Source: Acidobacteriota bacterium (lineage in GTDB: Bacteria; Acidobacteriota; Vicinamibacteria; Vicinamibacterales; JAFNAJ01). From it: a stretch of DNA of 64,000 nt. The notes under the pieces were generated by a model. It saw only the letters and a program-made list of their open reading frames with translations. It was not told where the DNA came from and ran no database searches. The stretch spans positions 119,138 to 183,137 of the forward strand of contig JAHDVP010000001.1 of assembly GCA_023384575.1 (NCBI GenBank), given 5' to 3'. Below are positions 1 through 64,000 of this stretch, in pieces (position 1 is the stretch's first letter; each line of letters opens with the position of its first letter). The position numbers were made by a program, and so were the translations under genes.

Positions 1-18
1 GCCGCGACCGGAGGGTCT

Positions 19-1452
19 TCAGGCAGCGACTGGATACCGCGAGAGGCGCCGCAGGCCGATCGCGCCGAGCGCCAGTCCCGGGACGGCGAGCCACCCGAGC
101 GCCATCGCCACGCGTCCGATCACCGCCGTGACGGCCTCCTCCTCGTAGACGAAGGCCGGCAGGTCGTCGAGCGACCCGACCTGCGCGCGGCGCACGATCT
201 TCGGCGCGAAGTACGCACGCCACTGCTCGTGGAAGCGATCGACCTGCGAGACGAAGTGGCGATGGCGCGCGGTGCCCGATCCCACGAGGTCGTTCATCGC
301 ATCCTGCGCGACGATGGCTGGCGACAGCGGACGGAGCCGCGCGACGAGCGCCTGCTGGCGATCGAGCTGGGCCTCGTAGTGCTCGACGACGGGACGCACC
401 TCGCGCTCGACGCTGTCGGCCACGGCGAGGCGAATGACCGCGAAGTCGTTGGCCGCCCGCTCCGTGCTGTCGGCGGCGAGTTCGGGGTGATGCTCGTAGA
501 ACTCGGCCAGCAGTTGACTTCCCCTCGCGGTCGCCTCGTCGGACGCTTCGCGCATCGCCTGGATCATCTCGACGCGCGACGGCACCGGGTAGAGCGTCGT
601 CGCGGCGAGGTTGAAGAGCGCGGGCAGCAGGATCACCAGCACCAGCCACAGGCCCGCCAGCACCATCGCGTTGGTCGACGACCCGCGGCCGAACGAAGCC
701 ACCCAGACGGCGAGCGCGAACCACACGCCGCCATAGGCCGCGACGACGGCCACCCACAGTGCGACCCGGGCGGGCGTCGTGCCCCGGAGGCCGCCCGCCC
801 CGGCCACCAGGAGCCCGAGCACCGCCACGCCGGCCACCAGTGCGACAAACAGCAGCGCCCGGACGCAGACCTTGCCGACGACCACGTCGCGCAACCGGAT
901 CGGCTGCGAGAGCAGCAGCGCCAGCGTGCCCTGCTCCTTCTCCTGTGACAGCAGGTGGTAGCTCAGGGCGAGGATCATCAGGGGGTACAGGTAGATCACC
1001 ACGAAGGCGAGGTCGAACGGGCCGGCGAGCAGGCGATGCGGGTTCTCGATCTCGGTCGCCGCCAACATCACCTCTCTCGCCTCGCTCGAGACCTTGTAGT
1101 ACGCGGGCAGCAGGTCGCTCTGGCCAATGGACAACGCGGCGAGCGGCGTCGGCGGCAGCACGGCGTAGCGCGGCCCGAGCCGCCGGGCGAAGGCGTCGGG
1201 GTTGCGCGGGTCGGCAAAAGGCGACACCCGCTCCGTGCCGGCGTCGAGAGCGGCGGTCCTCGCGCGCAGCTCATCGAGCCGCGCCACCTCTTCGGCCACG
1301 ACCTGGTCGAGCGTGGCCGTGTGGCTCGCGACGAAGCGAATCCCGTTCCACATGCCGTAGGCGAGGCACCCCCCGAAGAGGACGGCGACAAGGACGAGCG
1401 TGGCGTCGTGACGCAGCGAACGCCACTCGTGGGTCATCAGTCGAAGGATCAT
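19..1452 (-). CDS. ABC-2 type transporter permease (DUF3526-like), second of a pair
   Basis: A 477-residue integral membrane protein. The first membrane segment lies at about residues 18-38, followed by a periplasmic-type region of roughly 100 residues, and five or more hydrophobic segments fill the rest. The motif EKEQGTLALLLSQP after the second segment is typical of ABC-2 permeases, which form the membrane channel of ABC exporters. The start lies 18 bp after the stop of a second permease on the same strand, so the two probably form one transcript and a heterodimer. No ATP-binding subunit is next to them; it may lie beyond the left edge. Family assignment rests on motif and topology; the substrate is unknown. 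Confidence 0.8.
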   Translation of the reverse strand: MILRLMTHEWRSLRHDATLVLVAVLFGGCLAYGMWNGIRFVASHTATLDQVVAEEVARLDELRARTAALDAGTERVSPFADPRNPDAFARRLGPRYAVLPPTPLAALSIGQSDLLPAYYKVSSEAREVMLAATEIENPHRLLAGPFDLAFVVIYLYPLMILALSYHLLSQEKEQGTLALLLSQPIRLRDVVVGKVCVRALLFVALVAGVAVLGLLVAGAGGLRGTTPARVALWVAVVAAYGGVWFALAVWVASFGRGSSTNAMVLAGLWLVLVILLPALFNLAATTLYPVPSRVEMIQAMREASDEATARGSQLLAEFYEHHPELAADSTERAANDFAVIRLAVADSVEREVRPVVEHYEAQLDRQQALVARLRPLSPAIVAQDAMNDLVGSGTARHRHFVSQVDRFHEQWRAYFAPKIVRRAQVGSLDDLPAFVYEEEAVTAVIGRVAMALGWLAVPGLALGAIGLRRLSRYPVAA

Positions 1453-1470
1453 CGCGGTCTCGCTCCGTCG

Positions 1471-2877
1471 TCAGTGGACGCTGAGCCGGGTGGCGCCGAA
1501 GCCCATCGCGAGCACGCCGGCCACGACCCAGCCGGCGAGCAGGGCCAACGCCGGCGCCTGCTGACGGAGCACCCAGCCGACACCGGGCGGTTCGTACTCG
1601 AAGGGCGGCACGCGCGCCCACAGCTCGGGCCCGGCCAGGTAGACGACGCCGGCGCGCGAGTTCCTGTAGATGTCGTCGTTGAGTACCCGCTGCATCAGGC
1701 GGCGGTGATCCTCGGCGGCCTGCGTGAACCGCCGGTGATGGTCGAAGTCCGTGCCGGCGAGTGCCATCGACAGGCTGCGCACCGGCACGAGAGGCGCGAC
1801 GAGGCCGGCGAGCAGCATCGTCCGATTCTGCCGGGCGAACGTGTCGTACAGTGCGCCATAGTGCCGGTCGAAGACGCGGTTCCCGTACTCTTCGCCCTCC
1901 TGGAAGGAGAGGCCGGCGAAGTTCACGGGCAGGTCCTCGACCCGATCGACGCCATGTGCGGCAAGCAGCGCCGCACGCCGCTCGGCGAGCCGCGCCTCGA
2001 CCTCGCTCGTGTCACGCAGGTCGGCCTCGAGGGCGGTGGCGAAGCCCACGGCCGAGGGCGTCGGATGACGCGCGCCCGCCGCGTCGGCCCCGGCCCGTGG
2101 CGCCACCAGGGCATTGACGATCCAGAAGGCGAGCAGCACGAGCAACGCGACGCTCGACGAAGGGGCGCGGGCCGAGACGAGAAGCGAGAAGGCCAGCACG
2201 CAGGCGAAGTACGCCAGGTACACGCCGACGAGCGCGAGAGCCCGTGGCAGGCTCGACGCCAGGCCGTGATCGGCCGTGGTCAACGCAAGGGTGGCGACGC
2301 CGAGGGCCGCCGCCGGCAGGAGCACGAGCGCCAGCGCGCCGGAGAGACCGAGCGCCTTGCCCGCCACGAGCACGTACCGGGACACGCCGAAGCTCGCGAC
2401 CTGCCGGAGCGTGCCCTGCTCTCGCTCGGCCGCGAACGCCGGGAAGGACACCAGGACGATCAGCAGCGGCACGAGTACCTGCAGCACGGTGGCCGCGGTC
2501 AGCTCGCCGAAGCGCTGAACGGCCGTGCGGTCCTGCGCCGGGCGGTACTTGAACTCGTTCTGCTTGTGCGACTCGAGCCAGGCGGCGACGCCCACGTAGG
2601 CATCGACGCCCACGTCGACCACCGAGAGTTCACTGCGCGGCTTGAACGCGTAGATGCCGTAGTGCGACGCGGAGTGGGGGTTCTTGTTCCCCTGCCCGAG
2701 CCACTGCGCCCGCGTCGCCTCCGCGGCGGCAGCGTGCTGAGAGGCGACGTCTCGGTACTGGGCCCACCCTGCGCCAAGCGCGCCGACGAGCAGGGCCAGC
2801 ACCACCAGGGCGGCAGCCCGGAACCGCCCGTCGCGGATCATCTCGGTGAGCTCCTTGCGCGCGATGCGTCGCACCAT
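1471..2877 (-). CDS. ABC-2 type transporter permease (DUF3526 family), first of a pair
   Basis: A 468-residue membrane protein beginning MVRRIARKELTEMIRDGRFR, the usual cytoplasmic N-terminus of this family, then a membrane helix at about residues 22-42. It carries AEREQGTLRQ, the same signature as its downstream neighbour, and the periplasmic stretch NPHSASHYGIYAFKP seen in DUF3526 permeases. I chose the ATG at 2877 because GGGAGG lies just upstream on the minus strand; the frame stays open to 2973 but that stretch has no membrane-protein character. The gene is divergent from the LytTR regulator at 3279. The exported substrate cannot be told from the sequence. Confidence 0.8.
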   Translation of the reverse strand: MVRRIARKELTEMIRDGRFRAAALVVLALLVGALGAGWAQYRDVASQHAAAAEATRAQWLGQGNKNPHSASHYGIYAFKPRSELSVVDVGVDAYVGVAAWLESHKQNEFKYRPAQDRTAVQRFGELTAATVLQVLVPLLIVLVSFPAFAAEREQGTLRQVASFGVSRYVLVAGKALGLSGALALVLLPAAALGVATLALTTADHGLASSLPRALALVGVYLAYFACVLAFSLLVSARAPSSSVALLVLLAFWIVNALVAPRAGADAAGARHPTPSAVGFATALEADLRDTSEVEARLAERRAALLAAHGVDRVEDLPVNFAGLSFQEGEEYGNRVFDRHYGALYDTFARQNRTMLLAGLVAPLVPVRSLSMALAGTDFDHHRRFTQAAEDHRRLMQRVLNDDIYRNSRAGVVYLAGPELWARVPPFEYEPPGVGWVLRQQAPALALLAGWVVAGVLAMGFGATRLSVH

Positions 2878-3278
2878 TGGCCGGTCCTCCCTGTGCGGTA
2901 TCGGGGGCGGAGCATACGGGCGTCGGGCCAGGCTCGGCGTCAGGTCTTCAACGAACGGCAGGCTCCGGGCCATCAGCGGTCGCTAGCAGGTCACGAACGA
3001 CGGGCTGAGCCACTGGTAGGCCGGACTGAACCACCGGTCGTTCCCAGGCGCCCGGTCGCCGGTTCGCGATCCCCATCGGCGGCGACCCTTGCTACACTGG
3101 CGAACGTTCCCGCGATGCCGCAGCACATCAACGCGCTCGTGAACCTGACGGGCTCCTTCGCCGGCGCGTCTCTCTGCACCCAGCCGCTCGCCGGCGCTCT
3201 CGTAGTGCCGGGGGCCAGGGGTCCGCGTGCCGGCGCCGAAGCCCGCCCGCGAGCGGCGAGCGCCGCGAGAAACAGACG
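2878..3278. other. Intergenic region between divergent permease and LytTR regulator genes
   Basis: No gene is supported in these 401 bases. The stretch should hold promoters for both divergent genes. A TACACT hexamer at 3093-3098 could be a -10 element for the regulator, but no -35 box lies at proper distance. An imperfect direct repeat of about 16 bp with the shape GGCTGAGCCACTGGT occurs twice between about 3003 and 3043; its meaning is unknown. Confidence 0.4.
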
Positions 3279-4070
3279 ATGAGCGAGATCAACGACCGAC
3301 TGCGCGTGGTCATCGCCGACGACGAGCGCCCGGCTCGGTCGTTTCTCGCGGCGCTGCTCCGCGGGTTCGACGACGTCACGATCGTCGGCGAGGCGGAGTC
3401 GGGCGCGGAGGCCGTGCAGCTCATCGAGGCCGAACGCCCCGACGTCGCCCTGCTCGACCTGCAGATGCCCGAGCTCGACGGCCTCGGCGTCGTGCGGGTC
3501 CTGCCGCGCGCGACGATGCCCCTCGTCATCTTCGTCACCGCCTACGACGAGTACGCCGTCCGGGCGTTCGAACTGAACGCGGTCGACTACCTGCTGAAGC
3601 CGGTGGCCGTCGCCCGGTTGCGCGAGGCCCTCAACCGCGCGCACGAGCGGCTGGAGCGAGCCGACCTGCGGGCCGACGCGGTGGCGCGGGTGTCGAGCGC
3701 GGCAAGCGAGTGGGCGCCCGACGGCCCTGGCGGCCCGCTCGAGCGCATCCCCATCCGGCGGCGTGACGAGATCGTCCTCGTGCCGGTGGCGCACATCGTC
3801 TCCATCGTCGCGGAAGGCGAGCTGCTGCACCTCACGACGACCCGCAACGAGCGGCTGACGATCACCTTCAGGCTGAAGGATCTCGAGACCCGTCTCGACC
3901 GCAGCCGGTTCGTCCGGCTCGGCAGGGGCACGCTGGCGAACGTGGAGCTCATCGCGCGCATCAACGCGATGCCGGGAGGGACCTACGTCGTGACGATGTG
4001 CAACGGCCAGCAGCTCGGCGTGAGCCGGATTCAGTCGCGGGTGCTGCGCGAGCAACTGCTCCGGCTGTGA
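3279..4070 (+). CDS. LytTR-family response regulator (orphan)
   Basis: A 263-residue two-domain response regulator. The receiver domain (about 8-125) has the acidic pair D14-D15, phosphoacceptor D60 in LLDLQMPELDG, T87 and K107 in YLLKP. The C-terminal LytTR DNA-binding domain (about 155-260) contains RRRDEIVLVPVAHIVSIVAE and ends with FVRLGRGTLANVELIARI, the normal family pattern. Such proteins usually pair with a LytS- or HisKA-like membrane kinase encoded next door, and none is present here, so the input is unknown. The divergent ABC permeases are a plausible target by location only. There is no strong ribosome binding site. Confidence 0.93.
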   Translation: MSEINDRLRVVIADDERPARSFLAALLRGFDDVTIVGEAESGAEAVQLIEAERPDVALLDLQMPELDGLGVVRVLPRATMPLVIFVTAYDEYAVRAFELNAVDYLLKPVAVARLREALNRAHERLERADLRADAVARVSSAASEWAPDGPGGPLERIPIRRRDEIVLVPVAHIVSIVAEGELLHLTTTRNERLTITFRLKDLETRLDRSRFVRLGRGTLANVELIARINAMPGGTYVVTMCNGQQLGVSRIQSRVLREQLLRL

Positions 4071-4236
4071 CCAGGCCGGCGTGCGTGCCTCTGATGAGGG
4101 AAGGCCTCGACACATCACCCGCGCCAGCGGGCTGACCCGCGCCGCTGCGGGCGCCCGACCCGGATCCAGCCGACGTCGGCGTGGGGCCGACGGTGGGGGC
4201 CCAGCCGGGATGAGCTGTGCACGCGGCTCGCGCTGG

Positions 4237-6570
4237 TCACCTGGCGCGTGGCGCCGGGCCGACCTTCGGCAGGCCGATCCGGTCGCGGAGCCGCTCGAAG
4301 CGCGGCTTGCCGTGCAGCGGGGCGAAGCGGCGATCGATGGCGAGAAACACGAGGGCGCCGATCCGCTCCTCGAACGCGGCCTCGAGGCAGTCGAGCGCGA
4401 CGTCCGATTCGCCAAGGGCCGCGTGGCACTCGGCGCGGGCCCAGAGATGCGGCCCGCCCTGGCACATGCCGGCTTCGAGCAGGGCCACGCGAGACCGCCA
4501 GTAGCCCTGCGTCCCGTCGGCGGCGTTCATGCCCTGCAGTGCCGCCGTGCCGTCGAAGTCGACACCCATCAGGCGCGCCCACCGGCGCGCGTAGACCACG
4601 GCGCCTGCGAAGTCGCCGAGCTCCTCGTGCACGCCGATCATCATGCCGAGCGCATCGGCCGACTCCGGACGGTCGTCGAGCACGCCGTGCAGGTGCGCGT
4701 GCGCCTCGTCGATGCGGCCGGCGAAGAGCAGCGCCCAGCCCACCGACGAGACCGACACGGGCGAGAGCGGGTCGGCCTGCTCCGCGCGACGCGCCTCGGC
4801 GACCGACTCGTCGAACTGCCCCTGGCTTGCGAAGAACAGCGAGCGATAGACGCGCGCGAGCGCGTAGTGCGGGTTCAGCGAAAAGGCCCGGTCGAACGCC
4901 TCGCGCGCCCCGGTGAAATCCCACTGCCAGAAGAACCGCGCCATCGCCAGCGCCGCGTGGCCCTCGGCGAGCGACGCGTCGATCGCGATCGCGCGCTCGG
5001 CCGCCGCGACCGCGCGCGGCATGGCGCGGCCGGCCGGCAGGTGGCCGAAATAGCCAGCCGCGCCGAGGCCGTCGGCCAACCCGGCCCAGGCCGGGGCAAA
5101 CGCCGGGTCGCGGTCGATGGCACGCTCGAAGTGTTCGATGGCCTGCGCGAAGCCCTCGGGACTCCAACGATTCCACGCGTGGCGTCCCCGCAGGTACTCC
5201 TGGTACGCTTCGGACTCGGGCGCGCGCGCCTCGCCGCGCGGCGCCCCTGCTGCCTTGCCTCTCGTCTTCGCCTTCGGGCGCAGCCGCCCTCGAAGGGCAT
5301 CGCTGATCTCGTCGGCCAGCTGCAACTGGAGCGCGAAGAGATCGTCGAGCGGCCGCACATAGCGCTGGCCCCAGATCTGCGATTCGGTCTCGGCGTCGAC
5401 GAGCTCGACCTGCACGCTGATCTGGCCGGCACGCGCGACGACGCGCCCGGTGACGAGCCGCGTGGCGTTCAGCTCGACGCCCATGGCGCGCGGGTCGATG
5501 ACGCGTCCCTTGTGGCGGAAGACCACGCCGCGCGGCACGACACGCGTGCGGGGCAGCTGCGCGAGCGTGTTGATGAGGCTCTCGGTGAGACCCTCGGCGA
5601 GATATTCGAGGTCGGCATCGCCCGACTCGTTGGCAAACGGCAGCACCGCCATCGAGAGCGCCCGCGCGCCACGCGCTCGCGAGGCCGCCGTCTGCTGCAC
5701 GCCCGAGTCGTTGAGCACGGCGCGGAGCGCGAAGGCGAGGTCTCGGCTCGACTGGAAGCGCACGGCCGGGTTCTTCTCGAGACAGTGCGTCACGATCCGC
5801 GCGAGCTCCGGCGGCGCATGGCGACCCGACGCCGAAAGCGGCGCTGGCGGATCGTGGAGCACCGCGGCGAGCGTGTCGGTCGGCGTCGGGCCGTCGAACG
5901 CGCGACGGCCGGTGAGTACCTCGTAGAGCACGCAGCCGAGCGAGAAAATGTCGCTCGCCTTGCCCACCGGCAGGCCACGGGCCTGCTCGGGCGACATGTA
6001 GCCGATCGTCCCGAGCACGAGGCCGTGGTCGGTGGGCGTCGCCCGGGTCGGCGCCGACGGGTCGTGCGGACCGGCCGGCAACGCGCCCTCGTGCGCCGAG
6101 CGCGCGAGGCCGAAGTCGAGGATCTTCACGCGCCCATCCTTCGTGAGGAACACGTTCTCGGGCTTCAGGTCGCGATGGACGATCCCCTTCTGGTGCGCCG
6201 AGGCTATGCCCTCGGCGATCGCAATCGCCAACTCCGTGGCCTCGCGCCAGCCGAGCGGGCCACGCGCGATCCGCTCGCGCAGCGATTCGCCCTCGAGCAG
6301 CTCCGTCACGGTGTAGGGCAACCCCTCGTGCACCGCGAAATCGTGGATGGCGAGGATGTTGGGGTGCGAGAGCGCGGCCACCGCGCGCGCCTCCTGCTCG
6401 AAGCGGCGCAACGCGTCCTCGTCGGCCTGGAGCCCACGAGACAGCACCTTCAAGGCCACGTCGCGGTCGAGGCGGGTGTCGCGCGCGCGATAGACCTCGC
6501 CCATCCCGCCTGCGCCGATGAGCGACACGACCGCATAGTGTCCGATCGACGAACCAGCCATCAGTGACAT
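4237..6570 (-). CDS. Soluble Ser/Thr protein kinase with TolB-like and TPR regions
   Basis: A 777-residue Hanks-type kinase. The kinase domain (about 12-270) has the glycine loop GAGGMGEVYRARD, ATP-anchoring K41, HRDLKPEN with catalytic D134, and DFG with D152. After it comes a TolB-like segment starting AVLPFANESGD (about 310-425), then helical TPR-type repeats to the end. Unlike the kinase at 42998, I see no membrane helix between kinase and TPR parts, so this one looks cytosolic. The architecture is characteristic of Acidobacteriota. Either ATG at 6570 or the ATG three codons later could be the start. It is divergent from the S9 peptidase gene. Its targets are unknown. Confidence 0.92.
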   Translation of the reverse strand: MSLMAGSSIGHYAVVSLIGAGGMGEVYRARDTRLDRDVALKVLSRGLQADEDALRRFEQEARAVAALSHPNILAIHDFAVHEGLPYTVTELLEGESLRERIARGPLGWREATELAIAIAEGIASAHQKGIVHRDLKPENVFLTKDGRVKILDFGLARSAHEGALPAGPHDPSAPTRATPTDHGLVLGTIGYMSPEQARGLPVGKASDIFSLGCVLYEVLTGRRAFDGPTPTDTLAAVLHDPPAPLSASGRHAPPELARIVTHCLEKNPAVRFQSSRDLAFALRAVLNDSGVQQTAASRARGARALSMAVLPFANESGDADLEYLAEGLTESLINTLAQLPRTRVVPRGVVFRHKGRVIDPRAMGVELNATRLVTGRVVARAGQISVQVELVDAETESQIWGQRYVRPLDDLFALQLQLADEISDALRGRLRPKAKTRGKAAGAPRGEARAPESEAYQEYLRGRHAWNRWSPEGFAQAIEHFERAIDRDPAFAPAWAGLADGLGAAGYFGHLPAGRAMPRAVAAAERAIAIDASLAEGHAALAMARFFWQWDFTGAREAFDRAFSLNPHYALARVYRSLFFASQGQFDESVAEARRAEQADPLSPVSVSSVGWALLFAGRIDEAHAHLHGVLDDRPESADALGMMIGVHEELGDFAGAVVYARRWARLMGVDFDGTAALQGMNAADGTQGYWRSRVALLEAGMCQGGPHLWARAECHAALGESDVALDCLEAAFEERIGALVFLAIDRRFAPLHGKPRFERLRDRIGLPKVGPAPRAR

Positions 6571-6673
6571 CGCGACGACTCGACCGTACATTCTACAGGC
6601 CGCGCGCTGCCGCCCGGCCCGACATCGCCCCTCATGCTCGACGCACGCCGGCGCCCCGATGTTCCCCGGCAGG

Positions 6674-6679
6674 TATACT
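6674..6679 (+). promoter_or_regulatory. Candidate -10 element for the S9 peptidase gene
   Basis: TATACT lies 53 bp before the chosen ATG in the 162-bp divergent spacer, an AT-rich hexamer in otherwise GC-rich DNA. No good -35 hexamer is visible, which is common for promoters in this window. Confidence 0.35.
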
Positions 6680-6732
6680 GCCCGGGTCCCGGCCGTCCGA
6701 CGATGGCCGACAAGACTCCCCGGGAGGTCACG

Positions 6733-9042
6733 ATGACGACTTGCTCCGGCCGCCGCCTCGCGCGTCGCCTGTTCCTTGCATCCTGCGCGCTGGCATGGCC
6801 GCTCGGCGCGGCGACGCCGGCCCTTACGCAGGATCGGGACGCAACCGCCACCGAGAAGCGACCGATGACGTTTCTCGACGTGCAGCGCATGCGACAGGCG
6901 GGCCCGATCGAGCCGAGCCCCGACGGCCGCTGGGCGCTCTACACGCTCTCGGTGCCCGACTGGAAGGAAGGACGCCGCCAGACAGACCTCTACCTCGTGT
7001 CGACCTCTGAGGGCGTCGCCTCGACGCGGCAGATGACGTTCACGCGCGAACGCAACGAGACCTCGCCCCAGTGGGCGCCCGACGGCACCCGCTTCGCCTT
7101 CCTCTCGAACCGCGACGCTCCCGACAGCGCCTCGTCGCGAAGCCAGCTGTACCTCATGCGGCCCGACGGCGGCGAGGCCCGCCGGATCACCGACACGAAG
7201 GAGGGTGTATCCGACTTCGCCTTCAGCCGTGACGGGCGCTGGCTGGCCTATCGCAGCGGCAAGGCCGGCGAGCAGCAGCTCTACCGACTGCCGGTCGAGG
7301 GCATCGATGCGGCGACCCCGGAGACGCTGACGAAGCAGGACGGTGGGGTCGGCGCCTGGAAGTGGGCGCCCGACAGCCGGCGCCTCTACTTCGTCGGCCC
7401 GGATCGCGCCGACGTCGACGACAGGGCCCGCCGCGAGAAGAAGTTCACCGTCGACATCCGCAACCAGGACACGCCGCTGGCCAGCCTCTGGGCCGTCGAC
7501 CTCGACCCGCTCGCCGTCGTCCGGCTCACCGACGATGCCTCGTATTCGGTCGGGGACTTCACGCTCTCCGACGATGGCCGCGTCGTCGGGTTCCGCGGCC
7601 ACTCGCCGAACCGCTACGATCGCAACATCACCCAGCAGAATCTCTACGCCGACCTCTACCTGTACGACGTGGCGGAGGGCGCCGTCGAGCGGCTGACCGA
7701 AAACACCGAGGTCGCCGAGAGTCTCCCGAGCTTCTCCCACGACAGCCGGTGGGTCGCCTTCTCGGCGTCGGGGAACCTCGAGCGCTACAGCATGGCGAAC
7801 GCCCGCGTGTACCTTCGCGCGGTCGGCGATCGCGGCACGCCGTTCCGCAGGCTCGGCGACGATTTCGACGGCGACGTCACCGTCGATTTCTGGTCGCCGG
7901 ACGGCACGACGATCTACTTCAACGAGGGGTGGCGTGCCACGACGCAGCTCTTCGCGCTCGACGTGGCGAAGGGCACCGTTCGACAGGTCAGCTCGGAGCG
8001 GGCGGCGCTCTCGGCCACGCGCCATATCGAGTCGGGTCTGATCCTCGTCAGCTACAGCGACGCCGTGACGCCTCCGACCGCGTTCGTCGTGCGCGATCTC
8101 GCGCGTGTCGGCGACCGCGCCGCATGGACGCGGCTGACCGACCCGAACCCGGAGGTGCGCGGCTTCGCGCTCGGCGAGCAGATCGAGGTGACGTGGCGAT
8201 CGGCTGACGGCACCGAGGTGGGCGGCGTGCTCGTGAAGCCGGCCGGCTACGAGCCCGGACGGCGCTACCCGCTCATCGTCGCGATCCACGGCGGGCCGGC
8301 GGCAGCCGACGTGCTCAACTTCAACGGCGGCTACGGGTCGCAGGTGTACGCGGGCGCCGGGTACATGGTACTGCGGCCGAACTACCGGGGGTCGACCAAC
8401 TACGGCGAGCGTCATCGCACCGCCATCGTCGGCAACTACTTCCCGCCCGGGTACGACGACATCATGACGGGCGTCGACCACCTGATTGCCGACGGCCTCG
8501 TCGACCCGGATCGCCTGGGCGTGCTCGGGTGGAGCGCCGGGGGACACTGGTCCAACTGGATTCTCACGCAGACCGACCGCTTCAAGGCGATCAGCTCGGG
8601 GGCGGGCACGTCGAACTGGATCTCGATGTACGCCCAGAGCGACGTGCAGCGCAACCGGCAGTACTATCTGGGCGATCGCCTGCCCTACGACGACTTCGAC
8701 GCGTACTGGGACCAGTCGCCGCTCAAGTACATCAAGCGGGCGAAGACCCCGACGATGATCCACGTCGTCGAGGGCGACCCGCGCGTGCCGAGCCCGCAGT
8801 CGGTGGAGCTGCACATGGCGCTCAAGCAACTGGGCGTGCCCACGGAGCTCTTCATGTACCCCGGCCAGAGCCACGGCATTCCCGATCCGCGCAACCAGCT
8901 GGTGAAGGCCATGAGCGAGATGGCGTGGATGGACTACTACGTGCGCGGCAGGGGCGACAGGTTCTCGTGGCGGGACGTGCTCGCGACGCTCGAGGACGAT
9001 CGGCCGGCGGCCACGACGGACACCGCCGCCGGGGCCCGCTGA
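6733..9042 (+). CDS. Secreted S9 family prolyl oligopeptidase-type peptidase
   Basis: A 769-residue secreted serine peptidase. The N-terminus (MTTCSGRRLARRLFLASCAL) is a signal peptide followed by AATPALTQ. An N-terminal beta-propeller part of WD40/PD40-type repeats (SPDGRW, APDGTRFAF, SRDGRWLAY, SPDGTT) runs to about residue 480 and leads into an alpha/beta-hydrolase domain. The catalytic triad appears complete: S601 in GWSAGG, D682 in EGDPRVP and H714 in GQSHG. I chose the ATG at 6733 because GGGAGGT lies at the right distance; an ATG at 6703 has no such site. S9 enzymes trim peptides, often with acylaminoacyl- or dipeptidyl-type specificity. Confidence 0.93.
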   Translation: MTTCSGRRLARRLFLASCALAWPLGAATPALTQDRDATATEKRPMTFLDVQRMRQAGPIEPSPDGRWALYTLSVPDWKEGRRQTDLYLVSTSEGVASTRQMTFTRERNETSPQWAPDGTRFAFLSNRDAPDSASSRSQLYLMRPDGGEARRITDTKEGVSDFAFSRDGRWLAYRSGKAGEQQLYRLPVEGIDAATPETLTKQDGGVGAWKWAPDSRRLYFVGPDRADVDDRARREKKFTVDIRNQDTPLASLWAVDLDPLAVVRLTDDASYSVGDFTLSDDGRVVGFRGHSPNRYDRNITQQNLYADLYLYDVAEGAVERLTENTEVAESLPSFSHDSRWVAFSASGNLERYSMANARVYLRAVGDRGTPFRRLGDDFDGDVTVDFWSPDGTTIYFNEGWRATTQLFALDVAKGTVRQVSSERAALSATRHIESGLILVSYSDAVTPPTAFVVRDLARVGDRAAWTRLTDPNPEVRGFALGEQIEVTWRSADGTEVGGVLVKPAGYEPGRRYPLIVAIHGGPAAADVLNFNGGYGSQVYAGAGYMVLRPNYRGSTNYGERHRTAIVGNYFPPGYDDIMTGVDHLIADGLVDPDRLGVLGWSAGGHWSNWILTQTDRFKAISSGAGTSNWISMYAQSDVQRNRQYYLGDRLPYDDFDAYWDQSPLKYIKRAKTPTMIHVVEGDPRVPSPQSVELHMALKQLGVPTELFMYPGQSHGIPDPRNQLVKAMSEMAWMDYYVRGRGDRFSWRDVLATLEDDRPAATTDTAAGAR

Positions 9043-9087
9043 CGCCGACGGCTGACCGGGGACGCCCCTGCTGGCGCGCCTTCCGCC

Positions 9088-9549
9088 TCAGCGGCGGTGC
9101 TCGTAGACGTTGAGCAGCTGCATGTGCGTGGCCTCGAGGCGCGAGGCCATGACCTGCGCGAACCGGCGCATGATCTGGTAGCCGAGCTCGTGGTCCTCTT
9201 CCGACTTGCGACGCACGCACTCGGCGTCGAGCGCGATGACGACGGTGGGTTCGAGCGCGCGGGCGGCGAAGCGCCAGGTGTAGGGCGGCAGCAGCCACGA
9301 CCACCCCACGATCTGGCCCTCGTCGACGGTCTTGATCGTGACCGCGCCTTCGTGCGGCGTCAGCGTGGTGATGGCGATGCGCCCGCGGCGGACGACGTAG
9401 AAGGCGTTGGCGGGTTCGCCCTCGCGGAAGATGAACTCCCCCCCCTCGAACCGGGCCGCCCGGGCGCAGCCGGTCAGCAGCGCCTGGTACTCGGGCGCGA
9501 GATCCGAGAAGAAAGGGTGCTCGGCCAGCAGTCGCTCAAGTGACTCCAC
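9088..9549 (-). CDS. Stand-alone cyclic-nucleotide-binding-fold protein (Crp-like, no HTH)
   Basis: A 153-residue protein that is essentially one cNMP-binding beta-roll: EGGEFIFREGEPANAFYVV matches the Crp/cNMP fold and GQIVGWSWLLPP sits where the phosphate-binding cassette would be. The C-terminal helix (about 115-150) ends the protein, with no helix-turn-helix or other output domain. The start is GTG, supported by GGAGGC upstream on the minus strand. It is convergent with the S9 peptidase gene. The cassette lacks an obvious conserved Arg, so cAMP binding is uncertain; it may sense something else or only mediate protein contacts. Confidence 0.8.
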   Translation of the reverse strand: MESLERLLAEHPFFSDLAPEYQALLTGCARAARFEGGEFIFREGEPANAFYVVRRGRIAITTLTPHEGAVTIKTVDEGQIVGWSWLLPPYTWRFAARALEPTVVIALDAECVRRKSEEDHELGYQIMRRFAQVMASRLEATHMQLLNVYEHRR

Positions 9550-9663
9550 GGGTCGCCTCCGTTGCCGTCACGTTACCTTCGCGCCGTCCGTGCGTCAACC
9601 GAGACCGTGAGGTGGGGCCGGAGGGTGGCGCCACGCGCAGACCCACGAGGTCGCTGCGGCACC

Positions 9664-10440
9664 TCACATGCCCATGACCGAGTAGCCACCGTCGACGTAG
9701 AGGACCTGGCCGGTGATCCCCCGCCCTGGGAGGCCGAGGAGGAAACACGCGGCGTCGGCGACCTCGGCCTGCTCGGTGTTCTTCCTGAGCGGCGACCGGT
9801 CGCGGTAGACCTGCAGGATGCTCGAGAACCCCGAGATGCCGGCGGCGGCCAGCGTCTTGACCGGACCCGCGGAGATGGCGTTGACGCGGACGTTCTGCGG
9901 GCCGAGATCGCTCGCGAGGTAGCGCACCGAGGCCTCGAGCGCGGCCTTCGCGACACCCATCACGTTGTAGTTGGGCAGCACGCGTTCGGCACCGAGGTAC
10001 GTGAGCGTCAGGATGCTGCCGCCGCCCGCTGCGGCCATGAGCGGCGCCGCGCCGCGGGCGAGCGCCACGAGCGAGTACGCGCTGACGTCGAGCGCGACGC
10101 GGAACGCCTCGCGGCTCGTCTCGACGAAGGGGGCCGACAGCGCCTCGCGAGGGGCGAACGCCGCGCCGTGGACCAGGACGTCCAGGGTCCCCCCGTCGGC
10201 CGCGAGCGTGGAGAAGAGGGCGTCGACCTCGGAGTCCATCGAGACGTCGCACGGTACGAGGCGAGGCGAGTGGTCGATTGTCGCCGCGAGCTCCTGCACG
10301 TTCTCGGCGAGCCGGTCGTTCTGGTACGTGAGCACCAGCCGCGCCCCGGCCTCGGCGAGCCGTGAGGCGATGGCCCAGGCCAGCGAACGCTTGTTGGCCA
10401 CGCCCACGACGAGCGCGGTCTTTCCCGTGAAATCGGTCAT
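9664..10440 (-). CDS. fabI: Enoyl-[acyl-carrier-protein] reductase (NADH) FabI
   Basis: A 258-residue short-chain dehydrogenase of FabI type, which catalyses the last reduction of each fatty-acid elongation cycle. The nucleotide-binding start GKTALVVGVANKRSLAWAIA is the FabI form of the Rossmann motif. TYLGAERVLPNYNVMGVAKA contains the two catalytic tyrosines (148 and 158) and K165 in the Y-x6-K pattern of this family. The C-terminus GQVLYVDGGYSVMGM is also typical. Length matches the usual 255-265 residues. It stands apart from other fatty-acid genes here; the gene upstream on the same strand is the zinc-ribbon protein. Triclosan-type inhibitors target this enzyme class. Confidence 0.96.
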   Translation of the reverse strand: MTDFTGKTALVVGVANKRSLAWAIASRLAEAGARLVLTYQNDRLAENVQELAATIDHSPRLVPCDVSMDSEVDALFSTLAADGGTLDVLVHGAAFAPREALSAPFVETSREAFRVALDVSAYSLVALARGAAPLMAAAGGGSILTLTYLGAERVLPNYNVMGVAKAALEASVRYLASDLGPQNVRVNAISAGPVKTLAAAGISGFSSILQVYRDRSPLRKNTEQAEVADAACFLLGLPGRGITGQVLYVDGGYSVMGM

Positions 10441-10551
10441 GGTTCGTGTCTCGCCCGCCGAGATCGCGGGCCCGGCGTGAAGGCGGCGGATGACGGCGCC
10501 CCGTGCGGCGACGACACCGGGCCTCCGAGGAAGAAGGCGCGGCCGGGCGGC

Positions 10552-11256
10552 CTACCGGCCCGACTTCTTGCCCCCACGCCCGTGGTGCCGGCCCCGTGGC
10601 CCGCCGGCTCCGGCGGCCTTGTGCCCGCCGCGCTGACCGGGGGCAGCGCCCTGCCGCGGGTGACCGCCCTTGCCCGGGCGACCGGCCTTACCCTGGGGAC
10701 GCGCGAACTTGCCGCCGGGACGCCCCCCGGCACCACGGGTCGCGTGCCGCTGGTTGGCACGGGCCGCAGCTTCGCGGATGGTGAACTCCGGGATCTTCCG
10801 CTCGGGCACGTGGCCTTCCGGCCGCGGCAAGGTCGCACGAATCAGCCGCCGGTGCACCGGGCCATCGTCGAGCGGGCGAAGGTCGGCCTCCGCCGGACGC
10901 TCGTCGTCGACCTCCTCGTTGCGAGCGGGCCCTGCCGCGGCCAGATCGACGACGGGCTCTGCGGGCGCGCTTCGTGCCGGGCGGACGATGACCGGCGGCG
11001 GCGGAGCCGGCTCGATCTCATCAGAGGCCGCCACCTCGGCGGCTGCACCCGTCGGGGGGACGGCGGTGGCCTGGACCTTCTTGCGACGCGGTGGAACCCT
11101 GCCTCCCTTGTAGGGGTGCTCGGCGTCACAGGTCGTGCACCGGGTCTGCTTGATCTGATCGTCGATCATGGCGACCACGGCGTGATTGGTGAGACGGCGT
11201 TCGCGCGGACAGTAATCGTCGAGAATGTCACCGAGCCGGACCCGGCGCTGCTCCAT
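10552..11256 (-). CDS. Conserved-looking zinc-ribbon protein with long basic Gly/Pro/Arg tail
   Basis: A 234-residue protein of unknown function. The N-terminal 60 residues look folded, with C16, C40, C43 and H47 (RCTTCDAEH) as possible zinc ligands, followed by a basic PPRRKK. The middle (60-150) is Pro/Ala-rich and acidic. The last 80 residues are a low-complexity basic tail rich in G, R, P and K with GRPGGK- and RGG-like units, which suggests RNA or DNA binding. The ATG at 11256 is favoured by GGGGGAG upstream; an in-frame ATG at 11295 lacks one. The gene lies between argH and fabI on the same strand. I do not recognise a named family. Confidence 0.65.
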   Translation of the reverse strand: MEQRRVRLGDILDDYCPRERRLTNHAVVAMIDDQIKQTRCTTCDAEHPYKGGRVPPRRKKVQATAVPPTGAAAEVAASDEIEPAPPPPVIVRPARSAPAEPVVDLAAAGPARNEEVDDERPAEADLRPLDDGPVHRRLIRATLPRPEGHVPERKIPEFTIREAAARANQRHATRGAGGRPGGKFARPQGKAGRPGKGGHPRQGAAPGQRGGHKAAGAGGPRGRHHGRGGKKSGR

Positions 11257-11595
11257 TGACTCCCCCGCAGAGATGTGGCGGGCAGGTAACCCCATCCGAC
11301 GACAGCCGATAGGCTACGGGCGCCCGGCCCGACTGGCGCTCCCCCGAACGGAGCGACGCGCGCTCGTCTCGCCGTGGTGACGTTTCACTGGTTCCACAGG
11401 TCGCGTCAGCCCGTGCAGGGCCGCCAGCCGCCGGCCGCCAGTCGCCAGCCATCCGAACGGATCAGGGGTTACTCCAAGCGTAGGCGCCCAAGCATAACAG
11501 AGCGCGTCCGACGCGGCAACGGCCCTTCGTCCGGCTGTCCGGCGTGCCGTTCGCCCGTCCGTCCCGGCGGGAGGCGCGTTCGGCTCTCCGGCGGC
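11257..11595. other. Intergenic region between argH and the zinc-ribbon gene
   Basis: There are 339 bases without a supported gene. A short GC-rich direct-repeat patch (CCGCCAGCCGCCGGCCGCCA) lies near 11430. On the minus strand, TATGCT at 11491-11496 could be a -10 element for the downstream gene, with no clear -35. No convincing terminator for argH was found. Confidence 0.35.
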
Positions 11596-12972
11596 TCAGG
11601 TCGAGGCCAGCCAGCGCGTGACGTCAGCGAGTGCGGCCGCGACCGCGCCGGGCGCCGTCGACTGGGGCGTGCGCTTGGCATCGACCGAGGCGCGTCCGCT
11701 CACCACGGTGGCATCGATCCCCTCGAACAACGGATGATGCCCACGCCACTCGTCGGGTGTGAGGTCGTCGAAGCCGCGCTGCGCCGCGATCAGCTCGCGC
11801 ACCATGCGGCCGACGATCTCGTGCGCGCTGCGGAACGGCACGCCTCGATTCACGAGCACGTCGGCCACGTCGGTGGCGAGCATCAGGCCGGAGGCCGCGC
11901 GTGTGGTCACGTCGGTGCGCACCGTCAGCGTCTCGACGACGGCGGCGCTCGCGGCGAGGCACCCGGCAAGAGTGTCTTCGGCGTCGAACACGGCCTCCTT
12001 GTCTTCCTGCAGGTCCTTGTTGTACCCGCTCGGCAGCCCCTTCATGGTCGAGAGCCACCCGGCGAGGCACCCGATCGCGCGCCCGGCCTTGCCACGCACC
12101 AGCTCCATCGGGTCGGGGTTCTTCTTCTGCGGCATCAGGCTGCTGCCGGTCGAGACCCGGTCGTCGAGGTCGAAGAAACCGAACTCCTCGGCCCCGAAGA
12201 CGATGACGTCCTCGCCGAGCCGGCTCAGGTGGATCATGGCGAGCGCCACTGCGTGGAGGAACTCGGCGACGAAGTCGCGGTCGGCGACGGCGTCGAGGCT
12301 GTTCTCGACGACGCGCGAGAACCCGAGGCGGCGGGCCAGGGCGGCGGTGTCGACGGGAAAGGCGGTGCCGGCCACCGCGCCCGATCCGAGCGGCAGCCGG
12401 TCGATCTCCGCGAGCACGCGGGTGAAGCGTTCGTGGTCGCGGCGCGCCGCCGCGGCGTGCGCGAGCCAGAAGTGCGCGACGAGGATCGGTTGTGCGCGCC
12501 GCAGGTGCGTGTACGACGGCATCAGCGCGTCACCCGCCGCGCGCGCCTGTGCCGCGCAGGCCGCCACGAGCCGCACGAGGCCGGCGTGCAGGACGGGGAC
12601 CCGCCGGCGGAGGTAGAGCCGCAAGTCGAGCGCCACCTGCTCGTTGCGCGACCGGCCGGTGTGCAGCCGCTTGCCGAGCTCGCCCACGCGCTCGACGAGC
12701 TGGCGCTCGACGAAGGCATGCACGTCTTCGTCGGGGCCCTCGACCGACTCGGGCCGCTCGCGCGCCGCCTGCCGGATCGCCTCGAGTGCCTCGCCGAGAC
12801 GCACCGCGTCGTCGGCCGACACGACGCCGGCGTCCGCGAGCGCCGCGGCCCAGGCCAGGCTGCCCTCGATGTCGTCGTCGAGCAGGCGACGGTCGAAGCG
12901 GAAGGAGGCCCCGAAGTCGAAGACCTCCCGATCTGGCTCGGCCGAGAACCGACCCGACCACAACGTCGACAT
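11596..12972 (-). CDS. argH: Argininosuccinate lyase
   Basis: A 458-residue enzyme that splits argininosuccinate into arginine and fumarate, the last step of arginine synthesis. It starts MSTLWSGRFS as usual and carries the fumarase/aspartase superfamily signature GSSLMPQKKNPD, containing the catalytic serine loop, and TGRSRNEQV in the N-terminal active-site region. Length agrees with the family (about 460). Its ATG is 7 bp after the argG stop on the same strand, so the two are probably co-transcribed from the argR promoter. Nothing looks truncated. Confidence 0.97.
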   Translation of the reverse strand: MSTLWSGRFSAEPDREVFDFGASFRFDRRLLDDDIEGSLAWAAALADAGVVSADDAVRLGEALEAIRQAARERPESVEGPDEDVHAFVERQLVERVGELGKRLHTGRSRNEQVALDLRLYLRRRVPVLHAGLVRLVAACAAQARAAGDALMPSYTHLRRAQPILVAHFWLAHAAAARRDHERFTRVLAEIDRLPLGSGAVAGTAFPVDTAALARRLGFSRVVENSLDAVADRDFVAEFLHAVALAMIHLSRLGEDVIVFGAEEFGFFDLDDRVSTGSSLMPQKKNPDPMELVRGKAGRAIGCLAGWLSTMKGLPSGYNKDLQEDKEAVFDAEDTLAGCLAASAAVVETLTVRTDVTTRAASGLMLATDVADVLVNRGVPFRSAHEIVGRMVRELIAAQRGFDDLTPDEWRGHHPLFEGIDATVVSGRASVDAKRTPQSTAPGAVAAALADVTRWLAST

Positions 12973-12979
12973 CGTCAGG

Positions 12980-14194
12980 TCACACTCCCGCGGCCACGGC
13001 CGTCGTGGCGCGCGCGGCGCGCGCGGCGGTCTCGACCGGCAGCCCGTAGATCTTGATGAAGCCCTCGGCCGCGGTGTGGTCGAAGACGTCGCCCGCGTCG
13101 TACGTGGCGAGCGCGTGATCGTACAGCGCGAAGGGCGAGCGCCGCCCGACGATGCGGCAGTCGCCCTTGAAGAGCTTGAGACGGGCCACGCCGGTGACGC
13201 GCTGCTGGACCTGCTCGACGAATGCGTCGATGGCCTCGCGAATCGGCGCGAACCACACGCCGTTGTAGACGAGGTCGGCGTACTGCCGCCCGAGGTCGTG
13301 CTTCAGGCGATCGAGGTCGCGGGGGATGACCATCGCCTCGAGCTCGCGGTGCGCCGTGTGCAGCACGACCGCTGCGGGCGCCTCGTAGATCTCGCGCGAC
13401 TTGATGCCGACGAGGCGGTTCTCGACCATGTCGATGCGCCCCACCCCGTGCGCGCCGGCGATGGTCTCGAGGCTCGAGATGAGCTCGACGAGCGGCATCG
13501 CCACCCCGTTCACCTTGACCGGCACGCCGCGCTCGAACTCGATTTCCACGTAGGCGGGCGTGTCGGGCGCCTCGGCCGGCGCCTTGGTCAGGGTGTAGAT
13601 CTCCTCGGGAGGCTCGCACCACGGGTCCTCGAGCACGCCGCACTCGATCGACCGCCCCCAGAGGTTGGCGTCGGTGCTGTAGGGGCTGTCGACGGTGGCC
13701 GGCACGGGGATGCTGCGGGCCCGGGCGTAGGCGATCTCGTCGGGTCGGGTCATGCCCCAGACGCGGGCGGGAGCGATGACCTTGATCGTCGGGTTGAGCG
13801 CCCGCGCCGACACGTCGATCCGCACCTGGTCGTTGCCCTTGCCGGTGCAGCCGTGGGCGATGGCCGACGCACCCTCCATCTCCGCGATCTGCACGAGGTG
13901 CTTTGCGATGAGCGGCCGGCCGAGCGCCGTCGCGAGCGGGTACTTGTGCTCGTAGATGGCGCCGGCCTTGAGGGCCGGCAGCAGGTAGTCGCGAGCGAAC
14001 TCCTCGCGCACGTCGACGACGTGGGCGCGCACGGCGCCAACGGCGAGCGCGCGCTCGCGCACGTCGGCGAGCTCCTTGCCCTGCCCGAGGTCGAGCGTGA
14101 CGGCGACGATCTCGGCGTCGAAGTGATCGGCGAGCCAGGGGATGGCGACCGACGTGTCGAGGCCACCCGAGTAGGCGAGCACGATGCGTTCCAT
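12980..14194 (-). CDS. argG: Argininosuccinate synthase
   Basis: A 404-residue ATP-dependent ligase joining citrulline and aspartate. The N-terminal PP-loop AYSGGLDTSV binds ATP, and HGCTGKGNDQVR and SPYSTDANLWGRSIE are characteristic ArgG motifs. The length is normal (about 400). It lies 42 bp downstream of argR and 7 bp upstream of argH, so the minus-strand arm reads argR-argG-argH. Regulation is expected to be through the ARG-like box at the argR promoter. An earlier in-frame start is not supported. Confidence 0.97.
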   Translation of the reverse strand: MERIVLAYSGGLDTSVAIPWLADHFDAEIVAVTLDLGQGKELADVRERALAVGAVRAHVVDVREEFARDYLLPALKAGAIYEHKYPLATALGRPLIAKHLVQIAEMEGASAIAHGCTGKGNDQVRIDVSARALNPTIKVIAPARVWGMTRPDEIAYARARSIPVPATVDSPYSTDANLWGRSIECGVLEDPWCEPPEEIYTLTKAPAEAPDTPAYVEIEFERGVPVKVNGVAMPLVELISSLETIAGAHGVGRIDMVENRLVGIKSREIYEAPAAVVLHTAHRELEAMVIPRDLDRLKHDLGRQYADLVYNGVWFAPIREAIDAFVEQVQQRVTGVARLKLFKGDCRIVGRRSPFALYDHALATYDAGDVFDHTAAEGFIKIYGLPVETAARAARATTAVAAGV

Positions 14195-14236
14195 GGCGCG
14201 GGTCCTTTCGTGACGTGATGGATGAAGACGAAGCGC

Positions 14237-14689
14237 TCAGGCCCTGGCCCAAGCCTCCACCTGGCGGGCGAACGCCGCCGCGCGACGGCGGTCGCGGGCG
14301 ATGACGAGAACGGTGTCGTCGCCGGCAATCGTGCCGACGAGACCCGTCGACGACGACCGGTCGATGGCCAGCGCGAGCGGTTGGGCCTGGCCGGCATCGG
14401 TGCGCACGACGACGAACTGCTCGACGCGGTCGATGCGCCGGAGATACTCGACGACGGCCCGCCGCAGGGCGGCCTCGCCACCTTCGGGACGGCCGGCGGG
14501 AACGCCGGCCCGCTGGTAGGCGCCATCGGCGGCACGCTTGACGAGGCCCAGATCCTTGAGGTCGCGCGACAGCGTCGCCTGGGTCACGTCGAACCCGCGG
14601 GCGCTGAGACGCCGGCGGAGTCCTTCCTGGCTCGTGACGGCTTCACGATCGATGCACTCGAGGATGGCCGCTTGTCGGTAGGCCTTCAT
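14237..14689 (-). CDS. argR: Arginine repressor ArgR
   Basis: A 150-residue regulator of arginine metabolism. The N-terminal winged helix (about 1-70) contains the recognition helix region VTQATLSRDLKDLGLVK, with the SRDL signature. The C-terminal hexamerisation and arginine-binding domain (80-150) has GLVGTIAGDDTVLVIARD, where the Asp pair contacts arginine. It is the first gene of the minus-strand arm and diverges from argC. A palindrome overlapping its own promoter suggests autoregulation. The family usually binds pairs of ARG boxes as hexamers. Confidence 0.95.
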   Translation of the reverse strand: MKAYRQAAILECIDREAVTSQEGLRRRLSARGFDVTQATLSRDLKDLGLVKRAADGAYQRAGVPAGRPEGGEAALRRAVVEYLRRIDRVEQFVVVRTDAGQAQPLALAIDRSSSTGLVGTIAGDDTVLVIARDRRRAAAFARQVEAWARA

Positions 14690-14704
14690 GGCTATGCACT
14701 AAAC

Positions 14705-14718
14705 CGCATGAGCATACA
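14705..14718 (-). promoter_or_regulatory. ARG-box-like operator overlapping the argR promoter
   Basis: On the minus strand the sequence is TGTATGCTCATGCG. It has the ARG-box layout TGNAT-N4-ATNCA, with one mismatch at the last position, and overlaps the -10 hexamer of argR. ArgR binding here would block RNA polymerase. Only one box is visible; canonical operators often have two. Confidence 0.4.
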
Positions 14719-14740
14719 CAATTGTCCTGGCTCCTGCCAA
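14711..14740 (-). promoter_or_regulatory. argR-argG-argH promoter
   Basis: On the minus strand TTGGCA (14735-14740) is followed after 18 bp by TATGCT (14711-14716), 22 bp before the argR ATG. This is one of the two best sigma-70-like promoters in the window. Confidence 0.55.
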
Positions 14741-14781
14741 GCCCGATCACATCGACTATCGAAATCATTGAGAAATCATCA

Positions 14782-14810
14782 TTGACTGCGACGGCCACGT
14801 CGGCTATAAC
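14782..14810 (+). promoter_or_regulatory. argC-operon promoter
   Basis: TTGACT (14782-14787) and TATAAC (14805-14810) are separated by exactly 17 bp, within an A+T-rich patch unlike the surrounding DNA. Transcription should start near 14816-14818, leaving a leader of only about 20 bases before argC. Confidence 0.65.
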
Positions 14811-14822
14811 GGGAGTTCGCGC

Positions 14823-14836
14823 TGTATAGATATACA
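14823..14836 (+). promoter_or_regulatory. ARG-box-like palindrome at the argC start
   Basis: TGTATAGATATACA is a perfect inverted repeat (6-2-6) that also reads as TGTAT-N4-ATACA, the ARG-box arrangement. It lies just downstream of the predicted transcription start and reaches the first base of the argC ATG, so a bound ArgR hexamer could block initiation or promoter escape. Confidence 0.5.
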
Positions 14837-15834
14837 TGCTCATGTCCTCCTCCCTCTCGGTCGGCATCGTCGGCGCCACCGGCTACTCGGGCCAGGAGCT
14901 CGTTCGCCTGCTCGCACGGCATCCCCGGGCCAGACTCGCCGGGGCCTTCGGATCGAGTGCGAGCGAGCGGCCGCGCCGGCTGCCCGCGCTCGCGCGGCTG
15001 TGGGACGGCGAAGTCGTGCCCTTCACGCCCGACGCCCTCGTCGGGCGGGTCGACGCGGTCCTGCTCGCCCTGCCAGAGGCCGCGGCCGCCGAGACCGCGC
15101 CGCCGCTCGTCGACGCCGGCCTGCGGGTCTTCGACCTGTCGGGCGCGTTCCGCCTCCGCCAGGCCGGTCTCCGCCACCGCTGGTATCCGGCCACGGCCAC
15201 CTTGCCCGCCGGGACGGCCTATGGCCTCACCGAGCGCCACCGCGCCGACATCGCCGGGGCGCGGCTCGTCGCCTGCCCGGGTTGCTACCCTACGGCGGCG
15301 CTGCTCGCGCTCGGCCCCCTCGTCGACGCCGGCCTCGTCGAGGGCGACATCGTCATCGACGCGAAGTCGGGAATCTCGGGCGCGGGCAAGGCGCCGAGCG
15401 AGCGCACGCACTTCTCCGAGAACCACGGCAGCGTCGCGGCGTACAACGTCTTCCGGCACCGCCACACCGCGGAGATCGAGCAGCAGCTCGACCGTGCCGT
15501 GACGTTCGTCCCGCACCTCGTGCCGCTCGACCGCGGCATCCTCGAGACGATCTACGTGCGCGTCCGCCCAGGGACGACCCACGCCGACATCGAGGCCGCG
15601 CTCCAGTCGGCCTACGCCGACGCGCCGTTTGTCCGTCTCGTCGGCGCCGAGCTCCCCGAGATCAAGCACGTCGTCCATACGAACTTCTGCGACATCGGCT
15701 GGGTGCTCGACGCCACGGGCGGGCGCCTCGTGCTCGTCGCCTGCCTCGACAATCTCGTGAAGGGCGCGGCCGGCCAGGCCATCCAGAACCTGAACGTGGC
15801 CTTCGGCTTCGACGAGCGCGCGGGACTGCTATGA
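14836..15834 (+). CDS. argC: N-acetyl-gamma-glutamyl-phosphate reductase
   Basis: A 332-residue NADPH-dependent reductase, third step of arginine synthesis. GIVGATGYSGQELVRLL is the nucleotide-binding start and CPGCYPTA contains the catalytic cysteine (C150). SGISGAGKAPSE and HVVHTNFCDIGW are also family motifs. Two ATGs (14836 and 14842) could serve; a TAG just upstream excludes longer starts, and neither has a ribosome binding site, so the transcript may be nearly leaderless. It is the first gene of the plus-strand arm; its TGA overlaps the argB ATG. Confidence 0.96.
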   Translation: MLMSSSLSVGIVGATGYSGQELVRLLARHPRARLAGAFGSSASERPRRLPALARLWDGEVVPFTPDALVGRVDAVLLALPEAAAAETAPPLVDAGLRVFDLSGAFRLRQAGLRHRWYPATATLPAGTAYGLTERHRADIAGARLVACPGCYPTAALLALGPLVDAGLVEGDIVIDAKSGISGAGKAPSERTHFSENHGSVAAYNVFRHRHTAEIEQQLDRAVTFVPHLVPLDRGILETIYVRVRPGTTHADIEAALQSAYADAPFVRLVGAELPEIKHVVHTNFCDIGWVLDATGGRLVLVACLDNLVKGAAGQAIQNLNVAFGFDERAGLL

Positions 15835-16655
15835 GCCCTGCCCCTGCCTCGACCGTGGTGAAGCTCGGAGGCGAGCTGCTCGAACCGGGTGAGACGCTCG
15901 CGCCCCTGGCACGGGCGATCGCGACGCTGGCGTCGGCCACGCCAGTGGTCGTCGTGCACGGCGGCGGCCGGGAGATCGACGCCGAAGCCGCGCGGCGCGG
16001 CCTCGTGAAACAGGCGGTCGACGGCCTGCGCGTTACCGACGCCGCCACACTCGACGCCGTGGTCGCCGTGCTCGCCGGCGTCGTGAACACCCGGCTCGTG
16101 GCCGCCCTCGTTGCGGCCGGGGTCCGCGCCGTGGGGCTGACCGGGGCCGACGCGGCGCTCGTGCCGGTCGGCAAGGCCCCCCTCCACCGGGCCACCGACG
16201 GCCGCCTCGTCGACCTCGGGTTCGTCGGCGAGCCGGTGGCTTCGACGCCGGCGCTCGCCTTCGACCTGGTCGAGGCCGGCTACGTCCCGGTGATCGCTTC
16301 GATTGGGGTCGACCCGGAGTCGGGCGACCTCTACAACGTCAACGCCGACACGCTCGCGGCTCACGTAGCAGCCGCGGCGGGCGCCGCCCGGCTGGTCATC
16401 GCCGGGGCGACGACCGGGGTGCTCGATGGCCACGGGCACGTCATCGCCACACTCGATCGCGACGCCATCGCTGGACTCATCGCCGATGGCACGGCGTCGG
16501 CCGGGATGATCGCCAAGCTCGCTGCGAGCCTCCGCGCGCTCGAGGGCGGCGTTGCCGAGATCGTCGTGGCGTCGGGCCGCGTCTGGGCCACGCGTGGCGT
16601 CATCTCCGGTACGCGCATCGTCGGCCACGCGGTCACCGCAGGGGAACGGGCATGA
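15831..16655 (+). CDS. argB: Acetylglutamate kinase
   Basis: A 274-residue amino-acid kinase phosphorylating N-acetylglutamate. The N-terminal VVKLGGELL and VVVVHGGGREID form the ATP/substrate site of the family, and NVNADTLAAHVA is the conserved nucleotide-binding motif. Start and stop overlap neighbours as ATGA at both ends (argC before, argD after), a sign of translational coupling. The protein has only a few residues before the first strand, so it lacks the long N-terminal helix that marks arginine-sensitive hexameric kinases; feedback inhibition by arginine may therefore be weak here (inference). Confidence 0.95.
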   Translation: MSPAPASTVVKLGGELLEPGETLAPLARAIATLASATPVVVVHGGGREIDAEAARRGLVKQAVDGLRVTDAATLDAVVAVLAGVVNTRLVAALVAAGVRAVGLTGADAALVPVGKAPLHRATDGRLVDLGFVGEPVASTPALAFDLVEAGYVPVIASIGVDPESGDLYNVNADTLAAHVAAAAGAARLVIAGATTGVLDGHGHVIATLDRDAIAGLIADGTASAGMIAKLAASLRALEGGVAEIVVASGRVWATRGVISGTRIVGHAVTAGERA

Positions 16656-17893
16656 TCACGAACACCACGCGCTCCCTCGCCGAGATTCAGGCGCTCGAGT
16701 CGCGCCACATCGTCCAGACCTACAAGCGCCAGCCCGTGGCCTTCGTCCGCGGAGAGGGGGTGTTCCTGTTCGACGACGAGGGCCGGCGCTACCTTGATTG
16801 GCTGTCGGGCATCGGCGTGGCCGCCCTGGGGCACGCCCACCGGGGGCTTGCGGCGGCGCTGGCCGAGCAGGCGCAGGAGCTGGTGCACACCTCGAACCTC
16901 TACTTCCACGCGCTCCAGGGACGGGTCGCCGAGCGCTTGGCTTCGCTCTCGGGGCTGCCGCGCGTCTTCTTCTGCAACAGCGGCACCGAGGCCGTCGAGG
17001 CGTGCCTGAAGTTCGCGCGGCGTTACTGGCACGCGCAGGGCCGGACCGACCGCACCGAATTCGTCGCCCTCGCGCACGCCTTCGGCGGCCGGACCCTCGG
17101 GTCGCTGTCGGTGACGTGGGACGAGCACTACCGGGCGCCGTTCCAGCCGCTCGTGCCGGGCATCACCTTCGTGGCGCCCGGCGACGTCGATGCCCTCGAG
17201 GCGGCCGTGTCCGAGCGGACGGCCGCGATCGTCGCCGAGCCCATTCAGGGGGAGGGCGGCGTGCGCCCGCTGTCGTCGGCGTTTGCTGCGGCCATCGAAG
17301 CCGCCTGCGAGCGCACGGGGACGCTGCTCATCGCCGACGAGATTCAGTGCGGTCTCGGGCGGACGGGCCGGCCATTCTACTTCCAGGCACTCGGCCTCAC
17401 GCCCGATCTGGTCCCGGTGGGCAAGGCGCTCGGCGCCGGTTTCCCGGTGGGCGCGGCGCTCGTGTCGGAACCCGTGGCAGGAGCCCTGGCGTTTGGCGAC
17501 CACGGGACGACGTACGGCGGGAACCTGCTGGCCTGCCGCGCCGCGCTCGTCGTGCTCGACGAGCTCGAGGGTGGGCTGATGGACCACGTGCGCACGGTGG
17601 GCCAGCGCCTCGGCGCGGGCCTCTGCGAGCTCGCGGCGAAGCATCCGGCCGTGCGCGAGGTCCGCGGCGCCGGCCTCATGTGGGGCCTCGACCTCTCCGT
17701 CGACGCGGCCCCCGTCGTCGACGCGGCCCGCGCGCTGGGCCTGATCGTCAATCGGACCTCGTCGACCGTCGTGCGCCTGCTGCCGCCATTCGTGCTGAGC
17801 GAGGCGGAGGCCGACGAGGGCCTGGCGCTGCTCGACGCGGCACTCGCCGACGCCCTGTCACCCCGCGCCGCCGGGCAGGAAGGTGGCGCGTGA
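16652..17893 (+). CDS. argD: Acetylornithine aminotransferase
   Basis: A 413-residue class III PLP aminotransferase that converts N-acetylglutamate semialdehyde to N-acetylornithine. NSGTEAVEACLKFAR and IADEIQCGLGRTG are typical motifs, and K258 in VGKALGAGFP should bind PLP. HGTTYGGNLLAC also fits the family. The ATG overlaps the argB stop, and the TGA overlaps the next ATG as TGATG. Context within the arg operon favours acetylornithine over the related GABA or ornithine aminotransferases. Length is normal. Confidence 0.95.
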   Translation: MITNTTRSLAEIQALESRHIVQTYKRQPVAFVRGEGVFLFDDEGRRYLDWLSGIGVAALGHAHRGLAAALAEQAQELVHTSNLYFHALQGRVAERLASLSGLPRVFFCNSGTEAVEACLKFARRYWHAQGRTDRTEFVALAHAFGGRTLGSLSVTWDEHYRAPFQPLVPGITFVAPGDVDALEAAVSERTAAIVAEPIQGEGGVRPLSSAFAAAIEAACERTGTLLIADEIQCGLGRTGRPFYFQALGLTPDLVPVGKALGAGFPVGAALVSEPVAGALAFGDHGTTYGGNLLACRAALVVLDELEGGLMDHVRTVGQRLGAGLCELAAKHPAVREVRGAGLMWGLDLSVDAAPVVDAARALGLIVNRTSSTVVRLLPPFVLSEAEADEGLALLDAALADALSPRAAGQEGGA

Positions 17894-18501
17894 TGGCGAC
17901 TCCGGCGCGTTCGGCCCCGCCCGATCCCGCACTCTCTTTTCGCGTGGCTGCCGCGGCCGACGCAGGAACGATTCACGCGCTCATCGAGGCCAGCCTCGAC
18001 GAGGGGCACCTGCTGCCCCGCACGCTCGACGACGTTCGCGCGCACGCACCACGGTTCCAGGTGGTCGAGGACGAGGGCGTCGTCGTCGCCTGCGCCGAGC
18101 TGGCGCCGCTCAGCGCCGCGGTGGCCGAGGTCCGATCGCTCGTCGTCTCGGCGGCCTACCGCGGACGCGGCCTCGGTCCAGCGCTCGTCGAACGGCTGCG
18201 TCAGCAGGCGCGTGTCGACGGGTACGCGACGCTCTGCGCGTTCACCCACGAGCCGAGCCACTTCGTGCGCCTCGGCTTCTCGATCGTGCCGCACGTCTGG
18301 TTCCCGGAGAAGGTCGCCATCGACTGCACCGCGTGCCCGAAGTTCCGGCAGTGCGGCCAGCACGCGATGGCGCTGCCGCTCGACGGGGTGTCGCTCGCCG
18401 CGCCGCACGGCAGCCACACGCGGCTGCCGATCACCCTCGCGCGTCGGGGCCTGCCGGCCGCGCTGCCGCGCGGGGCTGCGCGGTTGAAGGTCATCGCGTG
18501 A
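17893..18501 (+). CDS. argA: Short GNAT-type N-acetylglutamate synthase
   Basis: A 202-residue GNAT acetyltransferase. The acetyl-CoA site is YRGRGLGPALVERL (about 89-102). A cysteine cluster DCTACPKFRQCGQHAM near residues 145-160 is shared with the short ArgA enzymes of actinobacteria and relatives and may bind metal. It would acetylate glutamate from acetyl-CoA to start or replenish the cycle. It overlaps argD by one base and argJ by four. Presence alongside argJ is common in organisms using ArgJ recycling. A GTG one codon earlier is an alternative start. The C-terminal 40 residues beyond the GNAT fold are of unknown role. Confidence 0.85.
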   Translation: MATPARSAPPDPALSFRVAAAADAGTIHALIEASLDEGHLLPRTLDDVRAHAPRFQVVEDEGVVVACAELAPLSAAVAEVRSLVVSAAYRGRGLGPALVERLRQQARVDGYATLCAFTHEPSHFVRLGFSIVPHVWFPEKVAIDCTACPKFRQCGQHAMALPLDGVSLAAPHGSHTRLPITLARRGLPAALPRGAARLKVIA

Positions 18502-19703
18502 CCGGCGCGCGAATCGACGGGGGTGTCACCGCGCCGCACGGCTTCATGGCGGCCGGTGTCTCGTGCGGCATCAAGGCGAAGGGCCTCGACCTCGCCCTCG
18601 TCGTCTCCGATCGCCAGGCGACCGCCGCCGGGGTGTTCACGACGAACCTGGCCGTAGCGGCACCGGTGGTCGTCTCGCGCGAGCATCTCGACAGCTCCGG
18701 CGGCCAGGCACGCGCCATCGTCGTCAACAGCGGGTGCGCCAACGCGTGCACGGGGCCGGGAGGACTCGAGGCAGCCCGCCTGATGGCCGCCGAGACCGCC
18801 CGGGCCGTCGGGTGCGACATCGAAGAGGTGCTCGTCGCCTCGACCGGCGTGATTGGCGTGGCACTCGATCGGCTCAAGGTGACGTCTGGCGTGATCGACG
18901 CCCACGGCACGCTCGGGCGCGACGGGCACACGGCCGCCTCGCTCGCCATCATGACGACCGACCCGTTTCCGAAGGAGGCCGCCGTCGAGGCGCATCTCGC
19001 CGGCGGCGTCGTGCGTATCGGCGGCATGGCCAAGGGTTCGGGCATGATCGAGCCCAGCATGGCGACGATGCTGGCGTTGCTGACGACGGACGCGTCGCTG
19101 GCGCCCGGCCTGCTCGGCCGCGCGCTCGGCGCCGCGGTGGAGGACACGTTCAACGCCATCACGGTCGACGGCGAGTGCTCGACCAACGACTCGGTGTTCC
19201 TGCTGGCCAACGGCGCGTCGGGCGTCACGGTCGGCGACGACGAGTTCGACGTGTTCGTCGACGCGCTGCGCGAGGTGTGCCTCGCCCTGGCGCTCGGCAT
19301 CGTCCGTGGCGGTGAGGGCGCGACGAAGCTCGTCACGGTCGTGGTCACCGGCGCGGCCTCGTACGCCGACGCGCGGCGCGCCGCGCGGGCCATCGCGAAC
19401 TCGCTGCTCGTGAAGACGGCCGTGCACGGCGGCGACCCGAACTGGGGGCGCCTCGTGGCCGTGGCGGGCCGCTCGGGCGTCGCCTTCACCCTGGAGCGCG
19501 CGAAGGTTCGCATCGGCGACGTGGTGCTCTTCGAGGACGGCCGTCCGTTCGACGAGCGGGCCGCGCGGGCCGCGTCCGTCCTCGCCTCGACCGACGTCGA
19601 GCTCGGCGTCGACCTCGGCACCGGAGGACGCCACGAAGCGACCATGTGGACGTGCGACCTGTCGGCCGACTACGTCCGCATCAACGCGGACTACCGGACG
19701 TGA
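18498..19703 (+). CDS. argJ: Ornithine acetyltransferase / N-acetylglutamate synthase ArgJ
   Basis: A 401-residue Ntn-type enzyme that moves the acetyl group from acetylornithine to glutamate. The self-cleavage site is visible as MATMLALLTTD, where T190 becomes the N-terminal nucleophile of the beta chain; GGMAKGSGMIEPSM just before it is the conserved alpha-chain end. HGGDPNWGRLVA is another family motif. The start is a GTG overlapping the previous stop as GTGA. Whether it is mono- or bifunctional cannot be read from sequence, but a separate ArgA suggests the transfer reaction is its main job. Confidence 0.96.
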   Translation: MTGARIDGGVTAPHGFMAAGVSCGIKAKGLDLALVVSDRQATAAGVFTTNLAVAAPVVVSREHLDSSGGQARAIVVNSGCANACTGPGGLEAARLMAAETARAVGCDIEEVLVASTGVIGVALDRLKVTSGVIDAHGTLGRDGHTAASLAIMTTDPFPKEAAVEAHLAGGVVRIGGMAKGSGMIEPSMATMLALLTTDASLAPGLLGRALGAAVEDTFNAITVDGECSTNDSVFLLANGASGVTVGDDEFDVFVDALREVCLALALGIVRGGEGATKLVTVVVTGAASYADARRAARAIANSLLVKTAVHGGDPNWGRLVAVAGRSGVAFTLERAKVRIGDVVLFEDGRPFDERAARAASVLASTDVELGVDLGTGGRHEATMWTCDLSADYVRINADYRT

Positions 19704-19714
19704 GCCAAAGGCCC

Positions 19715-20653
19715 ATGAAGAAGGACTTCCTGTCGATTCTCGATCTCGACGCCGAGACGCTGGCCGTCTGCCTGAACCTCTCGGCCGAACTGAAGCGCGA
19801 CCGCGGGCTCGGTCGACGCGCCCCGTCGGCCGACGCGCTCGGCGGCCGCCACGTGGCGCTCCTCTTCGAGAAACCGTCGCTGCGGACCCGGTCGACCTTC
19901 GAGATTGCGATCCGCGAGCTCGGCGGCGAGGTGATCTCCCCTGCGCAGGACGCCACGCTCGGCGGGCGCGAGTCGATTGCCGACGTCGCGCGCAATCTCG
20001 AGCGCTGGGTGGCCGCCGTGGTCATCCGCACCTTCGCGCAGGCGAAACTGGAGGCGTTCGCGGCTGCCGCGGCCCGGCTGCACGTGGTCAACGCACTCAC
20101 GAACGAGGAACATCCCTGTCAGGCTCTTGCCGATTGCCTCACGTTGCGCGAGCACTGGAACACGCTGCCCGGGCGCACGCTGGCCTTCGTGGGCGACGGC
20201 AACAACGTCGCCGCGTCGCTCGCGCAGGCATGCCTGATGCTCGGCATCAGCGTGCACGTGGCATCGCCGGCCGGCTACGACCTGCCCCCCGACGTCGTCG
20301 CGGCGGCGGCGGCCGTGGCCCGTGGCGGGGCGACGCTGACCTCGTTCCGCGATCCGCACGAGGCCGTGCGCGAGACCGACGCGGTCTACACCGACGTCTG
20401 GACGTCGATGGGACAGGAGGCCGAGAACGCCGCCCGCCGCGTGGCGTTCGCGCCGTACCGCGTCGATGCCGACCTCATGGCGTCGGCCCGGCCCGGCGCG
20501 ATCTTCATGCACTGCCTGCCGGCGCACCGCGGCGACGAGGTCACCGACGAGGTGATCGACGGCCCGGCGTCGGTGGTCTTCGATCAGGCCGAGAACCGGC
20601 TGCACACGCAGAAGGCGCTCCTGCAGATGCTCGTGGCGCCGGAGTCGATCTGA
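19715..20653 (+). CDS. argF: Ornithine carbamoyltransferase
   Basis: A 312-residue carbamoyltransferase making citrulline from ornithine. Motifs in order: SLRTRSTFE (carbamoyl-phosphate binding), HPCQALAD, DVWTSMGQE and FMHCLPAHRG (ornithine-binding Cys loop). These fit ornithine rather than acetylornithine carbamoyltransferase. I chose ATG 19715, with AAAGG upstream; a GTG at 19700 overlaps the argJ stop as GTGA, the arrangement used by argJ, and is a real alternative adding five residues. Its stop overlaps the following small gene. Confidence 0.95.
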   Translation: MKKDFLSILDLDAETLAVCLNLSAELKRDRGLGRRAPSADALGGRHVALLFEKPSLRTRSTFEIAIRELGGEVISPAQDATLGGRESIADVARNLERWVAAVVIRTFAQAKLEAFAAAAARLHVVNALTNEEHPCQALADCLTLREHWNTLPGRTLAFVGDGNNVAASLAQACLMLGISVHVASPAGYDLPPDVVAAAAAVARGGATLTSFRDPHEAVRETDAVYTDVWTSMGQEAENAARRVAFAPYRVDADLMASARPGAIFMHCLPAHRGDEVTDEVIDGPASVVFDQAENRLHTQKALLQMLVAPESI

Positions 20654-20874
20654 TGCTGAAGGGCTCGCGCGAGGGCGTTCTGGTGAGAGTCCAGCCGCTC
20701 AGTATCCACGGCCAGGTGTCGCTCGACGTGCACTACCGCTTCGAGGACGACGCCGACGGCCAGGTGCGCGTGGCCCGCATCGGGCCGGAAGCGGTGTCTG
20801 CGGCGCTCGAGCCGGGCGACCGCGTTCGGCTCGAGTTCCTCCTCGGCGTCGTCACGAGCGTGACGAAGGCGTAG
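20653..20874 (+). CDS. Small conserved-looking protein at the end of the arg operon
   Basis: A 73-residue protein translated from an ATG that overlaps the argF stop (TGATG). The reading frame has the codon bias of the operon. The sequence alternates hydrophobic and charged residues (VLVRVQPLSIHGQVSLDVHY, DRVRLEFLLGVVTSVTKA), suggesting a small all-beta fold; there is no signal peptide, membrane helix or metal motif. No family is recognised. Position implies co-expression with arginine synthesis, perhaps as a regulator or enzyme partner, but this is inference only. Confidence 0.7.
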   Translation: MLKGSREGVLVRVQPLSIHGQVSLDVHYRFEDDADGQVRVARIGPEAVSAALEPGDRVRLEFLLGVVTSVTKA

Positions 20875-20886
20875 ACCGCGGCGCGG

Positions 20887-22782
20887 TCATGAGCCCCGCG
20901 GCGGGAACCGCAGTCGTCGGTGGATGCTCTGGAAACGAGGGTGCTGGCGGAGGGGATCGAACCAGGGGCTGACGTGCAACAGCACGAGGTAGGGGTCGCG
21001 GCCCTCGAGCGCTCGGTCGAGAGCGTCGAGCGCCTGCTCCGCCTGTCCGACGTCGGTCCGCGCGATCGCGACGATGACGTCCGGTACGTGTCGAGCCTCT
21101 GCCGTCAGCGCGAGACCGGCGAGAATCGCGTGGGCCTCGGCGGTACGGCCGAGGCGACCGAGGGCCATGGCCCTGAAAGCCTGCTGGAGCGGGTCATCAC
21201 CCACGATGGCAATCGCGCGTTCGGCGGCATGCAACGACTGCTCGTACTGACCCAGCTGAATCGACGCGAGCGTGAGGTGCTCGTCACCCCGCACGTCGAA
21301 AGGGTCGAGATCGATCATGCTGCGCGCAATGGCAGCGGCATCCGCAAAGCGACGAGCGTTGAAGGTGATGGCTGCGGCCGCGTCGTGGCTCGCGAGAGCG
21401 ACAGGATCGACCGTGAGCGCGTGCGCGACGTGCTGCTCTGCCTCCTCGAACCTGCCCATTGCCGCGCAGAACAAGGCGTACCACCGGCGCGCGCGTGCGT
21501 GGTCCGGATTCAGCTCGAGGGCCCGTCGAAACGCCAGGTCGGCGCGCTCCCAGTCCCAGTCGCCGTAGTAGGCGACAAACGCCAGCGACGTGTGCGCGTC
21601 GGGCAACGCGCCATCGAGCTCGATCGCCCTGAGGGCATGGTGCCTGGCCAGGCGCAGCGACTCGCCTGGCGACAGGCTGTCGTTGATCGTGTAGTAGTCG
21701 GCAAGCCCGGAGTGCGAGGGCGCATGGCGGTCGTCGAGCGCGAGGGCCTGCTCGAAGTACGCCCGCGCCCGCGCGAAGTCCGCCTCGGTTGCGCGTGAGA
21801 GGTGATACCGGCCCTTCATGTAGGCCTCCCACACCGGGGCACGGGCCGGTGCAGCCTGTCGTACGGGTGGAGCCGTGGGCGCGAGCTGCCGGTGAATCGC
21901 CCTCGCTGCCGTGTGCGCCACCTCGGCGGCGAGCGCCAGCCCATCGTCCGCTTCCCGTTCGTAGCTCTCGGCCCACAGGTGCCGGTCGCTCGTCGCGTCG
22001 ATCATCTGGAGCGTCGTCTTGATGCGGCGGCCGTCACGCAGGATGGCGCCCTCGATGACGATGTCCGCGTTCAGCTCGCGGGCGATTTCCGGCAGCCGTT
22101 TCTCGGTGCGGCGGTACTGCATCGAGGACGTCCGCGAGATGACGCGGAGGTGGTCGAGCCGATAGAGCTCGGTGATGAGCGCGTCGGCCAGGGTGAACGC
22201 CACGTAGTCGTCGGCGTCGGACGACGCCTGGGGGCCGGCGACGACAAACGGCAGCACCGCCACCGACCGCACCTCAGGCGGCCCGGCCAGCTCGCGCGGC
22301 CTGAGCGCGACGCCCAGCACCGCAGCCGCCACGACGACGAGCGCAACGAGCCCGGGTACCCACCGGGTCCGGGCCCTCCGTGCCTCGTCGGCGACGGGAC
22401 GACTGGCGACCCCCTCTTCGAGGGAAGCCGACGCAGCCTCGGGCAGCTCCACGGCAACGAGCAGACGGTAGCCGCGCTTTGGCAGCGTCTCGATGAAGCG
22501 CGGCGCGTCCGCGGAGTCGCCGAGCGCCGCGCGCAGCCGCTTCATGGCCGAATTGAGTCCACGTTCGAAGTCGACGAACGTGTCGGCGGGCCAGAGCTCG
22601 CGACGCAACTCGTCGCGTGTGACCAGGTCGCCGCGCGCCTCAACGAGCCGCTGGAGGATGCGGATGGGCTGGCCGCTCAACCGGACACGACGCCCGGCCT
22701 TGCGCAGTTCGCCCGCGCGGATGTCGAACTCGAAGACACCGAAACGCGCAAGCCGCGCAGTGGGTCGGGATCCCTCAGGCAT
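20887..22782 (-). CDS. CadC-like winged-helix transmembrane regulator with TolB-like and TPR domains
   Basis: A 631-residue protein. Residues about 12-110 form an OmpR/CadC-type winged helix (ELWPADTFVDFERGLNSAMK, FIETLPKRGYRLLV). One membrane helix follows at about 142-160 (LVALVVVAAAVLGVAL), then a TolB-like domain starting SVAVLPFVVAG (about 173-300) and TPR repeats to the end. This layout places DNA binding in the cytoplasm and TPRs outside the membrane, a one-component membrane regulator common in Acidobacteriota. It is convergent with the arg operon, 12 bp from its last gene. Target genes are unknown. Confidence 0.9.
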   Translation of the reverse strand: MPEGSRPTARLARFGVFEFDIRAGELRKAGRRVRLSGQPIRILQRLVEARGDLVTRDELRRELWPADTFVDFERGLNSAMKRLRAALGDSADAPRFIETLPKRGYRLLVAVELPEAASASLEEGVASRPVADEARRARTRWVPGLVALVVVAAAVLGVALRPRELAGPPEVRSVAVLPFVVAGPQASSDADDYVAFTLADALITELYRLDHLRVISRTSSMQYRRTEKRLPEIARELNADIVIEGAILRDGRRIKTTLQMIDATSDRHLWAESYEREADDGLALAAEVAHTAARAIHRQLAPTAPPVRQAAPARAPVWEAYMKGRYHLSRATEADFARARAYFEQALALDDRHAPSHSGLADYYTINDSLSPGESLRLARHHALRAIELDGALPDAHTSLAFVAYYGDWDWERADLAFRRALELNPDHARARRWYALFCAAMGRFEEAEQHVAHALTVDPVALASHDAAAAITFNARRFADAAAIARSMIDLDPFDVRGDEHLTLASIQLGQYEQSLHAAERAIAIVGDDPLQQAFRAMALGRLGRTAEAHAILAGLALTAEARHVPDVIVAIARTDVGQAEQALDALDRALEGRDPYLVLLHVSPWFDPLRQHPRFQSIHRRLRFPPRGS

Positions 22783-23051
22783 GGTGCGGGCCCAATGGAG
22801 CAGCCATGGTGGAACTGATGCGTCATCCTACTACAAGGACTCGTAGGGCCCCCGGGGACCGTGTCAGGTCGACGCTCCTGTCACATCTACACACAAGCGG
22901 TTTATTTGCAGCATGTTACAGTGACACACAGGTTTCGCCCCTCGTCCATTGACGGGCTGGCGGTTAGCGGTCACTGTCCAGGCCACAGCTCATCAGCACC
23001 GGCATCCGGCCGTCCTCCACGCAGGTTGGGGGCGCCACGAGGGAGCATGCC

Positions 23052-25382
23052 ATGGCCTGGATCGAAACTGTTCGCCTCCGACAACTCACGGCCGGCGCGG
23101 TCCTGAGCGCCGCTTGGGCGCTGCTGGTCCCGGTCTCCGATGCCCAGACGCCGCAGGTGTCCGACCCAGTGCGCCCCTCGATGAGAGTGGCCGTTGAGGT
23201 CGCGGACGCCCAGGCCCTGCCGCCGCCAGAGTGCGGCGACGGCACCAGGTTCACCGTGCCCCTGCCGGCCCGCGACGGCATCGCCGACTCGCTCGAACTG
23301 CCGAACGGCTGCCGCATCTACGCCCTGTTCGTCTCCGGCTACTCCCGTAATCCGTCATTGGACGAGCTCACCTTCTACAACGCGGCGAAGTTCGTCATGG
23401 AACATGACGGCTACGTGCACTGGGCCTGGTGGAACAACGTGCTCAAGCCGTATCTCGGCGGGCCGGTGCGGCCGGGCCTGACCTTCACCAACCCTCTGAC
23501 TGGCGTGGTCCAGCCTCCGACGCCAGGTGGCGTGACGGCAGGAGCCGGTTTCGTACCGCCCGTGCACGAGCTCGACATCCAGCCGAAGGCGGTCCCGGAA
23601 GACGACTTCCACTTCCAGGCCGATGCCCGGCTGCTGCTCCGGGCCATCCGTCAGCACAATCCCGACGCGATCATCGTCGTGGCCGGCCACAGCATGGGCG
23701 GCAACGCCGTGGCGAGGCTCGGCACGGTCCGCGATGTCGACATCGACCTGCTCGCCCCGATCGATCCCGTGGGCAATCGCAGTTCGCCGGTCGGACGCCC
23801 CACGGTGGCCGATCCGCGTCCCGATCGCACCTACAACTGGACGCGGTGGCGGGCCACCCGGGAGTTCCGCGGGTTTCGCATGCGCGACTGCGTGCGCAAC
23901 GCCATCGGCGTCTGTCAGAACTTCGGCACCGTCCTGCGGCCGGAGTATCGATGCCGCAATCTCGATCCCCTGCTGACGAGCCCGCCTCCATTTCCCGGAT
24001 CGTTGGTACCGCTTCGCTGTCCCGGCCCGTGGGTCGACACTGGCGTCAGGCTCCAGTTCGGCGGCAACGTGAAGCGGCTGTACCATCGGTGGCAGAACGA
24101 GACGATCTTTCCGTTCGACTATCAGACCCACGAGATCTACGTGCATCACGCTCCGCGAAGCCAGGCGAGCGTGACGGGCTCACGCAACTATCAGGCTCCG
24201 GTCGTCACCTGTGCCGCTGGCGCCGACCCGCGTGATCCCAGGCGAGAGTGCAGCGCGACCGATGGCCACGCCGAGATCGTCGGCATGCGCACCCAGACCG
24301 AGGGCCAGCCGAACCCGCCCGGTCCCAACGTTCCCGTGGCGCCGATCGGCGTTCAAGCCCTGGCGTGGCCCACGACGGCCGTCGGGCGCCGCGAGAAGCT
24401 CATCGAGATGCGATACGCGGACGACACCTGGGCCCATCGTCCCCTCGACCCGAACCTGTGCCTCGTCTCGAGCGACCTCGTGGCGATCATCGGACACCTG
24501 CTCGACGAACAGGTGGTCCCTTCGGGACCCACGACGACCGCCACGCCGATTCCCGCGTCGAACGACCACGGCTGGCACAACGAAGACGTCCTCGTGCAGC
24601 TCACGGCGACGACCGGCGCCGGACTGGCAATCACCGGCATCGAGTACGCGATGAGCGGGGCGCAGCCGCAAGGCGCGACGATCGCCGACGGCAGTGCCGT
24701 CGCGGTGACGATCGTCGAGGAGGGCGACACCACCATCACCTTCTTCGCCCGCGACAACGGTGGCGGGGTCGAACAGCCGCAGTCGATCACGATTCGCCTC
24801 GACAAGACGCCGCCCACGATGGTCGCGACGGTCGATCCGGCGCCGAACGAGCATGGTTGGCACCGAAGCGACGTCACGGTCTCGTTCGCGGCGGAAGACA
24901 CCCTGTCGGGTGTCGACTCGGTGAGTGAGCCCGTGACCATCGTGGAAGAAGGCGCCGGTCGTGAGGTCGTCGGCATGGCCACCGACCTCGCGGGCAACAC
25001 CTCCGCCGTTGTCGTGACGATCGACCTCGACCGGACGCCGCCAGTGCTGACGGGGCTTCCGAGCGACGGCTGCGTGCTCTGGCCGCCGAACGGGCAACTC
25101 GTGCACGTCGCGTCGGTCGGGGCGACCGACGCGTTGTCGGGCATCGCGGGCACCGTCGCCGTCGCCGCGACGAGCAACGAGGCGGCGGACGCGCGGGGGG
25201 CCGGCCGGCCCGGTCTCGATGACATCGTCATCGACGAGGGGCACGTGCGCCTGCGCGCGCGGCGGACGGGCGGCGGCGACGGCCGTGTCTACCACATCGA
25301 GGCGATGGTCCGTGACCGTGCAGACCACGTCACGACCGGGACCGCGGTGTGCACCGTGCCGCACGACCAGCGCGGCAGGTGA
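23052..25382 (+). CDS. Secreted lipase/esterase-like alpha/beta hydrolase with Ig-like repeats
   Basis: A 776-residue secreted protein. A signal peptide (about 1-31, ending VSDAQ) precedes a hydrolase domain in which GHSMGG places the nucleophile at S214, with preceding VVAGHSMGGNAVARLG typical of lipases. From about residue 490 two similar Ig-like modules follow, each opening with HGWHNEDV or HGWHRSDV and containing VTIVEEG; a last beta module begins PPVLTGLPSDGCVLWPPNGQ. Such modules occur in adhesive or cell-surface enzymes. Overall it resembles triacylglycerol lipases only around the catalytic serine, so the substrate is uncertain. Acid and histidine partners were not assigned. Confidence 0.75.
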   Translation: MAWIETVRLRQLTAGAVLSAAWALLVPVSDAQTPQVSDPVRPSMRVAVEVADAQALPPPECGDGTRFTVPLPARDGIADSLELPNGCRIYALFVSGYSRNPSLDELTFYNAAKFVMEHDGYVHWAWWNNVLKPYLGGPVRPGLTFTNPLTGVVQPPTPGGVTAGAGFVPPVHELDIQPKAVPEDDFHFQADARLLLRAIRQHNPDAIIVVAGHSMGGNAVARLGTVRDVDIDLLAPIDPVGNRSSPVGRPTVADPRPDRTYNWTRWRATREFRGFRMRDCVRNAIGVCQNFGTVLRPEYRCRNLDPLLTSPPPFPGSLVPLRCPGPWVDTGVRLQFGGNVKRLYHRWQNETIFPFDYQTHEIYVHHAPRSQASVTGSRNYQAPVVTCAAGADPRDPRRECSATDGHAEIVGMRTQTEGQPNPPGPNVPVAPIGVQALAWPTTAVGRREKLIEMRYADDTWAHRPLDPNLCLVSSDLVAIIGHLLDEQVVPSGPTTTATPIPASNDHGWHNEDVLVQLTATTGAGLAITGIEYAMSGAQPQGATIADGSAVAVTIVEEGDTTITFFARDNGGGVEQPQSITIRLDKTPPTMVATVDPAPNEHGWHRSDVTVSFAAEDTLSGVDSVSEPVTIVEEGAGREVVGMATDLAGNTSAVVVTIDLDRTPPVLTGLPSDGCVLWPPNGQLVHVASVGATDALSGIAGTVAVAATSNEAADARGAGRPGLDDIVIDEGHVRLRARRTGGGDGRVYHIEAMVRDRADHVTTGTAVCTVPHDQRGR

Positions 25383-25448
25383 TCGTCTGGGGAGCCCGCT
25401 GTGCCCTGACACCCTGGTCGAGTATCCTCTGGTCCGGGAGGAACTGCC

Positions 25449-26750
25449 ATGGCTCGATCGGACGGCCGCCGCCGCACCGTCTCGCGCCGCGACTTCGCGC
25501 GGCTGTTCGGCGCCGGCGGGTCGGCGGCGCTCTTCGCCCGCTCGCTCTGGGCGCGCGAGACGGGGCCGACGCCGGCGCTGCCGGCGCGCCCACCCGCGAG
25601 CGAGGCCGACTGGGCGGCCGTGCGCGCGCAGTTCGTCATGCCGCCCGACCTGGCGGTGATGAACGCCGCCAATCTCTGCCCGGCTTCCCGGCCCGTGGTC
25701 GACGCGCTCACGCGCGAGACACGCAGCGTCGACGAGGACCCCTCGCCGATGAACCGCGCACGGCTCGGCGCCGAACGCGAGCAGACCCGAAGGGCGTTGG
25801 CCGAGTACCTGCACGCCAACCCGGACGAGATCGTCATCACGCGCAACACCAGCGAGTCGAACAACCTGGTCTCGAACGGGCTCGACCTCGGCCCCGGCGA
25901 CGAGGTCGTGGTCTTCGGCGACAACCACCCGAGCAACCTGGAGGCGTGGCAGGCCAAGGCCACGCGCTTCGGCTACTCGGTGGTCGTCGTCGAGCCGCGC
26001 CACCCGCATCCTGGGCCTGACTACTACATCGATCGGTTCACACGCGCGATGACGGCCCGCACGAAGCTGCTCGCGTTCACGCATCTGACGAACACCGTGG
26101 GCGACCTCTTCCCGGCGGCCGAGTTGTGCCGTCTGGCCCGTGGCCGCGGCGTGCTCACGCTGGTGGATGGCGCGCAGAGCCTCGGCCTGATGCGGGTCGA
26201 CCTCGCCGCCATGCAGCCCGACTTCTACTCCGGCAGCGCTCACAAGTGGCCCTGCGGCGCTCGCGAGTGCGGCGTGCTGTACGTGCGCGCGGACGTGCAG
26301 GCGCGGCTCTGGCCGAGCATCTACAGCGCCTACCCGGGCCAGTCGGGCTTCTCGCGCACGTTCGAGGGCTTCGGCCAGCGCGACGAGGCGACGATGATCG
26401 CGTTTCGTGAGGCGCTCGCGTTTCAGACCGCCATCGGGATGGCCGCCATCGAAGCGCGATCCCGCGCGCTGGCGACGCAGCTGATGGAAGGGCTCGCAAG
26501 ATTGCCGGACGTGCGGGTCTGGACCTCGCCCGACCCGGCGCGTCGCGTGGCCGTGGTGTCGTTCCTTCCCGGCTCGCTCGACGCAGGTCGCCTGGCGGCG
26601 GCGCTGTACGAGCGCGATCGCATCGCGCTCGCGACGCGCGCCGGCAACGATCGCGGCGGCCTGCGCGCCTCGCCGCATCTCTACAATTCGCCAGCCGAAA
26701 TCGATCGGCTGCTCGCCGCGCTGGCGCGCTATCTCGAGACCGGCGTCTGA
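25449..26750 (+). CDS. Tat-exported class V aminotransferase-fold PLP enzyme
   Basis: A 433-residue PLP enzyme of the cysteine desulfurase/isopenicillin-N epimerase-like branch. ITRNTSESNNLV and LVDGAQSLGLMRVDL are family motifs and K266 in SAHKWPCG should bind PLP. The N-terminus has a twin-arginine motif SRRDFARLF followed by a hydrophobic stretch, so the folded holoenzyme is probably exported. GGGAGG upstream of the ATG supports the start, and TATCCT at 25423-25428 may be a -10 element. No catalytic Cys loop of a desulfurase is evident, so desulfurase activity is unlikely. Substrate unknown. Confidence 0.85.
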   Translation: MARSDGRRRTVSRRDFARLFGAGGSAALFARSLWARETGPTPALPARPPASEADWAAVRAQFVMPPDLAVMNAANLCPASRPVVDALTRETRSVDEDPSPMNRARLGAEREQTRRALAEYLHANPDEIVITRNTSESNNLVSNGLDLGPGDEVVVFGDNHPSNLEAWQAKATRFGYSVVVVEPRHPHPGPDYYIDRFTRAMTARTKLLAFTHLTNTVGDLFPAAELCRLARGRGVLTLVDGAQSLGLMRVDLAAMQPDFYSGSAHKWPCGARECGVLYVRADVQARLWPSIYSAYPGQSGFSRTFEGFGQRDEATMIAFREALAFQTAIGMAAIEARSRALATQLMEGLARLPDVRVWTSPDPARRVAVVSFLPGSLDAGRLAAALYERDRIALATRAGNDRGGLRASPHLYNSPAEIDRLLAALARYLETGV

Positions 26751-26889
26751 CGACCACGGTGGGGACGACGCCGGACACCCCGGCCGGCCCGACCGACGCG
26801 CTCAACGCGTCGCTGCGGCCGTCGGGTGGAAGATTGGGGACCAACGGCTGTCGAGGCGAGCAGGGAAGCGCGCACCGCCCTGACTCGCG

Positions 26890-28293
26890 TCACGGCGATC
26901 GCCGATTCGCGCGGACCAGCACGTCGAGCGTGTCAGGGCGCGCGTTGTGGAAGTCGAGTCGGACGCGCCCATCGGGTTCGCGCACGACGGTCGCCGGCAC
27001 GGACACCGCGGTGACGTACCACCCGGCCGGCAGCACCATGGTGTTCCTGGGCCGTCCGAAGCTGCGCCGCCAGACGAGCGTCTCGCCGACCAGCCCGTAG
27101 CGGTCAGGGTCGGTGTAGGTCTCCGAGATGCGCAGCCTCACCGACGTTCCCGCCTTCACCGCCGGAAATCGGACGACCACGACCTCCGATCCGTCCGTCA
27201 CCGGCTCGCCGATGTCGATCCCCGTCTTCGTGATGGCCTCGCCTCGCAGCGTCTCGACCTCGAGCGCCTCGCCAGTGTCGAGCACGTGCGCCGCCGGGTT
27301 CGACACACGACTGCCCGCACGGACGATGTTCAGGTAGCGGTCGGTCCCTGGCCGCGATTCGGTGTAGTCGTGGAAGAGATCGAAGGCGTGGGTCTCGGGT
27401 GGCTGAAGGAAGTACACGATCTCGCGGTCCTGGACGGCGCGTTCGCCAATGTGGACCGAGGCCGACGCGGCGAGGATGGGGTTGGCAGCCGCCGGGGCTG
27501 AAGCCCCGGCCCGACGTGACGAGGGATCGGCGCTGCCGGGGAAAGCCCCGGCGCGACGTGATGGGGGGTCGGTGCTGTCAGGCGAAGCCCCGGCGCCGCG
27601 GGAACCCGTACGGTCGGGCCGGGTTGCACCCTTCTCGCCCCCGGCCAGTCGCGTCGCCCTCAATACCAGCGACACGGCATCCGGGTTCGTGTTCATGAAG
27701 CTCAGCGCGATCCGCCCATCGTCCATCGTGAAGATCTGCGACGGCATGTTGGACGCGACGAGCTCGTACCCCGCCGGCAGGACGATGCGGTTGCGCTTGA
27801 TGCCGAGCGAGCGGCGGAACACGAGGCCGTCGTCGTCGGGCGCGTAGCTCTGCGCGTCGAGGTAGGTCTTGTCGATGCGAATACGTTGCTCGCCGTTCTC
27901 GGGCACGGGACGGGCGAGGCGCACCTTGATGTAGTCGGTGTCGAGTGCCGCGTCGGGGTGGCCCTCCGCTCTCGCCTGCGCCCCGGACACCACGTCCCAC
28001 TCGAGCGGCTGCCCGGTGGCGAGGTCGACGACGCGCTCGTCGGTGGCCACGCTGCCCTTCCTGATCGTGTTGAAGTAGAAGCGCGCGCCGGACGTCGTGG
28101 CCGTGACGTCGTACAGGATGCGGAACCGGTGTGATTCGGGCGCGAGCAGTTCGTAGGAGGTGAAGTCGTCGGCCTGCGTCTGCCGTGGCCCCGCTGGCGG
28201 GCTCGCTGCCGGCGGCGCCGTCGGGTTCTGGGCAGCGCAGGGCGGGGCCAGCAACGCGACGAGCAGGGCGAGAAGCGGGGTGCGTTTGAGCAC
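26890..28293 (-). CDS. Secreted protein of two duplicated beta-rich halves joined by a repeat-encoded linker
   Basis: A 467-residue protein with a signal peptide (LLALLVALLAPPCAAQ). Two halves align: YELLAPESHRFRILYDVT with YFLQPPETHAFDLFHDYT, and VFRRSLGIKRNRIVLPAGYE with VWRRSFGRPRNTMVLPAGWY, each followed by DDGRIALSF or PDGRVRLDF. The linker (about 225-270) has a 14-residue period (AGASPDSTDPPSRR, then AGAFPGSADPSSRR) that comes from a 42-bp palindromic DNA repeat. The start is GTG with GGGGGA just upstream. It follows the MFS gene by 39 bp and probably ends that operon. I recognise no named family. Confidence 0.75.
   Translation of the reverse strand: MLKRTPLLALLVALLAPPCAAQNPTAPPAASPPAGPRQTQADDFTSYELLAPESHRFRILYDVTATTSGARFYFNTIRKGSVATDERVVDLATGQPLEWDVVSGAQARAEGHPDAALDTDYIKVRLARPVPENGEQRIRIDKTYLDAQSYAPDDDGLVFRRSLGIKRNRIVLPAGYELVASNMPSQIFTMDDGRIALSFMNTNPDAVSLVLRATRLAGGEKGATRPDRTGSRGAGASPDSTDPPSRRAGAFPGSADPSSRRAGASAPAAANPILAASASVHIGERAVQDREIVYFLQPPETHAFDLFHDYTESRPGTDRYLNIVRAGSRVSNPAAHVLDTGEALEVETLRGEAITKTGIDIGEPVTDGSEVVVVRFPAVKAGTSVRLRISETYTDPDRYGLVGETLVWRRSFGRPRNTMVLPAGWYVTAVSVPATVVREPDGRVRLDFHNARPDTLDVLVRANRRSP
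27491..27605. repeat. 42-bp tandem repeat with palindrome inside a coding region
   Basis: Units begin with AAGCCCCGGC at 27501, 27543 and 27585, giving about 2.3 copies of 42 bp. A perfect 9-2-9 palindrome (GCCGGGGCTGAAGCCCCGGC) spans 27491-27510. The period is a multiple of three, so it stays in frame in the gene on the minus strand and encodes the 14-residue linker repeat. Confidence 0.8.
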
Positions 28294-28332
28294 GATGTCC
28301 CCCAGGGGATCGGCGTCCGCGGATTCGCGACG

Positions 28333-29589
28333 TCAGGCGAGCGCCCGACCCTTCGTCTCCGGAATGAACGTCCACATCCCGGCGGCCGCGAGGAACGCCA
28401 CCGCCGAGAGCGACAGGGCCACGCCGAACCCTTCGGTCTGCGCGAGGCTGCCCACGGCAAACGGCGCCACGGCGCTCGCGACTCGGCCGATGTTGTAGGT
28501 GAAGCCCTGCGCGGTGGCGCGGATCGCGGTGGGATAAACCTCTGCAGTCACCGCGCCGAACCCGCTGAAGTAGCCGGTGCCGAAGAACGCGACGAACGGT
28601 CCGAGCAGCAGGAGAACGATCGGCTGCCTGGTGCTCGCGTAGGCGAGCATCAGCACGGCGGCGGCCAGCAGGTAGACGACGTAGGTGCGCTTCCGGCCGA
28701 ACGCGTCGCTCACGAAGCCGAACGTCACGTAGCCGAACCACATCCCGACCTGCATCGCCACGACGAGGGCCGACATCGCGGTCGTGCTGAGCCCGATGCC
28801 TCCGTCGCCCGCCGGCAGCGACAGGTAGGCGGGAATCCACAGGTTGAAGCCCCACCAGGCGAACATCGTGCAGGCGTTCATCAGGGTGATGGCGACGGTG
28901 AGGCGGCCGAGCGGGCCGCTGAACAGTCCGGCGAACCCGGGCCGGTCGGCGCGTGGCACCTCGCGGCTCCGGTGCCACAGCTCCGGCTCCTTCACGCGGC
29001 GCCGGACCCACAGCGTGAAGAACGCGGGCAGGATGCCGACGAAGAACACCGCCCGCCAGCCGAAGGTTGGCATCACGAGGGCCGTGACGACGGCCGCTGC
29101 GGCATAGCCGACGGCCCACGAGCTCTGCATGATGCCGAGCGCCTTCCCCCGGTGTTCGGCGGGCCACGTCTCCGACACGAGTGCCGCGCCGCTTGCCCAC
29201 TCGCCGCCCATGCCGAGGCCGAGGAACACGCGGAAGACCGCCAGTTGCAGCACGTTCTGCGCCAGGCCGCATGCGGCCGTGAACACCGAGTAGATCAGGA
29301 TGCTCGCCATCAGCGCACGCGTGCGCCCGAAGCGGTCGGCGACGAGGCCGAAGATGACGCCTCCCGCGGCAGACGCGACGAGGGTCAGCGAGCCGAGGAA
29401 CCCCGCCGTGCCCTTCGTCATCTCGAGATCGCCCATGAGCGCGGCGAGCACGAGCGCGTAGAGCATCACGTCGAAGGCGTCGAGCATCCAGCCGAGCGAT
29501 GCCGCGATGAGCGCTCGACGCGCCTCGGGCGTGGCGACGCGCCACCACCCGAGCAGTCCATCCGCCAGGGGCGCCGGCGCGACGCTCAT
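28333..29589 (-). CDS. MFS transporter, metabolite:H+ symporter-like
   Basis: A 418-residue major facilitator with about 12 membrane helices. GWMLDAFDVMLYALV in helix 1 and GLVADRFGRTRAL between helices 2 and 3 are typical of aromatic-acid/sialic-acid type symporters, and FVSDAFGRKRT is the matching loop in the second half. Its ATG overlaps the hyuB stop as ATGA, so it is likely translated with the hydantoinase genes and may import their substrate, such as a hydantoin, oxoproline or related cyclic amide. The precise substrate cannot be told. Confidence 0.9.
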   Translation of the reverse strand: MSVAPAPLADGLLGWWRVATPEARRALIAASLGWMLDAFDVMLYALVLAALMGDLEMTKGTAGFLGSLTLVASAAGGVIFGLVADRFGRTRALMASILIYSVFTAACGLAQNVLQLAVFRVFLGLGMGGEWASGAALVSETWPAEHRGKALGIMQSSWAVGYAAAAVVTALVMPTFGWRAVFFVGILPAFFTLWVRRRVKEPELWHRSREVPRADRPGFAGLFSGPLGRLTVAITLMNACTMFAWWGFNLWIPAYLSLPAGDGGIGLSTTAMSALVVAMQVGMWFGYVTFGFVSDAFGRKRTYVVYLLAAAVLMLAYASTRQPIVLLLLGPFVAFFGTGYFSGFGAVTAEVYPTAIRATAQGFTYNIGRVASAVAPFAVGSLAQTEGFGVALSLSAVAFLAAAGMWTFIPETKGRALA

Positions 29590-31172
29590 CGCGGGGCCTC
29601 GTCGTCGGCAGCGCCGAAGCCGCCTCCGCCCGGGGTCTCGATCAGCAGGCGGTCCCCCGGCCGCAGTTCCAGTCGGGCCTTGGACGGCAGGATCTCTTCA
29701 CGCCCGTCGGCGCGGATCACGGTGTTGCGGCCACTGCCGCCCGGCCCGCCGCCCTGCACGCCGTACGGACGCGACCGTCGGCGTTCGGAGAGCACCGTCA
29801 CGGCCGCCTCGGCGAGGGCCTCGTACTCGCGCACGAGGCCCTCGCCGCCAGGGTAGCGCCCCGCGCCGGCGCTGCCCCGCCGCAGCCTGTACTGCCGGAT
29901 CCGCACGGGCAGGTAGTGCTCGATCGCCTCGACGGGCGTGTTTCGCGTGTTGCTCATGTGCGTGTGCACGCCGCTCACGCCGGCCAGGCCGTTGCGGCCG
30001 CCCATGCCGCCGCCAAGCGTCTCGTAGTAGGCGAACCGGCGACCGGTCCGGGGGTCGACGCCGCCGAGCGTGACGTTGTTCATCGTCCCCTGGCTCGCCG
30101 CCGGCACGACGTCCGGCAGCGCCTGCGCCAGCGCGCCGAGCACGACGTCGGTGATGCGCTGCGAGGTCTCCACGTTGCCGCCGGCGACGGCCGCCGGCCG
30201 CACGGCGTTGACCAGACTGCCCTCGGGCGCGACAACGGCGATCGCCCGCGAGACGCCTGCGTTGTAGAGCACGTCGTCGCCGACCAGACAGCGGAACGCG
30301 TAGAGGGTGGCCGAGAGCGTGATGGCGTAGTTGGCGTTGACGCCGCCAGGCGTCTGCGGCGCGCTCCCGGTGAAGTCGACGGTCGCGCTGTCGCCCGCAA
30401 CGCGCACTGCGACCCGAATCGGCAGCGCCGCCTCACCGATCCCGTCGTCGTCGAGCGCGTCCTCGAACCCGTAGGTCCCGTCGGGAATCGACGCGATGGC
30501 GTGCCTGATCACGCGCTCGGTGTAGTCCTGCACGGCCTTCGCGTACGCCACGACCTTCGCGCGCCCGTACTTCGCAACGATGTCGCGCAGCCGCGTCTCG
30601 GCGACGCGGTTGGCGGCGACCTGCGCCGTGAGGTCGCCCTCGCGCTCGTCGGGCGTGCGCACGTTGGCCCGGATGAGCGCGAGGACGTCGGCCACGATCT
30701 CACCTCGCCGCGCGAACCGCACGGGCGGGATGACGAGCCCCTCCTGGTAGATCTCGCTCGCGAGCGGCATCGAGCCCGGCGACATGCCGCCAACGTCCGA
30801 GTGGTGCGCGCGGTTGGCGACGTAGAAGGCGGGCCGCCCGCGACGCGAGAGGAACACGGGCGAGACGAGCGTGATGTCGGGCAGGTGCGTGCCACCCTGG
30901 AACGGGTCGTTCAGGGCGACGATGTCGCCCGGCGCCATGTCGACGTGGTCGATGGCCGCACGCACGGAGAGCGGCATCGCCCCGAGGTGCACGGGCAAAT
31001 GGTCGCCCTGCGCGATCGTCTGTCCGGCCGCGTCGTAGATGGCGCACGAGTAGTCGAGCCGCTCCTTGATGTTCGGCGAGAAGCCGGTGCGACACAACGT
31101 GACGCCCATCTCCTCGGCCACCGAGACGAAGAGGTTCTTGAAGATCTCGAACTCGACCGGATCGATGCGCAT
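29586..31172 (-). CDS. hyuB: Hydantoinase/oxoprolinase subunit B
   Basis: A 528-residue HyuB-family protein, starting [20 protein letters not shown], with the hallmark [16 protein letters not shown] and [20 protein letters not shown]; the C-terminal GGGGFG glycine run is also typical. With HyuA it forms ATP-dependent enzymes opening five-membered cyclic amides (N-methylhydantoinase, 5-oxoprolinase) or, in related cases, acetone carboxylase. It is encoded 133 bp after hyuA on the same strand and overlaps the MFS gene. Substrate specificity is not readable from the sequence. Confidence 0.94.
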
Positions 31173-31305
31173 GCGTGAACCTCGCCGCCACGCTGAGTCA
31201 GGCGCGGCCGGACCGCCTCGGCGGCTGTCGCCTCCAACTTGGCTGCCTTCGGCCTTGCTCAGGCCGGGAGAGCCCCGGCGCCACGGACCCTCACGGGCCC
31301 CGGCG

Positions 31306-33288
31306 CTAGCGGCTCCGGCGCCCGAGGCGCGTCGCCATCAGATTGCCCCAGTCATCCACGTGGAACGCGAACCCGGGCGGCACGACGGTGGTCGCCTCGG
31401 CTCCCGCCACGACCGCCGGGCCGTCGGCCCGGTGCCCGGGCGTCAGGGCCTCGCGATGGTAGACGGGCGTGTCGACCGGCCGGCCGCCGAAGACCGCCCG
31501 CTGGCACCGCATGGGCACCGCGTCCCGCGCGACGACCGGCTCGTGCGGCAGGGACGGCTTCAGCGTCACCCCGACCGCCTTGACGCGGACGTTGACGACC
31601 TCCACCGGGCGCGACCGGTTGGCATACCCGTAGAGCCGCTCGTGCCGCCGGTCGAACTCCTCGCGGTAGCCGGACTGCCAGGGCACGGCGATCTCGTAGG
31701 CCTGCCCCAGGTAGCGCACGTCGAGCCCGCGCTCGAGACGCACGCGTTGGCCCGAGAACCCTTCACGGGCGAGATCGGCCACGGCCCGCGCGACGAGCGG
31801 GGCGAGCGCCTCGTCGACGTCGGCCGGCGAGAGCGTATCGGCCCGTCGCAGGAGGGTGTGCGAGTAGTCGCGCGTGACGTCGGACAACAACATGCCGAGC
31901 GCTGACAGCACGCCGGCATGCCTCGGCACGATGACGGTCGCGATGTCGAGCGCCGCCGCAAGGTCGCAGGCGTGCATACCGCCCGCGCCGCCGAAGGCGA
32001 CGAGCGCGAAATCGCGCGGGTCGTGGCCTCGCTCGACCGACACGACACGGATGGCCCGTTCCATGTTGGCATTGGCGATGCGGACGATGCCCTCGGCGAG
32101 CGCGACGGGCGAGAGACCGACCCGCGCGGCGAACTCGGCGAGTCGTGCAGTGGCCCGGCCCGCGTCGAGCGTCATGCGGCCGCCGAGAAACGTTCCGGGA
32201 TCGAGACGGCCGAGCAGCAGGTTGGCGTCGGTCACCGTCACCTCGTCGCCGGTGCCGTAACACACCGGGCCGGGGTCGGCACCGGCGCTGCGCGGGCCGA
32301 CGCGCAGCGCACCTCCGGTGTCCACGAACGCGATCGACCCGCCGCCCGCCCCCACCGTGTGGATGTCGATCATCGGCACGCGAACAGGACACTCACCAAC
32401 CACCGACTCGGTCGTGAACGCCAGGCCCCCGTCGACGAGCGTCACGTCCGTCGAGGTCCCGCCCATGTCGAAGCCAATCGCGCGGGAGAAGCCCGCGGCC
32501 ACGGCCACGGCGTGCGCGCCTACCGCGCCGGCTGCCGGCCCCGACAGGATCGTCTGCACCGCAGCGGCCTTCGCCGCCGCCGCCGAGATCGATCCGCCGT
32601 TGGACTGCATGATCGAGAGCCGCGTCCCCGCGCCGAGCCGCTCCTCGAGCCTCGCCAGGTAGCGAGCCATGAGCGGGGTCACGTAGGCATTGACCGCCGT
32701 CGTGCTCCATCGCTCGAATTCCCGGTACTCGGGCAGGACGCGGTGCGAGGCCGACACGGTGAGCCCGTCCGCCTCGAGGCGCGCGGCCAGCCGCGCTTCG
32801 TGCGCCGGGTTGGCGTAGGAGTGCAGCAGGCACACCGCCACCGATTCGGCGCCGAGCCCGCTCACGGCCGCGGCGACGCGTTCCACCTCGGCCTCGGCGA
32901 GCGACTCGACGACACCGCCGTCAGCCGACAGGCGCTCGGCCACGCTCACGACGTCGCCCGGTTCGACGATGGGCTGGCGGTCGAGAACGAGGAAGTTGTA
33001 GAGCTCGCGTCGGGTCTGCCGGCCGATGCGCAGGACGTCCTCGAACCCACGCGTGGCGACGAGCACGACGCGGGCGCCCTTGCGCTCGAGCACGGCGTTG
33101 GTCGCCACCGTCGAGCCGTGGACCACGTCCTCGACGTGGACGTCACCCGCCAGCTCGCGGAGGCCCGCCACGATGGCGCGCGACGGGTCGTCGGGCGTGG
33201 ACCGGACCTTGTGCACGCGCAGGCCTCCCTCGTCGAGCATGACGAGGTCGGTGAAGGTCCCCCCGGTATCGACGCCGATGCGCTTCAT
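31306..33288 (-). CDS. hyuA: Hydantoinase/oxoprolinase subunit A
   Basis: A 660-residue HyuA-family ATPase-like subunit. The N-terminus MKRIGVDTGGTFTDLVMLD is the phosphate-binding motif of the actin-like ATPase fold; HGSTVATNAVLERKGA and IGFDMGGTSTDV are further signatures. It phosphorylates or activates the cyclic amide that HyuB helps hydrolyse. It lies 19 bp after a small membrane protein gene and upstream of hyuB. The spacer to hyuB holds GC-rich imperfect inverted repeats. Length is slightly below the average of about 690, with no missing motif noticed. Confidence 0.94.
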   Translation of the reverse strand: MKRIGVDTGGTFTDLVMLDEGGLRVHKVRSTPDDPSRAIVAGLRELAGDVHVEDVVHGSTVATNAVLERKGARVVLVATRGFEDVLRIGRQTRRELYNFLVLDRQPIVEPGDVVSVAERLSADGGVVESLAEAEVERVAAAVSGLGAESVAVCLLHSYANPAHEARLAARLEADGLTVSASHRVLPEYREFERWSTTAVNAYVTPLMARYLARLEERLGAGTRLSIMQSNGGSISAAAAKAAAVQTILSGPAAGAVGAHAVAVAAGFSRAIGFDMGGTSTDVTLVDGGLAFTTESVVGECPVRVPMIDIHTVGAGGGSIAFVDTGGALRVGPRSAGADPGPVCYGTGDEVTVTDANLLLGRLDPGTFLGGRMTLDAGRATARLAEFAARVGLSPVALAEGIVRIANANMERAIRVVSVERGHDPRDFALVAFGGAGGMHACDLAAALDIATVIVPRHAGVLSALGMLLSDVTRDYSHTLLRRADTLSPADVDEALAPLVARAVADLAREGFSGQRVRLERGLDVRYLGQAYEIAVPWQSGYREEFDRRHERLYGYANRSRPVEVVNVRVKAVGVTLKPSLPHEPVVARDAVPMRCQRAVFGGRPVDTPVYHREALTPGHRADGPAVVAGAEATTVVPPGFAFHVDDWGNLMATRLGRRSR

Positions 33289-33307
33289 CGTCGGCTGGCG
33301 CCCGTGC

Positions 33308-33772
33308 CTACCAGAAGCGGAAGAGCGGACGGCCGTCGGCCATGCCGGGCCACGGGATGCCCGCGAGCAGTGCGACGAGCGCGAGGCCGAAGAACACGAG
33401 CGCCGCCCGGTGTCGTCCCGCGTCGGTGGCCGCTTTGCGCGAGCGCGCTCGGCCGACGTGCGTGAAGCCCAGGGCGACGAGCATCATGACGAGGTGCTCG
33501 ACCGCCCAGAACCGCGTGGCCGCCTCCTTCATCGCGGCGCCCATGTCGGCAAAGGCGTTGCGCGTGATGGGGCTGAGCACCCCGTAGAGCAGCAGACCGA
33601 TGACGAGCTGGACGTCCATCGACATCGTGAACCACCGCCCGGCGGCCGCGTCCTGGGGCAGCCAGGCCCGCCGTCCGACCAGGCCGGCCGCCGCGCGGAC
33701 GATGGCGTACAGTGCGAGCGCCAGGACCACCCAGCGCAGGATGTTGTGAACGACGAGCGCAGACAGGTACAT
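33308..33772 (-). CDS. Small four-helix membrane protein
   Basis: A 154-residue membrane protein with hydrophobic segments at about 5-27, 48-66, 86-104 and 125-143. The N-terminal MYLSALVVHNILRWVVLALA resembles small proteins often labelled cytochrome b-like in Bacteroidota and Acidobacteriota. It keeps H9 in helix 1 and H91 in FWAVEHLVMML, but heme binding is unproven. I chose the ATG at 33772 because GAGGA lies 7 bases upstream; longer in-frame starts exist at 33796 and 33847. It precedes hyuA by 19 bp and is divergent from the copper chaperone gene. Confidence 0.7.
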   Translation of the reverse strand: MYLSALVVHNILRWVVLALALYAIVRAAAGLVGRRAWLPQDAAAGRWFTMSMDVQLVIGLLLYGVLSPITRNAFADMGAAMKEAATRFWAVEHLVMMLVALGFTHVGRARSRKAATDAGRHRAALVFFGLALVALLAGIPWPGMADGRPLFRFW

Positions 33773-33864
33773 GGAGGAATCCTCGATGCCCCGCATGGTA
33801 CTCGATTCCTGCGCAGCGCGGACGGTCCCGCCGAAAGCGCCCCTCACCGGACGGACGCGGGTTG

Positions 33865-33870
33865 TATACT
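33865..33870 (+). promoter_or_regulatory. Candidate -10 element for the copper-delivery operon
   Basis: TATACT sits 27 bp before the PCu(A)C start, the same hexamer seen before the S9 peptidase gene at 6674. No clear -35 is present. Confidence 0.35.
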
Positions 33871-33897
33871 CGTCGAGTCTTCCCTGACGGTGCCTTC

Positions 33898-34365
33898 ATG
33901 ATTGACGGTCTTCGTTCGGCACGTTTCGCTCGCCTCCTGCTCGCTCCGGTCGTCATCACGGCGTCGCTCGGTGCGGCCCAGCGCACCCCGGACGGCCTGA
34001 CGGTCGAGGGCGCCTGGGTGCGCATGGTGCCGCGCTCGCAGGCCACGACCGGCGGCTTCCTCACCCTCGTGAACCGCAGCTCGGTGGACCAAGTACTGGT
34101 CGACGCGCGCTCGCCGCGCGCGAAGACCGTCGAGCTCCACGAGATGATCCATGAAGGCGACCGGATGCGCATGCGCCAGGTCGAGCGCATCGTGGTACCG
34201 GCCGGCCAGGCGGTGCAGTTGAAGCCGGGCGGCCTGCACCTCATGCTCTTCGAGGTGACGACGCCCCTTCAGGCCGGAGACAAGGTGCCGATCACCCTCG
34301 TCTTCGACGACGGGTCGACGATCGACGTCGAGGCGGAGGCCCGGATGCCCGAGGGGCATCGATGA
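33898..34365 (+). CDS. PCu(A)C copper chaperone
   Basis: A 155-residue periplasmic copper-binding protein. After a short signal-like segment, the Cu(I) site follows the family pattern exactly: H81, then ten residues, M92, then 21 residues, H114-x-M116 (HLM). These proteins deliver copper to the CuA or CuB centre of cytochrome c oxidase. The gene overlaps the SCO1 gene as ATGA, and that pairing supports the assignment. The signal peptide, MIDGLRSARFARLLLAPVVI then ASLGAAQ, is short but plausible. Confidence 0.92.
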   Translation: MIDGLRSARFARLLLAPVVITASLGAAQRTPDGLTVEGAWVRMVPRSQATTGGFLTLVNRSSVDQVLVDARSPRAKTVELHEMIHEGDRMRMRQVERIVVPAGQAVQLKPGGLHLMLFEVTTPLQAGDKVPITLVFDDGSTIDVEAEARMPEGHR

Positions 34366-35009
34366 CGCGGCCGAGGGCCGTCGACGCGTGGCGTGCCGCG
34401 GCGTGGCTCGTTCTGGGATGCGGGCTGTGGCTGGGGGCTGCCGCGTGTTCGGGAACGCGCGGGCCGGAACCGCCCGACGGGCGGCCCGACATCGAGTCCG
34501 AGCCGCTGCCCATCGGCGGCGACTTCGTGCTCACCTCGCACCGGGGCGAACCCTTCGACCTGAAGGAGGCGCGTGGCAGGGTCGTGCTGCTCTTCTTCGG
34601 GTTCACGCTGTGCCCGGATGTCTGTCCGACGACGCTCGCCACGCTCGCTCGGGTGTCGGAGTTGCTCGGCGACGACCGCTCGCGGATGATGCCCGTCTTC
34701 GTGAGCGTCGACCCCGACCGCGACTCGGCGGAGCGCCTGCAGGAGTACCTCGAGTTCTTCGGGCTCGACGGACACGGTGTCGCCGCAACCGGCACGGCGC
34801 AAGAGATCGACCGCGTGGTGAACCAGTACGCCGCCTTCTACGAGTTCGAGCAATCGACCTCGGAGGCGGGGTACCTGGTGAACCACACGACGACGCTCTA
34901 CCTGATCGACCAGCGGGGCCGTGTGCGGCACCTCTTCAGGTATGGCGACTCGGCGGCGCGCATTGCCGACGGGGTAAGACAGGTGCTGGCCGAGCGCCAG
35001 GAGAGCTGA
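34362..35009 (+). CDS. SCO1/SenC copper-delivery protein
   Basis: A 215-residue thioredoxin-fold protein with the SCO copper motif FTLCPDVCP (CxxxC) and the distant His in LVNHTTTLYLID. The N-terminal hydrophobic segment (about 10-28) ends GAAACSG, which could be a lipoprotein cleavage site or a signal anchor. SCO proteins metallate or reduce the CuA site of cytochrome oxidase together with PCu(A)C, encoded immediately upstream with a 4-bp overlap. No oxidase genes are in the window. Confidence 0.93.
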   Translation: MTRPRAVDAWRAAAWLVLGCGLWLGAAACSGTRGPEPPDGRPDIESEPLPIGGDFVLTSHRGEPFDLKEARGRVVLLFFGFTLCPDVCPTTLATLARVSELLGDDRSRMMPVFVSVDPDRDSAERLQEYLEFFGLDGHGVAATGTAQEIDRVVNQYAAFYEFEQSTSEAGYLVNHTTTLYLIDQRGRVRHLFRYGDSAARIADGVRQVLAERQES

Positions 35010-35298
35010 GCCGCGCCAGCGCGCCGTACATGAGTTGGGGGCGCCGCGCGGTGCGACGCCCCCGTGAACGACACCACCGGACCGGCTCCCCAGCACTCAC
35101 GGCTCCCAGCCGCAAACAGCCCGGTGGCACTCCGTGCTGGTGCAAACCCGACGCCATCACCGCGCGGCGGCGTTGACCCCGCGCTGGCCGCGCGATGGCG
35201 CGGCGTGGAAGCGCGAAATCCCCACGAATCCAGCGAACACGGCCGCGAAGCCATGACGTTTTCGGGAGACCGGTTACGATTCTGGTGATCGGCAGACC

Positions 35299-35334
35299 GG
35301 CCAACCGATTGGCCTGGTGGCCAACCAATTGGCC
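35299..35334. repeat. Two tandem 16-bp inverted repeats
   Basis: GGCCAACCGATTGGCC (35299-35314) and GGCCAACCAATTGGCC (35319-35334) differ by one base and are spaced 20 bp apart. Each is a 6-4-6 hairpin. They may act as a bidirectional terminator or be part of a repeat family. Confidence 0.7.
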
Positions 35335-35394
35335 ACCTGAACCGCCCCCGGCGGGTCCATCGCGGCAGGGCCTTCGGGTGCCGTAGCGGCTGTC

Positions 35395-35458
35395 GTAGCG
35401 GCAGGGGCGTCAGGAGCCGTCGCGGGAGTTTCCAGTGCCGTAGCGGCAGGGGCGTCAG
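35395..35458. repeat. 19-bp direct repeat, two copies at 45-bp spacing
   Basis: GTAGCGGCAGGGGCGTCAG occurs at 35395-35413 and 35440-35458; partial copies (GTAGCGGC) lie just upstream near 35383. The second copy forms half of the adjoining hairpin. Confidence 0.75.
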
Positions 35459-35467
35459 CCCCTGCCG
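35444..35467 (-). terminator. Strong hairpin after the DGQHR gene
   Basis: CGGCAGGGGC, a four-base loop (GTCA) and GCCCCTGCCG form a perfect 10-bp stem 6 bp past the stop of the minus-strand gene. There is no T-run, so it could be a repeat-derived or factor-assisted terminator rather than a classical one. Confidence 0.4.
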
Positions 35468-35473
35468 ACCCCC

Positions 35474-36619
35474 TCAGAGGCCCGCGCCCTCGGGGTATTG
35501 AAGGGCGAGGCGCAGTTCCTTCGAGAGCGACTCGATCGACGTCGCGCTGAGGGTCCACATGCCCGCGGTCTCGAACCGGGCATCGCCGAGCCGGCGGCCC
35601 CACGGCGCGATCACGCGCCCGATCGCCCGGTAGTCGGCCCGGTCGGCCCGCTCCTGATCGAGACGCTTCACCACGTCGGGCGCCACACGGATGAACGCCC
35701 GCAGGGCGGTGGCCGACTTGATGCTGTACTTCCGGCCGTTCCACGCCGGCCCGAACAGGATGGCGATCTGCTTGAAGTAGTTCACGAAGAAGCGCTTCGA
35801 CTCCTCGCGGAACTCGCCGAGCTGCCGCGCGGTGCCGAGCGCATCCGACGCGAAGAGGCGCTTCAACTCCTGCGCGATCGGCGCCTGGGCCACCTTGCCC
35901 CTGCCCACGCCGAGCAGCTTGATCTGCCCGTAGAGCGGTGAGTCGTCGCGGTCGTTGAGCGCGCGCACCACGTCGTGCGCCGCGGCCAGGTCGGCATCGG
36001 CGTAGAGTTGCCGCCCCGAGAGCGACACGAGGTGCGAAGGGTTGAGCCGCGTGTGCTTGGCGTTGATGGTGACGAACATCTGCACGACGTGGTCTTCGGG
36101 CAGCTTGTCGAAGATCACGGCGGGTACGGTGAACGCCTCGTGCCCGAACTGCTCGAGATCCGTGTGCAGGGCCAGCAGGCGGTGCTGGCCGTCAATGGCG
36201 CGGAGGATGCCCTCGCGCTCGGGCAGCTTCAGCACGCCGAGGCTGTTCCACGGGCCATCGACCGGCTCGAAGCGGAGCGGCTCGTCCGACGAGATGATCA
36301 CCGCCCCGGGAATCGAGGGCAGGTCGCGCGCCTCCCGGCACTGCTCGTAGTACTGGACGAGTTCCTCGATCTTCCGCCGGATGATCTGGCGCTGGTAAGC
36401 CTGCTCGTTGGCCGCGATGCGGCGCTCGAGCAACGACCAGTTCACCTTCGACTTCACCGGGGACTGGCGGCCGCGGACGGGCTGGTGGCGCGGGTCGCCG
36501 TAGCTCAGAACCTCGAAACGGACGAGCTTGTCGACATCGCGAGCGGTCAACGACGCCTGGTAGAACGACACCCCGAACTGCTGCATGCGGATCGCGGCGA
36601 CGGTAATCATGACGCGCAT
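35474..36619 (-). CDS. DGQHR-domain protein (DndB-like), solitary
   Basis: A 381-residue protein whose motif AIDGQHRLLAL (DGQHR at 143-147) defines the DGQHR domain. Family members include DndB, which regulates phosphorothioate DNA modification, and proteins of several phage-defence islands. Here none of dndACDE, BREX or other defence genes is nearby; instead the gene follows three two-component genes on the same strand, 55 bp after the hybrid kinase stop. FVTINAKHTRLNPSHLVSLS is a further conserved-looking stretch. I chose ATG 36619; ATG 36610 is an alternative. The function in this setting is unknown. Confidence 0.82.
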   Translation of the reverse strand: MRVMITVAAIRMQQFGVSFYQASLTARDVDKLVRFEVLSYGDPRHQPVRGRQSPVKSKVNWSLLERRIAANEQAYQRQIIRRKIEELVQYYEQCREARDLPSIPGAVIISSDEPLRFEPVDGPWNSLGVLKLPEREGILRAIDGQHRLLALHTDLEQFGHEAFTVPAVIFDKLPEDHVVQMFVTINAKHTRLNPSHLVSLSGRQLYADADLAAAHDVVRALNDRDDSPLYGQIKLLGVGRGKVAQAPIAQELKRLFASDALGTARQLGEFREESKRFFVNYFKQIAILFGPAWNGRKYSIKSATALRAFIRVAPDVVKRLDQERADRADYRAIGRVIAPWGRRLGDARFETAGMWTLSATSIESLSKELRLALQYPEGAGL

Positions 36620-36674
36620 CTTACTGACGCGCCCGGTGTCGCTCAACGGGTTTCTTGACAGCCGGCCGCCCAGC

Positions 36675-38222
36675 TCAGCGCCGCCTGCCCGTCCAGAACA
36701 CACGCCCGACCGCGTCGATGAGCGAAGCCGGGGTGAACGGTTTCTCGAGAAAGCCGGCCTCCTCGGCGCCCTCGCCCGGGCCCCCGTAGCCGGAGATGAA
36801 CAGGACTTTGAGCCCTGGCAGCACGAGCTTCAGCTTGGCCGCCAGCTGCCGGCCGGACATCTGGGGCAACACGATATCGGTCACGAGCAGGTCGGGCGGC
36901 GCCCCCTCGAACGCCCGCTCGAGCGCCTCGACGGCCAGCGCGGCATCCCGCACCTCATAGCCGTGAGCTCGCAGGCTCGCGGCCGCCATGGCGCGGACGC
37001 TCGCATCGTCTTCGACGAGGAGAACTTGGATCCCGGCCCCGGTGGGCCATCGGGCCGTGTCCCGCGGCTCGTCCCTGGCCGCCGCCGTGGGCCGGGCCGA
37101 CCTCGGCAGCAGCAGGTCGAACGCCGCGCCTCCCCGTGGCAGGTTCTCGACCAACACGTGCCCCCCGTGGGCCTTGGCGATGCCGTAGCAGATGGCCAGA
37201 CCAAGGCCCGTGCCGCCCGTCTCGCCCTTGGTCGTGAAGAACGGCTCGAAGATGCTTCCGAGCAGGGGTTCGGGGATGCCCGGACCTTCGTCGCACACCC
37301 GGAAGCGCACGTACTCGCCGGGCGGCAGGTCGATGGCCGGCGCGCCCTCCTGCACAGCGACCTCGACGTTGCCGACCTCGATCGTGATCCGGCCGCCATC
37401 GGGTGTGGCGTCGCGGGCGTTGACGACGAGGTTCACGAGGACCTGCTCCACCTGGCCGGCATCGACGTCGATGGGCCACGTTCCCGGGGCCATGACTGGC
37501 ACGAACTCCCACCGCGCGCCGAGCAGGCGGCGCAGCATGCCGTCGAGCCGGAGTACCAGCGCGTCCGGGTCGACGGAGGCGCGTCGTCCGGTCTGGCGCC
37601 GGCCGAAGGTGAGCAGCCGCCTGGCCAGGTCGGCCGCTCGACGTCCCGCGTCCAGAATCTCGCCGGTGTACGCCCGGGCCTCTTCGTCTTGGGCCACGTG
37701 CGCGGTGAGAAGCTCGGCGTTGCCGAGGATGACGGTCAGCAGGTTGTTGAAGTCGTGGGCGACGCCGCCCGCCAGCCGCCCGAGGGCGTCCATCCGCTGG
37801 GCGAGCTGCAGCTGGTTCTCGAGGCGGCGCCTGGCCCGGACGTGGTCCCACTGGCGCGACACCCGCTGCGCGATGCGGGGCATCGCCGCCAGCGTGACGT
37901 CCGACTTGACGATGTAGTCGATCGCACCGCGCTTGATGGCGTCGACGGCCACCTGCTCGTCGCCCTGGCTGGTCATGATGACGACGGGGAAGGCGGGCTC
38001 CGCGTCCTCGCCGGGGAGCAACGCGGTCCCGTCGCCATCGGGCAGCCGGAAGTCGGCGACGACCACATCGGGCTGAGCCGCTTCGACCGCCGCCTGAGCT
38101 GAGCGAAGCGTCGTGGCGATGCGTAACTCGGCCCGGCCGGACGCGTCCTCGAAAGCGCGCTCGACCAGCGCGACGTGGGCGGGTTCGTCTTCGACGAGCA
38201 GGACGTTGAGCGCCCGGTCCAC
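36675..38222 (-). CDS. Hybrid histidine kinase (REC-HisKA-HATPase-REC)
   Basis: A 515-residue soluble kinase. The first receiver (about 5-122) has D57 in VVVADFRLPDGDG and K106. HisKA follows with H156 in LAGGVAHDFNNLLT, the H-D-F-N-N subtype. The ATPase domain contains NLVVNARDATPDGG, DEGPGIP and GGTGLGLAI. A second receiver (about 390-510) includes LLVTDIVLPQMSG. There is no membrane helix or sensor domain, so it probably receives phosphate through its first receiver from the kinase two genes upstream. The start is GTG, 4 bp after the stop of the response regulator gene. Confidence 0.93.
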   Translation of the reverse strand: MDRALNVLLVEDEPAHVALVERAFEDASGRAELRIATTLRSAQAAVEAAQPDVVVADFRLPDGDGTALLPGEDAEPAFPVVIMTSQGDEQVAVDAIKRGAIDYIVKSDVTLAAMPRIAQRVSRQWDHVRARRRLENQLQLAQRMDALGRLAGGVAHDFNNLLTVILGNAELLTAHVAQDEEARAYTGEILDAGRRAADLARRLLTFGRRQTGRRASVDPDALVLRLDGMLRRLLGARWEFVPVMAPGTWPIDVDAGQVEQVLVNLVVNARDATPDGGRITIEVGNVEVAVQEGAPAIDLPPGEYVRFRVCDEGPGIPEPLLGSIFEPFFTTKGETGGTGLGLAICYGIAKAHGGHVLVENLPRGGAAFDLLLPRSARPTAAARDEPRDTARWPTGAGIQVLLVEDDASVRAMAAASLRAHGYEVRDAALAVEALERAFEGAPPDLLVTDIVLPQMSGRQLAAKLKLVLPGLKVLFISGYGGPGEGAEEAGFLEKPFTPASLIDAVGRVFWTGRRR

Positions 38223-38226
38223 CAGA

Positions 38227-38691
38227 CTACCCCGAGGTCGAAGGCGACCGGTTCCAGACGAGCCAGTAGAGGCCCAGTTCCTTCATCAGGTCGCCGAACC
38301 GGTCGAAGTCGATGGGTTTGACGAGATAGCTGTTGACATGACGGTGGTAGGCCCGATGCATGTCCTGCTCGGCCGCCGACGTCGTGAGCATGACCACTGG
38401 AATGCTCTGCAGGTCGGGCGTCGTCTTGACGGCGGCGAGCACCTCGACGCCGTCCACCTTCGGGAGCCTCAGGTCGAGCAGGATGAGCTGCGGGCGCGGA
38501 CTGTTCGCCGCGTCGGACCAACGACCGCGCCGGTTGAGGTAGTCGAGGGCGTCGGCGCCATCGGTGAGGTGCACGATTTCGCTCTGCAGGTCGTGGTCCT
38601 CGAAGCCGCGCCGAATCAACTCGGCGTGGGCGGGGTCGTCTTCGACGAGCAGGACCCGCATCGGCGGGTGGCTCTGCGCCCGGTGACTCAT
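38227..38691 (-). CDS. Single-domain CheY-like response regulator (Rcp1 type)
   Basis: A 154-residue receiver with no output domain. VLLVEDDPAHAELIRRGF, D73 in LILLDLRLPKVDG and VNSYLVKPIDFDRF are typical of the Rcp1 group, which pairs with phytochrome-like kinases. The gene starts 4 bp after the PAS kinase stop and ends 4 bp before the hybrid kinase start, so phosphorelay among the three is very likely. The ATG at 38691 has no clear ribosome binding site; translation may be coupled to the upstream gene. Confidence 0.9.
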   Translation of the reverse strand: MSHRAQSHPPMRVLLVEDDPAHAELIRRGFEDHDLQSEIVHLTDGADALDYLNRRGRWSDAANSPRPQLILLDLRLPKVDGVEVLAAVKTTPDLQSIPVVMLTTSAAEQDMHRAYHRHVNSYLVKPIDFDRFGDLMKELGLYWLVWNRSPSTSG

Positions 38692-38695
38692 CGGT

Positions 38696-39835
38696 TCATT
38701 CGCTCCGATCCCGGGACGCCTCGGGCCGCGGCAGCGAGAACCCGAAGACGGTCCCGCCGCCGGGCGTCCCGGTCGACTCGACCCACACCCGGCCGCCGTG
38801 GGTTTCGACGATTCGCTTGACGATGGCCAGCCCGATACCGCTGCCTTCGCTATCCCGGTCGAGCTTCGTGAACAGGCCGAACACGCGCTCATGATAGGCC
38901 GGATCGATGCCCGGGCCGTTGTCGCGCACACGGAAGCGCACGAAGGTCCCATCGACATCGGCCGAGATCCACACCTGGGGGTCGGCCCCGTCGGCCGCGT
39001 ACTTCGCGGCGTTCTCCACGAGATTCTGGAACACCTCGAGCACGCGGTGCCGGTCGGCGACGACGGTCGGCAAGTGCTCGGGGACGTGGACCCGGACGCT
39101 GCGCTCGGTCAGGCGGCCCGCGACGGCGGTGACCGCTTCGCGCGCCACCTCGGCCGGATCGAACTCGCCTGGCCGGTGCACCACGCGGCCGACGCGCGAC
39201 AACTGCAGGAGGTCCTCCAGCAGGCGATCCATCGTGGATGCGGCCGATCGAATGTGGTCGAGGTCGGTGGCCACGCGGGCGGTGTCGCCGCGCGCGAGGT
39301 CGCGCTCGAGGAACCCGAGGAACCCCTTGATGGTGACCAGGGGGCTCTTGAGGTCGTGCGAGACCGCGTAGGTGAAGCGCTCGAGCTCGGCCTGCCTGGC
39401 CTCGAGGTCGGCGACGAGGCGCTCGCGCTCGCTCTCGGCCCGGTGCCGTTCGCTGACGTCGCGGATGATGGCAGTGAACATGCGCCGGCCGGAGACGGAC
39501 GCGCAGGCAATCGACACCTCGATCGGGAACTCGGTGCCATCGGGTCTCTGGCCGGTCACGCGGCCCCATCCCATCGTCCGGCTCGATACGCCGGCCTCGC
39601 CAAACGCGTGCATCCACCGGGCGTGGTCGGCCCTGTAGCGTGGCGGCAGGAAGCGCTCGAGCGACGAGCCGAGCGCCTCGGCCGCGGCACACCCGAACAT
39701 GCGCTCGGCTGCGGCGTTGAAGACGACGATGCGCTGGTCCTCGTCGACGACGAGAATGGCGTCCATCGCTGAAGCCACGACGGCCGAGAGCAGCCGGCCT
39801 GCTTCGTCGGGAATCTCCGACCAGGCACCAGACAC
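38696..39835 (-). CDS. PAS-domain sensor histidine kinase
   Basis: A 379-residue soluble kinase. A PAS domain (about 12-128: DAILVVDEDQRIVVFNAAAE, then MFTAIIRDVSERHRAE) is followed by a short coiled coil, HisKA with H160 in YAVSHDLKSPL, and an ATPase domain with NLVENAAKYA, DNGPGID and GSGIGLAIVKRI. The HDLKSPL form and the following Rcp1-like regulator match phytochrome-like kinases, but no GAF/PHY light-sensing domain is present. The start is GTG. It opens a three-gene signalling operon that also reaches the DGQHR gene. Confidence 0.93.
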   Translation of the reverse strand: MSGAWSEIPDEAGRLLSAVVASAMDAILVVDEDQRIVVFNAAAERMFGCAAAEALGSSLERFLPPRYRADHARWMHAFGEAGVSSRTMGWGRVTGQRPDGTEFPIEVSIACASVSGRRMFTAIIRDVSERHRAESERERLVADLEARQAELERFTYAVSHDLKSPLVTIKGFLGFLERDLARGDTARVATDLDHIRSAASTMDRLLEDLLQLSRVGRVVHRPGEFDPAEVAREAVTAVAGRLTERSVRVHVPEHLPTVVADRHRVLEVFQNLVENAAKYAADGADPQVWISADVDGTFVRFRVRDNGPGIDPAYHERVFGLFTKLDRDSEGSGIGLAIVKRIVETHGGRVWVESTGTPGGGTVFGFSLPRPEASRDRSE

Positions 39836-40008
39836 CAGAACCTTGCTCCCTGGATGGGGCCCGAGGCGAGGGCGAGCCGGTGGGTGCCGCCACGCGCGAC
39901 GGGCGAGGTTGGCCGATTCTACCCCTCTGGGCCGCTCGACTTGCGGCGACCGGCCGGCGCGGCCGCACGGTCGGCGGCCGGGAGTAAGATACCCCGCGAG
40001 GTGCCGAG

Positions 40009-42792
<2,784 letters not shown>

Positions 42793-42997
42793 TCCGACGC
42801 GTCACGAAGCGAGGCCAGGTTCCACTGAGGTGACGGGCGCGCGTGGCGTCCTCGGTGCGCGCCGGATTGCCCGCTCGGACCCCGGCCGTTCCCCGTACGA
42901 ACTCCACCGCGACGGGTGCCGTCTGTTCAGAGGATGCCCGTCTCGTCCCATCCGGGCTCCGTTCGTCGTCTGCGTGTAGACTGAGGAACACCTCGTC

Positions 42998-45829
42998 ATG
43001 ATCGGCTCGACCCTCTCGCACTACCGCGTGCTCGACGAACTGGGCGTCGGCGGCATGGGAGTGGTGTATCGCGCCGAAGACCTGCGCCTCGGGCGGCAGG
43101 TGGCGTTGAAGTTCGTCCCGCAGGATCTCGTCAACGAACCCGAGGCCCTCGAGCGCTTCCGTCGAGAGGCGCGAATCACGTCGGCGCTCAACCACCCGAA
43201 CATCTGCACCGTGCACGACATCGACCAGGCCGAGGGTCGGGAGTTCATGGTGCTCGAGCGTCTCGAGGGCCAGACGCTCAAGCGGCTGATTGGAGGCAAG
43301 GCCCTGCCGTTCGAGCGTCTGCTGTCGTACGCCATTCAGATCTGCGATGCGCTGCAGGCCGCCCATGCCTGCGGCATCGTGCATCGCGACATCAAGCCGG
43401 CCAACATCTTCATCACGACGCGGGGCGAGGTGAAGGTCATGGACTTCGGGCTCGCCAAGCACGTGGTGCTGCCCCGCGGGCACTCGGGCACGACCGAACT
43501 GGCGGGCGACACGACGACCGAGTTCCACACGACGCCGGGCGCGGCGATGGGCACGATGGCGTACATGTCGCCCGAGCAGGCCAGGGGCGAGGAGGTCGAC
43601 GGACGGACCGACATCTTCGCGTTCGGCGCCGTGCTCTTCGAGATGGCCACGGGACACCGCGCGTTCCCAGGGCATGCGCCGGCGGTGGTGTACGACGGCA
43701 TCCTCAACCGGGTGCCCCCTCCGGTCGACGAGATCAACCCTGAGGTGCCGGAGCGCTTCGCGCGCATCCTTGAGCGGGCGCTCGACAAGGATCGGCGGAT
43801 GCGGTACCAGACCGCCGCCGACCTGCTGGCGGAACTGCACCGCCTGCGACGCGATCTGGAATCGGGCAGCGGACGTACGCCGGCCTCCGATCTCCCCCCA
43901 CCCCGGTCGAGGCGCCTCGGGCGCACGCTGATGATGGCCACGCTGGCGCTGCTCGCGATCGCGGCGCTGCTCGTCAGCCTCCGGCGTCCGGCCCCCGCGC
44001 TGACCGAACGTGACTCGGTCATGCTCGGCCCGTTCGACAATCGCACCGGCGACCCGGTGTTCGACGACACGCTGCGGCAGGCGCTGGCCGTGCACCTCGC
44101 GCAGTCGCCCTTCCTGAACATCGTGGGCGACGAGCGCACCGCCGAGACGTTGCGCCTGATGGGGCGCGCGCCGTCGGCTCCGGTCGATCACGACACGGCC
44201 CGGGAGGTCTGCGTGCGGCAGGGCCTGAAGGCGATGATCGAGGGGTCGATCGCGCAGATCGGCTCGAGCTACCTGATCGCGCTCTCGGCCACCTCCTGCG
44301 AGACGGGTGACACCATCGCGCGCGAGCAGATGGAGAGCGAGGGGAAGGAACGCGTGTTGTCGGCCATGAGCCGCGCGGCATCGTCGATGCGTGCGACGCT
44401 CGGCGAGTCGCTCGCGAGCATCCGCGACTTCGACGTGCCGATCGAACGGGCGACGACGCCCTCGCTCGAAGCGCTCAAGGCGTATACGCTCGGCGTGGCC
44501 CAGCGGGCCCGCGGGGCGGAGCTCGAATCGATCCCGTTCTTCAAGCGGGCGATCGAGCTCGACCCCCGCTTCGCGTCGGCGTACGACGCGCTCTCGACGG
44601 TCTACGGCAGCCTCGGAGAGACCGGGCGCAGCGCCGACTACGGGCGCCTCGCGTACGAGCACCGCGAACCCGTGAGCGAGCGCGAGCGGCTGTCGATCAC
44701 CGTCCAGTACCACGACCGCGTCACCGGGGATCTCGATCAGGCCATCGCCGCGCTCCAGCTCTGGAAGCAGTCGTACCCGCGCGACTACCGTCCGTCGAAC
44801 ATCCTGGCGGTGCTCTACAACCGCACCGGCGAGTTCGGCCGGGCGGCCGACGAGGCGCGCGAGGCACATCGACGCAATCCGGGCCACCCGTTCCCGTACT
44901 CGAACCTGGCCTACGCCGCACGGGGCCTTGGCGACTTCGGCGAGGCCAGGCGGGTGGCGGGCGAAGCCATCGCGCTCGGCATCGAGACCCTGCCGACGCG
45001 CCGCCTGCTCTATCACCTGGCGGTGCTGGAGGGCGACGAGGCGGCGGCGCGCGCGCACCAGGAGTGGGCCCGCGGCCGGTCACGCGCCTTCGACATGGTC
45101 GGTGCCGAGGCGATGGTGGCGGCGTTCGAGGGCCGCTGGAGCGAGGCCAGCGAAGCGTATCGCCGCACCGAAGACATGGCGCGCCGAGCGAACTTCGTCG
45201 AGATCGCCAACGGCTACGCCGCGCAGGCCGCGTGGACCGAGGCGCTGCTCGGCCTGCACGACGCGGCGCGTCGGCGGGCGCGGCCACTGCTCGAGGCCGA
45301 CGCCCCGGCCGTGCGCTTCGCGGCGGCAGCGGCCCTGGCGTACGCCGGTGAACCGGCCGGCGTCGAACGTCTGGCGACCGAGGCCCTCGCCGCACGGCCG
45401 TCGGACACGCTGCTCGTCTCCGTGCTCGTGCCCGTCGCGCGCGCGGCCGCCGCCATCACGCGCGGGCGGGCGGCCGACGCGGTCGAGACCCTTCGAGCGA
45501 GTCAGCCGTACGACCTGGGGCGCACGGCCGCGTTCTCGTCGCTCTTCCTGCGCGGCCGGGCGCTCTCGGCCGGCGGCGACCACCTCGCGGCGGCCGAAGA
45601 GTTCCGGCGGATCCTGGCGCATCGGGGCACGGAGCCCTTCTCGATGCTCTACGCGATGGCGCAGCTCGAACTGGCGCGCGTTCTCGCGGCGTCGGGTCAG
45701 CCGACCGAAGCTGCCCGGGCCTACGACCACTTCCTCGACGCGTGGCGCGAGGCGGATGCCGGGCTGCCGGTGCTCGAAGCGGCCCGCCGCGAACGTGCTC
45801 GGCTCGATGCGCGGACGTCCGCGCCGTAG
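42998..45829 (+). CDS. Membrane Ser/Thr protein kinase with TolB-like and TPR regions
   Basis: A 943-residue Hanks kinase. The kinase domain (about 9-285) has GVGGMGVVYRAED, K38, HRDIKPAN with D131 and DFG at 149-151. One membrane helix lies near 312-330 (MMATLALLAIAALLVSL). After it comes a TolB-like part beginning VMLGPFDNRTGDP and then a long TPR array (about 490-930). This differs from the kinase at 4237, which lacks the membrane helix. TAGACT at 42977-42982 is a weak -10 candidate. Targets are unknown; the family senses envelope conditions through the outer TPRs in some models. Confidence 0.93.
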   Translation: MIGSTLSHYRVLDELGVGGMGVVYRAEDLRLGRQVALKFVPQDLVNEPEALERFRREARITSALNHPNICTVHDIDQAEGREFMVLERLEGQTLKRLIGGKALPFERLLSYAIQICDALQAAHACGIVHRDIKPANIFITTRGEVKVMDFGLAKHVVLPRGHSGTTELAGDTTTEFHTTPGAAMGTMAYMSPEQARGEEVDGRTDIFAFGAVLFEMATGHRAFPGHAPAVVYDGILNRVPPPVDEINPEVPERFARILERALDKDRRMRYQTAADLLAELHRLRRDLESGSGRTPASDLPPPRSRRLGRTLMMATLALLAIAALLVSLRRPAPALTERDSVMLGPFDNRTGDPVFDDTLRQALAVHLAQSPFLNIVGDERTAETLRLMGRAPSAPVDHDTAREVCVRQGLKAMIEGSIAQIGSSYLIALSATSCETGDTIAREQMESEGKERVLSAMSRAASSMRATLGESLASIRDFDVPIERATTPSLEALKAYTLGVAQRARGAELESIPFFKRAIELDPRFASAYDALSTVYGSLGETGRSADYGRLAYEHREPVSERERLSITVQYHDRVTGDLDQAIAALQLWKQSYPRDYRPSNILAVLYNRTGEFGRAADEAREAHRRNPGHPFPYSNLAYAARGLGDFGEARRVAGEAIALGIETLPTRRLLYHLAVLEGDEAAARAHQEWARGRSRAFDMVGAEAMVAAFEGRWSEASEAYRRTEDMARRANFVEIANGYAAQAAWTEALLGLHDAARRRARPLLEADAPAVRFAAAAALAYAGEPAGVERLATEALAARPSDTLLVSVLVPVARAAAAITRGRAADAVETLRASQPYDLGRTAAFSSLFLRGRALSAGGDHLAAAEEFRRILAHRGTEPFSMLYAMAQLELARVLAASGQPTEAARAYDHFLDAWREADAGLPVLEAARRERARLDARTSAP

Positions 45830-45887
45830 CCGCAGCGCCACCGACCAGCCCGGCGCTCCCGGCATCACCGTGACCATGTCGATCGAC

Positions 45888-45904
45888 GAGAGCCACTGGC
45901 TCTC
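45888..45904 (+). terminator. Short hairpin after the membrane kinase gene
   Basis: GAGAGCC-ACT-GGCTCTC is a perfect 7-bp stem with a three-base loop between convergent genes. No T-run follows. The rest of this 261-bp spacer shows only a run of GCTCA-type short repeats at 45967-45997. Confidence 0.3.
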
Positions 45905-46090
45905 GCGGATGGCGCACTGCCTGATGCCACGCCTCGGGATGGGCTCGGAGTCGCGACCGGGATGACGCTCATGGCTCACGGCTCAACGCTCACAGCTGAC
46001 CGGGATATCGGGCGGCGTCACCGGGCCGGCGGGCGGATCGGACGTCTGTCGCCGGTGGCCTGCGGCCGCTTCGTCGAATGGGGGGACCGG

Positions 46091-49000
46091 TCAGGGCAGG
46101 CGGATGGTTCGTGCGCCGACCTTGAGCTCGCGCGGGTCGGTGGTCCACTCGAAGCTGTAGGTGTCGGGATCCGATTTGAACAGGCGGCGGCCAGTCGCGA
46201 CCTGAACCGCCTCGACCCAGGTGGTCTGCCCGTCGGTCACCAGAAACGCGAGGCGCAGCCCGTCGGGTGACCAGCGCGGCCGGGAGAACGCCGTGTAATC
46301 GTGCGGGTGGGCCGGCTCGACGGGCAGGTGCGCCGCAGCGATCTGCCGCGGGTCCTCGAGCGTCGGCGAGTAGGTCCAGAGCCCGTTCGGGACGACGACC
46401 GCGAGGCGCGAGCCGTCGGGCGACCAGGCCGGGTCGCAGCTGCCCGGCGTCGAGCCCAGTTCACGGAGCACCTCGCGTTCGATCACCCAGACCTTGGTGC
46501 GCCGCACCGATCGTGCCCCGATGGTCGTGTCGCCGCCGCCCGGCATCTCGGCACACGCCGCCACCCGACCGCCAGCCCGATCGAAGTTGACGAGGGTGCC
46601 GGCAAACGGCGGCAGCGTCGGTACGTCGCCCGCCGCGGCGGCAGGTGTCGGTCCGCCTGTCGCCCACCCGGGGGGTACGAGACGCAGGTGGTGTCCGAGG
46701 TAGCGTTCGACGGCCTCGCGCGAGAACAGCATCGGATGGTACTGGCCCCGGGCCCAGAGCGGGAGCAGGTCGCCGTAGTGCGGGCTCGCCGGCTGGGCCG
46801 ACTGCCCGGGCACGTTGGTCATCGTCGACCGATCCCAGTCGGCGACGTCCATCACGGCGCGAAACGACGCCCCGTGGACCTGGCGGACGGCGGCACCGGT
46901 GTTGTTCACCGTGGTCTGGTCGCCTCCCCGCGGCACGTCGGGCAGGTTGAAGACCGCGCGCTCGGCGTCGGTCGACGCCAGCGGGTGCTCGAAGTGCGCC
47001 CGATGGAGCGTGCCCCACTTCCACTCCGAGACGTCCGACCCCATCTGCGCGCGCGCGTCGGCCATCGCGCGGTCGAGCGCGTCGCCCGTCAGGACTTCGT
47101 AGTCGCGGGCACGGGCGCGGGCGAGCCGCTCGAGCAGAATCTCGAGCGGCATCAACGGCGGCGCGTGCGCGCGATCGGCCCGGGCCGTGTACGCCTCCTG
47201 AAACGCGCGCCGCAGGTGGGGCAGCCAGAGCTGGTACAGGGCGGCCGGCGCCGAGTCCCACGAGAGGCGGCCATCCCAGCGGGTCAGCATCCGCGCCGCG
47301 AGGGCGCGGTCGTCATCGAGCGTCGGCCGCTGCAGGACCGCGACCTCCAGCGCCTCCACGATCGTCCGAGCCGGCAGCGACAGCTCGTCGTGCTGGAGCG
47401 CCTCGAACTCGGCGACCGAGAAGGTCTCGCGCGACGCGAGCACCTGCTCGATCCGCTGGAAGCGATGTGGCGGCGCCCACTCGTAGCCGAGCATCGTGGT
47501 GTAGCCGGGCGGGAGCACGTTGTGGTTGGCCGTCGCGAGGTGGCCTGACGGCGGGTTGAACGCCCGCGGCAGTTCGGTCACCGAGCGGAAACCCTCCCAC
47601 TCGTACTTGCCTTCGTGCCCTGGCACGGGCAGCAGGCCGTGCCAGTTCTGCCGGATCGGCGTCATGCCGGCCGCCACCCAGCCGATGTTGCCGTCGACGT
47701 CGGCGTAGAGCAGGTTCTCGGATGGCACTTTCCACCGGTCGAGCGCGGCGACGAACTCGTCCCAGTTGCGGACGGTGTTGAGCGACAACGACGCGAGATA
47801 CCCGGCAGCGCCGGGCTCCTGGCCCACCCACCGCAGGGCGTACGCGCGGTGCCGCGTGCGGTCGACGTGGACGACTGGACCGTGTCGCGTGAACCGCAGC
47901 TCGACGCTGCGCGGCTGCGCTTCACCGTAGACGCGAAGCGTCTCGCGTTCCACCCGCATCGGTTCCCATTGTCCTTGGTAGAGGTACCGATCGGAATTCG
48001 CCGGGTCGAGGCGTTCGACGTACAGGTCCTGCTGGTCGATTCCGACGATCGTGAAACCGAACGCGACGCGGTCGTTGTGGCCCACGGCCACGCCCGGCAG
48101 CGCTGGCTCACCGGCGCCAATCACGTTCCACCCCGGCCCGTTGAGGTGCACCGCGTAACGCAGCGAAGGCAACTGGATCGCGCGGTGCGGATCGTTGGCG
48201 AGCAGCGGGGCCGCCGTTGCCGAGCGCCGGCCGGCCACCACCCAGTTGTTCGACCCGACCACGGCGTACTCATCATCCGGGGGCGCAGGCCGCGCGGCCG
48301 CCAGGGCGGTGCCGACGGCCCTCGGCGCGAGCGGCCAGGCTGGCGTGTCGACGAAGCTGCGCGCCGCCCGCGCGAGCCGGCGGTCGAAGCGGACCGGTTC
48401 GCTCACGTCGGCGGCCATCTGCAGGATGTCGGCCGAGATGTCGGCGAGGTCGAGCCCATCGGGCACGACGAGTGGCACGGGGGGATCGTGCGGCATGAAC
48501 TCCGCCACACGCCCGACGCCCAGCTGCCGGGCGAGCACTGCGCGCTGGATCTCAGTGCGCGCGTTGCGCGTCATGACGTAGCCCGCCATGCGGCCGACGA
48601 CGACCTCGGGTGTCCACGGCGCGGGCCGGGTTCCCGTGAGCTGGAACTCGACGGGCAACCGTGCGGGGTCGGCGAGCACGACCGCGATCTGCGCGTTGAT
48701 GCCCCGGACGAATGCCTCGACGATGCGGCGGGCGTTCGGCGCGTAGCTGCGCCACTCGGCGTCCATGTCGCCGCGGTAGCGCAGCAGCCGCGCGAAGGTG
48801 TCACGCGTGACGGCCTCGGGCCCGACCACCTCCGCGAGGGTGCCCTCGGCGGTGCGCCGCCAGATCTCCATCTGCCACAGGCGATCCTGCGCCGCCACGA
48901 ACCCCTGCGCGAAGAAGAGGTCGTCTTCGGTGGTCGCGTAGATGTGCGGAATGCCCCAGCGGTCGCGCAGCACCTCGACCGGCGCGGTCAGTCCGTCGAG

Positions 49001-49135
49001 GACGATCTCGCCCTCGATCTGCGCGAGGGCCGCCCGGGCGCGTTCGAGCGGCTCGAGCGCGGCCGGCGCCTGCGCGACGAGGGTGGCCGCGACGAGACAG
49101 CTCGCGACGACAGCCGGCACGATCGCTCGGCGCAT
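46091..49135 (-). CDS. Penicillin acylase-family (S45) protein with C-terminal PD40-like extension
   Basis: A 1014-residue secreted protein. A signal peptide (about 1-22) precedes an alpha-chain segment; the autocatalytic nucleophile is S295 in [11 protein letters not shown], where the precursor would be cut to free the beta-chain. [31 protein letters not shown] and the later [11 protein letters not shown] are typical. The acylase part ends near residue 824 (HLRLVPPGW). About 190 more residues follow with two propeller-like repeats ([15 protein letters not shown] and [15 protein letters not shown]), an unusual addition. The ATG at 49135 begins a good signal peptide; the upstream in-frame part overlaps the OsmC gene. 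Confidence 0.88.
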
Positions 49136-49142
49136 GTGGCGC

Positions 49143-49568
49143 TCACTCCCTCGCGTGAACGGTGAACGTGGTCCGCAGATCGATGTCCTGGCGGAGCGAG
49201 TGCCAGACAGAACAGTACTTGTCTCGCGACAGGTCGATCGCCCGCTCGACGCGGTCGGGCGGCACCTCGTCACCCGTCACGTCGAAATGGAGCTCCATCC
49301 GCGCGAACCGGGCTGGCTGGCCGTTGCTCCGGTGCGCGTCGAGCGTCGCCCGGACGCCGGTGACCGGCACGCGGCCCCGCTCGAGGATATTGACGACGTC
49401 GATGGCCATGCAGCCGGCGAGACCGAACGCGACGGCGTCCATCGGCGAGGGGCCGGCCTCTGCACGGCTGTCGAGGACGAGGCGCACGCCATCCACCCTG
49501 GCGGAGAATCGCAGGGCGCCCTGCCACTCGAGTTCGTAGCGTTTCGGAGGTCTTGGCTGGTCCGTCAT
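49143..49568 (-). CDS. OsmC/Ohr family protein
   Basis: A 141-residue OsmC-fold protein. The two redox cysteines of the family are C53 in [11 protein letters not shown] and C119 in [10 protein letters not shown], both in their usual helices. Such proteins reduce organic hydroperoxides or related substrates with two-Cys chemistry; the [12 protein letters not shown] form belongs to the YhfA/OsmC branch rather than Ohr. It lies 7 bp upstream of the penicillin acylase gene on the same strand. I chose ATG 49568; an in-frame start at 49598 would only add residues before the fold. Confidence 0.9.
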
Positions 49569-49634
49569 GGAGTGTCCAGGGTGGGGGACTAAGCGCAAGC
49601 GGCGCCGACGTGCGCCGAACCTGACGAGCGATTG

Positions 49635-49640
49635 TAATAT
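49635..49640 (+). promoter_or_regulatory. Candidate -10 element for the Pro-rich protein gene
   Basis: TAATAT, 20 bp before the ATG at 49661, is the most A+T-rich hexamer in this divergent spacer. The -35 position has no good match. Confidence 0.3.
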
Positions 49641-49660
49641 GAAGCCTCGAAGGAGGTGGG

Positions 49661-50752
49661 ATGCCTCGAGTCTCGCGGTCGACGGCGGTCGCCCTGCTCG
49701 TCGGCGCCGCGGTCGCGGTCGGTGCCGACGCCCAGACCTTGACCGACCGTGAGGACACGGCCCGCGGCAGCCGCTGGCAGGGCCTCGCGCGCGAACTCGC
49801 CCTCGTCCGCCACCTGCGCGAGCACCTCGCTCATCCCGACGACGGTCTGGCCCTGTCGGGTGATCGCCGCGACCTGGCGCGCGCGATCGCCCGGCGCCCT
49901 CCGGCGACCGATCCGCTCACCGGACCCGCGGCCGCCGATCCTGGGCTCGAGGCGCTCGACGTGATCGCCGACACGTGGCACGCGCGCGTGAACGAGCGCA
50001 TCCCATTCGGCCTGATCGGCCGCGATCCACTGACAAGGCTCGACCGCGCGGAGCGCGCGCTCTCGGGTCTCGGCAGCCACGCGGACGCCGGCCTGCGCAG
50101 CCGCGTGATTCCCGCGGCCATGAGCGAGCTGGTCGAGCTGCGGCGCTACGCGCACGGTACGGGCACCGTACCCGAGCACTTCATCGACCTGGCCCTCGCC
50201 CTGGCCGATGCCGCAGCCGCGGGCCGGCCGGTGCCGATGGTCTCGCCGGTTTCTCCGGGCTACGGGCCGGCACCCGACCCCGGGCAGATGCCGCGGTACC
50301 CGCCGCCGGGCACGCAGCCGCCACCCGGGCAACGGCCGCCTCCTCCGCCGGGAGGCGCGCAGACGCCGCCGCCCCCACCGGCCGGCACGAGCGCGCCGCT
50401 GCCACCCGGCTACGCGCCCTATCTCGCCGCGCCGTATGGAAGCGGCGTGTGTCAGACGGAGCGTAACCAGGCGGGCGAGGCCGCCACGACCGACGCCATG
50501 CTCAGGCTCGCCGACTGCTGGACGCGCGACCGGGCGTGGCCGGGATGGGCGGCGCAGGCCGTCGAGGCCCTCGACTGGGCCGTCGAGTACGCCGTCATCG
50601 CGGTCGACTGCGCGGCCATGGAGCGCGCGGTGCGGCGCATCCGTGAACTGGGCGCCATCCCGTCACCGCGGCCCGCCGACCGCGAGCGGTTCGAGCGGCT
50701 CGCCGCGCGGGCCGAGAGCGACAGGATCTGGTTGAAATCCCGCTGCCGCTGA
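49661..50752 (+). CDS. Secreted protein with Pro-rich central linker, function unknown
   Basis: A 363-residue protein with an evident signal peptide (STAVALLVGAAVAVGADAQ). A helical, charged N-terminal part (about 30-195) is followed by a Pro/Gly/Gln-rich linker (about 205-260, runs of PPPP) and a second helical part with three or four cysteines (C277, C300, C332, C362). A strong AAGGAGGTG lies 4 bases before the ATG. No catalytic motif or named domain is visible. The linker implies an extended spacer, perhaps crossing or attaching to the envelope. Confidence 0.7.
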   Translation: MPRVSRSTAVALLVGAAVAVGADAQTLTDREDTARGSRWQGLARELALVRHLREHLAHPDDGLALSGDRRDLARAIARRPPATDPLTGPAAADPGLEALDVIADTWHARVNERIPFGLIGRDPLTRLDRAERALSGLGSHADAGLRSRVIPAAMSELVELRRYAHGTGTVPEHFIDLALALADAAAAGRPVPMVSPVSPGYGPAPDPGQMPRYPPPGTQPPPGQRPPPPPGGAQTPPPPPAGTSAPLPPGYAPYLAAPYGSGVCQTERNQAGEAATTDAMLRLADCWTRDRAWPGWAAQAVEALDWAVEYAVIAVDCAAMERAVRRIRELGAIPSPRPADRERFERLAARAESDRIWLKSRCR

Positions 50753-50767
50753 ACGCGCGAGGAGGCA

Positions 50768-51763
50768 TCAGGCCAGCAGACCCGGGAACCCACCGGTGTG
50801 CCAGAAGAGCACCGTCTCGCGCGCGCCGAACCGTCCGCCGCGCACGTAGGCGAGCAGGGCCGCCATCGCCTTCGCGGTGTACGTGGGATCGAGGAAGATC
50901 CCTTCGCTGCGTGCCGTGACTTCGAGCGCTTCGGTCGACGCCTCGGTGGGCACGCCGTAGCCACTGCCGACGAACCCATCGTCGACATCGATGGGTGCGT
51001 CGGCACCGAACCGATCGCCGAGGCCGAGCATCATCCCGATCTGCTCGAGCAATCCATGGATGTGGCGCCCGAGCGCCGCCGCCGGCTCGTCGGCGCTGAC
51101 CCCGATGACCCGCGTTCGACGGCCGTAGAGGAGACACCCGGCTACGAGACCCGCCTGCGTGCCGCCCGACGAGGACGCGTGGACGATGACGTCGGGTTCG
51201 ATACCCTGCTCGTGCAGTTCGCCCAGGGCGCGGGCGTAGGCCACCGCCCCGAGAGCCGTCGACGCACCGAGCGGGATCATGAACGGCCGGCGCCCGCGAT
51301 CGGAGAGCCGCTCGACGAGCGTGGCCATCGCCACCGAGCGCTCGTCTCGCGTCGAGACGTAGTGGACCGAGGCCCCGGCGAGCAACGCCAGCCGCAGGTT
51401 GCCCGTCGGCCGCTCCTGCGGCGTGCCGTTCAGCACGAGCGCGCAGTGCATGCCGAACCGGGCCGCGACGATGGCGGTGACGCGGGCATGGTTCGACTGG
51501 ATCCCGCCCGTCGTGACGAGCGTGTCGCACCCCTCTTCGCGAGCGCGGGCGGCCACGAGCGCGAGCTTGCGCACCTTGTTGCCGCCGGCCCCGAACGCGA
51601 TGAGGTCATCGCGCTTGGCGAGCAGGCGCGGTCCGCCGCCGAGCCGCTCGCGAAGGCGATCGAGCGGGTCGACCGGCGTCGGCAACTGCCCGAGCGGCAG
51701 CGACGGAATCGCGAAAAGACTCGCCAGTGCCGCCTGCACGTCCCCTGGTGACGACGTAGCCAT
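50768..51763 (-). CDS. D-cysteine desulfhydrase / ACC deaminase-like PLP enzyme
   Basis: A 331-residue fold-type II PLP enzyme. PLP should bind K63 in GAGGNKVRKL, and TTGGIQSNHARVTAIVAA is the matching substrate/phosphate region. The C-terminal FWHTGGFPGLLA is also typical. The family includes D-cysteine desulfhydrase and 1-aminocyclopropane-1-carboxylate deaminase; sequence alone does not separate them with certainty, and D-cysteine desulfhydrase-like activity is the default. GGGGTGGAG upstream of the ATG at 51763 fixes the start. The gene is divergent from the Feo operon. Confidence 0.87.
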   Translation of the reverse strand: MATSSPGDVQAALASLFAIPSLPLGQLPTPVDPLDRLRERLGGGPRLLAKRDDLIAFGAGGNKVRKLALVAARAREEGCDTLVTTGGIQSNHARVTAIVAARFGMHCALVLNGTPQERPTGNLRLALLAGASVHYVSTRDERSVAMATLVERLSDRGRRPFMIPLGASTALGAVAYARALGELHEQGIEPDVIVHASSSGGTQAGLVAGCLLYGRRTRVIGVSADEPAAALGRHIHGLLEQIGMMLGLGDRFGADAPIDVDDGFVGSGYGVPTEASTEALEVTARSEGIFLDPTYTAKAMAALLAYVRGGRFGARETVLFWHTGGFPGLLA

Positions 51764-51874
51764 GCTCCACCCCCGAAAGATGATCTTACGTCCGCCGGTG
51801 GGCGAGCGGTCGCCCCGTTTGCGGTGTCGACGCGAACAGGGACCATTTCGGTCGCATATCTGGACGGCGTGTGG

Positions 51875-51880
51875 TATCAT
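51875..51880 (+). promoter_or_regulatory. Candidate -10 element of the feo operon
   Basis: TATCAT lies 8 bp before a Fur-like palindrome and about 50 bp before feoA. No strong -35 hexamer is present. Confidence 0.4.
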
Positions 51881-51888
51881 CCGGAAAG

Positions 51889-51903
51889 TGAGACTGATTC
51901 TCA
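51889..51903 (+). promoter_or_regulatory. Fur-like iron box before feoA
   Basis: TGAGACTGATTCTCA is a 7-1-7 inverted repeat that matches 11 of 14 non-spacer positions of the classic Fur pattern TGATAATnATTATCA. Its place just downstream of the putative -10 and upstream of ferrous-iron transport genes supports repression when iron is sufficient. Confidence 0.6.
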
Positions 51904-51928
51904 CTTGTCATCTCCTGCGACGTCACCC

Positions 51929-52174
51929 ATGACGACTCCCTCGCCCGCCCTCGCCCGCCTCTCGGACCTCTCGCCCGGCAGCATCGCCCGCTTTCACCGG
52001 GCGCACCTCGACGAGGACGACTGCCAGCTCCTGCGCGCGCTCGGCATGACCGATCGCTGTCTGGTGCGCGTCTGTCAGAGTGGCGAACCCTGCATCGTGC
52101 AGGTCCGGAGCACGCGAATCGGGCTGTCGCGCGTGGTGGCCGAGGGCATCCTCGTCGAACCGCACGCCGCCTGA
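51929..52174 (+). CDS. feoA: Ferrous iron transport protein A
   Basis: An 81-residue SH3-like FeoA protein. LSDLSPGSIARFHRAHL, RALGMTDRCLVRVCQSGEPC and the end TRIGLSRVVAEGILVEP follow the family pattern. FeoA assists FeoB, probably on the cytoplasmic face. It is the first gene after a Fur-like palindrome and lies 16 bp upstream of feoB. I chose ATG 51929; the frame is open further upstream but that stretch is the promoter. Confidence 0.9.
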   Translation: MTTPSPALARLSDLSPGSIARFHRAHLDEDDCQLLRALGMTDRCLVRVCQSGEPCIVQVRSTRIGLSRVVAEGILVEPHAA

Positions 52175-52190
52175 TCGCGGCCTCCCTCCC

Positions 52191-54218
52191 ATGGCCAGCG
52201 GTGGGGCGGCGACCGCCCCCGCCATCACCCGGCAGCCGGCCCCGACGCCCGCGGGACCCGCGCGCGTCGTGCTCGTCGGCAACCCGAACACCGGCAAGAC
52301 CACCCTGTTCAACCGCCTGTGCGGCGCCCGCGCGAAGACATCGAACTTTCCGGGCACGACGACGAGCATGCGCGTGGGCCGCGTGTCGTTCGACGACGGC
52401 CGCGTCGTCGAGGTCGTCGACCTGCCGGGTCTGTACGATCTGACGCTGCAGGTTCCGGAATCGCGCATCTGCCGCAGCGTGCTCGCCGGCGAAGGCGTGT
52501 ACCGGCGCCCCGACGTCGTCGTCGTGGTCGTCGACGCGTGCAACCTCACCCGCAACCTCGTGCTGGTCGCGGAACTGATCGACTTCGGCGTGCCCGTGGT
52601 GGTCGCGCTGAACATGCTCGACATCGCGCAACGTCGCGGCCTGACGCTCGATGTCGCGGCGCTCACGCGCCACCTCGGCTGCGCGGTCGTCCCGATGGTC
52701 GCGCGCCGCGGCATCGGCGTCGACGAGGTGCGCGCCGAGGTACGCCGGCTCGTCGACAACGGTTCGACGCCCAAGGCGCTGGCCGACCACCCTCGGCCGC
52801 CCGCCGGGGCGAGCCACGCCGATCTGGCGGATTGGGCCGACGGCGTCGTCGAAGCGAGCCTCGGGGGGTCTTCGGCGGTCGGTGCAGGCACCGACACGAT
52901 GACGGAGCGGTTCGACCAGACCTTCACCCACCCGGTCCTGGGGCTCGTCACGTTCGGCCTCGTCATGGCGGGCATGTTCTGGACGCTGTTCGCGATTGCG
53001 ACCGTGCCGATGGACCTGATCGAAGCGACCTTCGCGTGGCTCGGCGGGCTCGCCGGCGAGTACCTCCCACCGGGTCCGATTCACGATCTCGTGGCCGAGG
53101 GCGTCATCGGCGGCGTGGCGGGCACGGTCGTGTTCCTTCCGCAGATCTGCCTGCTCTTCTTTCTGATCAGCCTGCTCGAGGACACCGGCTACCTGGCGCG
53201 GGCGGCGTTCGTGATGGACCGGCTGCTCTGTCGCTTCGGCCTGCCAGGCCATGCGTTCGTCCCGCTGCTCACGAGCCACGCGTGTGCGGTGCCCGGCATC
53301 ATGGCGACCCGCCTCATTCCCGATCGCCGCGACCGGCTCGCGACGATTCTCGTGGCGCCGATGATGAGCTGCTCGGCGCGCCTGCCGGTGTACGTGCTCC
53401 TGACGACGCTGCTCTTCCGTGAACAGCCACTGCTCGGCGGGGCGCTCTTCGCGGCGTGTTATCTCGCGGGCGCGGGCGCCGCGATGGTCACCGCGATGGT
53501 GCTCGGCCGATCGGTGCTGCGCGGGCGCGCTCGGCCCATGGTGCTCGAACTCCCATCGTACAAGGTGCCCTCGCTCACGAACGCGCTGTTGACGGCGAAG
53601 GACCAGGGAGTGGCCTTCCTGCGGACGGCGGGCACCGTCATCATGGCCATCTGCATCGTCATGTGGTGGTTGAGCGCGTACCCGCGCACCGATCCGCCGG
53701 AGGCGGCCCTCGGGCTGCGTGCCGAGGCCGCCCAGGCCACCGGTGCGGACGCCGACGCGCTGCTCGAGGAGGCCGCGAGCCTCGAGCGGCGGTCCCGTCA
53801 GGCCGGCAGCTTCGCCGGCCGGATCGGACGAACGCTCGAGCCGGTCTTCGAACCGCTCGGCTTCGACTGGCAGCTCACGGTGGGCGTCGTCACGAGCTTC
53901 CTCGCGCGCGAGGTGTTCGTGTCGACGATGTCGGTGCTCGTCGGAGGCAGTGGCGATCCCGACGTGGACGAGGGCGTGATTGCGCGCATCCGCGCCGCCA
54001 CCCGCGCCGATGGCACGCGGCTCTTCTCGCCGGCCGCGTCGGCGAGCCTGCTCGTGTTCTTCGTCCTCGCCATGCAGTGCCTGCCCACGCTGGCCGTCAC
54101 GCGGCGGGAGACCGGCGAGCTGCGCTGGGCACTGCTCCAACTCGGCTACATGTCGACGCTGGCGTACGTGTCAGCCTTTGTCACCTACCAGGGCCTGCGC
54201 CTGATCGGATTGCCCTGA
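52191..54218 (+). CDS. feoB: Ferrous iron transport protein B
   Basis: A 675-residue Fe(II) permease. The N-terminal G domain has G1 GNPNTGKT (30-37), GTTTSMRVG, DLPGLYDL (G3) and ALNMLD (G4). Membrane helices from about residue 240 onward carry the Gate motifs, including LTSHACAVPGIMATR and the Cys-containing MMSCSARLPVYVLL, which repeats near SFLAREVFVSTM in the second half. It is a little shorter than the E. coli protein but complete. The ATG at 52191 follows CCTCCC on the plus strand with no canonical ribosome binding site. It acts with FeoA and the Cys-rich protein encoded next. Confidence 0.95.
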   Translation: MASGGAATAPAITRQPAPTPAGPARVVLVGNPNTGKTTLFNRLCGARAKTSNFPGTTTSMRVGRVSFDDGRVVEVVDLPGLYDLTLQVPESRICRSVLAGEGVYRRPDVVVVVVDACNLTRNLVLVAELIDFGVPVVVALNMLDIAQRRGLTLDVAALTRHLGCAVVPMVARRGIGVDEVRAEVRRLVDNGSTPKALADHPRPPAGASHADLADWADGVVEASLGGSSAVGAGTDTMTERFDQTFTHPVLGLVTFGLVMAGMFWTLFAIATVPMDLIEATFAWLGGLAGEYLPPGPIHDLVAEGVIGGVAGTVVFLPQICLLFFLISLLEDTGYLARAAFVMDRLLCRFGLPGHAFVPLLTSHACAVPGIMATRLIPDRRDRLATILVAPMMSCSARLPVYVLLTTLLFREQPLLGGALFAACYLAGAGAAMVTAMVLGRSVLRGRARPMVLELPSYKVPSLTNALLTAKDQGVAFLRTAGTVIMAICIVMWWLSAYPRTDPPEAALGLRAEAAQATGADADALLEEAASLERRSRQAGSFAGRIGRTLEPVFEPLGFDWQLTVGVVTSFLAREVFVSTMSVLVGGSGDPDVDEGVIARIRAATRADGTRLFSPAASASLLVFFVLAMQCLPTLAVTRRETGELRWALLQLGYMSTLAYVSAFVTYQGLRLIGLP

Positions 54219-54229
54219 GGCTGCGAGAG

Positions 54230-54472
54230 ATGGGTCCCGTCGACTGGCAGAGCGTCGTCGTCACCGTCGTCGCGTTCGCGGCCGCGCTCGTGATCGTGCG
54301 CCCGTTCCTGCCCTCGCGCAGGGCGTCCCGTCCGGGCAGGCCGGGCTGCCCCTCGTGCGCGGCCGGCCACGCGGCCTGCGCCAAGACCCCGCCGCAGGCC
54401 GGCGACGCCGGCAGCCGTCCCGTGCCGCTCACCCTCGTCGGTCGAGAACGCGGCCCGGGCGTCGAAGACTGA
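54230..54472 (+). CDS. FeoB-associated small Cys-rich membrane protein
   Basis: An 80-residue protein in the third position of the feo operon, 11 bp after the feoB stop. MGPVDWQSVVVTVVAFAAAL forms one membrane helix (about 7-25), followed by a basic segment and a cysteine cluster GCPSCAAGHAAC (CxxC, then Cys). The layout matches the FeoB-associated Cys-rich membrane proteins found in many phyla, thought to replace FeoC as a partner. GAGAG just before the ATG supports the start. Confidence 0.8.
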   Translation: MGPVDWQSVVVTVVAFAAALVIVRPFLPSRRASRPGRPGCPSCAAGHAACAKTPPQAGDAGSRPVPLTLVGRERGPGVED

Positions 54473-54555
54473 CCGCCGGGCCGGATCGAGTACCATAACG
54501 CCCGGCGCGCCCGGGCGGCGCGCCTCCTCCATCCCCATCGGGAGTGCGCCAGACG

Positions 54556-55839
54556 ATGCTCACCAGACTTGCGCTCGTGACCTCTACGTGCAGCCTCTTC
54601 GTCGTGATGGGCCTCGCGGCGATCTCTCGCGACGCCACGCAGGGCGACGAGGCGCTGCTCGCTCGCGCCCGCTCGCTGATGACGCAGGTGCCGCTCATCG
54701 ACGGGCACAACGACCTGCCGTGGGCGATGCGCAACGCGGCACGCTACGACTTCGGCAGGATCGACATCCGGCAGCCGCAGCCGACGCTGCACACCGACAT
54801 CCCCCGGCTGCGCGAGGGCCACGTCGGCGCGCAGTTCTGGTCGGTGTACGTGCCGGCGAGCCTGCAGGGCGAAGAGGCCGTCGTCGCGACGCTCGAACAG
54901 GTCGACGCGGTCTACGAGATGGTGAGGCGGTATCCCGACGCCTTCGAGCTGGTGCGCACGGCCGACGAGGTCGAACGGGTGTTCAAGGCCGGCCGGATCG
55001 CGTCGATGATGGGCATCGAGGGGGGCCACTCGATCGGCGCCTCGCTCGGCGCGCTGAGAATGTTCAAGCGGCTCGGCGTCGGCTACATGACGCTCACGCA
55101 CAGCGCCAACGTGCCGTGGGCCGACGCCTCGACCGATGCCGAACGGCTGGGCGGGCTCTCGCGCTTCGGCGAGGAGGTGGTCCGCGAGATGAACCGCCTC
55201 GGGATGCTCGTCGACCTCAGCCACGTGTCGCCGGGCACGATGGCGCACGCCCTGCGGGTCACGGCGTCGCCGGTCATCTTCTCGCACTCGTCGGCACGAG
55301 CGCTGTGCGACGTGCCGCGCAACGTGCCCGACGACGTGCTGAGGCGCATGCCCGACAACGGCGGCGTGGTCATGGTGACGTTCGTGCCCGGCTTCATCTC
55401 GCAGGAGGTCGCCGACTACGGCGCGCGGCTGCGGCGCGAGATGGAGCGTGTCCGCGCGGCGATGCCCGACGATCCGACCGGCGTCGCGCGCGCCATGGAG
55501 CAGTGGCGGGCCTCGCACGCCGAGCCCCGCGCCACGCTGGCGCAGGTGGCCGACCACATCGACCACATCCGCCGGGTCGCCGGCATCGACCACGTCGGGA
55601 TCGGCGGCGACTTCGACGGGATCTCGACCGTTCCGGTAGGGCTCGAGGACGTGTCGACCTACCCGGCCCTCATCGCGGAGCTCCTCCGGCGAGGGTATAC
55701 GGACGAGGACGTGAAGAAGCTGCTCGGCCTGAACCTGCTGCGGGTGATGAGGAAGAACGAGGAGGTCGCCGCGCGGCTCGGCGCGGAACGCGGCCCGTCG
55801 CTTGCGACGTTCGACGAGCTCGACGGCACGCGCGACTGA
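54556..55839 (+). CDS. Membrane dipeptidase (M19)
   Basis: A 427-residue renal-dipeptidase-like metalloenzyme. A signal segment covers about 1-24. Zinc ligands of the family appear as H51 and D53 in LIDGHND, E in MMGIEGGHS, and His in VDLSHVS and VIFSHSSAR; HVGIGGDFDG closes the site. M19 enzymes hydrolyse dipeptides, including D-amino-acid forms, outside the cytoplasm. I chose ATG 54556; a GTG at 54544 has the GGGAG too close to serve. A hairpin separates it from the convergent TonB receptor gene. Confidence 0.93.
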   Translation: MLTRLALVTSTCSLFVVMGLAAISRDATQGDEALLARARSLMTQVPLIDGHNDLPWAMRNAARYDFGRIDIRQPQPTLHTDIPRLREGHVGAQFWSVYVPASLQGEEAVVATLEQVDAVYEMVRRYPDAFELVRTADEVERVFKAGRIASMMGIEGGHSIGASLGALRMFKRLGVGYMTLTHSANVPWADASTDAERLGGLSRFGEEVVREMNRLGMLVDLSHVSPGTMAHALRVTASPVIFSHSSARALCDVPRNVPDDVLRRMPDNGGVVMVTFVPGFISQEVADYGARLRREMERVRAAMPDDPTGVARAMEQWRASHAEPRATLAQVADHIDHIRRVAGIDHVGIGGDFDGISTVPVGLEDVSTYPALIAELLRRGYTDEDVKKLLGLNLLRVMRKNEEVAARLGAERGPSLATFDELDGTRD

Positions 55840-55846
55840 CGGGAGG

Positions 55847-55870
55847 GCGGAACGGCCACCGCCGTTCCGC
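55847..55870. terminator. Hairpin between convergent dipeptidase and TonB receptor genes
   Basis: GCGGAACGG, a six-base loop and CCGTTCCGC make a perfect 9-bp stem in the 41-bp gap. It could terminate both genes, although no T-run flanks it on either side. Confidence 0.45.
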
Positions 55871-55880
55871 TCGGCAGGAG

Positions 55881-58157
55881 TCAGAACCGCACGCTGTAAA
55901 CCAGCTTGAAGTTGCGCCCCATCTCAGGAACGAAGTCCCTGATGAGCGAAAGGTGGTTGCGGTACAGCTTGTTGGCCGCGTTGTCGAGGCGTGCGGTGAT
56001 CGTGTTGACGGCACCACCGGCCACGAACGAATACGACCCGAAGAGCTTCAGCAGACCGTACCCCTCGGTCTCCGTCTCCTCGCCGAAGACCCGTCGCTGG
56101 CTCGACACGGCCACCCACTGCCCGCCGGCCTGCAGGGCGTTCCGCTGGTAGCGAAGGCCGAAGGTGCCCCTGAGCGGCGGGATTCGCGGCAGCGGGTCGC
56201 TGGTCGACTTCAGCTGACCCCGGACGTAATCGACACCGATCTCGGCAATCAGCGTCTCGGTGAGGTGCACGTGCGTGTGCGCCTCGAGGCCGTGAAGCAG
56301 GCTGTCGGCGCCGACGAATTCCTGGAAGGGCAACTCGTCGTGGCCGTGACCGTGGTCGTCGTCGTCGTGACCGTCGTCGTCGCTGTCGTGATCGTCGTCG
56401 AGGTCGTCGTCGTGCCCGAACCGGCGATCGAACTCGTCCTCCGAGATGGGGTTCCGGAAGATGTAGTCCTTGATGTCGTTGCGGAAGAACGCGATCTCAC
56501 CCGTGAGCCTCGGCAGCCGCCAGCGGAACGCGACGTCGAAGCCGAGCGCCTTCTCCGACTTCAGGTCGGGGTTGCCGATCTCGAAGGCGAAGTTGCCGTG
56601 GTGCGGCCCGAAATAATACAGCTCCTCGAGCGCAGGGTTGCGCGCCGCGCGCGCGAGGCTGACCGCCACGGTCGTCTCGTCGGTCGGGCGCAGCAGCAGG
56701 CCGACCGAGCCCGAGAAATTGTCGAAGTCGCGATCGGGCAAGCCGCCCTCCGGGCGGAACGAGGCGCGGTCGTAACGACCGCCGAACTGGAACGTCACGC
56801 GAGGCCAGACGACCTCCTCGTAGGCGAACAGCGCGAACCCGTTCTGGTCGACCGGGGGCGAGAGCGCCTCCTCGCCCTCGGCGGAGAACTGCCGGCTGAG
56901 TCCCCAGACGCCGAGGCTGCCGCGCAGCCGCCCCATCTGTCGGTGCCCGGCGAGCAGTTCGACGTCGACGGTGTTGTTCCTGAACTGCGTGGCAATCTCG
57001 GCGCCCTCCACTTCGTCGTGGCGGTACCGCCTCACACCGAGGGTGCCTCGCACCGACGAGAACACGCCCGACATCTCACGGGCCTCGCCGCGCACGTTGA
57101 ACACGTGCCGGCGCGGCGTCAGCTCGATCTCGCCGTCCTCGATGATCGGAATGCCGTAGCGGGTGTCGTCGTAGGCGTAGCTGCCGCCGACATACCCGCG
57201 CTCGCCGGTGAACGACGCGGCGAGGTTCGCAAAGCCGCTTCGCAGCTGGGTGTTCTCGACGTCACCCTCCGGCGTGCCGACGTCGCCGGCGTGGCGCCCG
57301 CTGCCACCAGCGCGCAGCGCGAACTGCCCGTTGCCCCACAGTACGTCGGCGGCGCCACCGGCCTCGCCGGCCGAACTGGCGAGGTCGACCTGGGCCCCAC
57401 CGCTCACGCCGCTCACCTGGCGGGTCGGAATGACCTCGGAGATGACGTTCACCAGTCCGCCGATGGCGTTGGCCCCGTAGAGCAGCGTCGCCGGGCCCCG
57501 AACCACTTCGAGACGCGTCGCCGCCGCCGGGTTGACGCTGACGCCGTGGTCGCCCGACTGGCTCGACAGATCGCCCGTGCGCTGTCCGTCTTCGAGGACC
57601 AGCACGCGATCGCCGTCCAGACCCCGGATCACCGGCCGCGACGGGGCCGGCCCGAACGAGCGCTCCGCCAGCCCGGGCTGGTCCTTCAAGGTCGTGCCGA
57701 GGCTGCCCGTCAGGCTGACGGCGAGCTGCTGCCCCGCGAGCACGTTGGTCGCCTGGTACGCGTCGAAGCGGTCGCGCGCCTCGGGGCTCACCGACACCAC
57801 CTCGGCATAGTGGAGCTCGGGATCGAGCCGGAGCTCGCCGAGATCGGTCACGGCCGCATCCACCGTCACCTCGCGGCGCATGCCGACATAGCCCCCGGCC
57901 GAGACGACGAGATGGTAGGAGCCAGGCGCCACGTTCCGAAGGACGAATCGGCCATCGGAGGAGGACGTCGCCGTGATGCCCGCCTCCTCGATGAACAGGG
58001 TGGCTCGCGCCACGGGCGCGAGCGTGACGGAGTGGACGAGCCGGCCACGAACCTCGGTGGCCTCCGTGTCCTGCGCCGCCGCTGTCGCGGCCGACATCGT
58101 CAAGAGCAGCCCTACCGCCGCCCAACGGCGGGTCAGGGTCGATACCTGCACGTTCAT
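55881..58157 (-). CDS. TonB-dependent receptor with His/Asp-rich metal loop (ZnuD-like)
   Basis: A 758-residue outer-membrane receptor. After the signal peptide (LLLTMSAATAAAQ) comes a carboxypeptidase-regulatory-like beta domain (about 35-115), the plug (about 130-240; GATLLYGANAIGGLVNVIS-type motif) and the barrel, ending with YSVRF. Residues near 579-607 form a loop almost purely of His and Asp (HDDDLDDDHDSDDDGH onward). Such loops are a hallmark of zinc receptors like ZnuD, so uptake of Zn or a related metal is likely. GGGAGGTG fixes the ATG at 58157. A small Cys-rich secreted protein is encoded upstream. Confidence 0.87.
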   Translation of the reverse strand: MNVQVSTLTRRWAAVGLLLTMSAATAAAQDTEATEVRGRLVHSVTLAPVARATLFIEEAGITATSSSDGRFVLRNVAPGSYHLVVSAGGYVGMRREVTVDAAVTDLGELRLDPELHYAEVVSVSPEARDRFDAYQATNVLAGQQLAVSLTGSLGTTLKDQPGLAERSFGPAPSRPVIRGLDGDRVLVLEDGQRTGDLSSQSGDHGVSVNPAAATRLEVVRGPATLLYGANAIGGLVNVISEVIPTRQVSGVSGGAQVDLASSAGEAGGAADVLWGNGQFALRAGGSGRHAGDVGTPEGDVENTQLRSGFANLAASFTGERGYVGGSYAYDDTRYGIPIIEDGEIELTPRRHVFNVRGEAREMSGVFSSVRGTLGVRRYRHDEVEGAEIATQFRNNTVDVELLAGHRQMGRLRGSLGVWGLSRQFSAEGEEALSPPVDQNGFALFAYEEVVWPRVTFQFGGRYDRASFRPEGGLPDRDFDNFSGSVGLLLRPTDETTVAVSLARAARNPALEELYYFGPHHGNFAFEIGNPDLKSEKALGFDVAFRWRLPRLTGEIAFFRNDIKDYIFRNPISEDEFDRRFGHDDDLDDDHDSDDDGHDDDDHGHGHDELPFQEFVGADSLLHGLEAHTHVHLTETLIAEIGVDYVRGQLKSTSDPLPRIPPLRGTFGLRYQRNALQAGGQWVAVSSQRRVFGEETETEGYGLLKLFGSYSFVAGGAVNTITARLDNAANKLYRNHLSLIRDFVPEMGRNFKLVYSVRF

Positions 58158-58303
58158 GAGAACACCTCCCCAGTGCCGGGAGCCTCCAGGTGCCACGAGG
58201 CGGCCTGGATCAGGACGACGCGCTGGGTACGGGTCGTCGCCGCGACACCCGCCGCCACGGCCGGTCGGGACTCGCGTGGTCTCCGGGCGCGGCGCGGATG
58301 TGG

Positions 58304-58313
58304 TCAATATTGA
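58304..58313. promoter_or_regulatory. A+T-rich palindrome upstream of the TonB receptor gene
   Basis: TCAATATTGA is a perfect 10-bp palindrome 147 bp before the receptor ATG. It stands out from the GC-rich spacer and could be an operator half-site or promoter element; it does not match a full Zur box. Confidence 0.25.
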
Positions 58314-58433
58314 AACGATCGAGTCGAATGCGCTCACAGGTCCGTTCAGCCTGTCAGTCCACCGTTAGCCCGGCCCCAACGTCTGCGACCCGCCCACACG
58401 AAGGGGCGTGGAGGCGCCAGGGGAGCGCTGGAG

Positions 58434-58814
58434 CTAGACGGCTGACGGGTGGACCGAGGCGGGAGGCGGGGAGCGACCCGGGATCCCGAGGGCGACGTGC
58501 AGGTCGCCGAGCGAGACGGGCGGGAAGGCGACAGGGATCGACGGGGCGGCTCCGGCGGCACCAAGCGGTGGTCCGCTGCCAAGGAGACGGAACCCGCTCG
58601 CCCAATGGCAGACGACGCAGTGCTCGGTCTGCGAACACTCGAAGGAAAGGCCGACCGACGGCAGGGTGCTGGTGGTCGCCAACGCCGGGGGCGCGCACGT
58701 CGGGTCGTCGGCGCGGTCGTGGAGTACCGCCAGCGGGCCCAACGGGCCACCGAGCAACACGGCCATCAGAGCCGCGGCAACGCGCACGCGTGCAGACACC
58801 GCCTTCTTCGACAT
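58434..58814 (-). CDS. Small secreted Cys-rich protein upstream of the TonB receptor
   Basis: A 126-residue protein with a signal-like N-terminus (VAAALMAVLLGGPLGPLAVL). Cysteines C40, C60, C66 and C69 and H70 group around SQTEHCVVCHW. This resembles the DUF2946-type small proteins often encoded beside TonB receptors for metals, where a Cys/His cluster may bind copper or zinc. CVVCH also reads as a c-heme motif, but the protein lacks other cytochrome features. The C-terminal third is Pro-rich. It shares the strand with the receptor, 276 bp upstream of it. Confidence 0.65.
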   Translation of the reverse strand: MSKKAVSARVRVAAALMAVLLGGPLGPLAVLHDRADDPTCAPPALATTSTLPSVGLSFECSQTEHCVVCHWASGFRLLGSGPPLGAAGAAPSIPVAFPPVSLGDLHVALGIPGRSPPPASVHPSAV

Positions 58815-59020
58815 GGCTTGACCGACGAGTCAGATTATCGTCGCGGCCGCACGTACGTCAAGAATCCGACTCGACAGCGGGCGACCGAGCGCATCCAGCT
58901 CGGCCGGACGGGGCGCGCCGACCGTTCAACGGCCTCGTGTGGGGTGCTGTCGGGTCTCAGACTCATGCCGCCGCCGCTTCGGCCGATATCTGGCCTAAGG
59001 GCGACGTGTCGCCGCGAGGC

Positions 59021-59049
59021 TTTGCGGCCTTGTGCGGATCTGACACAAT
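59021..59049 (+). promoter_or_regulatory. Candidate promoter of the first HD-GYP gene
   Basis: TTTGCG (59021-59026) and CACAAT (59044-59049) are 17 bp apart, 35 bp before the ATG. Both hexamers match loosely. Confidence 0.35.
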
Positions 59050-59084
59050 GGCCGGGACATTTCCGGCCGAGGCCTTGACAGCGC

Positions 59085-61499
59085 ATGGCTCAGCCCCTCC
59101 CTCCCGTCGGACGCATCTACGTGGCCGCGGTCATCGCGCTCGGTGGCGCGGCCATCGGTCACTCGGGGTTCGTGGTCGCCCAGACAGCGATCAGCCCGAT
59201 GTGGCTCGTGCTGCTCGCGCTGACGATGTTCAGCAGCACGTTCAGCATCAAGATCCCTCACGCCTCGACCACCATTTCCGTCTCCGAGACGTTCGTCTTC
59301 ATCTGCGCGCTGCTGTTCGGTCCGGCGCCAGCCACGATCGTCATCGCGATCGACGGGCTCGTCATGTCGTGCTGGCGGCGGCATCGCCGCCTGCACCAGG
59401 TGCTGTTCAACACGACGGAGCCGGCGCTCTCGATCTTCGTGGCGGCGCACGTGTTCTTCGCCATGACGGGCCTCGATCCGAACGCGGGCACGCCCATCAA
59501 CGTCGGGGAGCACTTCGGCGCGCTCGTAGCGTTCACCAGCACCTACTTCCTGCTCTCGAGCGGCCTCAACGCCCTGGTGGTGTCGATTCACCACCGCGCC
59601 CCGCTCTGGCCGATCTGGCGGCAGCATTTCGGATGGGTGCTCTTGAACTACTTCGGCGCGACGTCGGTCGCGGCGCTCCTGGTGCACAACACGAGCGACT
59701 TCAACTTCGTCGCGCTCGGCGTCGTGGTCCCGCTGCTCGTCATCTCGTACCTCACGTTCAAGACGTCGATGGCCCGCGTGGAGGACGCAAACAGCCACCT
59801 GGCGCAACTGAACAAGCTGTACCTGTCGACGATCGAGACTCTGGCGATGGCCGTCGACGCGAAGGACCAGATCACGCACGGGCACATCCGCCGCGTGCAG
59901 GCGTACGCGGTCGGTCTCGCCAAGGCGATCGGCCTCTCGGACGACGTCCAGCTGAAGGCGCTCGAGGCCGCGGCCCTGCTGCACGACATGGGGAAGCTGG
60001 CCATCCCCGAGCACATCCTGAACAAGCCGGGCAAGCTGTCGGCGGCCGAGTTCGAGAAGATGAAGAAGCACGCCAGCATCGGTGCGGACATCCTCTCGGC
60101 CATTGAATTCCCCTACCCGGTCGTCCCGATCGTCCGGCACCATCACGAGCGGTGGGATGGCAAGGGGTACCCGCAGGGACTCGCCGGCGCCGAGATCCCG
60201 ATCGGTGCGCGCATCCTGTCGGTCGTCGATTGCTTCGACGCGCTGACCTCAGACCGCCCCTACCGCCGCGCGCTCTCGGACGACGAAGCGATGCAGGTGC
60301 TGCTCGACGACCGCGGCACCGCCTACGACCCGCTCATCGTCGACACGTTCGCGCGCGTACACCGGGACATCGCGCCGCGCGAGGTGGACTTCGGCCCGCA
60401 GCGCGACACGCTCCACGAGATCGCCACCGTCGCGACGCCGTCGCCGCCACCCGCGACGGGGGCCGACCCTTTTGACGAGGCCGAGCCGGCGGTCGCACCG
60501 ATCTTCGATTCGCTGCACGCCTTCTCGGCCCAGTCGCTGCTCACGGACGCCGCGGAGGAAGTGGGCCGGCAGCTGCGCCTCCTGACACCGGCGGCGGCCT
60601 CGGTGTTCTTCATTCACGACGCGCAGACGGCCGAGCTCGTCGCGGCGCACGCGTCGGGGCCCGACGCTGCGATGCTGCGGGGCCTGAGGATCTCGATTGG
60701 CGAGCGGGTCTCGGGTTGGGTCGCGGCGCACCGGCGGACCATCGTCAACTCCGATCCGGTGCTCGATCTCGACACTCCTGGCGATCCCTTCACGTGTGCG
60801 TATCGCAGCTGCCTGAGCACGCCGCTCGTTGGCGCCGACGGTCTCGTGGGGGTGCTGACGCTCTACGCCACCACCGGGCAGGCGTTCACCGACACGGACC
60901 GACGCATCGTCGAGCAGCTCGCGCGCCCGCTGGCGCACCTCGTCCGCGGGGCGCTCGAATTCGAGAAGGTGCAGCAGGTGACCGGGACCTGCGCCATCAG
61001 CGGCCTGCCCGAGTTCGCGACCACGATCTCGGCGGCGAGCGTCTGCCCGCACCCGGTGGCCGCCATCGCCCTGTACATCACCGCGCCCGCCGACGCCGTG
61101 CCCGACGATCTCCCGGAGCAGTGGCTGGCGCGCGCGGCCGTCGCGCTGCGACGCGACTTCCGCGTCACCGACGGCCTGTATCGCGATGGCAGGAACGGAC
61201 TGCTCGCCGTGTTGCCGCACGCCAACGAGATGGCCGCCCTGGCCATCGCCGATCGGGCGCGCGATCGCCTGCTCGACGCGCTGGCCTCGGGACCGGCCAG
61301 CGTCGGAAGGACGGTGACGCTCGAGATCGGCGTGGCGACCTCGCCGGCCGACGGTGACCGGATCGGCCTCGTGATCGAGGCGGCGCAGCGGCGGGCCCGC
61401 CCGGTCGGGTACGACCAGGTCGAACGCGGGGCGACGGAGTCGCCTCGCCAGGCGATGCTCTTCGAGGACCGGGAACTGCGGATCGTCCGGGCATCGTAA
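59085..61499 (+). CDS. Membrane HD-GYP protein with GAF and degenerate GGDEF-like domain
   Basis: An 804-residue signalling protein. The N-terminal 225 residues hold six or seven membrane helices. HD-GYP follows (about 245-425): THGHIRRV, H300-D301 and K304 in LLHDMGK, and HHHERWDGKGYP are all present, so c-di-GMP phosphodiesterase activity is plausible. A GAF-like domain (about 480-625) comes next. The last domain (about 645-790) has GGDEF topology but YRDGRNGLLAVLP where the active motif should be, so cyclase activity is unlikely. A related protein is encoded 106 bp downstream. Confidence 0.9.
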   Translation: MAQPLPPVGRIYVAAVIALGGAAIGHSGFVVAQTAISPMWLVLLALTMFSSTFSIKIPHASTTISVSETFVFICALLFGPAPATIVIAIDGLVMSCWRRHRRLHQVLFNTTEPALSIFVAAHVFFAMTGLDPNAGTPINVGEHFGALVAFTSTYFLLSSGLNALVVSIHHRAPLWPIWRQHFGWVLLNYFGATSVAALLVHNTSDFNFVALGVVVPLLVISYLTFKTSMARVEDANSHLAQLNKLYLSTIETLAMAVDAKDQITHGHIRRVQAYAVGLAKAIGLSDDVQLKALEAAALLHDMGKLAIPEHILNKPGKLSAAEFEKMKKHASIGADILSAIEFPYPVVPIVRHHHERWDGKGYPQGLAGAEIPIGARILSVVDCFDALTSDRPYRRALSDDEAMQVLLDDRGTAYDPLIVDTFARVHRDIAPREVDFGPQRDTLHEIATVATPSPPPATGADPFDEAEPAVAPIFDSLHAFSAQSLLTDAAEEVGRQLRLLTPAAASVFFIHDAQTAELVAAHASGPDAAMLRGLRISIGERVSGWVAAHRRTIVNSDPVLDLDTPGDPFTCAYRSCLSTPLVGADGLVGVLTLYATTGQAFTDTDRRIVEQLARPLAHLVRGALEFEKVQQVTGTCAISGLPEFATTISAASVCPHPVAAIALYITAPADAVPDDLPEQWLARAAVALRRDFRVTDGLYRDGRNGLLAVLPHANEMAALAIADRARDRLLDALASGPASVGRTVTLEIGVATSPADGDRIGLVIEAAQRRARPVGYDQVERGATESPRQAMLFEDRELRIVRAS

Positions 61500-61605
61500 A
61501 CGGGTAGGCGCGTCTCACCCCAGCCGACGAGCCTATCGTGCAGCGTGGCGCGACGCCACCGACCAGACGCCGCCTCGTCACGGTTCGAGGTGGACGCCGA
61601 GCCCC

Positions 61606-63435
61606 ATGGATCCGTCGATTCCAGGACATCCCGCTGGCCGTCCGGCCCCCGGCACGGGGCGCAACCGCCCCGAGCCGGATGTCCGCGCGACCGACGCCGA
61701 GCGGATCGCGGCGCTCGAGGCGGCGCTCGCCACCGAGCGCGAAGTGGTCGCCCGGCTCGTGCGGGCGATCGACGCCAAGTACCAGGTGGAACCGGATCGG
61801 GCGGCGACGCTCGTCCGGCTCACAGAAGCGCTCGGCCGCGCGGCGGGCCTCGACCGCGCCGACCTCGAGGCGCTGCGGTCGGCAGCTCTGCTCCACGACG
61901 TCGGCCAGCTCGTGGTCCCGGTGGCGACGCTCGCCAAGCCGGGGCCGCTCTCGGCCGACGAGTTCGCGCAGGTGCGCCTCCACCCCCGCGTCGCTGCCGA
62001 ACTGCTCGCTGACATCCCTGGCGCCGCCGCCATCGCGGCGATCGTCCGGGCCCATCACGAGCGCTGGGACGGGCTGGGCTACCCGGATGGCCTGCGCGGT
62101 GAGGCCATTCCGCTCGGCGCGCGGATCCTCGCGGTCGTCGATGCCTTCACCGCGATGATTCGGCCGCGCCCGCACCGCGATGCCCGCTCGCGGGCCGCCG
62201 CCGCCGCGGCCCTGCAGCACGAGGCCGGCAAGGCCTTCGATCCCACCGTCGTGACCTGCTTCCTCGAGCTGCTGTCCCGGCTGCCGACTTCATCGGAGGA
62301 CGGGGGGGTGTCGCCGACCGCTCGAGGCGAGCGCGCCTGCACGATGATCGCGCAGGCCCATCGAGAGAACGTGGCCTTCCATGAGCTGGCCTACGCCCTC
62401 GGATCGAGCCTCGACCTGCCTCACGCGATCGCCACGATCTCCGAGACGCTCGTCCCGATCCTGCCGCACGAGACCTGCGCCCTCTTGATGCCCGACCGTC
62501 ACGGCGCCTTGCGATGCCGCGCGGCCCACGGCATGGACGCCGACCGCCTGGCACAGGCGGTCTGGCCGGCCGATTCTGCGGTGACGCAGCAACTCCTGCA
62601 GCAGCGCCGCGTCGTGTCGTACGCCGACGACGACGGGTCGGGGCCCGATGGCCTGGCCGGCCGTTCGGGTGCGGCTTCGGCCGTCCTCGTTCCGCTCTGC
62701 GGCTCCGCAACCCCTGTCGGGGCGTTCGGAGTCTTCTCGCGTGCACCGGCCGCCTTCTCGGCCGATCACGAGCGCGTGCTGCTGCACGTCTGCGAGAACT
62801 TCGCGGCGCGTCTGATCAACGTGCTGCACTTCGAACAGGCCCGCGAGGATGCCCTGACCGACGCCCTGACGGGGTTGCCCAACACGCGTTTCCTGTCGAT
62901 GCACCTCACCCAGGAACTCGCGCGGGCGACACGGCAGCGATCGCAGCTGGCGCTGCTCGTGATCGATCTCGACGACTTCAAGCGGGTGAACGACACCGAT
63001 GGCCACGCGATGGGCGACCGGCTGCTCGTCGAGGTCGCGCGAGCGCTCGAGGCCTCGGTGCGCCCCTATGACGTGTGCGCGCGCTATGCGGGCGACGAGT
63101 TCGTCGTGATGCTGCCCGAGTGCGGGCCGGACGAGGCCGGGGAGCGGCAGCACGAACTGGCCGCCGCCATCGCACGCGTGCGGGTCCACGTGGCAGCGGG
63201 TCGCGTGATTTCGGTCACGGCCAGCGTGGGAGCGGCGGTCTTCCCCGACGATGGCGACCGGTACGAGGATCTGCTGCAGGTGGCCGACCGGCGCATGTAC
63301 TCCAGCAAGACCACCACCAAGGCGCACCCAACGCCCCTGCCGGCCCTGCCGCCGCTGCCGGCACGTCGGGAGGAGCCATCGATCGAGGTGGTGCTCGATC
63401 GGTGGTTGAGGGACATCCGGCAGCGGGTGCAGTGA
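61606..63435 (+). CDS. Soluble protein with degenerate HD-GYP, GAF and intact GGDEF
   Basis: A 609-residue protein repeating the domain order of its neighbour without membrane helices. The HD-GYP part (about 45-225) keeps H97-D98 and HHERWDGLGYP but has HDVGQ instead of HDxGK and VEPDRAATLV where the first conserved His is expected, so it is probably not an active phosphodiesterase. GAF follows (about 255-405). The C-terminal GGDEF domain is intact: AGDEF at 495-499, DLDDFKRVNDTDGHAMGD and an RPYD inhibitory-site motif at the right distance. It is therefore likely a feedback-inhibited diguanylate cyclase. Confidence 0.92.
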   Translation: MDPSIPGHPAGRPAPGTGRNRPEPDVRATDAERIAALEAALATEREVVARLVRAIDAKYQVEPDRAATLVRLTEALGRAAGLDRADLEALRSAALLHDVGQLVVPVATLAKPGPLSADEFAQVRLHPRVAAELLADIPGAAAIAAIVRAHHERWDGLGYPDGLRGEAIPLGARILAVVDAFTAMIRPRPHRDARSRAAAAAALQHEAGKAFDPTVVTCFLELLSRLPTSSEDGGVSPTARGERACTMIAQAHRENVAFHELAYALGSSLDLPHAIATISETLVPILPHETCALLMPDRHGALRCRAAHGMDADRLAQAVWPADSAVTQQLLQQRRVVSYADDDGSGPDGLAGRSGAASAVLVPLCGSATPVGAFGVFSRAPAAFSADHERVLLHVCENFAARLINVLHFEQAREDALTDALTGLPNTRFLSMHLTQELARATRQRSQLALLVIDLDDFKRVNDTDGHAMGDRLLVEVARALEASVRPYDVCARYAGDEFVVMLPECGPDEAGERQHELAAAIARVRVHVAAGRVISVTASVGAAVFPDDGDRYEDLLQVADRRMYSSKTTTKAHPTPLPALPPLPARREEPSIEVVLDRWLRDIRQRVQ

Positions 63436-63471
63436 GCCCGGGATGCGGCGGTACACCCGCCCGCCGCGGCG

Positions 63472-64000
63472 TCAGCGCGCGGGACCGAGCACGAGGGCGT
63501 TGATCAGCAGCAACTGCGTCGCCTCCGTGAAGGCCCGGAAATTCGGGTCCTCGGCGAACGCCACCACGTGTCCCCGGCCCATCGGCTGATACACCAGGTA
63601 CGCCTTCTGCGCGAGCTGGTCGCCGGCTTCCGGCCACACGAGACCACCGGCGACGAGCCGATCCTTCACCTCGTAGACCCCGACGTTGCGTCCCTTGTCG
63701 AGCGTGATCGGCGTGAACACGCGCGCGCCATCGACGATGGCCTGAATCTGGCCATCCGATCCCGCCGAGAGCCAGTGCTCGGTGTCGAGCACCACCCGCA
63801 CCATGGCGCCCGGCGTGCGCTCGGGCCGTTCGCGTTCGGGTTGCACGACCTCGCTGAGGTCGATCGGTTGCGAGGGGGGATCGGCCCTCTTCTGATCGCG
63901 ATCGGACGGGTCGACCTCAGGTCGCCCTCCCCGCAGCTCGGTCGTGGTCGCGAGCAGCCCGACGTTCTCGCGGGAGGCCCAGCGCGAAGCTTCGCCGAGC
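63472..64000 (-). CDS. C-terminal part of an M14-like peptidase, cut by the window edge
   Basis: The frame runs open from the right edge to a stop at 63472, giving about 176 residues of a longer protein. WASRENVGLLATTTE and MGRGHVVAFAEDPNFRAFTE resemble the C-terminal amidotransferase-like domain of large M14 carboxypeptidases such as that at 40009 (GRVVLFAGNPCYRWQNHGEF there). The catalytic part lies outside the window. A GTG at 63844-63846 could look like a start, but the open frame and sequence continue beyond it. Confidence 0.6.
   Translation of the reverse strand, partial: LGEASRWASRENVGLLATTTELRGGRPEVDPSDRDQKRADPPSQPIDLSEVVQPERERPERTPGAMVRVVLDTEHWLSAGSDGQIQAIVDGARVFTPITLDKGRNVGVYEVKDRLVAGGLVWPEAGDQLAQKAYLVYQPMGRGHVVAFAEDPNFRAFTEATQLLLINALVLGPAR

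What the first reader, a model, noticed from the sequence alone, without database searches (positions are those of the whole stretch)
35474..39835. Solitary DGQHR protein in a two-component operon
DGQHR proteins are known mainly from DNA phosphorothioation (DndB) and other defence islands. Here the only neighbours on the strand are a PAS kinase, an Rcp1-like receiver and a hybrid kinase, with gaps of 4, 4 and 55 bp. A signalling operon ending in a DGQHR gene would point to a regulatory role not tied to Dnd.
Basis: partly seen in the sequence, partly recalled or inferred. Interest (0 to 1): 0.55.

Follow-up and report, generated by a model that had tools for sequence, protein, structure and literature searches.

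The report
Stand-alone DGQHR gene, own promoter
A protein related to DNA-modification regulators turns out to be an old, slowly changing, single-copy gene of one order of soil bacteria with its own promoter; the signalling genes beside it here look like a chance insertion.

Summary
The genes are as described: a DGQHR (DndB-family) protein preceded on the minus strand by a hybrid kinase, a receiver and a PAS kinase, with gaps of 55, 4 and 4 bp. The DGQHR start is more likely ATG 36610, so the gap is 64 bp. The "signalling operon" reading fails. Of 76 homologous loci with an upstream gene (window included), only the window has two-component genes there. In 20 of the 76, including a same-family genome, the M14-peptidase gene that lies beyond the kinases in the window sits directly divergent to the DGQHR gene, so the three genes look inserted. 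A promoter conserved across the order (A-tract, TTGAG, 17-18 nt, TAnnAT) lies inside the window's gap. The protein occurs in 80 of 120 genomes of the order, at 73-80% identity in full-length copies, and its tree follows family lines. It is not tied to Dnd: DndC was found in 3 of 120 genomes, all lacking this gene; DpdA in none. The predicted fold is ParB/sulfiredoxin-like with DGQHR, QR and FxxxN motifs invariant. Most likely it is a stand-alone, vertically inherited NTP-binding switch. Its biochemical role is inferred, not shown.

The parts
35474..36610 (-). Stand-alone DGQHR/DndB-family gene, 378 aa from ATG 36610 (381 aa from ATG 36619). ParB/Srx-like N-terminal half with QR (73-74), DGQHR (140-144) and FxxxN (179-183); helical basic C-terminal half
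36618..36646 (-). Conserved promoter: -35 TTGAGC (36646-36641), 17-nt spacer, -10 TAAGAT (36623-36618), 7 nt before ATG 36610; short A-rich stretch just upstream
   Evidence: Only match to TTGAGN18-19TANNAT in the own genome
36675..38222 (-). Hybrid histidine kinase (receiver-HisKA-HATPase-receiver), part of the inserted cassette
38227..38691 (-). Single-domain response regulator, part of the inserted cassette
38696..39835 (-). PAS-domain histidine kinase, first gene of the inserted cassette
40009..42792 (+). M14-peptidase-domain protein: the gene directly divergent from the DGQHR gene in 20 of 76 loci; marks the far edge of the insertion

Best explanation
This is a stand-alone member of the DGQHR (DndB-type) family, inherited vertically as a single-copy chromosomal gene in most families of its order and read from its own conserved sigma-70-type promoter. 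Shown by computation: family membership, strong conservation of the protein, lack of any constant partner gene, the conserved promoter inside the gap, and absence of dnd, dpd and pglZ marker genes from this genome. Supported by a mid-confidence model: a ParB/sulfiredoxin-like nucleotide-binding half and a helical, basic second half. Inferred, not shown: it binds an NTP (ATP or GTP, as a DndB-like protein does in PMC12704722) and acts as an NTP-dependent switch on DNA, as DndB does on its own promoter (PMC4507180), but on a chromosomal target unrelated to DNA phosphorothioation. The two-component cassette was inserted between the M14-peptidase gene and the DGQHR gene in the window's lineage. 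It may add read-through transcription but is not part of the system.
For: 80 of 120 genomes of the order (own included; 65 of 89 high-quality ones) carry it, 73-80% identical in full-length copies. 26 aligned orthologues: mean column identity 83%. Tree of 51 rows: 8 families need 7 changes, the least possible; shuffled mean 28.1, 0 of 200 as low. Neighbours vary: 22 different upstream and 29 different downstream genes in 76 loci each. TTGA-N17-20-TAnnAT upstream in 49 of 79 loci, against a mean of 0.2 (max 1) in 50 shuffles and 6 of 371 other upstream regions. Same-family loci L140 and L141 have the M14 gene directly divergent and no kinases. DndC 3 of 120, all in family f8 and all without this gene; DpdA 0 of 120. 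Fold: PadC Z 8.5, ParB 7.9, sulfiredoxin 5.4, SspE 4.3, mostly over residues ~9-188. Profile hits to DpdB, DndB and a ParB-like phrog. C-terminal half pI 9.9.
Against: No nucleotide or DNA binding was tested. Model pLDDT is 77 and pTM 0.52; Foldseek's best PDB hit has E 0.2, and Z under 8 may mean only a common arrangement. 40 of 120 genomes lack the gene, including all listed f8 genomes and the two single-contig genomes (G006, G018), so it is not essential. 30 of 79 upstream regions lack the strict promoter pattern, among them the same-family L032. I derived that pattern from the same sequences. Many loci come from MAGs, and the two collections share contigs.
Confidence: 0.6

Rival explanations
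1. Signalling operon: the kinases and receiver control or co-express the DGQHR protein as one functional unit.
For: Same strand, short gaps; read-through over 55-64 bp is plausible, as no terminator-like site was found there.
Against: None of the other 75 loci with an upstream gene has it. The cassette interrupts an otherwise divergent M14/DGQHR pair. The kinase lacks close relatives in 60 genomes. The DGQHR promoter lies in the gap.
Confidence: 0.07
2. It is an enzyme, not a DNA switch: a ParB/Srx-fold kinase or nucleotide hydrolase in central metabolism, perhaps near arginine or cell-wall pathways that lie close by.
For: The fold includes ATP-using enzymes (sulfiredoxin; SerK per PMC12704722). 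Arginine-biosynthesis genes lie in the fetched flank of 39 of 79 loci, 32 of 46 with at least 7 kb downstream. Conservation is of enzyme grade (compare ArgG).
Against: No constant metabolic neighbour or operon partner. Arg linkage is absent in many loci, and no arg gene was recognised beside the 50% relatives. Basic C-terminal half.
Confidence: 0.25
3. It is a solitary defence factor, or a distant partner of an undescribed DNA modification.
For: Family is known from Dnd and Dpd systems. Weak relatives occur in a few phages and plasmids.
Against: No sign of mobility: the tree follows families, the wider neighbourhood is stable, and 10 common neighbour families gave only one PADLOC hit, a general methyltransferase domain. 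DndC, DndD, DpdA and PglZ absent from the own genome. Ssp genes were not searched.
Confidence: 0.12

Closest known systems
DndB (PF14072), regulator of DNA phosphorothioation operons
   Same: Family profile match; QR, DGQHR and FxxxN motifs; likely ParB-type fold
   Different: No DndC or DndD in the genome; single gene; inherited vertically; DGQHR_dnd_1 model matched at 44 bits against a cut-off of 450
DpdB (NF041060), 7-deazaguanine DNA-modification system
   Same: Second-best NCBIfam match, 50.3 bits over residues 68-296
   Different: Far under the 300-bit cut-off; DpdA in 0 of 120 genomes
Orphan ParB-CTPase-fold proteins (PadC, Noc, KorB, VirB; PMC12704722)
   Same: Fold of residues ~9-188; GxxR-type P motif within DGQHR
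   Different: No parA link was noticed; sequence similarity very weak (about 11-16% in most structural alignments)
SspE / GmrSD (DUF262)
   Same: DGQQR-like motif and ParB/Srx fold (PMC4619093; SspE Z 4.3)
   Different: Pfam gave no DUF262 match; no nuclease domain found

Membership tests
DGQHR domain family (TIGR03187) | Score over the curated cut-off | tested here: met
   128.7 bits against 58.85
DGQHR domain family (TIGR03187) | QR pair, DGQHR and FxxxN motifs (PMC4619093) | tested here: met
   All invariant in 15 diverse members, A2
DndB of a Dnd system | Linked dndCDE, or dnd genes elsewhere in the genome | tested here: not met
   DndC and DndD absent from the own genome
DndB of a Dnd system | Binds a palindrome in its own promoter | not testable with these tools
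   Needs gel shift
DpdB | Score over the equivalog cut-off and DpdA in the genome | tested here: not met
   50.3 of 300 bits; DpdA 0 of 120
ParB/Srx-fold NTP-binding proteins | Fold | tested here: inconclusive
   The top 12 VIA rows are ParB-like or Srx, best Z 8.5; Foldseek E 0.2
ParB/Srx-fold NTP-binding proteins | NTP binding | not testable with these tools
   Needs purified protein
Two-component operon member | Conserved linkage to kinase or receiver genes | tested here: not met
   Window only, of 76 loci with an upstream gene

The most novel reading that the evidence does not exclude
A ParB/Srx-fold NTP switch that became a core chromosomal DNA-binding protein of an entire bacterial order, kept for its cellular role and free of any DNA-modification or defence system; the Dnd and Dpd versions would then be one mobile offshoot of a wider class of housekeeping DGQHR proteins.
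Probability: 0.25. Interest if true: 0.65.

Novelty: new variant of a known kind. Interest (0 to 1): 0.42.

Why it matters
DGQHR proteins are read almost entirely through DNA phosphorothioation and defence. A version that is vertically inherited, order-wide, single-copy and about as conserved as argininosuccinate synthase suggests that the family also has a cellular role unrelated to those systems. It gives a clean subject (one gene, one promoter, no partners) for asking what this fold does on its own. It also warns against inferring function from one genome's neighbourhood, since the kinase cassette is private to the window's lineage.

Tried and rejected
The first structure model (26 near-identical orthologues) had pLDDT 53 and was not used; adding viral relatives raised it to 77. 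Sequence searches of solved structures found nothing with the single protein and only one weak unrelated hit with the profile. The generic promoter scan found nothing in 35200-40100: the site has 4 of 6 matches in each box, 8 of 12 in all, under the tool's threshold. A regulon carrying the same promoter was looked for: TTGAGN18-19TANNAT occurs once in the genome, at this gene; the reversed control pattern occurs twice, so one hit is not a depletion. Plasmids, phages and IMG/VR gave only weak relatives or none. No paper joining 'Vicinamibacter' with 'DndB', or 'Acidobacteri' with 'DNA sulfur modification protein', was found. Of the 5 papers holding phrases such as 'DndB-like' or 'solitary DndB', the passages I read of four describe no such gene; the fifth, PMC2442094, I did not open. 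The DpdB paper search returned noise. Rows dropped: L102 gave no gene calls in my caller and L098 is cut at a contig end; both are outside the promoter count. L136 was fetched, but my caller found no DGQHR protein in it, so it is not in A2.

Full report
OBSERVATION. The four minus-strand genes and their gaps are as reported. The first gene product is a DGQHR protein: TIGR03187 at 128.7 bits (cut-off 58.85), Pfam DndB at 53.2 bits (cut-off 29.1). The other three carry histidine-kinase, receiver and PAS domains. The genome (5.9 Mb, 112 contigs, listed as 100% complete) has one DGQHR protein.

HOW COMMON AND HOW CONSERVED. In the order to which the genome belongs (named records among the hits are mostly Acidobacteriota MAGs, several labelled Vicinamibacterales), 80 of 120 genomes, own included, have it at E<=1e-10, and 65 of 89 high-quality ones. 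Full-length copies are 73-80% identical to the window's. In a draw of 396 genomes of the phylum, 53 match at E<=1e-5. Of these, 35 (own included) are in the order, two others are at 50-52%, five are at 33-35%, and the rest are weaker; the four listed genomes of other families in the class lack it. As a yardstick, ArgG from the same window matches 95 of 120 genomes at E<=1e-50, many at only 35-55%, which suggests displaced copies. The DGQHR gene shows no such tail within the order.

VERTICAL INHERITANCE. A tree of 51 orthologues needs 7 changes for 8 families, the least possible (shuffled mean 28.1; 0 of 200 as low). Five of the eight families form fully supported groups; f1, the window's own, mixes with f4 at weak support. 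Absence follows clades too. Listed f8 genomes lack it, as do f4/g7 and f11/g14. G116 keeps only two short pieces of it, which suggests decay after loss of use.

NEIGHBOURHOOD. I called genes in 81 loci (80 plus the window); L102 yielded none. Genes similar to the three two-component proteins occur in the window and in four other loci (L075, L090, L093, L101), never directly upstream of the DGQHR gene; in L090 and L093 the gene is convergent, downstream. Among 76 loci with an upstream gene there are 22 different neighbours. The commonest (20 of 76) is the M14-peptidase gene, divergent. In the window that gene is at 40009-42792, beyond the kinases. In the same-family genomes G001 (L140) and G002 (L141) it is directly divergent from the DGQHR gene, with no kinase; L141 also keeps the window's downstream order of membrane protein, hydantoinase A and B, and MFS (names by similarity and recall, the hydantoinase A-type match being). 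The simplest account is insertion of three genes. The hybrid kinase finds, apart from itself, only two partial matches (47-48%) at E<=1e-90 in 60 genomes. On the far side, arginine-biosynthesis genes (window 11.6-20.7 kb; named) lie in the fetched flank of 39 of 79 loci. So the wider region is conserved while the immediate partners are not.

OWN PROMOTER. Upstream of the orthologues' start (M-I-x-V) lies TTGA-N17-20-TAnnAT in 49 of 79 loci. Dinucleotide shuffles give a mean of 0.2 (max 1 of 50), and 6 of 371 other upstream regions have it. With TTGG allowed it is 55 of 79, preceded by an A-tract at -9 to -4. The pattern was drawn from these same sequences, so the contrast is post hoc. It is the only such match in the genome. 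A near-leaderless transcript is implied (7 of 55 loci have 12 bases or fewer). L032, of the same family, lacks the strict pattern.

FOLD AND MECHANISM. QR, DGQHR and FxxxN are invariant in 15 diverse members, the features that PMC4619093 (passages read) gives for the DGQHR domain. The second model (pLDDT 76.9, pTM 0.52) aligns, mostly over residues ~9-188, with PadC (Z 8.5, 100 residues, 2.6 A), ParB (7.9, 7.8), KorB (6.7), sulfiredoxin (5.4) and SspE (4.3). Foldseek itself gives PadC first, but at E 0.2. PHROGs gives a ParB-like match, E 8e-5. PMC12704722 (passages) reports that a DndB-like protein binds ATP and GTP. PMC4507180 (passages) reports that DndB binds its own operon's promoter. From these I infer an NTP-dependent switch with a basic C-terminal half (pI 9.9). 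Neither nucleotide nor DNA binding was tested.

NOT DND. DndC: 3 of 120 genomes (2 over cut-off), all family f8 and all without this gene. DpdA: 0 of 120. DndD and PglZ: none in the own genome. Ssp-specific genes were not searched. Ten common neighbour families gave one PADLOC hit, a methyltransferase-type domain. PMC10853773 and PMC8569181 (passages) discuss DndB within Dnd systems; the passages do not describe a stand-alone lineage.

VERDICT. The finding becomes a stand-alone, slowly evolving DGQHR lineage with a dedicated promoter. Its role is open, with a testable default.

Noticed in passing
window 11596-20653: Arginine biosynthesis cluster (argH, argG, argR divergent from argC, argB, argD, argJ, argF), linked to the DGQHR gene in about half of the relatives' loci.
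   Followed up: partly
window 20653-20874: 73-aa protein of no known family directly after argF; relatives in 8 of 79 loci.
   Followed up: partly
window 33898-35009: Copper chaperone PCu(A)C and SCO1/SenC gene pair just downstream.
   Followed up: no
L048 and L067: Two different DGQHR copies on contigs of one MAG (VFYY01): a true duplicate or a mixed bin.
   Followed up: no
L033, L048, L067, L074, L110, L070, L108: Records labelled Acidimicrobiia, Cyanobacteria or Gemmatimonadaceae carry this gene at 72-77% identity; the MAG names are probably wrong.
   Followed up: no
G116 contig C56: Only two short adjacent pieces of the gene (residues 4-42 and 317-379) remain: a decaying copy.
   Followed up: no
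L138 and L139 (genome G144): A DGQHR subfamily about 34% identical (MLATxxxQK start) with two copies in one genome, one followed closely by a glycosyltransferase-like and a TPR gene.
   Followed up: partly

What the first reader, a model, noticed from the sequence alone, without database searches (positions are those of the whole stretch)
59085..63435. Adjacent c-di-GMP proteins with reciprocal loss of active sites
Two neighbouring genes encode the same domain order (HD-GYP, GAF, GGDEF). In the membrane protein the HD-GYP motifs are intact while GGDEF is replaced by RDGRN. In the soluble protein GGDEF is intact with an inhibitory RxxD site, while HD-GYP lost the HDxGK lysine and the first conserved His. 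This looks like duplication followed by division of labour: one makes and the other destroys c-di-GMP, each keeping a dead domain that may sense the nucleotide or bind the partner.
Basis: partly seen in the sequence, partly recalled or inferred. Interest (0 to 1): 0.65.

Follow-up and report, generated by a model that had tools for sequence, protein, structure and literature searches.

The report
Reciprocally half-dead c-di-GMP enzyme pair
Two neighbouring genes of an acidobacterium encode the same three signalling domains, but each protein has kept only the active site the other has lost, so one should make and the other destroy the signal c-di-GMP; this mirror-image arrangement recurs in related bacteria and looks like a matched producer–destroyer pair, although nothing has been assayed.

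Summary
Protein A (59085–61499) is a membrane HD-GYP–GAF–GGDEF protein. All ten HD-GYP residues essential in PmGH are intact; its GGDEF site is destroyed (GRNGL, metal Asp gone). Protein B (61606–63435) is soluble: a cyclase domain with AGDEF and I-site RPYD, and an HD-GYP domain that lost D183, H189, K225 and D308.

Local duplication is rejected: A and B belong to two old paralogous clades of the order. The A clade is nearly always a phosphodiesterase with decayed or absent GGDEF; the B clade keeps an intact cyclase motif. Eleven tandem A-type/B-type loci were found; the downstream HD-GYP is degenerate in ten and intact in one same-family genome, so reciprocity is frequent, not universal. Constraint between orthologues is reciprocal too (A: HD-GYP 83–87%, GGDEF 46–54%; B: HD-GYP 48–62%, GGDEF 65–71%).

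Best reading: an antagonistic synthase/hydrolase gene pair whose dead domains probably sense c-di-GMP. New variant of a known kind; biochemically untested.

The parts
59085..61499 (+). Protein A, 804 aa: membrane-bound HD-GYP phosphodiesterase with GAF and degenerate GGDEF
59085..59759 (+). N-terminal membrane module of A (5 predicted TM stretches; weakly MASE9-like; also found in front of a hybrid histidine kinase in locus L127)
59802..60374 (+). HD-GYP domain of A, all ten catalytic/metal residues intact
60543..60938 (+). GAF domain of A
60984..61409 (+). Degenerate GGDEF domain of A: motif GRNGL (from 61188), metal Asp lost, I-site RVTD (from 61161) and R390-equivalent R724 kept
61606..63435 (+). 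Protein B, 609 aa: soluble diguanylate cyclase with GAF and degenerate HD-GYP
61738..62280 (+). Degenerate HD-GYP domain of B: D183Y, H189R (R65), K225Q (Q101), D308T; HD, H250, HH, D305, GYP, I294, R314 kept
62413..62805 (+). GAF domain of B
62851..63318 (+). Intact GGDEF domain of B: AGDEF, RPYD I-site, D454/N462/D471

Best explanation
The two genes encode an antagonistic pair. A is a membrane-anchored HD-GYP phosphodiesterase that degrades c-di-GMP; its GGDEF domain cannot make c-di-GMP but has kept the I-site and most likely serves as a c-di-GMP-responsive regulatory domain. B is a cytosolic diguanylate cyclase with a product-inhibition site; its HD-GYP domain cannot hydrolyse but has kept the nucleotide-contact residues and probably acts as a second sensor or as a dimerisation/partner surface. 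Both read signals through GAF domains. The pair did not arise by splitting a fresh duplicate: a phosphodiesterase lineage (A) and a cyclase lineage (B), both spread through the order, stand side by side in some genomes, and in these the opposite activity of B is usually lost. Shown: domain order, residue losses and retentions, conservation, adjacency, phylogeny. Inferred: enzyme activities, nucleotide sensing, co-expression and physical interaction.
For: Residues: A retains all ten PmGH residues whose alanine mutants abolish or strongly reduce hydrolysis, B lost four of them (mutant data in PMC4159591: H189A, K225A, D183A and D308A essentially abolish activity). B retains the cyclase site, and AGDEF is active in VCA0965 (PMC3974145); D471 (PleD D344) speaks against the Hypr type. 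Selection: orthologue identity is reciprocal, A HD-GYP 83-87% against dead GGDEF 46-54%, B GGDEF 65-71% against dead HD-GYP 48-62%. Clade-wide: 37 of 39 A-clade HD-GYPs have all ten residues and the other two lack one, while only 1 of 39 keeps an intact [AG]GDEF; in the B clade every complete protein keeps [AGV]GDE[FY]. Pairing: 11 tandem A-type/B-type loci among the loci read in this order, downstream K225 lost in 10 of 11 against 15 of 81 non-adjacent B-clade rows (two or more catalytic residues lost: 10 of 11 against 23 of 81). I-site: in 21 decayed GGDEFs of the A lineage the R359/D362/R390 equivalents are kept in 18, 19 and 16 and rank 6th, 4th and 13th of 137 columns. Precedents: PopA (dead GGDEF with I-site as receptor, PMC5052742), DvhD (dead HD-GYP as receptor, PMC13090378).
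Against: No biochemistry. B of G002, downstream of an A orthologue, has an intact HD-GYP, so loss is not required by pairing. K225 loss needs only about five changes on the tree and most cases sit in one clade; the phylogenetically independent-pairs test had no power, so the adjacency/loss association may be largely shared ancestry. Several degenerate B-types have no adjacent A (L150, L184, L229, L231, L233 and the L165-L169 clade). RpfG is an active HD-GYP without the H189 ligand (PMC4159591), so H189 loss alone proves nothing; the case rests on the combination with K225, D183 and D308. I-site residues could be kept for structural reasons. B lacks the R390 equivalent (E517). Consensus scans give no evidence for or against co-transcription.
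Confidence: 0.62

Rival explanations
1. Relaxed decay without function: hybrid HD-GYP-GAF-GGDEF proteins often run on one active domain and the other simply drifts; adjacency is an accident of old gene order and the dead domains sense nothing.
For: Sixteen of 39 A-clade rows have no detectable GGDEF, so the domain is dispensable; B is very divergent (end branch 1.6-2.1 against a median of 0.2-0.3); GAF of B is even less conserved than its HD-GYP (28-37%).
Against: I-site triad kept selectively in the decayed GGDEFs; nucleotide-contact residues GYP/I/R/R kept in all 11 downstream partners including the ten degenerate ones; adjacency in 11 loci is far above chance for families with one to a few members per genome (inference).
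Confidence: 0.25
2. Recent local duplication followed by subfunctionalisation.
For: Same domain order, adjacency, complementary losses.
Against: A+B as sisters rejected, log-likelihood 76.7 lower, p-AU 4.7e-62; all family A's + B's as one clade rejected, p 7e-4; each has its near relatives in other families of the order. An ancient duplication before the order's radiation is not excluded.
Confidence: 0.05
3. B's HD-GYP is still an active hydrolase with an altered metal site, making B bifunctional.
For: Keeps H221, D222, H250, H276, H277, D305, GYP and R314; RpfG lacks H189 and is active (PMC4159591); the G002 orthologue is intact.
Against: Simultaneous loss of D183, H189, K225 and D308, each essential in PmGH; the HD-GYP of B is less conserved than its GGDEF.
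Confidence: 0.08

Closest known systems
DosC/DosP (DgcO/PdeO) operon pair of E. coli
   Same: Antagonistic cyclase and phosphodiesterase encoded in one operon (PMC5635695); DosP also carries a GGDEF domain beside its hydrolase (own knowledge: degenerate)
   Different: DosC and DosP do not share a domain order; the hydrolase is EAL, not HD-GYP; sensors are haem domains; DosC carries no dead hydrolase domain (own knowledge)
PmGH (GAF-HD-GYP, PDB 4MCW/4MDZ)
   Same: A's HD-GYP matches it over the whole domain (E 1e-38) and keeps the catalytic set except E185 (I263 in A)
   Different: PmGH has GAF before HD-GYP and no GGDEF; A is predicted binuclear because E185 is missing
PopA (Caulobacter), dead GGDEF with intact I-site
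   Same: Active site lost, I-site retained
   Different: In A the dead GGDEF is fused to an intact HD-GYP hydrolase
DvhD (Desulfovibrio), dead HD-GYP c-di-GMP receptor, PDB 9RBZ
   Same: Dead HD-GYP keeping nucleotide contacts; among the structural matches of B
   Different: DvhD lost HD and HH themselves; B keeps these and lost D183/H189/K225/D308; B also carries an intact cyclase
VCA0965 (V. cholerae) AGDEF cyclase
   Same: AGDEF active site with RxxD
   Different: No HD-GYP domain is mentioned for it in the abstract read

Membership tests
HD-GYP c-di-GMP phosphodiesterase (protein A) | HD, HDxxK, H250, HH, D305, HHExxDGxGYP, I294 | tested here: met
HD-GYP c-di-GMP phosphodiesterase (protein A) | E185 third-metal ligand (trinuclear subgroup only) | tested here: not met
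   I263 in A; PMC4159591 predicts a binuclear site for members without E/D here
HD-GYP c-di-GMP phosphodiesterase (protein A) | hydrolysis of c-di-GMP | not testable with these tools
   needs purified protein
HD-GYP c-di-GMP phosphodiesterase (protein B) | catalytic set D183, H189, K225, D308 | tested here: not met
   Y59, R65, Q101, T182
Diguanylate cyclase (protein B) | [GA]G[DE]EF, metal Asp, N335, D344 | tested here: met
   AGDEF 495-499, D454, N462, D471
Diguanylate cyclase (protein A) | [GA]G[DE]EF and metal Asp | tested here: not met
   GRNGL; metal Asp replaced by Tyr
Hypr (cGAMP-making) GGDEF | Ser at PleD D344 | tested here: not met
   B has D471 there (rule from PMC12943098)
I-site c-di-GMP receptor of the PopA type (A's dead GGDEF) | RxxD plus R390 kept while the active site is lost | tested here: met
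   R693, D696, R724
I-site c-di-GMP receptor of the PopA type (A's dead GGDEF) | binding of c-di-GMP | not testable with these tools
   needs ITC or similar
Antagonistic DGC/PDE gene pair | adjacent, same strand, conserved together | tested here: met
   window, G002, G001 and eight further tandem loci
Antagonistic DGC/PDE gene pair | co-transcription and interaction | not testable with these tools
   106 bp gap; consensus scans uninformative

The most novel reading that the evidence does not exclude
A and B form a heteromeric c-di-GMP homeostat: same-architecture partners each supply the live domain the other lacks, and both dead domains bind c-di-GMP, so that rising c-di-GMP switches off B's cyclase through its I-site and switches on A's hydrolase through its dead GGDEF I-site, while B's dead HD-GYP binds nucleotide or docks onto A. 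The arrangement would have been reached more than once in this order of Acidobacteriota.
Probability: 0.25. Interest if true: 0.7.

Novelty: new variant of a known kind. Interest (0 to 1): 0.42.

Why it matters
Hybrid c-di-GMP proteins with one dead domain are common, but why the dead half is kept is usually unclear. Here a natural series of relatives shows the same architecture with both sites live, with one dead, with the dead domain missing, and as tandem partners with mirror-image losses. The dead GGDEF loses its active site but keeps its I-site, and the dead HD-GYP loses catalytic residues but keeps nucleotide contacts, which makes sensing by dead domains directly testable in a set of proteins with built-in controls (G042 A with intact YAGDEF; G002 B with intact HD-GYP).

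Tried and rejected
The single genome-contig scan returned mostly distant HD-GYP proteins and one useful relative, a Vicinamibacteraceae MAG, L049. Consensus promoter/terminator scans were uninformative. The independent-pairs test of adjacency against HD-GYP loss had no power. The place of B in the tree is unstable (long branch: with the L165-L169 clade, with L170/L248); the three family B's as one clade is not rejected (p-AU 0.107). Hypr/cGAMP synthesis by B was considered and set aside because of D471. Sequencing error in A's GGDEF was rejected because orthologues are degenerate there in different ways. Literature searches found no description of this architecture or of c-di-GMP in this group: no paper for 'HD-GYP-GAF-GGDEF', for Vicinamibact* with c-di-GMP, or for HD-GYP + GGDEF + degenerate + Acidobacteri*, in the held library only.
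Full report
OBSERVATION. The window carries two ORFs on the + strand, A (59085-61499, 804 aa) and B (61606-63435, 609 aa), separated by 106 bp. Pfam gives HD-GYP, GAF and GGDEF in that order in both. A begins with a hydrophobic module of five predicted TM stretches; B has none. The host is probably a member of the Vicinamibacteraceae (Acidobacteriota): G003 lies in the window genome's family, and the Vicinamibacteraceae MAG contig L049 has the same length (19,860 bases) and an A relative at the same end as the G003 contig (inference). The window's genome has 18 GGDEF matches, 7 HD_5 matches and 6 EAL matches.

ACTIVE SITES. Residues were mapped onto PmGH (4MCW) and PleD numbering. A's HD-GYP keeps D183, H189, H221, D222, K225, H250, H276, H277, D305 and D308; E185 is Ile, so a binuclear centre is expected by the rule of PMC4159591. 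B's HD-GYP has Y, R, Q and T in place of D183, H189, K225 and D308, but keeps H221, D222, H250, H276, H277, D305 and the ligand residues G284, Y285, P286, I294, R314 (K317 is Arg in both A and B). In PmGH, alanine at H189, K225, D183 or D308 essentially abolishes activity, while alanine at the ligand residues does not (PMC4159591). One caution from the same paper: RpfG, an active enzyme, lacks the H189 ligand. B's cyclase site is complete: AGDEF, metal D454, N462, D471, and RPYD. AGDEF is active in VCA0965 (PMC3974145). A's GGDEF position reads GRNGL and its metal Asp is gone.

A's dead GGDEF keeps the I-site: R693 and D696 (RxxD) and R724 (PleD R390). In 21 decayed GGDEFs of the A lineage these are kept in 18, 19 and 16 sequences and rank 6th, 4th and 13th of 137 columns by conservation, while the GGDEF motif and metal residues are scrambled in many different ways. 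R390 is Glu or Asp in B and in the three other B-clade GGDEFs compared, so it is not needed for the fold. This is the pattern expected of a domain that stopped making c-di-GMP but still binds it, as PopA does (PMC5052742). It is a sequence argument, not corrected for relatedness; binding is not shown. AlphaFold models (A: mean pLDDT 77.8; B: 81.3) show at A's C-terminus a strand/helix pattern compatible with GGDEF at moderate confidence. Foldseek matches B's GGDEF and HD-GYP, including c-di-GMP-bound DvhD, and A's HD-GYP to DvhD, PA4781 and PmGH; no isolated GGDEF structure appears among the best 50 for A, so the fold of A's last domain rests on the weak Pfam match and on the alignment with relatives that still have the motif.

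RELATIVES. A and B were searched against 100 relatives and then A, and a B-type partner, against the 162 genomes held of the order; 120 regions were fetched and read for motifs and neighbours. On a tree of 131 HD-GYP+GAF regions two deep clades appear (100/100 support in the smaller careful tree). The A clade (39 rows): 37 have all ten HD-GYP residues, only one has an intact YAGDEF (G042, L116), 16 have no detectable GGDEF (some of these are short or broken frames) and the rest show altered motifs (SSSDEL, YASDEF, TGEHEV, PSDQEL, DGRNGL and so on). The B clade (92 rows): every complete protein has an intact cyclase motif; the HD-GYP is intact in most and degenerate in subclades. The A clade therefore reads as a phosphodiesterase lineage shedding its cyclase, and the B clade as a cyclase lineage, part of which has lost its hydrolase.

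THE PAIR. Eleven tandem loci were found, always an A-clade HD-GYP (in three of them a stand-alone one) upstream and a B-clade protein downstream: the window, G002 (L112), G001 (L113 and L114), G088 (L121), G007 (L151), G019 (L153), G029 (L155), G038 (L157), G112 (L232) and G113 (L235). In G003 the contig ends about 190 bp after A. The downstream HD-GYP is degenerate in ten of eleven: H189R/K225Q (with D183, D308) in the window, H189D/K225T (with D183) in G001 L113, K225N with D308 and sometimes D183 or H189 in the rest; G002 is fully intact. Among non-adjacent B-clade rows 15 of 81 lack K225 (Fisher p 4e-6), but this ignores relatedness: K225 loss needs about five changes on the tree and the independent-pairs test had no power. 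The strongest statement allowed is that reciprocal pairs recur in at least three families (f1, f5, f6), with different substitutions in the window-type pairs of f1 from those in the K225N pairs.

CONSTRAINT. Between window and family orthologues A's HD-GYP is 83-87% identical but its GGDEF 46-54%; B's GGDEF is 65-71% but its HD-GYP 48-62%. Each protein is conserved where the residues say it is active. B's GAF is still less conserved (28-37%), so the dead HD-GYP of B is not its fastest part.

ORIGIN. Trees holding A and B as sisters (log-likelihood 76.7 lower, p-AU 4.7e-62) or all family A's and B's as one clade (p 7e-4) are rejected. Recent local duplication is out; an ancient duplication before the radiation of the order is possible. 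B sits on a long branch and its exact place is unsure; its two best matches by score are the syntenic B's of G002 and G001, and one clade of the three family B's is not rejected (p 0.107).

MECHANISM. Most likely A hydrolyses c-di-GMP at the membrane and B makes it in the cytosol; B is limited by its I-site; A's dead GGDEF may sense c-di-GMP and set hydrolase activity; B's dead HD-GYP may bind nucleotide, as dead DvhD does (PMC13090378), or serve in dimerisation. GAF ligands are unknown. Activities, sensing, co-expression and contact are inferred.

KNOWN AND NEW. Antagonistic cyclase/hydrolase operon pairs are known (DosC/DosP, PMC5635695), as are dead GGDEF and dead HD-GYP receptors. A tandem pair with the same domain order and reciprocal dead sites, each dead domain keeping nucleotide-binding residues, was not found in the literature held. 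New variant of a known kind; moderate interest.

Noticed in passing
L116 (G042:C19), L255 (G102:C33), L122, L161: A-clade members with an intact or only slightly altered GGDEF motif (YAGDEF, YDGDEF, YASDEF, STSDEF), a natural decay series down to complete loss in proteins of about 640-680 aa.
   Followed up: partly
L121 (4355-5089), L232 (2679-3473), L235 (6195-7016): Stand-alone intact HD-GYP ORFs of about 245-274 aa lie directly upstream of a membrane HD-GYP-GGDEF protein whose HD-GYP has HDxxN; the upstream hydrolase lacks the membrane, GAF and GGDEF parts.
   Followed up: partly
L127 (6639-9086): In G014 the gene upstream of an HDxxN B-type protein is a hybrid histidine kinase-like protein that carries the same N-terminal membrane module as protein A, so the module is shared between kinases and c-di-GMP proteins.
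   Followed up: no
L165-L169: Genomes of family f4 (two of them single-contig assemblies) carry a lone B-type protein with HD mutated to LD or ID, H189R and K225Q and an intact YGGDEF; they share R and Q with the window's B.
   Followed up: partly
L242-L244 (G143, G144, G146): HD-GYP-GAF-GGDEF proteins of about 840 aa with both active sites intact (YGGDEF, HHDK), candidates for bifunctional enzymes.
   Followed up: no
L195 (G000:C27): Another HD-GYP protein of the window's genome has lost H250 and HH (reads V-A-F) and has Glu for D183, a further likely dead HD-GYP.
   Followed up: no
55881-58337 (-): TonB-dependent-receptor-like ORF with a very Asp/His-rich stretch (HDDDLDDDHDSDDDGHDDDDHGHGHDE), suggestive of metal uptake, upstream of the pair.
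   Followed up: no
58434-58814 (-): Small ORF with a signal-peptide-like start and a CxxCH motif (CVVCH) between the receptor and protein A.
   Followed up: no
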